Assembly: GCA_947066815.1 (NCBI GenBank)
Contig: CAMSZT010000032.1
Span: 1 to 36,714 of the forward strand
DNA: 36,714 bases
DNA from: an uncultured Lachnotalea sp.
GTDB lineage: Bacteria; Bacillota; Clostridia; Lachnospirales; Lachnospiraceae
Reading direction: 5' to 3'
Below are positions 1-36,714 of the stretch, in pieces; position 1 is the stretch's first letter; the number at the start of each line of letters is the position of its first letter. The position numbers and the translations under genes are program-made. The notes under the pieces were generated by a model that was given only the letters and a program-made list of their open reading frames with translations, was not told the origin of the DNA and ran no database searches.

Positions 1-79
1 CCCTGCGACTAGCGCAGGCAATTTTCGCCGACCCGGTTTGATGGAGGGGAAATTGTCTGTAATAGGCGGCGGAGGGAAA
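1..79. repeat. Structured tandem element, copy 1 (partial)
   Basis: This stretch is nearly identical to 196-274; the differences are few, for example T/C at 56 and G/C at 72. The inner stem pairs CAGGCAATTT (14-23) with AAATTGTCTG (49-58), using one G-U pair. The CCCTGCG at 1-7 lies opposite CGGAGGG (70-76) with one mismatch. The outer 5' strand seen in copy 2 would lie before the window start, so this copy is cut by the window edge. No open reading frame of note covers it. Confidence 0.75.
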
Positions 80-142
80 GCCGCCGAAAACGAACGAGTG
101 CATGATGGGTTTATGGCTGTGGTTGTGGGGACATACTTGGAA

Positions 143-320
143 GGGAGTGAGCGGAACATCTCCAAAAGCAGACGATAGGAGGTTTGGTGGATTTCCCTGC
201 GACTAGCGCAGGCAATTTTCGCCGACCCGGTTTGATGGAGGGGAAATTGCCTGTAATAGGCGGCGCAGGGAAATCCGTCAAACCGAACGTGTCTGCGTTG
301 GAGATGTTCCGCTCAGTCCC
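143..320. repeat. Long nested inverted repeat / putative structured RNA, copy 2
   Basis: Four nested complementary arm pairs are visible. 143-165 pairs with 298-320 (22 of 23). GCAGAC 168-173 pairs with GTCTGC 291-296. 181-201 pairs with 264-284 (21 positions, two of them G-U). CAGGCAATTT 209-218 pairs with AAATTGCCTG 244-253 (10 of 10). In addition CGCC at 220-223 in the loop could pair with GGCG at 259-262 as a pseudoknot. The 196-274 core repeats 1-79. It ends 24 bases before the gene at 345. It could be a non-coding RNA, a MITE-like palindrome or a leader; I do not recognise a named RNA family, and the strand is not determined. Confidence 0.7.
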
Positions 321-344
321 ATCGAAAGAGAAAGGAAATTTGAT

Positions 345-857
345 ATGAGATATAATTGGAACAACATCACCCTGATCGGCATGCCTGCCGCCGGCAAGAG
401 CACCGTAGGCGTGCTGCTCGCGAAGCGGCTGGGCTATAAATTCCTGGACTCAGACCTTCTGATCCAGGAGAAAGAGGAACGCCTTTTGAAGGAGATCATC
501 GCCGCCGAAGGCCTGGAGGGCTTTCTGGCCATCGAGGAGCGGATCAACCGGGAGATCGACACGGAGCGGACCGTGATCGCGCCGGGGGGCAGCGTGATCT
601 ACGGGCCCTCGGCTATGGAGCATTTCAGGGAGATCGGCACGGTCGTCTATCTGAAGATCGGCTACGAAGAGTTGGAAAAGCGTCTGGGGAACCTGGTGGA
701 CCGGGGCGTGGCCCTAAAGGACGGGATGAGCCTTCTGGATCTTTATGAGGAGCGGATCCCGCTTTACGAGAAATACGCGGATGTCACCATTGAGGAGGCC
801 GGAAAGTCCGGCGGCCAGCTGGTCGACGAGCTGCGGATGCTGGTGGAGTGGGGCTGA
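345..857 (+). CDS. Shikimate-kinase-family P-loop kinase
   Basis: The 170-residue product has the length and layout of AroK/AroL shikimate kinases, which phosphorylate shikimate with ATP in chorismate synthesis. The Walker A motif GMPAAGKS is at residues 12-19. The acidic pair D35/D37 sits where the family binds magnesium and shikimate. An APGGS motif stands in place of the usual GGG substrate loop. A conserved ERIPLYEKYA segment with its arginine follows the lid. The lid itself (about residues 118-130) is unlike the classical RPLL lid, so the substrate may differ. The start follows an AAAGGAAA ribosome-binding site. No other aromatic-pathway gene is adjacent, so the kinase fold is secure but the exact substrate is not. 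Confidence 0.75.
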   Translation: MRYNWNNITLIGMPAAGKSTVGVLLAKRLGYKFLDSDLLIQEKEERLLKEIIAAEGLEGFLAIEERINREIDTERTVIAPGGSVIYGPSAMEHFREIGTVVYLKIGYEELEKRLGNLVDRGVALKDGMSLLDLYEERIPLYEKYADVTIEEAGKSGGQLVDELRMLVEWG

Positions 858-976
858 TAAATAAAAGAGAAGCGACTGTATTTTGAACAGAAGCTGTGTT
901 ATACTTAAAACGACAGGTGTTCAGAAGCGGGAAACCGGTATCGAAACAATATTCATCTGGAGAGGGAGGCGAGAGG

Positions 977-2746
977 ATGAGAAAACCGCTGCCGATCGGC
1001 GTTGAAAATTTTGAAGACATAGTGAGGTCGGGCTATTCTTTTGTAGATAAAACGATATTTATCAAAGAGCTGTTGGATCTAAAAGGGAAAGTGAATCTAT
1101 TCACCCGTCCCAGGCGGTTTGGAAAGACGCTGAACTTGAGCATGCTCCGGTATTTTTTTGAGGACACGGGGGACGAGAGCAGAAACGAAAAAAATAAAGA
1201 GCTTTTTCAGGGGCTGAAGATCATGGAGGCCGGGGAGAGCTACACGAGCCAGATGGGAAAGTATCCCGTGTTTTCCATGACCCTCAAATCGGCGAAGCAG
1301 CAGGATTACGGCGTGGCTTACTACATGATCCAGACCGCCATCATTATGGAGTTCGACCGTCACAGGGAGATCGTGGAGGGAGGAAAGGAATTTCTCTCCT
1401 CCGTAGAATATGAGCAGTATACCGCCATTGCGGAGGGGAAGGCGGAGGAAAAAGAGGTGCGGAATTCCCTGCAGCTTTTCTGCCGGTGTATGTACAAGAT
1501 CACAGGGAAAAAGACCGTGATCCTGATCGACGAATATGATGTGCCTCTGGAAAATGCGTATTTCCGCGGATTTTATGGGGAGATGGTGGACTTTATCCGC
1601 TCTCTGTTTGAGTCTGCGCTGAAGACCAACGACCATCTGCAGTTTGCGGCTATCACCGGGTGCCTGCGGATCTCCAGGGAGAGCATTTTCACCGGCTTAA
1701 ATCATTTGAATATCATTTCCGTACTGGATAAAAAATACAGTGAGCATTTTGGATTTACGGAGGCGGAAGTCCTGCAGATGATGCGGGATTACGGCGTGGA
1801 GAGCCGTTTTCCGACCATGAAGGAGTGGTACGACGGCTACCTGTTTGGAGATACGGAGGTCTACAATCCGTGGAGCGTGATCAAGTTCCTGTACGATCTG
1901 TATTCCGATGTGGATGCCTTTCCGCGCCCCTACTGGATCAATACCAGCTCCAACGATATCATCAAGGATCTGATCGTCAGGGCGGACCGTGAGACAAAAG
2001 GCCAGATCGAGAAGCTTTTGGAGGGGGATGTCCTGGACATTGCGGTCCATGAGGAGATCACCTATGGAGATATGCACGGAAGCAGTGAGAACCTGTGGAA
2101 TTTCCTCTATTTTACCGGCTATCTGACAAAGGAGAGCGAGTACTTCAAAGAATCTTCCATCCATTTGCGGGTCAGGATCCCCAATACAGAGGTGAAGACG
2201 ATCTACCAGAATACCATTGCGGACTGGATGAAGGCCGCCCTGAAGAAAGAGGATTTTCACGATCTGTACCGGGCCATGGAGGACGGGAACGCGGAGAGGA
2301 TGACAAGGATCCTGGGCGGACAGCTCTTTGGTACGATCAGCTTTTGTGACAATGCGGAAAACTTCCACTCTGTGGAAGCGACCACTAAGAGTTTCAAAAG
2401 ACGAAACTCAAGTGTCTGCTTCTATCACGGTTTCCTTGCCGGGATCTTAAGCCAGAGCGAGGATTATCTGGTGAAGTCCAACCGGGAATCCGGGAACGGC
2501 CGCTCCGATCTTATGGTGAAGAGCCCCTCCCTGCGGGGCAGAGCTTTTGTGCTGGAGGTGAAGGTGTCCGATTCCATCGACGGGCTGGAAGCGGACGCGG
2601 AGAAGGCGCTGCGGCAGATCTATGAGAAAAAGTATATGGAAGAATTAAAAACAGAGGGCTACCGGAGGATCGACTGTTACGGGATATCCTTTTACCGGAA
2701 AGACTGCGAAGTGAGGTTTGGAAACGGGATCCCGGCCGGCGGCTGA
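977..2746 (+). CDS. AAA-ATPase-like protein with C-terminal PD-(D/E)XK nuclease-like domain
   Basis: The 589-residue product belongs to the AAA-ATPase_like plus PDDEXK family that is expanded in gut Bacteroidetes and Clostridia and whose role is not established. An N-terminal YSFVDKT segment precedes the P-loop RPRRFGKT (lysine about residue 50). A Walker B strand [11 protein letters not shown] follows, then a helical middle. The C-terminal nuclease-like core has GRSDLMV followed by FVLEVKV, giving the D...ExK pattern. I chose ATG 977 because GGAGAGGGAGGC lies just upstream; an in-frame GTG at 896 has no good binding site. It is followed after 27 bases by a second member of the same family. 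Defence, mobile-element and housekeeping roles all remain possible. Confidence 0.8.
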
Positions 2747-2773
2747 CGCTGTCCGGAGAAAGGATAAGGGGCG

Positions 2774-4372
2774 ATGGGAAATTATTTAAATCCCGGCAAC
2801 AGTGGCTTTGCCTCCATTCGGAATGATCTCTATGTGGATAAGTCGGGGATGATCGGACTGATCAATGAGACGATCGACACACCGAGGCGGCTGACCTGCG
2901 TCAGCAGGCCGCGCCGCTTTGGGAAATCCTTTGCGGCCAAGATGCTGTGTGCCTATTATGACCGGAACTGCGATTCGGCCGGGTTGTTTGACGATCTGGA
3001 GATCGCAGGCGATGCGCGGTACCGGGAATACCGGAACCGGTATGATGTGATCTATCTGGATATGACGGAGGCGATCGGAGAAGCCTCCATTGAGGAAGTG
3101 GTCCCCTATATCAAGAGGAATGTGATCGGGGAGCTCTCCGAACAGTATCCGGGGCTTGCGGCCGCAGAGGGATTCGCGGCTACGCTGGCCAATGCGGCCC
3201 AAATAGCGGGAAACCGGTTCGTCATGATCATTGACGAATGGGACGCCCCGATCCGGGAGGCGAAGGGAAACCCCTGTCTGCAGCGGAAATACCTGGAATT
3301 TTTGCGCTCGCTGTTTAAAAACAGCGGGATGACGGATAAAATATTTGCGGCGGTGTATATGACCGGGATCCTGCCCGTCAAAAAAGACGGCTCCCAGTCG
3401 GCCATATCGGATTTTCAGGAGTATTCCATGGTCAAGCCCGGACCCTTTGGAAAATTTGTGGGATTTACGGAGGACGAGGTGAAGAAGCTCTGCGGGGATC
3501 ACGGCAGAGATTTTGAAATGATGAAGCAATGGTATGACGGATATTCCTTCCGGACACTGGCATCAGTCTATAATCCCAATTCGGTCATGAAAGCGATCCG
3601 CAGCGGCGATCTTGATTCCTATTGGACGCAGACCTCCGCCGCGGAAAGTCTCATGGGATATATCGGCCTGGATTTCGACGGGCTGGGAAAGACTATCTCG
3701 GAGCTGATCGGCGGCGTGGAGGTAAAGGTGGACACGGCGGGCTTTGCGAACGATCTGGAGACCTTCCGAAACAGGGACGATGTGCTGGCGCTGCTGATCC
3801 ATCTGGGATATCTGACCTATGATGAAACGACGAGGCGGGCGCACATCCCCAACGAGGAGATCCGTCTGGAATTTGCCAGGGCTGTCCGTCAGGTAAGGCG
3901 GGATGACACGATCCGGAGGGTGCGGGAGAGTGACCGGCTCATTGAAGATACGATCCATAGGAGGGAAGAGGCTGTTGCGAGGCAGATCGAGAAGATCCAT
4001 GAGGAAGAAGCTTCCCTGCATTATAACAATGAACAGGCGCTCCGGAGTGTGATCAAACGGGCTTATTTCAGCTGCGGGGACGAATATGTGATGCTTGAGG
4101 AACTGCCGGCAGGCGCCGGCTGTGCAGACATTGTATATCTGCCGAAAAAGGATTCCGTGCTGCCGGCTTTGGTGATAGAGCTGAAATGGAACCAGTCTGC
4201 AAAGAGCGCCCTGGAACAGATCCGGGACAGACGGTATCCGGAGGCACTTCGGGAATATGGCGGCGACATTCTTCTGGTGGGGATCAGCTATGATAAGAAA
4301 GCCCCTGCAGGAAAAAGAAAGCATCAGTGCCGGATAGAAAGCTTTTCCCGAAGCGGGTCCTATGGGAAATAG
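2774..4372 (+). CDS. Second AAA-ATPase-like / PD-(D/E)XK family protein
   Basis: This 532-residue protein is a divergent relative of the gene just upstream. It has YVDKSGM near the N-terminus, the P-loop RPRRFGKS (lysine about residue 51), Walker B FVMIIDEWDAP and a MKQWYDGYSF motif that matches [10 protein letters not shown] in its neighbour. The C-terminal nuclease-like core reads CADIVYL then LVIELKW, which preserves D...ExK, and ends in a helix with EQIRDRRYPEAL. A ribosome-binding site GGAGAAAGGATAAGGGG precedes the ATG. The short gap suggests co-transcription with 977-2746. Both members retain the ATP-binding and nuclease-like residues, so neither is an obvious relic. Confidence 0.8.
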   Translation: MGNYLNPGNSGFASIRNDLYVDKSGMIGLINETIDTPRRLTCVSRPRRFGKSFAAKMLCAYYDRNCDSAGLFDDLEIAGDARYREYRNRYDVIYLDMTEAIGEASIEEVVPYIKRNVIGELSEQYPGLAAAEGFAATLANAAQIAGNRFVMIIDEWDAPIREAKGNPCLQRKYLEFLRSLFKNSGMTDKIFAAVYMTGILPVKKDGSQSAISDFQEYSMVKPGPFGKFVGFTEDEVKKLCGDHGRDFEMMKQWYDGYSFRTLASVYNPNSVMKAIRSGDLDSYWTQTSAAESLMGYIGLDFDGLGKTISELIGGVEVKVDTAGFANDLETFRNRDDVLALLIHLGYLTYDETTRRAHIPNEEIRLEFARAVRQVRRDDTIRRVRESDRLIEDTIHRREEAVARQIEKIHEEEASLHYNNEQALRSVIKRAYFSCGDEYVMLEELPAGAGCADIVYLPKKDSVLPALVIELKWNQSAKSALEQIRDRRYPEALREYGGDILLVGISYDKKAPAGKRKHQCRIESFSRSGSYGK

Positions 4373-4395
4373 GTGATAAGGGGGGAGGACGGTAC

Positions 4396-4797
4396 ATGAA
4401 AAAGAAAGCGGTATTCGCGGCAGGGATCGCGGCGGTTTTACTTCTGGGCGGCATCGCGGCGGTCAGGTACATAAAAAACACCCCCTTTTCGTTGGACGAT
4501 TCCAAGATCGAAAAGGTGGAGGTGTCCTGCCTGACTGAGGACGGCCCCAGGAAAAAGATATTCACGGGAGCGGAAAAGTCAGACATCATCGGACAGCTGA
4601 ACTCCCTGTCTGCGGACTCCTGCAAACTGCAGGATCCCGGTAAGGGATGGGAGGTCTGGATCAAGTATTCTGAGAATGGAGATGTGCGGATACTGGGAAA
4701 TGCACTGGTGGCGGATGGCTTTTTGCACCGGGTATACGAGGTGCCGGAAAATGAGATGAACGACTTTGTGGCGAATATTAAAAACTTGTGCCGGTAG
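4396..4797 (+). CDS. Small membrane-anchored or exported protein, function unknown
   Basis: The 133-residue product starts with a basic MKKK followed by a hydrophobic helix of about 20 residues (AAGIAAVLLLGGIAAV), then an extracytoplasmic region with no cysteine lipobox. I placed the start at ATG 4396 behind GGGGGAGGAC; an upstream in-frame ATG at 4327 overlaps the preceding gene and lacks a binding site. The remaining roughly 105 residues are mixed alpha/beta and not a domain I recognise. A rho-independent terminator follows at 4824-4867, so this gene probably ends the transcription unit of the two AAA-like genes. Confidence 0.6.
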   Translation: MKKKAVFAAGIAAVLLLGGIAAVRYIKNTPFSLDDSKIEKVEVSCLTEDGPRKKIFTGAEKSDIIGQLNSLSADSCKLQDPGKGWEVWIKYSENGDVRILGNALVADGFLHRVYEVPENEMNDFVANIKNLCR

Positions 4798-4823
4798 CTG
4801 GAGGAAGACTGGCTGTGAAGAGA

Positions 4824-4867
4824 TGTCGCTTCTGCGGAGGACTGTCTGCAGGTGCGGCATTTTTTTT
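4824..4867 (+). terminator. Rho-independent terminator
   Basis: TGTCGC (4824-4829) pairs with GCGGCA (4854-4859) and CTGC (4832-4835) pairs with GCAG (4848-4851), separated by a 2x2 internal loop. A run of eight T follows at 4860-4867. It separates the AAA-like genes from the two-component genes. Confidence 0.7.
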
Positions 4868-4937
4868 GCGAGAAGATCCGGATGAAAAAATTTAAGAAAA
4901 TCGCGGGCAGCTATACCCGGAGATCCCGTTTATGCCT

Positions 4938-4943
4938 TATAAT
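4938..4943 (+). promoter_or_regulatory. Possible -10 box for the LytTR regulator gene
   Basis: A perfect TATAAT lies downstream of the terminator and about 60 bases before ATG 5005. The position 17 bases upstream (ACCCGG) is not a recognisable -35, so the promoter may need an activator or may not be real. Confidence 0.35.
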
Positions 4944-5004
4944 AGAGAAAACGGCAGGGAGCAGGGAGTGGGAAACGGATGAAAACGAAAGAGGGGGTGG
5001 CCGG

Positions 5005-5715
5005 ATGCTGAAGATCGGAATCTGTGACGACGATCCTGAGACCAGAAGAGTTCTGCATTCTTTTTGTGAACGTTTCTTTGGAAAAGGGCAGTGTGGGATC
5101 AGCCATTATGCGTCGGGGGAAGAGTTTCTGGAAAAGGGAGGCGGAGAGCCTGACATCCTGCTCCTGGATATCGAGATGGAGGGCATGGACGGGATACAGG
5201 TCAAGGATATCCTTCAGAGACAGAAGGAGGAGGTGCGGATCATTTTTGTGACCAGCCATAAGGAGCTGGCCGCAGAGGGCTATGGGAAGTATGTGTTCGG
5301 CTTTCTTGTAAAGCCTTTTGATTACGGACAGTTCGAGCAGAAGCTCAGGCCGGTGGAGGAAGACCTGAGGCAGGAGGAGCGGCATGTGGCGCTGAAGATG
5401 AACGGGACGGGCAGACGGATCCGAATGTCGGCGGTCTGCTATATCGAGGCCGACGGTAAGTACGTGAGATTTCATCTGGAGACGGGGGAGAGGCCCCCTT
5501 ACGATGAGAGGAGCATCGGCACGTGGGAAAGAGAGCTGGCGGGCAGCGATTTTGCCATGTCCCACAAGAGTTGTCTGGTCAATCTGGCCTGGGTGAGAGA
5601 GATCCGGGATGCGGACCTGCTGTTAAAAAATGGGGGTACGGTCCGGGTGAGCCGGAGAATGAAAGCGGGCTTTAAGGAACGGTACAGAACTTACATGCTC
5701 CGAAGTGCAAGGTGA
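5005..5715 (+). CDS. LytTR-family response regulator
   Basis: This 236-residue protein joins a receiver domain (residues 1 to about 120) to a LytTR DNA-binding domain. The receiver has the acidic cluster D8-D10, phospho-acceptor D55 in DILLLDIE, T83 and K103 in LVKPF. The C-terminal part contains CYIEADGKYVRFH and FAMSHKSCLVNLAWVREI, characteristic of the LytTR fold. ATG 5005 is preferred because GAGGGGGTGGCC lies just upstream; the reading frame is open further upstream but without a good start. Its cognate kinase begins 13 bases downstream but is interrupted. A matching LytTR-type direct repeat lies at 7012-7040, so the local peptide/secreted-protein genes are the probable targets. Confidence 0.9.
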   Translation: MLKIGICDDDPETRRVLHSFCERFFGKGQCGISHYASGEEFLEKGGGEPDILLLDIEMEGMDGIQVKDILQRQKEEVRIIFVTSHKELAAEGYGKYVFGFLVKPFDYGQFEQKLRPVEEDLRQEERHVALKMNGTGRRIRMSAVCYIEADGKYVRFHLETGERPPYDERSIGTWERELAGSDFAMSHKSCLVNLAWVREIRDADLLLKNGGTVRVSRRMKAGFKERYRTYMLRSAR

Positions 5716-5728
5716 GAGGAGGGACAGG

Positions 5729-7012
5729 ATGCATGAGATCATATTACAGATTCTCTATGAGACGGAGGATATTCTCTGTATGAGGGGAATCCTTCAGGTG
5801 GAGTTTGCAGAGAAGCGGGGCAGGCTGGCGGCGGCAGGGATCCTGTTTGCGGGGATGCTGGCTTTTCAGGCGGTATGCGGCTTTGGTGACAATGTGGTCC
5901 CGGTGTTCATGGGGCTCAGGATTTTGCTGGTACCGATGGTGTTTGCCGGAAAGGTAAGAGTGAATATACTGAAGTTTTTGTTTTGTTTTTTTTACGTGAG
6001 CGTCTTGACGGATCCGGTGGAGACTTTGTTTTTTATTGCAGAAAGGCACTTGATTTTTTACTGGAGAGATCAGGAAGTTTTTTTGCTTTTTGCTTTAGCC
6101 CTTACCGGGATATTGACAGCCATCGTATGGGTGATTGGCAGACATGAGGTATGGAAAGAGCGGATCAGATCCATTCCGGTTCGCTATTATGCCATTGGAC
6201 TGGCATTAAGCTTTTGTGCTTGAGCCGTTTCATATTACGCAAAAAGTACAGAGACGGGAATGGCTTTGCCCATGAAAGATTTTATAGATATCTCGTGTAT
6301 GCTGTTAGTGGAGGTGATCTATCTGTCCTGGCTGTTTCTGGTCATTCTGGACAGCCTCCGGAGACGCTATCAGCATGAAAGCCGGCTGAAAAGCCGCTAT
6401 CTGGAGATGGCAAAGGGACATTATCAGTCCATGGAAGTCCATGTGGCGGAGGTGCGGAGGATCCGGCATGATATGAGGCATCATCTTATCGCGATCGGGA
6501 ATTATCTGGAGCGGGGACAGATCAGAGAAGCGCAGGATCACCTGGAGAGAGAGGGAATCCGGCTGGATCGGCTGACGGAGCTGCCCTTTGATACGGGAAA
6601 TCAGCTGGTCAATGCGGTGATCGCTTATGAAAAAGGAAGGATGGCGCCGGACATGCTGCTCCATTGTGAGGGGAAGCTCCCGAGAGATATGAAAGTGCAG
6701 GATTATGACCTCTGCTGCATCTTTGCAAACCTGTTGTCCAACGCGAGGGAGGCCTGTGAGCGGCTGGAGAAAATGGACAAGAGGATTGTTTTGCGGCTGA
6801 GACAGAAGGTCGGGAGAATGGTGCTTCTGGTAGAAAATCCGATAGAGTGGGAGATTGATACAAAAAATCTGATCTCTCATACGACAAAAAAAGAGGGTGC
6901 GTCGGAACATGGATACGGGCTTTGGAATGTAAAAGAGGCTGTGGAGGCTTATGGAGGCGAGTTTGCGATCTCTGCGGAGGACAAGATTTTCAGAGTAATG
7001 ATTATCCTGTGA
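5729..7012 (+). pseudogene. AgrC-like GHKL sensor histidine kinase interrupted by in-frame TGA
   Basis: Two segments in the same frame, 5729-6223 and 6224-7012, together make one AgrC/ComD-type kinase of about 427 codons. The first carries four to five hydrophobic helices. The in-frame TGA at 6221-6223 falls inside a predicted helix (SFCA, stop, AVSYY). The second segment carries the last helix, the H-box RRIRHDMRHHL (His codon 6467-6469), the N-box NLLSNAREAC and the G-box HGYGLWNVKEA. All catalytic motifs are intact, so one base change would restore the gene. ATG 6260 or 6272 could restart a membrane-anchored kinase fragment, but the binding site there is poor. The alternatives are a recent nonsense mutation or a sequencing error. 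Confidence 0.8.
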
Positions 7013-7040
7013 CCGTTTGTTCCAAAAAACGACCGTTTAT
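7012..7040 (+). promoter_or_regulatory. Paired LytTR-type direct repeats (putative operator)
   Basis: ACCGTTTGT (7012-7020) and ACCGTTTAT (7032-7040) each match the recalled LytTR half-site pattern [TA][AC][CA]GTTN[AG][TG]. The wider repeat GACCGTTTxTTCC recurs exactly 20 bases apart. The second repeat ends 10 bases before a plausible -35, the usual place for an activator of this family. The repeats begin right at the stop codon of the kinase gene. Confidence 0.7.
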
Positions 7041-7050
7041 TCCTGGAAAA

Positions 7051-7079
7051 TGGAAAAATTTTAGTCTTCCTGATATAAT
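7051..7079 (+). promoter_or_regulatory. Promoter of the peptide gene
   Basis: TGGAAA (7051-7056) and TATAAT (7074-7079) are separated by 17 bases. The weak -35 and perfect -10 fit an activator-dependent promoter with the LytTR repeats just upstream. Transcription would start near 7086, 25 bases before ATG 7111. Confidence 0.65.
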
Positions 7080-7110
7080 GAATTTACAAAAGAGGAAGGG
7101 GGAGAGGCCA

Positions 7111-7173
7111 ATGTGGTTGAATGGTGATCTGTCATTTTGGGAATGGATGAAAAAGCTGTTGGGTGGAAAGTGA
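7111..7173 (+). CDS. 20-residue Trp-rich peptide, candidate signal or bacteriocin-like peptide
   Basis: The predicted product is MWLNGDLSFWEWMKKLLGGK: 20 residues, three tryptophans and a basic C-terminal part. It starts 10-15 bases after AGAGGAAGGGGGAGAGG, one of the strongest ribosome-binding sites in the window. It has its own promoter and LytTR-type operator directly upstream. It lacks cysteine and a secretion leader, so it is neither a typical AgrD nor a double-glycine leader peptide. The call rests on the regulatory context rather than homology; a leader ORF for the downstream genes is an alternative. Confidence 0.5.
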   Translation: MWLNGDLSFWEWMKKLLGGK

Positions 7174-7253
7174 AGGAAACATAAGTAGCTTTTGCAGGTG
7201 TACTGTTTTGTGACTATTTGAAGCCAGTGATTAAAAGAAAGGGGCCTGTTGAT

Positions 7254-7937
7254 ATGAAGAAAATGTTATCTGTGATTCTTGCAGTTATTATGCTGTTTTC
7301 CTTATCTGTAATGTCATATGCCAAAGAAGAATATATGACGACAGATGAAGCAAAAGAATATTTATTAAACTATCGAGTAAAAGAAACCGATAGCCAGGGA
7401 AAAGAAATTACTACTTGGTATGAGTTTGATTCCCCGGAAGATTTAGAAAAAGTTGCTGATTACATCGCGAATCATGGACTCGCGGCATTTGATTCAGCCA
7501 TTGAGGACGCTTTGGCCGAGGCTGTGGAAGCTGAAACCCAAGACGTGGCTATCAGACCATTTTTTACGGATCCGGTGACGGCTTATGCGAAAATTTCGGG
7601 AGATGGGAAGCATAATGTATATACAGAAGGAACAGGATTGGTTAAGTTTGCATCATTAGGAGCGGCTGAGTATAGGGTAACGCTTGGCTATAAAGTGACG
7701 GTTACCAACGGAAAAATTACAGGAATATCAAGTATATCGTTTGATATCCCGCAAGTAGGGCCGAGTTCGACCTGGGGTAATTTACGGATTTCGCCATATT
7801 ACAGGGATAAGGTTTGCGGAGTGACAGCAAATTATGATATTACAAAGTCACTTAACATTTCTATTGGGGGTGGAGGTTTTCAGTTTAAGACGGAAAAAGC
7901 AAATGATATGTTTGCGCTTATAACTAATCTTACATAA
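7254..7937 (+). CDS. Secreted protein of unknown function
   Basis: The 227-residue product has a clear Sec signal peptide: MKKM, a hydrophobic core LSVILAVIMLFSLSVM, and a likely cut after SYA near residue 22. The mature part has an acidic helical region (about 25-105) and then a beta-rich, glycine-rich C-terminus with IGGGGFQFKT. I recognise no domain. AAAGAAAGGGG lies at a normal distance from ATG 7254. Base composition is much richer in A+T than the flanks, suggesting horizontal acquisition. The gene sits 80 bases after the peptide gene and may be read from the same LytTR-controlled promoter. A secreted effector paired with the following membrane protein is conceivable but unproven. Confidence 0.65.
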   Translation: MKKMLSVILAVIMLFSLSVMSYAKEEYMTTDEAKEYLLNYRVKETDSQGKEITTWYEFDSPEDLEKVADYIANHGLAAFDSAIEDALAEAVEAETQDVAIRPFFTDPVTAYAKISGDGKHNVYTEGTGLVKFASLGAAEYRVTLGYKVTVTNGKITGISSISFDIPQVGPSSTWGNLRISPYYRDKVCGVTANYDITKSLNISIGGGGFQFKTEKANDMFALITNLT

Positions 7938-7965
7938 GTATAAGATATATAAGTAGAAGATATGA

Positions 7966-7995
7966 TTGACTTGTGTTAAAATGGAGTGATAGAAT
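7966..7995 (+). promoter_or_regulatory. Promoter for the membrane-protein gene
   Basis: TTGACT (7966-7971) and TAGAAT (7990-7995) are 18 bases apart, about 80 bases upstream of ATG 8075. Confidence 0.6.
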
Positions 7996-8033
7996 GGGGA
8001 GGACATAATATTTTGAAAATTGTTCTCCCCATT
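7993..8033. repeat. Inverted repeat overlapping the -10 / early leader
   Basis: AATGGGGAG (7993-8001) and CTCCCCATT (8025-8033) are perfectly complementary with a 23-base A+T-rich spacer. The left arm overlaps the -10 box at 7990-7995. It could be an operator or a leader hairpin; there is no T-run to support a terminator. Confidence 0.55.
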
Positions 8034-8074
8034 TGGCTGTTGTGTTCAGATATTGAAAGAGGAGGGACTTTTCA

Positions 8075-8515
8075 ATGAGAATAGAGTTAAAAAAGCAAAT
8101 TCTGCTGTTAGACATATTTTTGGTGTTAAGTCTGCTGAGTTATGCTCTGATGCTTTGCCTGACAAATAAAAACTTAAATTATATGGATGTTTCAGGTGAC
8201 AGCGAGCTGATCCAGCGTCGTTTTTTTCTCAAAAATATAGCAAATAGAATATGTGATGTAGGTGGTATCATTTATATCATCGGTTGTATAATGATTCTAA
8301 GATTCAATTCGTTGAAATTTATTCCCTTAAGGAAAATAGTTTTATGTTTTTTAGCTCAGGCATTTCTTATATTTACGAGTGTGGTTTTAATAGCGCTATT
8401 TGATATTGAGAATTTATCAGATTATCTTTTTCCTGTGTGGTCGATTTTGATCGGGCTGTTATTTTGTTTTTTTTACAGCTTGTTTAAATTGTATAGACAG
8501 CGCAAGGAAGAGTGA
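8075..8515 (+). CDS. Four-helix integral membrane protein, function unknown
   Basis: The 146-residue product shows four hydrophobic segments (about residues 9-29, 62-78, 87-108 and 118-137) with a basic C-terminal tail LYRQRKEE. The start follows GAGGAGGGA. It shares the A+T-rich composition of the secreted-protein gene upstream and has its own promoter. Size and topology resemble small immunity or accessory membrane proteins next to secreted peptides, but I recognise no family. Confidence 0.6.
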   Translation: MRIELKKQILLLDIFLVLSLLSYALMLCLTNKNLNYMDVSGDSELIQRRFFLKNIANRICDVGGIIYIIGCIMILRFNSLKFIPLRKIVLCFLAQAFLIFTSVVLIALFDIENLSDYLFPVWSILIGLLFCFFYSLFKLYRQRKEE

Positions 8516-8552
8516 ATTTGTTGAAAAATAGAGTTGCCATGGAGGAGATTGG

Positions 8553-9528
8553 ATGAAACGCTGTTACCTGGTGTTTGATCTGGACCGTGCGGAGGAGTAC
8601 CGGCTGGATCTCAATGAGCTGTCAGAGGAAGATCTGGAGGCCTATCTGAGGCTGGCGGCGGAGGGGGAGAGCGCGCGCGGCAATCAGGGGTTTACCCCCG
8701 TGAGCTGCCTGAACTACAGACCCGGCCCGGATTATGAGGAATCCGGCTGCGAGTTCATCGCCTTTGATGTCAGCGGAGAGGTTCCGGTGGCAAAAAATAT
8801 TTTGTACGAGGAGCCGTATCTCGAAAGGATGCGCACCCTGACAAAATGGCGGGAGGAGGGCCTGATCGTACTGGACGGGGGAAGGGCCGTGGAGGAAGGA
8901 AACTTTTTGGCAGATACGGTCTATTCCTATTCGCCTGAGTCGGCAGAGCATCAGATCGCGCGGCGTTCGCCGAAGACCACGGACAGGCTGCGGGCGGTGG
9001 CATTTCCTCGAATGAACGGTATTTACGGCAGGGGAACGAAGACGGGGGATCGCCGCCTCCAGTGAGCACAGGGAAGAGGCCTTTGACGTACTGGCGGAGA
9101 TCTACAGTGATGCCGGGCTTTCCAATGCCCTGGTGTACGGGACGGAGGGGAAGGACTACGAGCTGGTGGACGGGCGCGTGGTGAGAGACGAAAAGTCCAC
9201 GGGAGAATATGAAAAAATGTATTTTGGGAATCCTTTTCTGACACTGCCGGACAGCAACGATTCGCCTGATAAAACCCAGGGCTTGTACGAGGCGGCGGGG
9301 ACGCGCCCCCTGTCCGGACTCACGGGCTGGACCTTTGACCCCTCGGAGGTGGAGACGGAACTGAACCGGCTGAATGACTGCTGGCTGGAACACAACGAGT
9401 TCTTTTATGGGGGGAGCCGGGACTGGGAAGCAGAACTGGAGGAGCTGCGCGGGGAGACGGAGAGGATCGGGATCGACCGTGTGGTGGAGGAGATGAACGC
9501 CCAGATAAAGGAGTGGGAGGACAGATGA
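8553..9528 (+). pseudogene. 5'-truncated, frameshifted extracellular solute-binding protein remnant
   Basis: The frame from ATG 8553 runs to 9065 and resumes in another frame through 9528. Joined at the five-G run 9044-9048 (one G fewer), it reads GIYGRGTKT-GIAASSEHREEAFDVLAE, a smooth match to carbohydrate-type family 1 solute-binding proteins. The distal part has SNALVYGTEGKDYELVDG and a C-terminal region like the DUF3502 domain of LplA-type lipoproteins. The signal peptide, lipobox and first domain, about 40% of a usual 500-residue protein, are missing; the truncation lies at the edge of the A+T-rich patch. A ribosome-binding site GGAGGAG precedes 8553, so a fragment could still be made. 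No permease genes are adjacent. Confidence 0.75.
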
Positions 9529-9857
9529 GAAAAAGGTTTTTTGCGGCGGCCGTTCTGATCCTGTTCAATCTGGAGACCGGAGAAACGGCAGAGATCGCCC
9601 GGATGGAGCTTTGGGACCTATATGTTGAAAAGGAATTAAAGATCCTGATCGACACAGACGGACAGACCTGGCAGTATACGGACGGCGGGGAGCTGAAACT
9701 GATCCGGGAGGAGAAGGAGCTGATGATCCCCCGCGGAGGAAAAGGGGAGCTCTTGGTGGGGACCAGGGACTATCAGGACCTGGTATACATGGAGAAAGAG
9801 GATTTCCTTGCGGGAAAGGATAACTGGACGGTTGTCAGGGAAGCGGGCGGGCAGTGA
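9525..9857 (+). CDS. Small protein of unknown function
   Basis: The 110-residue frame overlaps the stop of the solute-binding remnant by four bases (ATGA). Its N-terminus MRKRFFAAAVLILF is hydrophobic but short and has no obvious cleavage site. The rest is charged and mixed alpha/beta. I recognise no domain. The overlap suggests translational coupling in the ancestral operon; since the upstream gene is broken, this gene may also be decaying. A short inverted repeat, CGGGCAG (9848-9854) with CTGCCCG (9868-9874), spans its stop codon and may weakly terminate transcription. Confidence 0.45.
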   Translation: MRKRFFAAAVLILFNLETGETAEIARMELWDLYVEKELKILIDTDGQTWQYTDGGELKLIREEKELMIPRGGKGELLVGTRDYQDLVYMEKEDFLAGKDNWTVVREAGGQ

Positions 9858-9957
9858 AACAGGCGGTCTGCCCGTATTTATGCACACGGGGCAGAAAAAT
9901 GCTGCTGCGCGGCCTGCCCCGTTCCCGCAAAGTTCACAAAAGCTCTGCGGAAAGTAC

Positions 9958-9986
9958 TTGCATTTGAGTCTCTGCTGTGGTATAAT
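9958..9986 (+). promoter_or_regulatory. Promoter of rpmE
   Basis: TTGCAT (9958-9963) and a perfect TATAAT (9981-9986) are separated by 17 bases. The start codon at 10066 lies about 75 bases further on. Confidence 0.75.
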
Positions 9987-10065
9987 GATGTTCGCTGTTT
10001 GATCATGAAGATAGGCGGATTTCGTCCGTCAATGGATAGAAACTGCAGTGAGAGAGGTGAAAGAC

Positions 10066-10275
10066 ATGAGAGAGGGGATCCATCCTGAGTACCATCAGGC
10101 AAAGGTGGTGTGCAACTGCGGCAATGAGTTCGTGACCGGTTCCACAAAGGGGGACATTCACGTGGAGATCTGTTCCAAGTGCCATCCGTTCTACACGGGG
10201 CAGCAGAAGGCAGCGTCTGCGAGAGGCCGCATTGAGAAGTTTAACCGCAAGTACGGGGTAAACGCAGGGAAATAG
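10066..10275 (+). CDS. rpmE: 50S ribosomal protein L31 (zinc-binding form)
   Basis: The 69-residue product is a full-length L31, a component of the large ribosomal subunit near the inter-subunit bridge. It begins [16 protein letters not shown] and has four cysteines, C16, C18, C36 and C39 (CNC and CSKC). These define the zinc-binding class rather than the cysteine-free paralogue made in zinc starvation. I chose ATG 10066 over an upstream in-frame start because it sits behind AGAGAGGTGA and gives the family's usual N-terminus. It has its own promoter and a strong terminator, so it is probably monocistronic. Confidence 0.95.
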
Positions 10276-10292
10276 GCATTGCCCGGGGGATG

Positions 10293-10331
10293 AGGTTGAG
10301 ATTTCGGATACTTTGGAATCTCAACCTTTTT
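10293..10331 (+). terminator. Rho-independent terminator of rpmE
   Basis: AGGTTGAGATT (10293-10303) pairs perfectly with AATCTCAACCT (10317-10327) around a 13-base loop, followed by a T-run to 10331. Confidence 0.9.
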
Positions 10332-10495
10332 GTTATGCGCAGGCCCGCACAGAGGAATATGCCGCAAGAGCGGCGTGCGGGGCTTCGTTTTGTTTCGGTC
10401 GGTGCTGAACGTGTGCCATCGGTACACGGCACCGCGCAGCGGGCAGGGGCGGATGTTCCTTCCCTGCTCGACCATACAGGAGAGGAGTTGACCGG

Positions 10496-11557
10496 ATGAA
10501 ATCATCAGGGATCGGCGGCCAGGCGGTCATCGAGGGCGTCATGATGCAGAATCAGGACGTGTACGCAGTGGCGGTGCGGAAGCCGGACGGGGAAATCGAG
10601 GTGGCGAAGGACACCTGGCTGACCTTTACGAAAAAGCATAAGGCGTTCAATATCCCCTTTGTCAGAGGGATCTTTAATTTTATCGATTCCATGCGGCTGG
10701 GGATGAAGATCCTGACCTTTTCCGCCGGCTTTTATGAAGAGGAGGAAGAGGCGGGGGCCGGCGGAGGCAGCGCGGCGGAGAAGAGCCGGAAGACTGCCGG
10801 CGTGCAGAAAGAGAAAGACGGGAAAGAGGAGAGAGACGGGCAGGATAAAAAAGACGGGAACGGTGAAAAAGGAGAGAGCCTGCTCATGGGGCTTGCCATG
10901 GCGCTGGCGCTGGTGCTTGCCCTGGGGATCTTTTTTGTGCTTCCCATGTTCCTGTCGAACCTGTTCCGGACCTTTGTCACCTCCAGGGCGCTCATGGGGC
11001 TGATCGAGGGGGTGATCCGCCTGGGGATCTTTGTGGGCTATGTGCTCCTGATCTCCCTCATGAAGGACATCCGCCGGGTGTTCATGTACCACGGGGCCGA
11101 GCACAAGTGCATCAACTGTGTGGAGCACGGGCTGGACCTGACGGTGGAAAATGTGAGGAAGAGCTCCAAGCAGCACAAGCGCTGCGGCACCAGCTTCCTG
11201 CTCTTCGTGGTATTTGTGAGCATCCTGTTCTCCATGGTGATCCAGGTGGACAATGTGTGGATGAAGATTTCTCTGAGGATCCTCCTGATCCCGGTCATTG
11301 CGGGGATCTCCTATGAGATCTTAAAGCTTGCCGGCAGGAGCGACAACTGGCTCGTCAACCTGATCAGCAAGCCCGGGCTCCTTCTCCAGCGGCTGACCAC
11401 CAGGGAGCCGGAGGACGACATGATCGAGGTGGCCATCCGCTCCGTGGAGGAGGTCTTTGACTGGAGGGCCTATGAGGCGGAGAATTTCGGAAAGGCCTTC
11501 CCGGAAGAGACGGAGGGGAAGGCTTCCGGCGCATCCTCTGCCTCCGGCGGGGCGTGA
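10496..11557 (+). CDS. yqhQ: DUF1385 membrane protein (YqhQ-like)
   Basis: This 353-residue protein matches the DUF1385/YqhQ family, usually found next to prmC and prfA in Firmicutes; its biochemical role is not settled. The signature N-terminus GGQAVIEGVMMQ is present, as is the MYHGAEHKCINCVEHG segment with possible metal ligands. Four hydrophobic helices lie between about residues 130 and 280. A lysine/glutamate-rich low-complexity insert (about residues 80-120) separates the N-terminal domain from the first helices. GGAGAGGAG precedes the ATG. The stop overlaps the prmC start (TGATG), indicating translational coupling. Confidence 0.9.
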   Translation: MKSSGIGGQAVIEGVMMQNQDVYAVAVRKPDGEIEVAKDTWLTFTKKHKAFNIPFVRGIFNFIDSMRLGMKILTFSAGFYEEEEEAGAGGGSAAEKSRKTAGVQKEKDGKEERDGQDKKDGNGEKGESLLMGLAMALALVLALGIFFVLPMFLSNLFRTFVTSRALMGLIEGVIRLGIFVGYVLLISLMKDIRRVFMYHGAEHKCINCVEHGLDLTVENVRKSSKQHKRCGTSFLLFVVFVSILFSMVIQVDNVWMKISLRILLIPVIAGISYEILKLAGRSDNWLVNLISKPGLLLQRLTTREPEDDMIEVAIRSVEEVFDWRAYEAENFGKAFPEETEGKASGASSASGGA

Positions 11558-12540
11558 TGACCTGCCGGGAGCTCCTCCGGGAGGGGGAGGACGCCCTCCT
11601 GGCGGCGGGAGTGCCGGATGGAGAGCTGGATGCCTGGTATCTGTTTTCCGGCTGCTTTTCCATGGACAGGGGGAGATATCTCCTTTGTACGGAGACGGAG
11701 CTTTCCGGGGCGGCTGCGGAGGAGTTTCGGCGGCTTGTGCGGCGGAGGGCGGAGCGGATCCCCCTGCAGCATCTTCTGAAGAGCCAGGAGTTTATGGGGC
11801 TTTCCTTTTTTGTCGACGGGCATGTGCTCATTCCCAGACAGGACACGGAGACGCTGGTGGAGACGGTCCTCGCGGGAGAGCGGGCGCGGGCCCTGGCAGA
11901 CCCGGCGGAAAAGGAGGGGCGGCCTTATCGGATCCTGGATCTTTGTACCGGATCCGGCTGTGTCGGACTGAGCCTGGCCGTGTATCTGCAAAAAAGCAGG
12001 GCGGCAGCCGGGAAGAAGCCGGGAGAGGGCAGAAGACCGGGGAAGGAGAGGGAGACAGACGGCGGCAGGATCCCGGGGGCCGGGAAGAGGCCAGGCGGCA
12101 TGGAGGTCGTCCTCGCCGATATTTCCCCGGAGGCCCTCCTGGCGGCGGAGGAAAACATCCGGCGCCTTGGTATGGGGGAGATCTGCCGGACCGTGGAGTC
12201 GGATCTGTTTGACGTTTTTTCGGGGGAACGGTTTGACTGCATTGTCTGCAATCCGCCCTATATCCCCAGCGGCGAGATCGAAACTCTCATGCCGGAGGTG
12301 CGGGACCATGAACCAAGGATCGCCCTGGACGGGAGCCCGGACGGCCTGGCCTTTTACCGGAGGATCGCGGCGGAGGCGGCAGGGCACCTGATGCCGGGCG
12401 GCCGGATCTATCTGGAGATCGGCTGGGACCAGGGGAAGACGGTGCCGGAAATCCTCCGGAAAGCCGGCTTTCTTCATATAGAAGTACGGAAGGATCTGGC
12501 CGGGAACGACCGGGTCGTGAAGGCCGATGGCGGAATATAG
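11557..12540 (+). CDS. prmC: Peptide chain release factor N5-glutamine methyltransferase
   Basis: PrmC methylates the glutamine of the GGQ loop in release factors using S-adenosylmethionine. The 327-residue product has the helical N-terminal domain, the SAM motif DLCTGSGCVGLSLA and the catalytic CNPPYIP motif that binds the glutamine. ATG 11557 overlaps the yqhQ stop. Its substrate gene prfA follows about 250 bases downstream, the usual pairing. An arginine/glycine/glutamate-rich insert of about 35 residues lies between motif I and the next strand (around 12000-12100). It looks like a surface loop expansion and does not touch catalytic motifs. Confidence 0.93.
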   Translation: MTCRELLREGEDALLAAGVPDGELDAWYLFSGCFSMDRGRYLLCTETELSGAAAEEFRRLVRRRAERIPLQHLLKSQEFMGLSFFVDGHVLIPRQDTETLVETVLAGERARALADPAEKEGRPYRILDLCTGSGCVGLSLAVYLQKSRAAAGKKPGEGRRPGKERETDGGRIPGAGKRPGGMEVVLADISPEALLAAEENIRRLGMGEICRTVESDLFDVFSGERFDCIVCNPPYIPSGEIETLMPEVRDHEPRIALDGSPDGLAFYRRIAAEAAGHLMPGGRIYLEIGWDQGKTVPEILRKAGFLHIEVRKDLAGNDRVVKADGGI

Positions 12541-12545
12541 CAGAC

Positions 12546-12756
12546 AGGCGATTGCGAAATGCAAAAACTTGTTGAATATTCTGACGATATTTCCGGGAAA
12601 AGCCCTCTGCGCCGTGGAGGCAAGACTAGGGAAGACAGGAGGGGCGAATCCCGAGTGGCTTCTGCGGTTCTGGGCTTGCCGGAACGTTTGGCGCTGCAGG
12701 CTTTGGACGGACATATTGTCAGAATATTTTTGAAATTTTATGTTTCGCAATTGCCT
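12546..12756. repeat. Palindromic intergenic repeat, element 1
   Basis: Outer arms AGGCGATTGCGAAA (12546-12559) and TTTCGCAATTGCCT (12743-12756) pair at 13 positions plus one G-U. Inner arms 12574-12590 and 12713-12729 pair over 17 positions with two G-U. The stretch 12691-12716 is identical to 16486-16511 over 26 bases. The element fills the prmC-prfA gap and would fold into a long cruciform or RNA hairpin. It encodes no transposase, so it is MITE-like or an oversized REP-like repeat. Confidence 0.75.
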
Positions 12757-12789
12757 AAAAAATAGCAGAGAAGAAAAGGAGGGGCAGCC

Positions 12790-13860
12790 ATGTTTGACAG
12801 ACTGGATGATATTCTGATCCGGTTCGAGGAGATCTTGGAAGAACTGAACAACCCTTACGTGGTGGAGGATCAGACGAAGTTCCGGAAGCTTATGAAGGAG
12901 CAGACGGAGCTCTCTCCCGTGGTGGAGGCTTATAAAGAATACAAAGGGGCGAAGCAGGACGCGGAGGACAGCCTTTCCATGCTGGAGGAGGAGAGCGACG
13001 GGGAGATGCGGGAGATGCTCAAGGAGGAACTCTCCTCGGCCCGGGAAAAGATCGAGGAGCTTGAGAAGCGGCTGAAGGTGCTCTTGCTCCCGAAGGATCC
13101 CAATGACGACAAGAACGTGATCGTGGAGATCCGCGCGGGGGCGGGCGGGGATGAGGCGGCCCTCTTTGCGGCGGAGATCTACCGGATGTACGCCCATTAC
13201 GTGGAGACGAGGCGGTGGAAGCTGGAGCTCATGGAGGCGGACGAGATCGGGATCGGGGGCATGAAGAGCGTGACCTTCATGATCCGGGGACAGGGCGCCT
13301 ATTCCGTCATGAAATATGAGTCCGGGGTCCACCGGGTGCAGCGGGTGCCGGAGACGGAATCCGGCGGCCGGATCCATACCTCCACCATCACCGTGGCGGT
13401 CATGCCGGAGGCGGAGGACGTGGACGTCCAGATCGACGAGAAGGACATCCGCATCGACGTCATGCGGGCTTCCGGAAACGGCGGCCAGTGCGTCAACACC
13501 ACCGATTCGGCGGTGCGGCTGACCCATTATCCTACCGGGATCGTGGTCTACAGCCAGACGGAAAAGTCCCAGCTCCAGAACAAGGCCAAGGCCTTTGCCC
13601 TGCTCCGGGCGAAGCTCTACGACATCGAGTGTCAGAAGGCCCACGACGCGGAGGCGGAGGCCAGGAGGAGCCAGATTGGTACCGGGGACCGCTCCGAGAA
13701 GATCCGTACCTACAATTTCCCCCAGGGGAGGGTCACGGACCACCGCATCGGCCTGACCCTTTATAAGCTGGATAAGATCATGAACGGGGATATCCAGGAG
13801 ATCATCGACGCCTGCATCGCGGCAGATCAGGCGGCGAAGCTCACAAAGCTGGGAGAATGA
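12790..13860 (+). CDS. prfA: Peptide chain release factor 1
   Basis: RF1 recognises UAA and UAG and triggers peptide release at the ribosomal peptidyl-transferase centre. The 356-residue length is standard. The GGQ motif is at residues 231-233 within [16 protein letters not shown], the target of PrmC. The codon-recognition tripeptide is PET in RVPETES, a variant of the P-x-T motif that separates RF1 from RF2 (SPF). A strong AAAAGGAGGGG site precedes the ATG. The repeat element upstream separates it from prmC, so expression may depend on read-through or on an unseen promoter. Confidence 0.96.
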
Positions 13861-13909
13861 GCGGGTACGGGAGGCCGGCATCTGCGGGAAGTCCAAACGG
13901 CTGGAGGCC

Positions 13910-14617
13910 ATGCAGATCCTCCTCAAGCGGAAGGGGGAGGCGGCTCCCGGCCCCATGGAGACCCAGGCGGGGATCTATCATGCCGGAGAGGGACCGCTTG
14001 TCTGCATCGATCCCGGCCATCAGGCGGTGGAGGACAATGGGCAGGAGCTCATCGGGCCGGGGGCGTCCCGGACCAAGAAAAAGGTTTCCTACGGCACGGC
14101 GGGAAAAGCATCCGGGCTGGATGAGTCGGAACTCAACCTGGCGGTATCCTTAAAACTGCAGGACGAGCTCCTCGCCAGGGGCTATCAGGTCCTGATGGTG
14201 CGGGAGACAAACCGGGTGAACATCAGCAATTCCAAGCGGGCGGCCATTGCCGGTCAGGCCGGAGCGGACGTGTTTGTCCGGATCCATGCCAACGGCTCCG
14301 ACGATCCTTCGGATACCGGTTCCATGACGATCTGCCCCACGCCCGCAAATCCTTACTGCGGGGGGATCTACCGGGCGAGCCGGAGGCTTTCCGACTGTAT
14401 CTTAGACCATATGACGGCCTCCAGCAGATTCAAGAGCAACGGTGTGCGGGAGACGGATACCATGAGCGGGATCAACTGGAGCCAGGTTCCGGTGACGATC
14501 GTGGAGATGGGATATATGAGCAACAGGGATGAGGATCTTAAGATGGTGTCGGATTCCTGTCAGAGGAGGATCGTGCAGGGGATCGCGGCCGGGATCGACG
14601 CATACTGCGGCCGGTGA
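13910..14617 (+). CDS. N-acetylmuramoyl-L-alanine amidase (Amidase_3) without visible signal peptide
   Basis: The product has the complete zinc-amidase core that cleaves the bond between muramic acid and L-alanine in peptidoglycan. It has the first histidine in CIDPGHQ, the glutamate in DESELNLAVSLKL, the second histidine in VRIHANG and the catalytic glutamate in IVEMGYMSN. The domain fills almost the whole 235 residues. No signal peptide or membrane helix precedes it. The frame is open back into the end of prfA, but the 50-base gap offers no other canonical start, and the GGAGG before ATG 13910 is too close to be ideal. Either a non-canonical start is used, or the secretion signal was lost, or the enzyme is exported by another route. 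Confidence 0.85.
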   Translation: MQILLKRKGEAAPGPMETQAGIYHAGEGPLVCIDPGHQAVEDNGQELIGPGASRTKKKVSYGTAGKASGLDESELNLAVSLKLQDELLARGYQVLMVRETNRVNISNSKRAAIAGQAGADVFVRIHANGSDDPSDTGSMTICPTPANPYCGGIYRASRRLSDCILDHMTASSRFKSNGVRETDTMSGINWSQVPVTIVEMGYMSNRDEDLKMVSDSCQRRIVQGIAAGIDAYCGR

Positions 14618-14662
14618 TCCTGCGGGCATCGCAGGTATCCGGGAGTTGAACGAGGGAGAAAA

Positions 14663-14911
14663 GTGATTCGGGTATTTATTTGTCCGGAATGTGGAAAGAC
14701 GAGGCTGGTGTCCAAGCTGCTCAGGGCGGACTGCCGCCGCTGCGGGGCTGCCATGCGCCTCTGTGATATTCCCTATTCAAAATGGGTGGAGCTTAGCGAG
14801 GAGGAGCGGGAGGCGGTATCCGGACGTCTGACGCATTTGAAGGAAGAGGAACAGACGGGGCGGGACACCGGCCGCAGCGAGGGCGGTGCGTCTTACCGCC
14901 CCGGAGGATGA
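14663..14911 (+). CDS. Small zinc-ribbon protein
   Basis: The 82-residue product starts at GTG 14663 after CGAGGGAGAAAA. It has two cysteine pairs, CPEC (residues 7-10) and CRRC (24-27), which form a probable zinc ribbon, then an acidic helix and a disordered tail. Such small zinc-ribbon proteins near prfA and amidase genes have no established role. The stop overlaps a possible upstream start of the aldehyde dehydrogenase gene (ATGA at 14908). Confidence 0.6.
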   Translation: MIRVFICPECGKTRLVSKLLRADCRRCGAAMRLCDIPYSKWVELSEEEREAVSGRLTHLKEEEQTGRDTGRSEGGASYRPGG

Positions 14912-14955
14912 AGTCAGAAAAAAATGAGACAGAGGGATTTGGGACAGGAGGAAAC

Positions 14956-16365
14956 ATGAGGCAGGAAAACAGGCGCCCGGGGGCGTCAGGCGGGACGGAC
15001 ATCGGAACGATCGTAAAGAAACAGAGGGAGTATCAGGCTCTCGGGGGAACAGGATCCCTGGTTTTCCGGCTGGATGTGCTGGATAAACTGGGGCTGGAGA
15101 TCCGGAAACGGGAGGACAGGATCCGGGAGGCCCTGAAGGCAGACCTGAATAAATCAAGATTTGAATCCTATATGACGGAGACGGGGCTGGTGCTCTCCGA
15201 GATCAGCCATATGAAGCGGCATCTGAGAAGTTATGCCGGGAAAAAACGGCATATGACTCCACTGGCACAGTTCCACGGGAAGAGCTTCACGATGCGGGAG
15301 CCTTACGGGGTGGTCCTGATCATGTCCCCCTGGAATTATCCCTTTATGCTGTGCATCGAGCCGCTGGTGGGGGCGATCGCGGCGGGGAACTGCTGTGTTT
15401 TAAAGCCCTCGGCCTACGCGCCGGCCGTCTCCGCGGTCATCAAGGAGCTGATCGGAGCGGTGTTCCCTCCGGAATATGTCGCGGTGGTGGAGGGAGGCCG
15501 GGAAGAGAATGAGGCTCTTTTGGAGCAGCGGTTTGATTACATCTTCTTTACCGGCGGCGTGAAGGTGGGGAGGCTGGTCATGGAGAAGGCCGCCCGCCAC
15601 CTGACTCCGGTGACCCTGGAGCTGGGAGGGAAAAGCCCCTGCATCATCGACGAGACGGCAGATCTAAAGACGGCGGCAAAACGCCTGGCCTTCGGGAAGT
15701 TCCTGAATGCGGGACAGACCTGTGTGGCGCCGGATTACCTCCTCATCCAGGAGCAGGTGAAAGAGCCTTTTTTAGAGATTTTTGAGAAGACCGTGGAACA
15801 GATGTACGGGGAGGAGCCCCTGGAGAACCCGGACTATCCGAAGATCATAAATGAAAAACATTTTGACCGGATAAGCGGGCTTTTGGAGGGGACGGCGCCC
15901 CGGACCGGCGGGAAAAGGGACCGGGAAACCTTAAAGATCGCTCCGACTGTGCTGGATCTTCAGACGGCGGAGGCTCCCGTTATGCAGGAGGAGATCTTCG
16001 GCCCGGTGCTTCCGGTGCTCACCTTCCGGGAGATCAAGGAGGCGGAGAACTTTGTGCGGGAGCGGGAGAAGCCCCTGGCCTGCTATATCTTCACCAAAAA
16101 CCGGGCCACGGAGCGGCGTCTCCTCTCCTCCCTGAGCTTTGGCGGCGGCTGCGTCAACGACACCGTCATCCATCTCGCCACCTCCCGCATGGGCTTCGGC
16201 GGCGTGGGGATGAGCGGGATGGGGAGCTATCACGGAAAGAAGAGCTTCGAGACCTTCAGCCACGAAAAGAGCATTGTGAAGAAATACAACTGGATCGATC
16301 TGCCGATCCGCTACCAGCCCTACACGGAGAAGAAGGAACGGCTTCTGCGGTTCTTCCTCAAGTGA
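14956..16365 (+). CDS. NAD(P)-dependent aldehyde dehydrogenase (class 3 type)
   Basis: This 469-residue enzyme oxidises aldehydes to carboxylic acids with NAD(P)+. It has the class-3 signature SPWNYPF, the Rossmann segment FFTGGVKVGR, the general-base glutamate in LELGGKSP and the nucleophilic cysteine in NAGQTC. The C-terminal FGGVGMSGMGSYHGKKSFETFSH follows. The length matches short class 3 / fatty-aldehyde dehydrogenases. I chose ATG 14956 because AGGAGG lies six bases upstream; ATG 14908 would add 16 residues without a better site. The substrate cannot be told from sequence; aliphatic aldehydes are typical for the class. Confidence 0.9.
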   Translation: MRQENRRPGASGGTDIGTIVKKQREYQALGGTGSLVFRLDVLDKLGLEIRKREDRIREALKADLNKSRFESYMTETGLVLSEISHMKRHLRSYAGKKRHMTPLAQFHGKSFTMREPYGVVLIMSPWNYPFMLCIEPLVGAIAAGNCCVLKPSAYAPAVSAVIKELIGAVFPPEYVAVVEGGREENEALLEQRFDYIFFTGGVKVGRLVMEKAARHLTPVTLELGGKSPCIIDETADLKTAAKRLAFGKFLNAGQTCVAPDYLLIQEQVKEPFLEIFEKTVEQMYGEEPLENPDYPKIINEKHFDRISGLLEGTAPRTGGKRDRETLKIAPTVLDLQTAEAPVMQEEIFGPVLPVLTFREIKEAENFVREREKPLACYIFTKNRATERRLLSSLSFGGGCVNDTVIHLATSRMGFGGVGMSGMGSYHGKKSFETFSHEKSIVKKYNWIDLPIRYQPYTEKKERLLRFFLK

Positions 16366-16405
16366 TGACAGAGGGGCAGGTGCGCAAACTCAGGGTGCAG
16401 AGGGA

Positions 16406-16434
16406 TTGAAAGCGGAGTCCTTTTGTGATATTAT
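16406..16434 (+). promoter_or_regulatory. Promoter of the envelope gene block
   Basis: TTGAAA (16406-16411) and TATTAT (16429-16434) are 17 bases apart. Transcription would start near 16441, giving a leader of about 150 bases that contains repeat element 2. Confidence 0.6.
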
Positions 16435-16474
16435 CTTTTATGTTGCAGAGAAGCACATTTCAAACGGCCCCTCG

Positions 16475-16524
16475 GGGATATTCCGGCGCTGCAGGCTTTG
16501 GACGGACATATGCCGGAATATTCC
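16475..16524. repeat. Palindromic intergenic repeat, element 2 (short)
   Basis: GGGATATTCCGGC (16475-16487) pairs with GCCGGAATATTCC (16512-16524), 12 matches plus one G-U. Between them lies the core shared with element 1 (26 identical bases, 16486-16511). It sits in the leader of the sulfatase-like gene. Confidence 0.75.
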
Positions 16525-16590
16525 TTCGATCGATTTCACCTTTCGCGGTTACCTGGGAGCTTTTTACAGGATGGGAGGACAGAGGATTTC

Positions 16591-18339
16591 ATGGATACCG
16601 GAAGAGAAAAACTGAGAGCCCTGTGGCAGGATAAACGTCCCTGGAGGATCCGTCTGCCGCTGGCGGCGCTCTGCGCCTTTGCCTGTGTATTTACCTTCCT
16701 GATCTTCGGTCCCTGTGAGATCTATGCCCAGAATGCCCAGGAGATGACGTTTCCCTTTTCGGTCCTTCTGCGGGGACTGCTTGGCGTCGCGGCGCTCGTT
16801 TTTGCGGCGCTGTTCGGGATCCTGATCCTTTTACGGGGGAAGGTCTTTAACCTTGCGGTCAGTTTTCTTTTTGCGGTGACGCTGGCCGGGTATCTGCAGG
16901 GGAATTTCTGGAACACCGACCACGGGGCTCTGACCGGGGATGCGGTAAACTGGCTGCGATATAAAGTCCCCATGCTCGTAAACGGCGCCGCCTGGCTGTG
17001 CGTGTTTGCCGCCGTATTCCTTCTGCTGTATTTCAGCCGCAGGATGTGGACAAGAGCGGTCAGGCTGATCTGTGTGGTCCTGGTCGGCGCGCAGCTGGTG
17101 GCGCTCCTGTCCTTGACCATGGGGAGCGGCTCCTATCGGCTCTGGAGGGCCGGGCGGGAGAAGGAAGGGCTCACGAGGGACGGCATTTATGAGGTATCCG
17201 GGAAGAAAAATGTGATCGTGTTCCTGATGGACCGTCTAGACAACCAGTATATGGACGCGGCGCTGGAGAAATATCCGGAGCTGGAGGAAGGGCTTGGCGG
17301 TTTCACCTATTACCATGATTTTACCGGCAGCTACGCCAATACCAGGCCGTCGATCGCCTATCTGCTGACCGGCGTCCAACATGACTATACGGTCCCCTGG
17401 GACGATTATTTCCACAAAGCGTGGACGGAGCCTGTCTACACGCTGCTGCCGGATATCCACGAGGCCGGTTATCAGACAAAGGTCTATACAGACTGCGGGT
17501 ATGTGTTCGGGGCGCCGGAGGACGTGAGCGGCTTTGTGGATAACGTCCGTGAGATCGGCAAAAAGAAGGTCCGGAAGGGGCCGATGCTCGAGAAAATGCT
17601 GGATCTGTCCTTTTACCGATATACTCCCGAGTCGATGAAGCCTTATTTTCAGATCAGTACTTCGGACCTGAACGGCATCGCGGTGTCGGAGGATGAGGCC
17701 GGGGCTGACCGGCTGTTTTCGGTGGATGACGCCGCTTTCTGGAGCGGCTACCGGGAGAATGGGCTGACCGTGGGAGAGGAGGGGAAGGGTTCCTTTCTTT
17801 TTTACCATCTGAACGGCGCCCACGATCCCTTTACCATCGACGCGGACGCGGAGCCTGCCCCCGGAGGGAGCACCAGGGAGGAGCAGATCCTCGGGAATTT
17901 CCGGATGATCTTCCGGTATATGGAGGAGCTTAAGGAGAAGGGTCTCTATGAGGACGCCACCATCATCATCACGGCGGACCACGGCCGTCCGCCCAAGCCG
18001 ACGGGCGATCTGAGCGGGATCAGCGAGAGCCGGGTGAGTACACTGATGATCAAACCTGCCGGGGAAGGGGCCGAAGGCCCCATGAAGATCTCCAACAAGC
18101 AGGTGTGCCAGGACAATCTGCGGGCCTCCATCGCCGGTTATTTCGGGCTGGACACCGGCGCGTATGGCCGGACGGTGGAATCCGTCGGGGAGCATGAGCA
18201 GATGACCAGGATCCTGTGGATGCGGACGGAGGGAAAGGGAGAGAAGAAACTGTATACCTTCGAGATCAGGGGGGACGCCAACGATTTCTCCAACTGGAAG
18301 GTGATCGGGGAGATCAAGATGCAGTATACCGGTATATAG
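16591..18339 (+). CDS. Sulfatase/LTA-synthase-like membrane phosphotransferase
   Basis: The 582-residue protein has four to five N-terminal membrane helices (to about residue 185) and a large extracytoplasmic alkaline-phosphatase-superfamily domain. The domain shows the metal aspartate in VIVFLMDRLDN, the nucleophile region YANTRPSIAYLLTG and the metal pair ITADHGRP. This architecture is shared by LtaS-like and phosphoethanolamine-transferase-like enzymes that move phospho-alcohol groups from lipids onto envelope polymers. ATG 16591 lies behind GGGAGGACAGAGG; a longer frame from 16498 would start inside repeat element 2 and is unlikely. It heads a block with teichoic-acid and choline genes, which supports an envelope role; the exact donor and acceptor are unknown. 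Confidence 0.8.
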   Translation: MDTGREKLRALWQDKRPWRIRLPLAALCAFACVFTFLIFGPCEIYAQNAQEMTFPFSVLLRGLLGVAALVFAALFGILILLRGKVFNLAVSFLFAVTLAGYLQGNFWNTDHGALTGDAVNWLRYKVPMLVNGAAWLCVFAAVFLLLYFSRRMWTRAVRLICVVLVGAQLVALLSLTMGSGSYRLWRAGREKEGLTRDGIYEVSGKKNVIVFLMDRLDNQYMDAALEKYPELEEGLGGFTYYHDFTGSYANTRPSIAYLLTGVQHDYTVPWDDYFHKAWTEPVYTLLPDIHEAGYQTKVYTDCGYVFGAPEDVSGFVDNVREIGKKKVRKGPMLEKMLDLSFYRYTPESMKPYFQISTSDLNGIAVSEDEAGADRLFSVDDAAFWSGYRENGLTVGEEGKGSFLFYHLNGAHDPFTIDADAEPAPGGSTREEQILGNFRMIFRYMEELKEKGLYEDATIIITADHGRPPKPTGDLSGISESRVSTLMIKPAGEGAEGPMKISNKQVCQDNLRASIAGYFGLDTGAYGRTVESVGEHEQMTRILWMRTEGKGEKKLYTFEIRGDANDFSNWKVIGEIKMQYTGI

Positions 18340-18340
18340 C

Positions 18341-18375
18341 GGTAACGGCCGATGCCGGCGGCATTGGCCGTTGCC
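18341..18375. repeat. Long perfect hairpin between envelope genes
   Basis: 18341-18356 pairs with 18360-18375: 16 positions including two G-U, with a three-base GGC loop. No T-run follows. It may stabilise the upstream message or attenuate read-through to the next gene. Confidence 0.7.
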
Positions 18376-18404
18376 TGATATTACTTGATAAGGAGATGTT
18401 TGCC

Positions 18405-18980
18405 ATGAGGAAGGTAGCTTCCTTTCTGTACTTTTTTGTCTGTGCTTCGTTTCTTTTTTCCGTGACGGCGCTGGCCTACATCGACCCCTCGGCCATGACC
18501 TACATCATCCAGATCATTGCCGGCGTGGCGATCGCGGCCGGAGCGGCCTTCGGCTTCTATTTCCGCAAGCTACGGAGGCGGTTTTCCCGCTTCGGGAGAA
18601 AGAAGGAGAGTGTCGTCTCCTATGAGGACGATATGGACGACGACGATACGGGCCTTGGCGACTATGAGATCGAAGGATTTGCCGGGGCATCCTCGGAGAC
18701 GGCGGCCTCCTATGCCGGGGGACCTTCCGGGGCGGCTCCTTTTGCCGGAGAATCTTTCGGGGCGGCCTCATCTGCCGGGGAGACTGCGGCGGCCTTTTCC
18801 TCTGTCCGGGAGCCGGCCTTTGGGTCCCGGACGGCAAAGGCAGATCCCTACGACGAGACCGGAGGAGAGGGGGGCCTTGCCGCGGAAAACAGGGAGCTGA
18901 GGCGGCTTTTGGCAGAGGAGCGCCGGAATGTGGAGGAGTTAAAGCGGGCGCTGCACATCTGCACGGCCCCCAGGCGGTGA
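18405..18980 (+). CDS. YIDPS-type small membrane protein with Ala/Gly repeat tail
   Basis: The 191-residue product starts at ATG 18405, nine bases after AGGAG. A signal-like helix (residues about 5-24) ends in ALAYIDPSAMTY, a motif I associate with small membrane proteins beside sulfatase-like envelope genes. A second helix (IIQIIAGVAIAAGAAFGFYF) leads to a basic stretch KLRRRFSRFGRKK, an acidic segment and four imperfect roughly 10-residue repeats (FAG/YAG/SAG units, 18678-18797). A short coiled coil ENRELRRLLAEERRNVEELKRAL closes it. The function is unknown; topology suggests a cytoplasmic coiled-coil tail on a membrane anchor. Its end overlaps the signal peptidase start (GTGA). Confidence 0.7.
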   Translation: MRKVASFLYFFVCASFLFSVTALAYIDPSAMTYIIQIIAGVAIAAGAAFGFYFRKLRRRFSRFGRKKESVVSYEDDMDDDDTGLGDYEIEGFAGASSETAASYAGGPSGAAPFAGESFGAASSAGETAAAFSSVREPAFGSRTAKADPYDETGGEGGLAAENRELRRLLAEERRNVEELKRALHICTAPRR

Positions 18981-19486
18981 GACGCCGGGGACGTCTGCTG
19001 ATCCCGCTGGCGGCGGTCCTCCTGGCGGCGCTCCTGAATGGTTTTTTCCTCCTGAACGCCTATGTGCCCTCCGGCTCTATGGAGCCGGCCATCCCCTCCG
19101 GTTCCATGGTCCTGGGAAACCGCCTGGCTTACCGCCGGAGCGCGCCGGAGGCAGGCGACGTGATCTTTTTCCGCCGCCTGGAGGCGGGGGAGAGGCGGTG
19201 CCTGGTCAAGCGCGTCATCGCCGTGCCGGGCCAGACATTTGCCCTCCAGGAGGGCAGAGTGTACATCGACGGGCAGCTTCTGGAAGAGGACTATGTGGAG
19301 CGCTTCTCCGGCGACGACTATCCGGAAACTTTTGTGCCGGAGGGCTGTTATATCGTTCTGGGGGATAACCGGACGGAGTCCGGGGATTCCCGCTTTTGGG
19401 AGGATCCTTTTGTCCGCAGAGAGGATATCCTGGCCAGAGGCATGTTCGTTTATTTTCCAAAATTTTACAGATTGCTGAGGGATTGA
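18977..19486 (+). CDS. lepB: Signal peptidase I (small)
   Basis: This 169-residue protein is a type I signal peptidase, which cleaves signal peptides from exported proteins at the outer face of the membrane. One N-terminal helix (residues 7-28) precedes the catalytic serine S34 in PSGSMEP and the catalytic lysine K78 in LVKRVIA. The box GDNRTESGDSRFW and C-terminal GMFVYFPK are also present. It starts at GTG 18977, overlapping the previous stop. Its place between the YIDPS protein and the YidC fusion suggests a cluster-specific peptidase rather than the general housekeeping one. Confidence 0.92.
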   Translation: MRRRGRLLIPLAAVLLAALLNGFFLLNAYVPSGSMEPAIPSGSMVLGNRLAYRRSAPEAGDVIFFRRLEAGERRCLVKRVIAVPGQTFALQEGRVYIDGQLLEEDYVERFSGDDYPETFVPEGCYIVLGDNRTESGDSRFWEDPFVRREDILARGMFVYFPKFYRLLRD

Positions 19487-19487
19487 T

Positions 19488-21560
19488 ATGAAGCTGATCA
19501 ACACCGTCGTGGGGGTGCCTCTTGGCTGGCTGATGTGGGCGTGCTACCAGGTCTTTTGCCATTACGGCCTGGCCCTGATCCTGTTCACGCTGCTTACCAA
19601 GGCCGTCATGTTCCCCATATCCCTGCTGGTACAGAAAAATTCCATCAAGATGGTCCGGATGAAGCCGCAGCTGGACGCCCTGCGCTACCAGTATGTGGAT
19701 GACAAGGACGCGTTTATCGACGCCCAGTCGGCGCTCTATAAAAAAGAACACTACAGCCCCATGGCGGGGGTCTGGCCGCTCCTTCTGCAGCTCCCGATCA
19801 TCTTCGGGCTGCTGGACGTGGTCTATAAGCCCTTAAAGCACATCCTGCACCTTGCGGCCCCGCTCCAGAACGCCTTTGTGGAGAAGACGGCGGAGCTTCT
19901 GGGGACCGCTGTGGGAGATCTGGGGACGACGGCCCAGCTGGCCGCGGTGGAACAGATCCGACGCGCTCCGGACGCCTTTCTGGCGATCCCGGGGGCGGGG
20001 GAGGCCGTCGCCGCGGTCCAGGGGATGCGCCTGGATCTTTTTGGCCTCGACCTCACAAAGACGCCGAGCCTCCTTACGGCGGATGCCCTGCTGCTGATCC
20101 CGCTCCTGGCGGGGGTGTCGGCGTTTCTCATGTGCTTCGTCCAGAACAAGATCAATGTGCTGCAGATCGAGCAGAATAAGCTCTCCCAGTGGGGCATGAC
20201 AGTCTTTATGATCGCCTTTTCCGGCTTCTTTGCCCTGATCGTCCCCGCGGCGGTGGGCCTCTACTGGATCTTCGGCAACCTGTTCTCCATCGGGGTCACC
20301 TATCTGGTGAACGTGGTCTATCCTCCGCAGAAATACATTGATTACAAGGCCCTGAAGGAGATGAAGCAGTCTGCCGCCGAGGAGCAGGCCAAAAAGAAGA
20401 AGAACGCTGTCCTGGCGAAGAAATATTATAAGCAGTTCTTCGAGCCGGAGAACGCAAAAAATATGAAAGTGATGTTCTACTCCGAGGGGAGCGGCTTTTA
20501 TAAATATTTCCGGAGGCTGATCGAGGCGCTCCTCAAGGATACGGACCTGACGATCCATTATGTGACCAGCGATCCTGAAGATGCCATTTTTCAGAAAAAC
20601 GAGCCCAGGATCCGGCCCTACTATGTGGACGAGACCCGCCTGATCCCGCTGATGATGAAGCTGGAGGCGGATATCGTGATCATGACCACGCCGGATCTGG
20701 AGAAATACCACATCAAGCGGTCCAGAGTCCGGAAAAATGTGGAATATATCTTCATGGATCACGGCTGCTCCAGCGACAATCTGGCCTACCGGACCGGCGC
20801 CCTCGACGCCTATGACACGCTCCTCGTGGTCAGCAGGGAGCAGGCCATCGAGGCCCGCGCCATTGAGAAGCTGCGCCACACCAAGAGAAAGCGCATTGTG
20901 GAGTGCGGCTACGGGCTGATCGACGACATGATCGATGCCTACGAGGCCATGGACAAGGTGGAAAATCCGAAAAAGACGATCCTCATCGCGCCGTCCTGGC
21001 AGTATGACAACATCATGGATTCCTGCCTGGACGATCTGGTCGGGGCTCTGTACGGAAAAGGCTACCGGATCATCATCCGCCCCCATCCCCAGTATGTGCG
21101 CCGCTTCCCCTTGCAGATGAAGGGGGTCATGGAGCGCTACCGGGACAGGATGTCGGAGGACTTTGTGATCGAGACGGATTTTTCCTCCAATGTGACGGTG
21201 TATACGGCCGACCTGGTGATCACGGACTGGAGCGGCATCTCCTTTGAGTTTTCCTTTACGACGGACAAGCCCTGCCTCTTCATCAATACGAAGCTAAAGG
21301 TGGTCAACGAGGATTATCAGAAGATCCCGCTGGTGCCCTTTGACATCACGGCCAGGTCCAAGGTGGGCCGCCAGGTGGAAAAGAGCGAGGTGAAGGACCT
21401 GGCTCCTGTGGTGGAGGAACTGCTTAGTAACCAGGAAGAATATCGGGAGCGGATCGTCGCCCTGAAAAAACAGCATTTTTACAATCTGGGACACAGCGGG
21501 GAGGTGGCTTCCCGGTATATCCGCCATCGGCTCTCCAGGCGGTATGGCCGGACAATTTGA
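19488..21560 (+). CDS. YidC/Oxa1 insertase fused to CDP-glycerol glycerophosphotransferase-like domain
   Basis: The 690-residue product combines two families. Residues 1 to about 300 are YidC/Oxa1-like: GLALILFTLLTKAVMFP with K38 near the usual groove arginine, then PMAGVWPLLLQLPIIFGLLDVVY, and late helices ending AAVGLYWIFGNLFSIG. After a lysine-rich linker (about 300-325), residues about 325-690 resemble TagB/TagF-type CDP-glycerol glycerophosphotransferases. They show IFMDHGCSSDN, IIIRPHPQY and ITDWSGISFEFSFTTDKPCLFIN, corresponding to the HG, RPHP and D-S/G-S motifs. The reading frame is continuous, with no stop or shift at the junction. The C-terminal half would be cytoplasmic. The teichoic/choline neighbours suggest polymer extension coupled to membrane insertion. 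ATG 19488 follows the signal peptidase stop by one base. Confidence 0.85.
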   Translation: MKLINTVVGVPLGWLMWACYQVFCHYGLALILFTLLTKAVMFPISLLVQKNSIKMVRMKPQLDALRYQYVDDKDAFIDAQSALYKKEHYSPMAGVWPLLLQLPIIFGLLDVVYKPLKHILHLAAPLQNAFVEKTAELLGTAVGDLGTTAQLAAVEQIRRAPDAFLAIPGAGEAVAAVQGMRLDLFGLDLTKTPSLLTADALLLIPLLAGVSAFLMCFVQNKINVLQIEQNKLSQWGMTVFMIAFSGFFALIVPAAVGLYWIFGNLFSIGVTYLVNVVYPPQKYIDYKALKEMKQSAAEEQAKKKKNAVLAKKYYKQFFEPENAKNMKVMFYSEGSGFYKYFRRLIEALLKDTDLTIHYVTSDPEDAIFQKNEPRIRPYYVDETRLIPLMMKLEADIVIMTTPDLEKYHIKRSRVRKNVEYIFMDHGCSSDNLAYRTGALDAYDTLLVVSREQAIEARAIEKLRHTKRKRIVECGYGLIDDMIDAYEAMDKVENPKKTILIAPSWQYDNIMDSCLDDLVGALYGKGYRIIIRPHPQYVRRFPLQMKGVMERYRDRMSEDFVIETDFSSNVTVYTADLVITDWSGISFEFSFTTDKPCLFINTKLKVVNEDYQKIPLVPFDITARSKVGRQVEKSEVKDLAPVVEELLSNQEEYRERIVALKKQHFYNLGHSGEVASRYIRHRLSRRYGRTI

Positions 21561-21570
21561 GAGAAGACCA

Positions 21571-21599
21571 TTGACATTTGCGCCAAAAAGGAATATGCT
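21571..21599 (+). promoter_or_regulatory. Promoter of the choline/nucleotidyltransferase operon
   Basis: A perfect TTGACA (21571-21576) and TATGCT (21594-21599) are separated by 17 bases. Transcription would begin near 21606, about 72 bases before ATG 21678. Confidence 0.8.
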
Positions 21600-21611
21600 T
21601 ATCTATGTCGT

Positions 21612-21632
21612 CCCCCGCCGGATCGGCGGGGG
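21612..21632 (+). promoter_or_regulatory. G+C-rich hairpin at the extreme 5' end of the message
   Basis: CCCCCGCCG (21612-21620) pairs perfectly with CGGCGGGGG (21624-21632) around a GAT loop. It begins only about six bases after the predicted transcription start and has no T-run, so it may act as a 5' stabiliser or regulatory leader rather than a terminator. Confidence 0.65.
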
Positions 21633-21677
21633 CAGCTTTATGGCAGCTTGTTCACGAAAAATGGAGAATAAAGTTAT

Positions 21678-23438
21678 ATGAACATTTGGGAGAGCGATGT
21701 CCTGCGCAGACTGTGGGAGAGGCCCTATGTGAACCAGAGGATCCTGGCGGAAGCCTGCGGCTTTTCTCTGGGGATGGCAAACCGGTGCTTAAAGAACCTG
21801 AAAGAGGAGGGCTATCTGGACGAAAGCTTCCGGCTGACAAAACGGGCGGAGGATGAGATCCTTGCGCGGAGGCCGAGAAATGCCGTGATCTTGGCGGCGG
21901 GCTTCGGGATGCGCATGGTCCCCATCAATATGGAGGTCCCGAAGGCGTTCCTGGAGGTAGAGGGGGAGGCGCTGATCGAGCGGATCATCCGGCAGCTCCA
22001 TGAGGCGGGCATATCGGAGATCTATGTGGTGGTCGGGTATATGAAGGAGCGGTTTGACTGCCTGATCGACCGCTTCGGCGTCCGGCTGATCGTCAATCCG
22101 GATTACGCGGTCAAAAATAACCTCTGCTCCCTGAGGAGGGTGGAAAAGTATCTGGCAAATACCTACATAGTCCCCTGCGACATCTGGTGCGCCGAAAATC
22201 CCTTCAGCGCCTGTGAACTATATTCCTGGTATATGGTGAGCGACCGGAAGGAGGAGGGCAGCCCGGTCCGCGTAAACCGTAAAGCAGAACTGGTCACGGT
22301 TCCGGAAGATGAGAAGGGGAACGCCATGGTGGGGATCTCCTATCTTTTGGAGGAGGACGCGGGGCGGCTGAAAAAACAGATGGGATCCCTTCTTGGAAAA
22401 AAGGGCGGGGAGAGCCTGTTCTGGGAGGCTGCCCTCTGGGACAGGGGGAAGATGACCGTCCGGGCGCGGACCGTGCGGAAGGAAGCGGTGGCGGAAATCA
22501 ATACCTATGAGCAGCTTCGGGAGCTGGACGGGAATTCCAGCCAGCTGCAGTCGGATAAGCTGCAGGCGGCCGCGGCCGCCCTCGGCGTTTCCATGGAGGA
22601 GATCACCGGCATCCTGGCGCTGAAAAAGGGGATGACGAACCGCTCCTTCCTCTTTTCCTGCAGAGGGAAGGCGTACATCATGCGCGTTCCGGGGGAGGGG
22701 ACGGGACGGCTGATCGACCGCAGGGAGGAAGCGGCGGTATACCGGGTGGTCCGGGGAAAGGGCATCTGCGAGGACGTCATCTCCATCGATCCGGACACCG
22801 GCTATAAGGTTTCCCATTTTATCGGGGACGCCAGGACCTGCGACCCGGAAAACCCGGTGGAGACCGCCGCCTGCATGAAAAAGCTGCGGGAGTTTCACGG
22901 ACTTTCGTTAAAGACGGACCACGAGTTTGACCTTTTCGGGCATATCGATTTCTATGAGTCCCTGTGGGATGGGCGTTCCTCCGCTTATGAAGACTACCGG
23001 CAGACGAAGGCGCATGTGTGGGCCCTGCGCCCCTTTATCGAAGGGCAGGCGGGGGAGAGGGCGCTGACCCACATCGACGCGGTGCCGGATAACTTCCTGC
23101 TTTTTGAGAATGGGAAAGGGGAGGAGGAGATCCGTCTCATCGACTGGGAATACGCGGCCATGCAGGATCCCCATGTGGACATCGCCATGTTCTGCATCTA
23201 CTCCCTGTATGACCGGGAACAGGTCGACCGGCTCATCGGGCAGTACTTTACGGAAGGATGCCCCGAGGGGACGAGGATCAAGATCTACTGCTATATCGCG
23301 GTCTGCGGACTGCTCTGGAGCAACTGGTGCGAGTACAAGCGGAGTCTGGGAGTCGAATTCGGAGAATATTCCCTGCGCCAGTACCGCTATGCGAAAGATT
23401 ATTACCGCATCGCGGCGGAGGCGATCGGGATCAGATAA
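21678..23438 (+). CDS. Winged-helix / LicC-like nucleotidyltransferase / LicA-like choline kinase fusion
   Basis: This 586-residue protein has three parts. Residues 1 to about 66 form a winged-helix-like domain (NQRILAEACGFSLGMANRCLKNLKEEGYL). Residues about 68-285 are a sugar-phosphate-type nucleotidyltransferase, with ILAAGFGMRM (71-80) and the lysine of VPKAFLEV, similar to LicC, which makes CDP-choline from CTP and phosphocholine. Residues about 300-586 are a choline/ethanolamine kinase (LicA type), with the catalytic loop H465-I-D467 through N472 and DWEYA (D489). One chain could therefore phosphorylate choline and activate it. It heads an operon with a second nucleotidyltransferase and a BCCT transporter. 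The winged helix may bind DNA and autoregulate, or be structural. Choline rather than ethanolamine is inferred from context. Confidence 0.85.
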   Translation: MNIWESDVLRRLWERPYVNQRILAEACGFSLGMANRCLKNLKEEGYLDESFRLTKRAEDEILARRPRNAVILAAGFGMRMVPINMEVPKAFLEVEGEALIERIIRQLHEAGISEIYVVVGYMKERFDCLIDRFGVRLIVNPDYAVKNNLCSLRRVEKYLANTYIVPCDIWCAENPFSACELYSWYMVSDRKEEGSPVRVNRKAELVTVPEDEKGNAMVGISYLLEEDAGRLKKQMGSLLGKKGGESLFWEAALWDRGKMTVRARTVRKEAVAEINTYEQLRELDGNSSQLQSDKLQAAAAALGVSMEEITGILALKKGMTNRSFLFSCRGKAYIMRVPGEGTGRLIDRREEAAVYRVVRGKGICEDVISIDPDTGYKVSHFIGDARTCDPENPVETAACMKKLREFHGLSLKTDHEFDLFGHIDFYESLWDGRSSAYEDYRQTKAHVWALRPFIEGQAGERALTHIDAVPDNFLLFENGKGEEEIRLIDWEYAAMQDPHVDIAMFCIYSLYDREQVDRLIGQYFTEGCPEGTRIKIYCYIAVCGLLWSNWCEYKRSLGVEFGEYSLRQYRYAKDYYRIAAEAIGIR

Positions 23439-23453
23439 GGAGGACAAAAGAAA

Positions 23454-24164
23454 ATGAGCAGGGTGGCGCGGGCTATTATCGTCGCGGCGGGGAGGGGGAC
23501 ACGGATGTATCCGGTCACCTGCAAAACCCCCAAGCCGCTGGTCAGGGTAGGCGGCGTCCGCATGATCGACACGATCATACGAGGGCTTGAGGAAAACGGG
23601 ATCTCGGAGATCCATATCGTAGTCGGGTATCTGAAGGAACAGTTTGAGGCGCTCACGGAGGAGTATCCGGGCGTGAGCCTGATCGAGAACCCTTACTACG
23701 CAGAATGCAATAACATTTCGTCCCTGTACGCTGCCAGAGAGTACCTGGAAGATGTGATGATCCTGGACGGAGACCAGGTGATCCGCTGTCCGAAGGTGCT
23801 GTCTCCGGAATTTGAACGGTCCGGCTACCAGGCCGTCTGGACGGACACCCACACGGACGAATGGCTTTTGACCGTGCGGGGAGGGCTGGTCGCCTCCTGC
23901 AGCAGGACCGGAGGCGCGGGAGGATGGCAGCTCTTCAGTGTCTCACGCTGGGACAAGGAAGACGGAAGACGGCTTCGGAAACACCTGGAGGCCGAGTTTG
24001 AGGAGAGACGGAACCGCCAGATCTACTGGGATGACATCGCCCTGTTCCGATACCCGCAGGAGTACCGTCTGGGGATCTTTCCGATGGAGCCGGGGGACAT
24101 TTTGGAAGTAGACAGTCTGGAGGAACTGGCACAGCTGGATTCCAGCTATCAAAAATATTTATGA
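23454..24164 (+). CDS. LicC-like CTP:phosphocholine cytidylyltransferase family protein
   Basis: The 236-residue product is a stand-alone nucleotidyltransferase. It has IIVAAGRGTRMYPVTCKTPKPL (the nucleotide loop and lysine), a VVGYLKEQFEAL strand-helix, ENPYYAECNNISSLY and the metal site MILDGDQVI. The ECNNISSLY segment is like LicC-type cytidylyltransferases and similar to NNLCSLRR in the fused enzyme upstream. AAGGAGG lies before ATG 23454. The gene is 15 bases after the fusion gene and overlaps a possible start of the BCCT gene. Two nucleotidyltransferases in one operon suggest two substrates (for example choline and another phospho-alcohol or sugar) or a division of labour. Confidence 0.8.
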   Translation: MSRVARAIIVAAGRGTRMYPVTCKTPKPLVRVGGVRMIDTIIRGLEENGISEIHIVVGYLKEQFEALTEEYPGVSLIENPYYAECNNISSLYAAREYLEDVMILDGDQVIRCPKVLSPEFERSGYQAVWTDTHTDEWLLTVRGGLVASCSRTGGAGGWQLFSVSRWDKEDGRRLRKHLEAEFEERRNRQIYWDDIALFRYPQEYRLGIFPMEPGDILEVDSLEELAQLDSSYQKYL

Positions 24165-24178
24165 CGGGAGGAGACCAT

Positions 24179-25720
24179 ATGAAAGGATACAAGGATGACG
24201 GAAACGGAAAGAGGCAGATCGACTGGGCCATTTTTCTGGTGCCCCTGGCGGCGGTTGTGATACTCAGCGTGCTGTTTGCATGTTTTCCCGCAAGATCCCA
24301 GGAGGTCCTCGGCACAGTCCGCTCTTTCTTCGGGGATACCCTGGGGGTCTTCTACCTGGCCGTGGGCCTGGGCGTGTTTCTCGTCTCCCTGTTTGTGGCC
24401 GCCTCCCGGTACGGGAAGATCGTTCTGGGCGATCCAGGAGAAAAGCCGAAGTTTTCTTTTTTCGCCTGGGGCTCCATGATGTTCACGGCGGGGCTGGCGG
24501 CGGATATCCTGTTCTATTCCTTTTCCGAGTGGGTCATGTACGCCGCGGATCCCCATATCGCAGAGCTTGGGAGCATCCAGGACTGGGCCAGCGTCTATCC
24601 CGTTTTCCACTGGAGCCTGATCCCCTGGGGCTTTTACCTGATGCTGGCGGCGGCCTTCGGCTTTATGCTCCACGTCAGGAAGAGGAAGCGGCAGAAATAC
24701 TCCGAGGCGTGCCGGCCGATCCTGGGGAAGTACACCGACGGCGCGGCGGGCCGGTTCATCGACCTGTTGGCGGTGTTTGCCCTCCTGGCGGGAACGGCCA
24801 CCACCTTTGCGCTGGCGACCCCTCTGATGGCCAGTATCCTGGAAAAGCTGTTCCACATCCAGATGGACCGGAGGGTGATCACGGTGGCGATCCTCCTGGT
24901 CACCTGCACGGTATACACTTACTCCCTGCTCCACGGGTTTAAGGGGATCAGCATCCTGGCAAAATCCTGCATCTACCTCTTTTTCGGCCTGCTGGCCTAT
25001 GTACTGCTCTTTGGCGGGGAAGCCAGGTATATCATCGAGACCGGATTCTCCTCCCTGGGAAGGATGGTCCAGAATTTCTTTGAGCTCTCGACCTTCACGG
25101 ACCCGGAGCGGGCGACCTCCTTTCCGCAGAACTGGACCATCTTCTACTGGTCCTACTGGATGGTCTGGTGCGTCGCGGCCCCCTTCTTTATCGGAAGCAT
25201 TTCCAGGGGGAGGACCATCCGCCAGACCATCCTGGGCGGCTATGTGTTCGGCGTGGGGTCGACCATCGTAAGCTTTGTGGTCCTGGGGAATTATTCTCTG
25301 GGGAAGCAGGTCCTGGAGGGGGTGGACTTTATCGCGGTCTACCGGCAGAGCGGCGACCTCTACAGCCTGATCCTCTCCATAATCGACACACTCCCCTGGG
25401 CGGGGTTCGTGCTCCTGCTGGTCCTGGTGACGATGATCGCCTTCTATGCGACCTCCTTTGACTCGATCGCGCTGATTGCCTCCTGCTACAGCTACCGGGA
25501 GCTTGGGGAGGACCAGTCTCCCCACCGGGCCGTGGAGCTGGCCTGGTGCCTGCTGCTGATCACCTTCCCCATCGCCCTTGTGTTTTCGGAAAGTTCCATG
25601 AACAATCTGCAGTCGGTCAGCATCATCGCCGCCTTTCCGATCGGGATCGTCATCCTTCTGATCATCGCCGGCTTTTTCAAAGACGCGGCCGCATATCTGG
25701 AGAAGCGGCCCGGACCGTAA
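24179..25720 (+). CDS. BCCT-family choline/betaine/carnitine transporter
   Basis: The 513-residue protein has about twelve membrane helices and the marks of the BCCT family, which imports quaternary ammonium compounds. These are WGSMMFTAGLAADILFYSFSEW, a variant of the family's glycine-rich signature, and the tryptophan-rich segment FYWSYWMVWCVAAPFFIGSISRGRTIRQ. I chose ATG 24179 behind GGGAGGAG; ATG 24161 overlaps the previous stop and would add six residues. Next to choline kinase and cytidylyltransferase domains, choline is the most likely substrate, making it the functional counterpart of the importer in lic loci. The altered signature (AGLAAD rather than GMGIG) leaves coupling ion and substrate open. 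Confidence 0.88.
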   Translation: MKGYKDDGNGKRQIDWAIFLVPLAAVVILSVLFACFPARSQEVLGTVRSFFGDTLGVFYLAVGLGVFLVSLFVAASRYGKIVLGDPGEKPKFSFFAWGSMMFTAGLAADILFYSFSEWVMYAADPHIAELGSIQDWASVYPVFHWSLIPWGFYLMLAAAFGFMLHVRKRKRQKYSEACRPILGKYTDGAAGRFIDLLAVFALLAGTATTFALATPLMASILEKLFHIQMDRRVITVAILLVTCTVYTYSLLHGFKGISILAKSCIYLFFGLLAYVLLFGGEARYIIETGFSSLGRMVQNFFELSTFTDPERATSFPQNWTIFYWSYWMVWCVAAPFFIGSISRGRTIRQTILGGYVFGVGSTIVSFVVLGNYSLGKQVLEGVDFIAVYRQSGDLYSLILSIIDTLPWAGFVLLLVLVTMIAFYATSFDSIALIASCYSYRELGEDQSPHRAVELAWCLLLITFPIALVFSESSMNNLQSVSIIAAFPIGIVILLIIAGFFKDAAAYLEKRPGP

Positions 25721-25759
25721 AGAGAAGTCTCAAAATACAGACCTCCAGAGAAGAAGTGG

Positions 25760-25788
25760 TTGCCATATTCAGTAAAAAAGTGTATGCT
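25760..25788 (+). promoter_or_regulatory. Promoter of the TIM-barrel-like gene
   Basis: TTGCCA (25760-25765) and TATGCT (25783-25788) are 17 bases apart, about 50 bases before ATG 25837. Confidence 0.65.
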
Positions 25789-25836
25789 TATAACAATTGT
25801 ATGGACCATTGCATCAAAAACAAGGAGGATTTGCCC

Positions 25837-26517
25837 ATGGGAGAAAAAAAATATATACCGGTGATCGAGGGGCATCTCAGGAGTCACATGGTGCTTTTGC
25901 CGGAGGTGATCGAGGAGGTGAGCGGGATCCGCATTTTCGGGAAGCTGATTAAATCTCTGGTCTTCACGACCGATATCGCGATCATCCGCAACTGCAACGC
26001 CAATGCGGTCATGGCGGTGTATCCCTTTACGCCGCAGCCCATCATCACCCACGCGCTGATCACCTCGTCGGACCTCCCGGTCTTCTGCGGGGTAGGGGGC
26101 GGCACCACCACGGGGAAACGGGTGACCAGCCTGGCGGAGGACGCCGAGTTCCAGGGCGCTCACGGGGTTGTCGTGAATGCGCCGACTCCCAACGAGACGC
26201 TGGAATATTTACGGAAAAAAGTGGAGGTTCCCATCGTGATCACGGTGGTGTCGGAGAAGACCGATATCGGGAAACGGCTGGAGAGCGGCGCTTCGATCCT
26301 CAATGTGTCGGGAGCGGAGAAAACGCCGGAGATCGTGGCGAAGATCCGGAGGGATTTTCCGGAGGTGCCCATCATCGCCACCGGGGGGAACACGGAAGAA
26401 AGCATCAAAAAAACGATCGATGCGGGCGCCAACGCCATTACTTACACTCCGCCCACCAACGGCGAGATATTCAAAGACATGATGAACAAATACCGGCAGG
26501 AAAAATATATCATCTGA
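25837..26517 (+). CDS. Conserved TIM-barrel-like protein, often annotated hydrolase; function unknown
   Basis: The 226-residue product belongs to a family I recall as conserved in Firmicutes with only a generic label. Repeated beta-alpha units are visible: VFCGVGGGTTTGKRV, GVVVNAPTPNE, VPIVITVVSE, SILNVSGAEKTPEIV, VPIIATGGNTEES and GANAITYTPPT. The late GGN and GANAITYT segments resemble phosphate-binding ends of TIM barrels such as PdxS/ThiG-like or phosphoribosyl-binding proteins. AAGGAGG lies nine bases before ATG 25837. It has its own promoter and runs convergently into lspA with only 12 bases between stops and no clear terminator. No function is assigned. Confidence 0.75.
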   Translation: MGEKKYIPVIEGHLRSHMVLLPEVIEEVSGIRIFGKLIKSLVFTTDIAIIRNCNANAVMAVYPFTPQPIITHALITSSDLPVFCGVGGGTTTGKRVTSLAEDAEFQGAHGVVVNAPTPNETLEYLRKKVEVPIVITVVSEKTDIGKRLESGASILNVSGAEKTPEIVAKIRRDFPEVPIIATGGNTEESIKKTIDAGANAITYTPPTNGEIFKDMMNKYRQEKYII

Positions 26518-26529
26518 ATATCCGGTATG

Positions 26530-26997
26530 TCATTTCTTCAGGAGACTATACAGGGCGGTGAATGCCCCGCCGAGAAAGATAAAGAGATCCGCGATGTTGA
26601 AAATGACATGGCGGATTTTTTGTCTCATATGGCCCCCCTTTTTCATGGGCAGCCGCAGATAATCCACCACATAACCGCGGGAGAGGCGGTCATAAAGATT
26701 GGAGGCCGCGCCGCCGGCAAGGCAGGCGGCCCCGAATCTTGCCGCGCCGCTGTCTTTTTTGACGAGCAGCCAGAGGAACCAGCCCAAAAGGGGAAGGAAG
26801 GTGAGGAGGCTGACGATCCGCACAAGCTTCGGATGCCGGTCCAGACGGTTCAACATAAACCCGTAGTTATGGTGTTTTTCCAGAATGAAACCGCCCGCAA
26901 GCACGACCGGAAAGGCGGCGTCCTCCCGGGCTTCGATCTGTTTCTTGACGAAAAGATCCAGCCCCAAAATGCACAGGGCAAAAAACAGGCAGATCAT
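26530..26997 (-). CDS. lspA: Lipoprotein signal peptidase (signal peptidase II)
   Basis: This 155-residue membrane protease removes signal peptides from diacylglyceryl-modified prolipoproteins. Four membrane helices are visible. The two catalytic aspartates are present, one in GGAASNLYDRLSRGYVVDY and one in FNIADLFIFLG, the conserved family boxes. GTAAGGAGG precedes the start. It follows galU on the same strand after about 70 bases with a stable hairpin in between. The N-terminus is short compared with typical LspA, beginning directly in the first helix. Confidence 0.88.
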   Translation of the reverse strand: MICLFFALCILGLDLFVKKQIEAREDAAFPVVLAGGFILEKHHNYGFMLNRLDRHPKLVRIVSLLTFLPLLGWFLWLLVKKDSGAARFGAACLAGGAASNLYDRLSRGYVVDYLRLPMKKGGHMRQKIRHVIFNIADLFIFLGGAFTALYSLLKK

Positions 26998-27017
26998 AAA
27001 AACCTCCTTACCACTGG

Positions 27018-27050
27018 GGAGCGCCCGGGAGAAGCAGGGCAGGGCGCTCC
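27018..27050 (-). repeat. Hairpin in the galU-lspA gap
   Basis: GGAGCGCCC (27018-27026) and GGGCGCTCC (27042-27050) pair perfectly with a 15-base loop. No T-run follows on the minus strand, so attenuation or message processing is more likely than full termination. Confidence 0.6.
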
Positions 27051-27067
27051 GAAAACAGAGCGGGGCC

Positions 27068-27964
27068 TCACAGCGTGGCGGCCAGCTCCTTCACATAGGA
27101 TGCGACGGAATCATGAAGATCCTCCCTGGAGAGGGCAAAATCCAGGGTGGCCTGGATGAAGCCGAATTTGTCGCCCACATCGTAGCGGTGTCCCTCAAAA
27201 TCATAGGAGTAGACCGTCTGGGCGTACATGAGCCGCTTGATGGCATCCGTCAGCTGGATCTCCCCGCCGGTTCCCGCCCCCTGGGTCTCCAGATAGTCGA
27301 AGATCTCCGGCTTCAGGACATAGCGGCCGAGGACTGCCAGATTGCTGGGCGCATCCTTCAGATTCGGCTTTTCCACCATATCATAGAGCTTTTTCAGACG
27401 GGATTCCTCTGCGAACTGGTGGATGGAGGGAGCGACAATGCCGTATTTGTGGACCTGGCTTTCCTCCACCTGCTGGACCCCGACCACGGAGGCCCCCATC
27501 TTCTCATAGGCATCGATCAGTTGTTTCAAAGCCGGCTTTCCGCCCTCGTTGATGACCACGTCATCGCCGAGGAGGACGGCGAAGGGCTCGTTCCCGATAA
27601 AAGATTTGGCACAGAGGATCGCGTGGCCCAGCCCCTTCGGCTCCTTCTGCCGCACATAGTAGATGTTGGCAAGGCCGGCGATGCGGTCGATCAGATCGGC
27701 CTCCGCCTGCTTGCCGGATTCCAGGAGCCTGGCCTCCAGCTCATAATTCTTGTCAAAATGATTCTCCATGCAGTGTTTGTTGGAGTTGGTGATGATCAGG
27801 ATCTCCTCGATCCCGCTCTGTACCGCCTCCTCCACAATGTACTGGACCGTGGGGATATCTACAATAGGAAGCATCTCCTTCGGGATGGCCTTGGTGGCAG
27901 GCAGAAAACGGGTGCCAAGCCCGGCTGCCGGGATCACGGCCTTCTTCACAGGTATCTTTTTCAT
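27068..27964 (-). CDS. galU: UTP-glucose-1-phosphate uridylyltransferase
   Basis: GalU makes UDP-glucose from UTP and glucose-1-phosphate, a precursor for glycolipid anchors, polysaccharides and teichoic-acid glycosylation. The 298-residue product has the signature VKKAVIPAAGLGTRFLPATKAIPKEMLPI at the N-terminus, then the FAVLLGDDVV metal site and GTGGEIQLTDAI. A good promoter lies upstream and AAGGAG precedes the start. The location near teichoic/choline genes is consistent with supplying UDP-glucose to the envelope, though galU is general housekeeping. Confidence 0.95.
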   Translation of the reverse strand: MKKIPVKKAVIPAAGLGTRFLPATKAIPKEMLPIVDIPTVQYIVEEAVQSGIEEILIITNSNKHCMENHFDKNYELEARLLESGKQAEADLIDRIAGLANIYYVRQKEPKGLGHAILCAKSFIGNEPFAVLLGDDVVINEGGKPALKQLIDAYEKMGASVVGVQQVEESQVHKYGIVAPSIHQFAEESRLKKLYDMVEKPNLKDAPSNLAVLGRYVLKPEIFDYLETQGAGTGGEIQLTDAIKRLMYAQTVYSYDFEGHRYDVGDKFGFIQATLDFALSREDLHDSVASYVKELAATL

Positions 27965-28006
27965 GGCAAAAACTCCTTATCCATATTGGTGATCGTTGAT
28001 AAACCT

Positions 28007-28035
28007 ATCATAACAGCCGCGGCGGGAAAAGTAAA
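28007..28035 (-). promoter_or_regulatory. Promoter of galU
   Basis: On the minus strand TTTACT (28035-28030) and TATGAT (28012-28007) are separated by 17 bases, about 43 bases before the galU start. Confidence 0.7.
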
Positions 28036-28049
28036 GGAAGATTCCGGTC

Positions 28050-29075
28050 TTATATAAGCGTCCGGACCGTGTCGCCGTCATGGAAGAAGGCGGGGAGGCG
28101 GAAAACCCGCTTCGGGAGCCTGCCCTCCGTTTCGATCCGCTCCAGGATCAGGCGGGCGAGCCGGTCCCCCATCTCCTCCAGATTTGTCTCCATATAAGTG
28201 GGGGAGAGGTACAGATGATCCATCTCGTGACGGTTGCCGATGGTGGCCACGGAGATGTCCTGGGGGATGCGGATCCGGCTGTCATTGCAGTATTTCAAAA
28301 CGCCCTTCATCATCTCGTTGTTGGCGACAACGAGGGCGGTGGGGCTTAGGGCAGCGTCCAGGTGGAGCATGGAATCGGCGGCCGCATAACCGCTGGATAT
28401 GTCGAAAGCGCTCTCGCAGACCAGGGGGCTCGACTCGTCCATGTGGATCCCGATGGCCGACATGGCCGCCTGGTATCCCCGGAAACGCTCCGTGGAGACA
28501 TCCAGGTTGTAGGGGCCGTTGATGATGCCGATCCGCCTGTGGCCGTTTGCGATCAGGTGGGAGGTGAGCATGTAGGCGGCCGCATGATTGTCACTGTCCA
28601 CGAAATCCCCGATAAACTCCGGATCCGCAATGTCATTTCCGGAAAGCACGACGGGGATTTTTTTGCTGAGTCTCAGGATGGCCTGGGTATTGGTGCAGGA
28701 ATTTAAGATGGCGCCGTCGATCTTCTGCATGGAGATAAAACGTAAGATAGCGGCTTCCTTGGCAGGATCGCCGTTGGTGGCGAAGAGCATCATGGAATAG
28801 TTGTATTCCCAGAGGACACTCTGGATGGCAGCCATCAAAAAGGTAAATACGGTATTCCGGATATCCGTGACCACATAGCCGATGATGTGGGACCGTTCCG
28901 TTTTCAGGCTGCTGGCGAGGCTGTTGGGGGAATATTCCAGTTTGTCGATGGCCGCCTGCACGATCCTGGCGGTCTCCGGCCTGACCGGGCCGCTGGAATT
29001 TAAAACACGGGAGACCGTGGCGACAGAAACGCCTGCCTCCGCGGCGACGTCTTTGATGGTTAGATTCTTTTTGAT
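28050..29075 (-). CDS. LacI-family transcriptional regulator with apparent AUC start
   Basis: This protein of about 341 residues has the LacI helix-turn-helix LTIKDVAAEAGVSVATVSRVLN, hinge helix NSLASSL and a periplasmic-binding-like ligand domain. The expected N-terminus is M-K-K-N-L, but the codon at the first position is ATC (29075-29073). A perfect GGGAGG lies six bases upstream of that ATC. No ATG, GTG or TTG occurs in frame nearer than 29252, which lies upstream of the promoter. The protein is otherwise intact. Either AUC is used, giving low expression, or the start codon was lost. It is divergent from the Liv/amidohydrolase operon, which it probably controls through the TGTAA-type operators between them. 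Confidence 0.85.
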   Translation of the reverse strand: MKKNLTIKDVAAEAGVSVATVSRVLNSSGPVRPETARIVQAAIDKLEYSPNSLASSLKTERSHIIGYVVTDIRNTVFTFLMAAIQSVLWEYNYSMMLFATNGDPAKEAAILRFISMQKIDGAILNSCTNTQAILRLSKKIPVVLSGNDIADPEFIGDFVDSDNHAAAYMLTSHLIANGHRRIGIINGPYNLDVSTERFRGYQAAMSAIGIHMDESSPLVCESAFDISSGYAAADSMLHLDAALSPTALVVANNEMMKGVLKYCNDSRIRIPQDISVATIGNRHEMDHLYLSPTYMETNLEEMGDRLARLILERIETEGRLPKRVFRLPAFFHDGDTVRTLI

Positions 29076-29111
29076 AAGGCACCTCCCGAATAAAAAAATC
29101 CCAATAAAAAA

Positions 29112-29123
29112 TGTAACGTTACA
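29112..29123. promoter_or_regulatory. LacI-type palindromic operator at the lacI-family promoter
   Basis: TGTAACGTTACA is a perfect 12-base palindrome with a central CG, as LacI-family operators have. It begins about seven bases downstream of the regulator's -10, so binding would repress the regulator's own gene. Confidence 0.75.
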
Positions 29124-29129
29124 GTGACG

Positions 29130-29158
29130 ATTATATTTGTTTTTCCAAAAGAAAACAA
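29130..29158 (-). promoter_or_regulatory. Promoter of the LacI-family gene
   Basis: On the minus strand TTGTTT (29158-29153) and TATAAT (29135-29130) are separated by 17 bases. Confidence 0.75.
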
Positions 29159-29232
29159 GATTGAATTGAATAATAATTGAGATTTGTGCAAGACATATAA
29201 AAATGGCATAAAAATATTGTGTAAAATACCAA

Positions 29233-29261
29233 TTTACAACAATGAAATGCAAAGATATAAT
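29233..29261 (+). promoter_or_regulatory. Promoter of the Liv/amidohydrolase operon
   Basis: TTTACA (29233-29238) and TATAAT (29256-29261) are separated by 17 bases. Predicted transcription start is near 29268, inside the operator at 29263-29277. Confidence 0.8.
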
Positions 29262-29262
29262 A

Positions 29263-29277
29263 ATGTAAACGGTTACA
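29263..29277. promoter_or_regulatory. cre-like / LacI-family operator over the operon start site
   Basis: A-TGTAAACGGTTACA fits the CcpA cre consensus WTGNAANCGNWNNCW at every position. It also shares the TGTAA/TTACA half-sites and central CG of the palindrome at 29112. It overlaps the +1 region, so binding should repress the operon. CcpA, the adjacent LacI-family protein, or both could bind. Confidence 0.7.
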
Positions 29278-29343
29278 ATAAATGGTCATTCCGTTACACA
29301 ACAACTACAGTTCAGCACAAACAATTTAAGAGGAGGAAACGTA

Positions 29344-30564
29344 ATGAAAAAAATCAGACGGATCGTTGGTATGGTTTCCGGCCTGGCATTGATCGTATCG
29401 CTGGCAGCAGGATGCGGGAGCGGCGGCGGAACGGAGACGAAGGCCGAGACAAAAGCGGAGACGAAGGCGGCGTCGGAGGACGGCACGGAGGCGGCCGGAG
29501 GAGAAGAAAGCTCCTCGGATTCCATCAAGATCGCCCTCTACGGGCCCCTCACAGGAAACAATGCCCAGTACGGGCTGACCTACCAGGCGACCATCAACGC
29601 CCTCTGCGAGAAGGTGAACGCGGAAGGCGGGATAAACGGAAGGGATGTCGTGGTGGAGGTGTTCGACGACAAGAACGATCCCAAGGAGGCCTTGAACGTG
29701 GCGAACCTGATCGTGTCCGATCCCGAGATCGTCGCGGTGATCGGAAGCCAGACCTCCTCGCCGACCTTGGCGGCGGCTCCCGTCTTTGAGGAGGCGGGGC
29801 TTCCCATGATCACCCCCCAGGCTTCCCACGTGGATATCACCCCGACCGGCGGGCATATTTTCTCCATCTCCTGCCTTGCCACCTTTGAGGGCGGTGTGAT
29901 TGCACAGCGGATGATCGAGGACGGTTATAAAAAAGTCGCGGCGATCTATGCCAACGACGATTACGGACTCAACATCATCGAGCGGTGGAAATCGGATGTG
30001 ACGGACGCCGATCTGGAGATCGTGGATGTGGAAGAATATATTTCCGGGCAGACCTCCGACTTCACGCCCCTTCTCTCCAAGATCAAAGAATCGGGGGCAG
30101 AGGCCCTCTATATCGTACCTTCCTATGCGGACGCGGCCATGATCTGCACCCAGATGGAGCAGCTGGAGATGGGAAATGTCCAGAAATACGCCTGCTCCAT
30201 GTGCTACACGGATTCCTTCCTGGAGGCGGCCGGCGAGTCGGCAGAAGGAACGAAGGTCTGCAATTTCATCTATCCGGAGACGACGGACGAGACCTTCCTT
30301 GCACTGAAGGAACTCCTCGGTGAGAAGACCAGCATGGAGAACATCGACGTCTACGCGACCAACTCCCATGACGCATTCATGCTCCTGGTGGACGCCATGA
30401 AGGAAGTGGGGACCGACGGAGATGCCATAGCCCAGTGGCTCACGGATGTAAAAGACTGGCCCGGAGCCTGCGGCCCCATCACCTTTGACGAGACCAGGCA
30501 TCCGGACAAGCAGCTCTTCTGGTTCCAGGTGGAAGGCGGACAGTTCAACTATCTCGGCCAGTGA
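29344..30564 (+). CDS. livK: Liv-type ABC transporter substrate-binding lipoprotein
   Basis: The 406-residue precursor has a lipoprotein signal ending LAAGC (cysteine about residue 24). A low-complexity ETKAETKA linker leads to a type I periplasmic-binding fold: IKIALYGPLTGNNAQYG, GGINGRDVVVEVFDDKNDP, EIVAVIGSQTSSPTLAAAP and later KKVAAIYANDDYGL. This is the LivK/urea/amide-binding family. It would capture the substrate outside the cell for the LivHMGF transporter below. AGAGGAGGAAA precedes the ATG. The family binds branched-chain amino acids, urea, short amides and more, so the ligand is not assigned; the two amidohydrolases suggest something hydrolysable. Confidence 0.85.
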   Translation: MKKIRRIVGMVSGLALIVSLAAGCGSGGGTETKAETKAETKAASEDGTEAAGGEESSSDSIKIALYGPLTGNNAQYGLTYQATINALCEKVNAEGGINGRDVVVEVFDDKNDPKEALNVANLIVSDPEIVAVIGSQTSSPTLAAAPVFEEAGLPMITPQASHVDITPTGGHIFSISCLATFEGGVIAQRMIEDGYKKVAAIYANDDYGLNIIERWKSDVTDADLEIVDVEEYISGQTSDFTPLLSKIKESGAEALYIVPSYADAAMICTQMEQLEMGNVQKYACSMCYTDSFLEAAGESAEGTKVCNFIYPETTDETFLALKELLGEKTSMENIDVYATNSHDAFMLLVDAMKEVGTDGDAIAQWLTDVKDWPGACGPITFDETRHPDKQLFWFQVEGGQFNYLGQ

Positions 30565-30590
30565 CCGGGCGGCAGGACAGAATGACAGAT

Positions 30591-30663
30591 AATTGCGAAA
30601 CGTGAGATTGCGGGAATATTCTGGCAATAGTAAGCTTTGGATGAACATATTGTCAGAATATTC
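30591..30663. repeat. Palindromic intergenic repeat, element 3
   Basis: GAATATTCTGGCAATA (30614-30629) pairs with TATTGTCAGAATATTC (30648-30663), 15 matches plus one G-U. The left flank AATTGCGAAACG (30591-30602) resembles the outer arm of element 1, and the loop keeps GCTTTGGA and ACATATTGTCAGAATATT. It lies between the binding-protein and first amidohydrolase genes inside the operon. Confidence 0.7.
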
Positions 30664-30690
30664 GACGATGATAAAAAAGGGAGAGAATTT

Positions 30691-31857
30691 ATGAAGATTG
30701 ATTTATCAGGGATCCCGGTGATCGACAACCACTGCCACCCGTTCCTGCGGGGACGGGAGCCGGAGGTATTTGCGGAGAATTTCTGCATCGGCCTGTACCC
30801 GGTATCCGCGGAAAATATGAAAAGCACCTTTTATTATCAACAGGTGATCAATGCCCTGAAAGGATTTTTCGAGCTGCCGGACACGGCGGCGGCGGAGGAG
30901 GTCATTGCCGTCAGGAACAAGTACGCCGGAGAAAATCGGCTGGAATACGCCCACAGGCTGTTCGAGAGCCAGAATATCAAAGGCTTCCTCTGCGACTTCG
31001 GCTTCCCGATCTCCCAGATCACGGATCCGGAGAACGGATTGACAGATGCCGAGATCAAAGAATACCGGGACGCCTGCGAAGGCCATGTGGACATCTACAA
31101 CATCGACCGGATCGAGTGGGTGGCAAACCGGATCGTGGAGGAGGAGCCTTCCTTCGACGAGTTTGAGAGACGCCTTGTGGAAGAGACGAAGGCTCTTGTC
31201 AGGGAGAAGAACCTGATCGCCTTAAAATCGGTGGTCGCCTACTACACGGGGCTGGACGTAAGGCCTCTTTCCAGAGACGAATTCCGTAAGGGCTATTACC
31301 TCTACCTTTATAATAAGGAGAAGTGGGAATATCACAAAATGTTCCGGGACTTCATTTTTATCAAGGCCTGCGAGATCTGTAAGGAGCTGGACATCCCGCT
31401 CCAGATACATACAGGCCTCGGGGATACGCCCCACTGCCACATCGTGCGGGTGAATCCGGCCAACCTTACGGACGTTCTCAACGATCCCAGGGTCATGGGA
31501 ACGAAGCTGGTCCTGATCCACGGCGGCTATCCTTACTGCGAGGAGCTGGGGATGCTGGTGAACCATTTTGAGAACGTGTACTGCGACTGCTCTTCCTTCA
31601 TCCCCTTTGCGGGCATCGCGGCCTACGACAAGCTGAAAGCGCTGCTGGAGCTCTGCCCGACGAGAAAGCTGTTCTTCGGGACGGATGCGGGCTTAAATCT
31701 GGAGGGCCTGTGGTTCGGGGCCATGAATTTCAAAAAAGTCTACGCCAGGATCCTGGAGGAGCTGATCGCGGACGGATACATCACGTATGAGTTCGCCATG
31801 CAGAGCGCGGAGGATATCCTTTATAACAACGTAAAAAGAGTATATCAGATACCGTAA
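30691..31857 (+). CDS. Amidohydrolase-family metal hydrolase (first paralogue)
   Basis: The 388-residue product is a TIM-barrel amidohydrolase of the Amidohydro_2 type. The metal motif H14-x-H16 is in VIDNHCHPF. Further metal-site histidines lie in IQIHTGLGDTPHCH and VLIHGGYPY, and the late aspartate in LFFGTDAGLN. ATG 30691 is chosen for the AAAGGGAGAG site; an in-frame start at 30637 lies inside repeat element 3. A paralogue with the same motifs closes the operon at 35345-36493. The family includes decarboxylases and amide/lactone hydrolases; some members sit beside or are fused to glutamine-synthetase-like proteins (FluG type). It probably acts in the cytoplasm on the imported compound. 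Confidence 0.85.
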   Translation: MKIDLSGIPVIDNHCHPFLRGREPEVFAENFCIGLYPVSAENMKSTFYYQQVINALKGFFELPDTAAAEEVIAVRNKYAGENRLEYAHRLFESQNIKGFLCDFGFPISQITDPENGLTDAEIKEYRDACEGHVDIYNIDRIEWVANRIVEEEPSFDEFERRLVEETKALVREKNLIALKSVVAYYTGLDVRPLSRDEFRKGYYLYLYNKEKWEYHKMFRDFIFIKACEICKELDIPLQIHTGLGDTPHCHIVRVNPANLTDVLNDPRVMGTKLVLIHGGYPYCEELGMLVNHFENVYCDCSSFIPFAGIAAYDKLKALLELCPTRKLFFGTDAGLNLEGLWFGAMNFKKVYARILEELIADGYITYEFAMQSAEDILYNNVKRVYQIP

Positions 31858-31864
31858 ACCCCCG

Positions 31865-31891
31865 GTACGGCGCTGCGAAGCGGCGCCGTAC
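31865..31891. repeat. Hairpin between amidohydrolase and livH
   Basis: GTACGGCGC (31865-31873) and GCGCCGTAC (31883-31891) pair perfectly with a nine-base loop. No T-run follows. It could mark an RNA-processing or attenuation point that sets the ratio of binding protein to permease. Confidence 0.65.
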
Positions 31892-31926
31892 TATATGACA
31901 GAAAAGAAATAAGGAGGATGTCCCGG

Positions 31927-32805
31927 ATGTTTCTCCAACAGATAGTAAACGGACTTACGATCGGTTCGATCTACGCCCTGGTCGCCATCGGTTATTCGCT
32001 GGTGTTCGGCGTTCTCAGGCTGATCAATTTCGCCAACGGAGCGGAATATATGCTGGGCGCGTATTTTGTCTACATCCTTATGACCACATTCGGCGCCAAA
32101 GCGCCGCTCGCGATCCCCCTTGCGATCGTCGCCCTCGGCGCGGTCGGGTACCTGGTGGATTTTGTGGGCCTGAGGCGGCTCCGCAAAAAGAACGCGCCGA
32201 GGATGTCGGCCCTGATCTCCACCCTGGGAGTCGGGACTTTTATTGAAAACGCGATCCAGATATGGGTCGGGACGGAGACGAAGTCCTATCCCAATTTCCT
32301 GAATTTCGGAAGGATCACCATCGGAAAGACCATCATAAGCTGGACGCAGATCATCATCTTCGTCACCTGTATCCTGCTCATGGTCGCCGTCTCCTTTGTG
32401 GTCTACAAAACGAAGATCGGAAAATCCATGCTGGCCGTCTCCCAGGACCAGATGTGCGCCAGACTGATGGGGATCAATGTCTCTCTTGTGATCACCCTGA
32501 CCTTCGTGGTGGCGGCCATGCTCGCCTGCGTCTCCGGCGTGCTGGTGGGCTCCTATTATCAGAACATCGATACGAATATGAGCTTTATCGTGGGGATGAA
32601 GACCTTTGCGGCGGCGGTGCTCGGCGGCGTAGGCTCCCTTCCCGGAGCGGTGGCCGGCGGCCTGATCGTGGGACTGGCGGAATCCATAGGGGCCAGCTAT
32701 GTGAGCGCCGGATACCGGGATGCGATCGCATTTGCGATTCTGATCATCGTTCTTCTTGTCAAGCCCTCCGGGCTCTTCGGCAAGAATAACGTGGAAAAAA
32801 TGTAG
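31927..32805 (+). CDS. livH: Liv-type ABC transporter permease LivH
   Basis: The 292-residue product is the first permease subunit of the transporter, with about eight membrane helices. It has the LivH signature GLTIGSIYALVAIGYSLVFGVLRLINFANG near the start and AAVLGGVGSLPGAVAGGLIVG late. ATG 31927 is eight bases after AAGGAGGA; ATG 31918 overlaps that site and is unlikely. It forms the membrane channel with LivM. Confidence 0.92.
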   Translation: MFLQQIVNGLTIGSIYALVAIGYSLVFGVLRLINFANGAEYMLGAYFVYILMTTFGAKAPLAIPLAIVALGAVGYLVDFVGLRRLRKKNAPRMSALISTLGVGTFIENAIQIWVGTETKSYPNFLNFGRITIGKTIISWTQIIIFVTCILLMVAVSFVVYKTKIGKSMLAVSQDQMCARLMGINVSLVITLTFVVAAMLACVSGVLVGSYYQNIDTNMSFIVGMKTFAAAVLGGVGSLPGAVAGGLIVGLAESIGASYVSAGYRDAIAFAILIIVLLVKPSGLFGKNNVEKM

Positions 32806-32819
32806 GGAGGGAGACGCAC

Positions 32820-33863
32820 ATGAAAAAAAACAGTGTTCTGAAAAAAGCCTGGACCGGGCTTGTGGAATTCGTCGCCATGCACCAGATCCCGATCATGGCC
32901 GTGCTGATCCTGCTGGTGATCGCCTTTCCCTTTATGACGGACAACAAGTATCTGCTCAGGATCGCGACCCTCTGCCTGATCAACATCGTTCTCGGCCTGG
33001 CCCTGAACCTGGTGCAGGGCTATATGGGGCAGATGTCCTTTGCGACGGCGGCCTTCTGGGGGATCGGGGCCTACGCGGGGACCATCGGAGTCATGCGGCT
33101 TGGGATGCCGTCCCTTCTGGGAATGGCCTTCGGCATGGCCGTGGCGGGGCTCTTCGGTCTGCTGATCGCACTGCCCACCCTGAAATTAAAGGGATATTAT
33201 CTGTCCATCGTGACCATGGGGTTCTGCGAGATCGTGCGGATCGTGGAGATGAACTGGCAGGATCTCACAAGGGGATCCCTCGGCATCATGAACATTCCGG
33301 CCGTGTCGATCTTTGGGTTCCGGTTTAAATCCGGAAGGGCCAATTATATCATCGCGCTGATCATCCTCTTTGTCGTGACCATTTTCGTCAAAAATCTGAT
33401 CAATTCCAATTTCGGATTGTCTTTAAAGGCGATCCGGGACGACGATTCGGCCGCGGAGACCATGGGGATCAACATTGTACATGTAAAACGGGTCAATTTC
33501 GTCATCTCCGCTCTGATCTGCGGATTTGTCGGAGCCTTTTATGCCCAGTATGTCTCTTTCATCCATCCCTCCAGCTTTGCCAGCGGAGTATCCCAGGAAT
33601 ACATTGTCATGATCATCTTCGGAGGCCTGGGAAGCATTCCGGGAACCTTCCTCGGCTGCATCGCGCTGACCATCCTTCCGGAACTTATGAGGAGCCTGCT
33701 TCAGTACCGGCTGCTCATCTACGGGGCGCTGATGGTCATCATGATGAACTTTATGCCGGGCGGGCTCCTCGGCAACCTGGATCTTGGACTGGTCAGGAAA
33801 AAGATCCTGGAGAGAAGGAGCAGGGAAGCGGTGAAAGGAAGCGGAGGAGGTGACGGGGAATGA
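32820..33863 (+). CDS. livM: Liv-type ABC transporter permease LivM
   Basis: This 347-residue second permease subunit has about nine to ten helices. It carries the LivM marks LCLINIVLGLALNLVQGYMGQMSFATAAFWGIGAYAG, LPTLKLKGYYLSIVTMGFCEIVRI and IFGGLGSIPGTFLGCI. GGGAGGGAGAC precedes the ATG, 14 bases after livH. Its end overlaps livG by four bases (ATGA), so the membrane and ATPase subunits are translationally coupled. Confidence 0.92.
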   Translation: MKKNSVLKKAWTGLVEFVAMHQIPIMAVLILLVIAFPFMTDNKYLLRIATLCLINIVLGLALNLVQGYMGQMSFATAAFWGIGAYAGTIGVMRLGMPSLLGMAFGMAVAGLFGLLIALPTLKLKGYYLSIVTMGFCEIVRIVEMNWQDLTRGSLGIMNIPAVSIFGFRFKSGRANYIIALIILFVVTIFVKNLINSNFGLSLKAIRDDDSAAETMGINIVHVKRVNFVISALICGFVGAFYAQYVSFIHPSSFASGVSQEYIVMIIFGGLGSIPGTFLGCIALTILPELMRSLLQYRLLIYGALMVIMMNFMPGGLLGNLDLGLVRKKILERRSREAVKGSGGGDGE

Positions 33864-34630
33864 GCGCGAACCTTGTTGTGACAGGCCTTACCCAGAAGTT
33901 CGGCGGCCTGACCGCCCTCAATAACGTGAATATGGAAGTGAACCTGGGAGAGATCGTCGGCGTGATCGGTCCCAACGGAGCCGGAAAGACAACCCTGTTC
34001 AACGTCATCACCGGCGTCTACCGGCCCACTCAGGGTCAGGTGGTCCTGAACGGAAAACAGATCAACGGCCTGAAACGGTACGAGATCACCAGGCTGGGAT
34101 TTGCCAGGACCTTCCAGAACATACGGCTCTTTAAGCAGATGACGGTTTTGGACAATGTCAAGATGGGAATGTGCTGCCGGTCGAAATGCAATGTGTTCGA
34201 CAATCTGCTCCATACGCCCAGAAAACGGCGGGAAGAAAAGGAGCAGGAAGAAAAGGCGCTTAAGATCCTGGAGACCCTGAACCTTTTAGACTACAAATAC
34301 GATGCTCCGGGAAGCCTTCCCTACGGCGAACAGAGGCGGCTGGAGATCGCCAGGGCCATGGCCACGGACGCGACCATCCTCCTGCTGGACGAGCCGGCCG
34401 CGGGAATGAACGACCAGGAGACGGGGGAGCTTTCAAAGACCGTGAGCGGACTGCGGGATTCCGGCTACACCATCATCCTCATCGAGCACGACATGAAATT
34501 TGTCATGAACATCTGTGACCGGCTGTATGTGCTGAACCACGGCGAGCTGATCGCCTCCGGGACTCCGGAGGAGGTCAAGACGGATCCGGAGGTCATCAAC
34601 GCTTATCTCGGAAAGGAGGAAGAGGAATGA
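33860..34630 (+). CDS. livG: Liv-type ABC transporter ATP-binding protein LivG
   Basis: The 256-residue ATPase has Walker A GPNGAGKTT, the Q-loop region FARTFQNIRLF, signature LPYGEQRRLEIARAMA, Walker B ATILLLDEPAAGMN and the switch histidine in IIEHDMKFV-like context (ILIEHDMKF). The signature reads LPYGEQ rather than LSGGQ, which is usual for LivG. It powers transport together with LivF. Its stop overlaps the livF start by four bases. Confidence 0.94.
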   Translation: MSANLVVTGLTQKFGGLTALNNVNMEVNLGEIVGVIGPNGAGKTTLFNVITGVYRPTQGQVVLNGKQINGLKRYEITRLGFARTFQNIRLFKQMTVLDNVKMGMCCRSKCNVFDNLLHTPRKRREEKEQEEKALKILETLNLLDYKYDAPGSLPYGEQRRLEIARAMATDATILLLDEPAAGMNDQETGELSKTVSGLRDSGYTIILIEHDMKFVMNICDRLYVLNHGELIASGTPEEVKTDPEVINAYLGKEEEE

Positions 34631-35331
34631 GCATCCTTTCTGTCAAAGACTTAAAAGTACATTACGGCGGGATCCAGGCCCTCCGGGGGGTATCCCTGGA
34701 GGTGGACGAGGGGGAGATCATCACTTTGATCGGAGCCAACGGGGCCGGAAAGTCCACGCTCATGAATTCCATCATGGGGATCGTGCCGAAGGCCGCGGGA
34801 ACGGTGGTCTACCGGGGGGAGGACATCACGAAAAAAGAGACCCGGCAGATCGTGAAGGGCGGCATGATCTTAGCACCGGAGGGCCGCCATATCTTCCCCG
34901 GCTTTACGGTGAAGGACAATCTCCTGCTGGGCGGATATTATGAGAGCGCGGCGGAGAATGAGAAGGAGCTGGAGACCGTGTTCCGTCTGTTTCCGATCTT
35001 AAAGGAGCGGATCCATCAGATGGGAGGGACCCTCTCCGGAGGCGAACAGCAGATGCTGGCAGTGGGGAGGGCCCTCATGGCCCACCCGAAGATCATGATG
35101 CTTGACGAACCGTCCCTGGGGCTTGCGCCGCTGGTGATCGCCGACATTTTCAACCTGTTCGGCCGGATCCGCGAAATGGGAGTGACGATCATCCTGGTGG
35201 AACAAAATGCGCGCATGGCTTTAAAGGCCGCCGACCGGGGCTATGTGATCGAGTCGGGGCGGATTGTCACGGAAGACACCGCGGACAATCTTCTGCATTC
35301 GGACGCGGTAGTAAAGGCTTATCTGGGTTAG
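34627..35331 (+). CDS. livF: Liv-type ABC transporter ATP-binding protein LivF
   Basis: The 234-residue ATPase partner of LivG has Walker A GANGAGKST, Q-loop APEGRHIFPGFTV, signature LSGGEQQMLAVGRAL, Walker B IMMLDEPSLGLAPL and a C-terminal IILVEQNARMAL segment, all typical of LivF. AAAGGAGGAAGAGG within the end of livG serves as its ribosome-binding site. The second amidohydrolase starts 13 bases later, in the same operon. Confidence 0.94.
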   Translation: MSILSVKDLKVHYGGIQALRGVSLEVDEGEIITLIGANGAGKSTLMNSIMGIVPKAAGTVVYRGEDITKKETRQIVKGGMILAPEGRHIFPGFTVKDNLLLGGYYESAAENEKELETVFRLFPILKERIHQMGGTLSGGEQQMLAVGRALMAHPKIMMLDEPSLGLAPLVIADIFNLFGRIREMGVTIILVEQNARMALKAADRGYVIESGRIVTEDTADNLLHSDAVVKAYLG

Positions 35332-35344
35332 GAGGAACAAGACT

Positions 35345-36493
35345 ATGCTGGATCTTTCCGGGATTCCGATCATCGATGCCCACGGGCATCCGTTTATGCC
35401 CACGCGGGAGAAAAAAGAGTATTCTTACGCCTATTCCATGTGCGTACACGGCGGCCTTGCGGATTTTCGTTACCTGACGTCCTACCGCATGGCGCTGCAG
35501 GAGTATAAGAGGCTGTTCGGACTGCCGGCGGACGCTTCCGAGGAGACGGTCATCGCCTGCAGGAACGAGAGGGCCTCGGCAGACTATCCTGCCTTCGTGG
35601 GAGAATTGTACCGGGACGCCGGGATCGTCTCCATCCTCTCGGATTTCGGATATCCCATCACGGGCGAGGGGCTTACGGGAGAGGAGCTTGCGTCATTTGC
35701 ATCGGCCACGGCCGGCGTCTGCGAGGTTTACGACCTGATCCGGATCGAGACCACCTGTGACCGCATCCTGTACCGCCCCGGCCTGTCTTTCGGGGAGATA
35801 CTGGACAAGTTCGAATCCTATATAGAGACCTATAAAAAAGAACACCGGGTCGCCGGGATCAAAACCGTGGTCGGATATTACACCGGCCTCGGGTGGCGGC
35901 CGGTGTCCTATCAAGAAGCAGAACGGAATTACGGATCCTTCTATCAGGGGAAATATCGTCCTGACCGCGCCGACAAGCCCTTCCGCGATTACATGGTCGG
36001 CCGCGGGCTGGAGCTTGCCGGCCGGCATGGACTTGTTTTTCAGATCCATACGGGTGCCGGAGATCCGCCGGCCTGCGACCTCAGGCTGATGAATCCCAAC
36101 AGCCTGTACGAGCTCCTGAATACGGAGGAGGCCGGGCGGACGAAGATCGTCCTGGTCCATGCCGGTTTCCCCTACGGGTACGAAGCCGCGTTCCTGGCCG
36201 CAAACTATCCGGGCGTATACACGGATATCTCTTCAACCGTTTCCTATCTGGGAAGGGCGGCGGAATCCGAATTCCGGAAAGTGCTTGACGTCTGCCCGCA
36301 TAACAAGATCATGTTCGGATCCGACGGGGGAGGTTTTGTGGACCAGTCCTGGTTTGCGGCAAACTATTTCCGGAGGGCCCTTGGCGGGATCCTGGATGAA
36401 TATGTGGAAAAAGGCTGTTTTACCGAGGCCTACGCCGCCGAGATCGGAAAAATGATCCTTCACGATAACGCGAAACGGGTCTATGGGATCTGA
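35345..36493 (+). CDS. Amidohydrolase-family metal hydrolase (second paralogue)
   Basis: The 382-residue product is clearly homologous to the one at 30691-31857. They share LSGIPxIDxHxHPF (here H13 and H15), VVGYYTGLGWRPVS versus VVAYYTGLDVRPLS, QIHTGAGDPPACDLR versus QIHTGLGDTPHCHIV, a lysine/valine-rich LVHAGFPY strand and MFGSDGGG near the end. The two differ in the segment after the third metal motif (PPACD versus TPHCH), where substrate-contact residues may lie. TAGGAGGAAC precedes the ATG. As last gene of the Liv operon it likely acts with its paralogue on the imported compound or on successive products. Confidence 0.85.
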   Translation: MLDLSGIPIIDAHGHPFMPTREKKEYSYAYSMCVHGGLADFRYLTSYRMALQEYKRLFGLPADASEETVIACRNERASADYPAFVGELYRDAGIVSILSDFGYPITGEGLTGEELASFASATAGVCEVYDLIRIETTCDRILYRPGLSFGEILDKFESYIETYKKEHRVAGIKTVVGYYTGLGWRPVSYQEAERNYGSFYQGKYRPDRADKPFRDYMVGRGLELAGRHGLVFQIHTGAGDPPACDLRLMNPNSLYELLNTEEAGRTKIVLVHAGFPYGYEAAFLAANYPGVYTDISSTVSYLGRAAESEFRKVLDVCPHNKIMFGSDGGGFVDQSWFAANYFRRALGGILDEYVEKGCFTEAYAAEIGKMILHDNAKRVYGI

Positions 36494-36539
36494 GAGAAAG
36501 ATCGGAACGTAAAAATGCGGAAATTCAAGAAAAATCTTC

Positions 36540-36569
36540 TTGACAAACCATATTTTGGTATGGTATAGT
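36540..36569 (+). promoter_or_regulatory. Promoter P1 at the window end
   Basis: TTGACA (36540-36545) and TATAGT (36564-36569) are 18 bases apart. The spacer contains the inverted repeat ACCATA-TTTTGG-TATGGT, a possible operator. Confidence 0.65.
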
Positions 36570-36633
36570 GAAAACCCACGGCGGAAAAAGAAAAAATAAC
36601 CGCAAAAAAACGTGGAAAAAATTTAAAAAGTTG

Positions 36634-36662
36634 TTGACAAGAGATTACAACTATGGTAGACT
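36634..36662 (+). promoter_or_regulatory. Promoter P2 at the window end
   Basis: TTGACA (36634-36639) and TAGACT (36657-36662) are 17 bases apart. An imperfect palindrome CTATGGTAGACTATAG covers the -10. The gene it drives lies beyond the window; 36494-36714 holds no complete gene. Confidence 0.65.
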
Positions 36663-36714
36663 ATAGAAGTTGTCGCTGAAAACAACAACGAGAAGCAAAA
36701 TGATGAACCTTGAC

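Follow-up and report, generated by a model that had tools for sequence, protein, structure and literature searches.

Why a membrane protein of the YidC/Oxa1 family should be joined to a TagF-like glycerophosphotransferase domain is the question raised by a gene of an uncultured Lachnotalea sp. The gene lies in the window, which is the whole stretch of 36,714 nucleotides that was analysed (contig CAMSZT010000032.1, C32 of its genome), together with the following neighbours:

16498..18339, + strand: LtaS-like sulfatase-superfamily membrane enzyme, 613 aa (Pfam Sulfatase 34.8 bits, cut-off 25)
18405..18980, + strand: small YIDP-motif membrane protein, 191 aa (likely start; the mechanical ORF runs from 18216)
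18977..19486, + strand: signal peptidase I, 169 aa (Peptidase_S26 117.7 bits; TIGR02227 115.1 bits, cut-off 47)
19488..21560, + strand: YidC-TagF-like fusion protein, 690 aa (Pfam, NCBIfam, AlphaFold model, related loci)
19488..20342, + strand: YidC/Oxa1 domain of the fusion, aa 1-285, groove residue K38
20463..21479, + strand: TagF-like domain of the fusion, aa 326-664; H425 and H533 match TagF H444 and H584
21678..23438, + strand: winged-helix (wHTH), nucleotidyltransferase and choline-kinase-like protein (LicC-LicA-like), 586 aa (Pfam)
23454..24164, + strand: second nucleotidyltransferase, LicC-like, 236 aa (NTP_transf_3 53.1, NTP_transferase 45.6 bits)
24161..25720, + strand: BCCT choline/betaine transporter, 519 aa (Pfam BCCT 407 bits)

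The answer to which we incline, with confidence a little short of even, is that the 690-residue protein forms the inner half of a machine for headgroup delivery.

Reality and distribution of the fusion

YidC/Oxa1 (aa 26-275) and TagF-like (aa 323-664) modules are joined within a single frame of 690 residues, and the fusion is confirmed as real. The uninterrupted frame claimed in the sequence-only reading is borne out by Pfam, by an AlphaFold model and by 80 related loci, of which three belong to isolates (R. inulinivorans, R. flavefaciens and Bittarella), and the same two-domain order recurs in seven further genomes of the window's family. Most of the 80 listed relatives come from metagenome-assembled genomes, as would suit an assembly or frame error that had merged two genes; such an artefact is nonetheless refuted, with a residual chance that is practically nil, because the identical join occurs in the three isolates and throughout the 80 kept loci, and the frames are uninterrupted in the seven other family genomes.

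The fusion is present in 8/200 genomes of the window's family and in 5/391 genomes of its class (own genome included in both), the class search giving seven further matches that are YidC-only, and, in the family to which a Treponema MAG belongs, in 2/195 genomes including the MAG itself. A scan of genome contigs yielded at least 561 relatives, the 481 beyond those kept possibly including unfused ones; the 80 kept each align from residue 1-12 to residue 677-690. An origin on a phage or plasmid was rejected: no record of a plasmid covered 80% of the query in a tblastn search, the viral contig scan confirmed no relative, and the three phage-collection records that do cover 80% are short unannotated human-faecal scaffolds. 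One of these, an 8.2-kb "Bacteriophage sp." human-faecal scaffold (L038, MT836947.1), carries the fusion at 1114-3213 together with aminoethylphosphonate (AEP) genes, and since its fusion is nearly identical to a protein of Roseburia inulinivorans DSM 16841 the scaffold is in all likelihood bacterial DNA.

The TagF-like domain and the adjacent headgroup genes

The C-terminal part of the protein belongs to the TagF/TarL family by profile (55.2 bits to PF04464, Glyphos_transf, cut-off 22.1) and by its histidines, and has the TagF fold in an AlphaFold model, its donor use and any polymerase activity being putative. Residues H444 and H584 of TagF, which we take to be catalytic, are retained as H425 and H533 in 60/60 fusions.

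The genes that follow the fusion point to the donor. The 586-residue protein matches LicA-like kinase and LicC-like cytidylyltransferase models (HTH_24 29.7, NTP_transf_3 52.1, APH 49.1 and Choline_kinase 46 bits, all above cut-off), the 236-residue protein matches nucleotidyltransferase models, and with the transporter gene they make the window's cassette one of choline type as judged from predicted enzyme substrates. The winged-helix DNA-binding domain of the first enzyme, found also in L087, looks as if it regulated its own operon.

The generality of this linkage was assessed in 91 loci (the window, seven family genomes, three phage-collection scaffolds and 80 genome-contig loci), with modules called against fixed references at E 1e-8 and half coverage, and in twenty 20-kb control regions of six related genomes, taken from contigs that also carry a fusion or YidC-sulfatase locus. 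Clustering gave the sulfatase, the nucleotidyltransferase/choline kinase, a small membrane protein and signal peptidase I as recurrent neighbours. A headgroup activation or import module was recognised in 53/91 fusion loci and 0/20 control regions, a strong contrast whose size is no measure of probability because the controls are few random stretches rather than other surface-gene clusters and the loci are related, some being near-duplicates (e.g. L038 and L081), so that the counts are not independent. The 53 comprise choline kinase/BCCT (25, the mixed locus L087 tallied here), AEP importer-like (10), CobD-like (9), phosphonate synthesis (6) and AEP transaminase only (3). A recognised nucleotidyltransferase is also present in 43 of them; it stands alone in 4/91 loci, and 34/91 have no module at all. 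The BCCT transporter itself is found in 18/91.

Several related loci appear to serve other headgroups. L035 encodes a PhnW-AepZ protein (460.5 bits, NCBIfam cut-off 360.8), a PEP mutase (418.4 bits, cut-off 319.55) and a phosphonopyruvate decarboxylase (466.6 bits, cut-off 312.5). The ABC transporter of some loci was considered as a choline importer and this was dropped: in L053 and L056 its best NCBIfam matches are to the importers of 2-AEP (PhnS2, PhnU2 and PhnT2), all scoring under their cut-offs. Nucleotidyltransferase proteins of about 600 residues end in a class I/II PLP domain in 6/10 examined (L031 6884-8689, L033 5714-7576, L069 12175-13980, L076 12338-14155, L091 13721-15529 and L095 12221-14029), and for the three compared with NCBIfam CobD is the best match at 119 to 181 bits against a cut-off of 290.55. 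The PLP domain would be a phosphoserine decarboxylase giving CDP-ethanolamine, and the whole protein perhaps a one-protein route from phosphoserine to CDP-ethanolamine. In L084 (14495-16321) the nucleotidyltransferase is fused to an iron alcohol dehydrogenase beside a PEP mutase and decarboxylase, which suggests hydroxyethylphosphonate as the product, in the form of CMP-hydroxyethylphosphonate. On a tree of 49 labelled fusion proteins (24 of choline type, 16 of AEP synthesis or import and 9 CobD-like), one that carries a long-branch warning, module type clusters (0/200 shuffles as low), yet nine changes are needed; the clustering and the changes together argue for one kind of machine with several headgroups, presumably activated as CMP esters.

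These neighbours bear on the idea, put forward in the sequence-only reading, that polymer elongation is physically tied to a membrane insertase, the protein then being a CDP-glycerol or CDP-ribitol polymerase of teichoic-acid synthesis. Its Glyphos_transf family and TagF fold and its LtaS-like neighbour would suit such a polymerase. However, the neighbouring genes resemble makers of CDP-choline in the window and of donors of CMP-AEP type in relatives, and the family match is distant, another TagF-type protein elsewhere in the window's genome scoring 206 bits to the family model against 55 for the fusion; YidC-tied elongation thus appears quite improbable.

The YidC domain, the housekeeping YidC and LicD

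The first part of the 690-residue protein, read at the outset as a YidC/Oxa1 core, is of that family and fold by profile search and AlphaFold model alike: residues 1-285 score 121.8 bits against PF02096 (cut-off 35), the fusion scores 115.2 bits against TIGR03592 (cut-off 84.3), and the N-terminal domain of the model adopts the YidC fold. Superfamily membership is therefore assigned, with insertase activity putative. The groove residue K38 likewise stood up, the position being K in 59 and R in one of 60 fusions. A separate housekeeping YidC had been expected elsewhere and was found on contig C43 of the same genome, in the order rpmH-rnpA-yidD-yidC-jag (presumed names, given from sequence motifs in the ORFs); a non-fused YidC is additionally present in 11/11 other fusion-bearing genomes searched. 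One housekeeping YidC (G135:C89:26255-27218) is split across two overlapping frames, either truly or by assembly error.

LicD is the usual phosphocholine transferase. It was sought in the genomes of 37 among the 53 loci with a module (24 of choline type, 9 of AEP import, 3 of phosphonate synthesis and 1 with the AEP transaminase), and was present in 12/37, 8/24 of choline type among them, and not found in 25/37, including 16/24 of choline type, in a set that leaves aside the CobD-like type and the G-handle genomes and consists mostly of MAGs that may be incomplete. The window's genome has two LicD genes (PF04991, contigs C50 and C11), which weakens the argument from LicD absence there, and contig C32 itself gives no PF04991 match; two CDP-alcohol phosphatidyltransferase genes are also present in the genome. 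LicD domains inside very long frames were noted at G606:C99:20733-21404 and G604:C78:5184-5852 (1438 and 1848 aa).

The failure to find LicD in the 25 genomes is in keeping with a simpler reading, in which YidC only tethers a cytosolic headgroup transferase that substitutes for LicD and decorates undecaprenyl-linked glycan or teichoic-acid precursors, to be carried across by an ordinary flippase. The headgroup modules and donor logic fit this equally well, and canonical TagF is itself membrane-associated. Yet the YidC part is conserved like the catalytic domain, with a mean top-residue share of 0.65 and 0.67 against 0.63 for the TagF part, and this, with the groove K/R in 60/60, exceeds the needs of a mere anchor. 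A tethering role is accordingly an unlikely but serious contender, and one under which a LicD-independent phosphocholine/AEP transferase family would still be new with respect to the papers searched.

The sulfatase, the YIDP protein and the signal peptidase

The block of genes described in the sequence-only reading, with a small signal peptidase and a sulfatase-like enzyme, is as stated, both being recognised by Pfam and lying 5' of the fusion gene. That reading was supported in part, and its suggestion that the YidC fold serves as a membrane or lipid-moving partner is still plausible; it missed the wide spread of the fusion, the recurrence of the sulfatase and YIDP protein, and a second architecture, YidC-sulfatase.

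The window's sulfatase has no NCBIfam match and, as a single sequence, no PDB match, whereas a profile of 48 sequences finds S. aureus LtaS as best PDB match (E 1.4e-8) in the C-terminal part only. The superfamily and membrane layout are clear: five hydropathy TM segments precede a fold that matches over residues 235-613 in an AlphaFold2 model of pLDDT 90.4 and pTM 0.87, the highest Z being that of hydrolytic sulfatases and the top Foldseek match PbgA, while LtaS and MCR-1 rank lower. D245, H442, D494 and H495 are conserved in 48/48 and T282 in 47/48; by analogy T282 would be the nucleophile and D245, D494 and H495 metal ligands, and the enzyme probably acts as an outside transferase. At the cut-off used it occurs in 65/91 fusion loci and also in 2/20 control regions.

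The small protein has no Pfam match in the window and belongs to a family conserved among the loci. Its YIDP motif with a TM helix, a pattern composed after the family had been inspected, is found in 75/91 fusion loci, 6/10 loci of the second architecture and 0/20 controls; signal peptidase I is found in 33/91. Both frequencies would favour a dedicated insertase, as would the YidC fold with its groove K/R: YidC would then insert or fold the YIDP protein or the sulfatase of the operon, the signal peptidase trimming the former. Against this, fusion to a transferase or a sulfatase is left unexplained and a separate YidC was found in 11/11 genomes, and two features of the second architecture, given below, also speak against it; a dedicated insertase is distinctly unlikely.

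Promoter-like sites in 16200-26000 are within chance (3 found, 3.8 expected) and terminator-like sites number 17 against 8.9 expected. Farther along, at 28050-36493, the window encodes a LacI-type regulator, transport components (a periplasmic binding protein, an ABC ATPase and two permeases of branched-chain type) and a pair of amidohydrolases; this set of genes for transport and hydrolysis has no obvious connection with the fusion cassette.

A second architecture

Ten genes in eight genomes (200 family genomes and the regions around the loci) encode a YidC domain fused to a sulfatase with further membrane helices. The first two score 40.7 bits to Sulfatase (L142) and 23 against the cut-off of 25 (L141), and those beyond were identified by their BLAST similarity to L142. 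In 7/10 the gene lies next to a TagF-like one, with no such neighbour in 3/10; a headgroup module is present in 5/10 (three with choline kinase plus nucleotidyltransferase, one CobD-like and one for phosphonate synthesis) and is lacking in 5/10. The TagF-like proteins of these loci start with a segment such as YIDPGTGSMLF and a membrane helix, and profile comparison relates this segment to the window's small protein (94% probability, E 1.1e-7); in L165, the seventh such locus, a different residue precedes the YIDP motif. As far as these domain assignments reach, the same four modules thus occur in two fusion states: YidC-TagF with a separate sulfatase and YIDP protein, and YIDP-TagF with YidC-sulfatase.

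N238, D245, T282, H442, D494, H495 and K519 are present in 10/10 YidC-sulfatases, and the groove position is N instead of K/R in 10/10, which argues against a strict need for charge there. This N, and the incorporation of the YIDP segment into the TagF-like enzyme, are the two features that count against a dedicated insertase, and the presence of YidC on an outside enzyme that has its own helices, and hence needs no anchor, counts against simple tethering. YidC domains of YidC-sulfatases form a separate clade, with housekeeping YidCs (14 rows) between both fusion types. Two separate recruitments of YidC are favoured by the tree, a single origin of both fusions having been disfavoured at AU p 0.026 with long branches and with groups chosen after the first tree.

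A proposed model of headgroup delivery

The delivery reading can be set out as a sequence of steps. Enzymes of the adjacent genes would make CDP-choline in the window, or CMP-aminoethylphosphonate and perhaps CDP-ethanolamine in relatives. The cytosolic TagF-like domain, whose donor is suggested by gene context, would move the phospho- or phosphono-headgroup onto a membrane lipid with CMP leaving, and the YidC fold would carry or scramble the headgroup-lipid to the outer leaflet. Outside, the LtaS-like enzyme would take up the headgroup on a threonine and pass it to a polymer or glycan of the cell surface. The small YIDP protein may have a structural or coupling part in the machine, and the signal peptidase of the operon perhaps trims it. 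Counting against this order of steps are the fusion loci in which no module or no sulfatase was recognised, the sulfatase matches in two controls, the N at the groove of YidC-sulfatases, the YidC-sulfatase loci that lack a TagF-like neighbour or a module, and the LicD and CDP-alcohol phosphatidyltransferase genes of the window's own genome.

The topology is in accord with this order. YidC C-termini are cytosolic, which places the TagF-like domain inside, and the sulfatase domain, following membrane helices, should be outside. That YidC is joined to the inner enzyme in one architecture and to the outer enzyme in the other is what would be expected of a step between them. With a CMP-donor transferase inside and, outside, an enzyme whose superfamily includes transferases that use lipids, the simplest such step would be that a headgroup linked to lipid crosses the membrane. 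Passages of a preprint report in vitro lipid scrambling by YidC of E. coli and by Oxa1 and Get1 of yeast, as a general insertase feature (PMC10491306); a dedicated scramblase is therefore not obviously needed. It is possible, and is proposed here at somewhat less than even confidence, that evolution has, probably on two occasions, turned the YidC fold into the lipid-translocating part of a new class of transmembrane machine, one that brings phosphocholine, aminoethylphosphonate or phosphoethanolamine from cytosolic CMP-activated donors to an outside transferase and replaces LicD-type chemistry in many Clostridia. If true, this would give a biological job to the lipid scrambling measured in YidC/Oxa1 proteins and add to the Oxa1 superfamily a role besides protein insertion; it would also fill in a transfer step that is missing from the tailoring of bacterial cell surfaces with phosphonates, and would predict which Clostridia bear phosphocholine or AEP on their surface, both being of interest in host recognition.

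Relation to known systems

The fusion sequences are not new, presumably standing in databases under automatic names; the reading of them as a system is new as judged from the open PMC papers searched. Among the hits listed, titles and abstract openings hold nothing on a YidC-TagF or YidC-sulfatase protein, the portions of PMC6381275 that matched doing so on words only, in unrelated places. YidC, glycerophosphotransferase and sulfatase do not occur in the main text of PMC6697681, nor do YidC, glycerophosphotransferase, TagF, sulfatase, "Clostridi" or fusion in that of the ChoP gene survey PMC10434233.

According to passages of PMC6697681, the Pnt phosphonate cytidylyltransferase pathway (Ppm, Ppd, AEPT and PntC) forms CMP-AEP, and the tailoring steps that follow the C-P bond are called enigmatic. 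Related fusion clusters share with it PEP mutase, decarboxylase, AEP transaminase and nucleotidyltransferase; its neighbours in those passages are instead LicD-like phosphotransferases or glycosyltransferases (PMC6697681).

Among insertases, the fusion shares family, fold and groove residue with YidC/Oxa1 proteins and differs in that it exists in addition to the housekeeping YidC, is joined to an enzyme and is set within a block of headgroup genes. With TagF/TarL polymerases it has in common the fold, the catalytic histidines and an expected CMP-linked donor, but it is fused to YidC, its contextual donor would be CDP-choline or CMP-AEP, and it scores 55 bits to the family model. The lic-1 phosphocholine pathway consists of LicA, LicB, LicC and LicD, and here too choline-type transporter, choline-kinase-like and LicC-like genes adjoin a candidate transferase; the window's cassette differs in having YidC-TagF as that candidate, a BCCT transporter and an added LtaS-like enzyme. 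The cassette sulfatase shares membrane helices and an outer domain with LtaS, EptA/MCR and PbgA-type enzymes and, by analogy, the Thr and metal-ligand set; it differs in having D245 at the position of a Glu in LtaS, and its family is distinguished by the fusion of a YidC domain in some relatives. CsbB-GtcA-YfhO is a three-component system of exoplasmic glycosylation, and if the model holds the cassette would be alike in layout, with an inside transferase to lipid, a small flippase and an outside transferase, although the protein families are presumably unrelated and phospho-headgroups rather than sugars would be conveyed.
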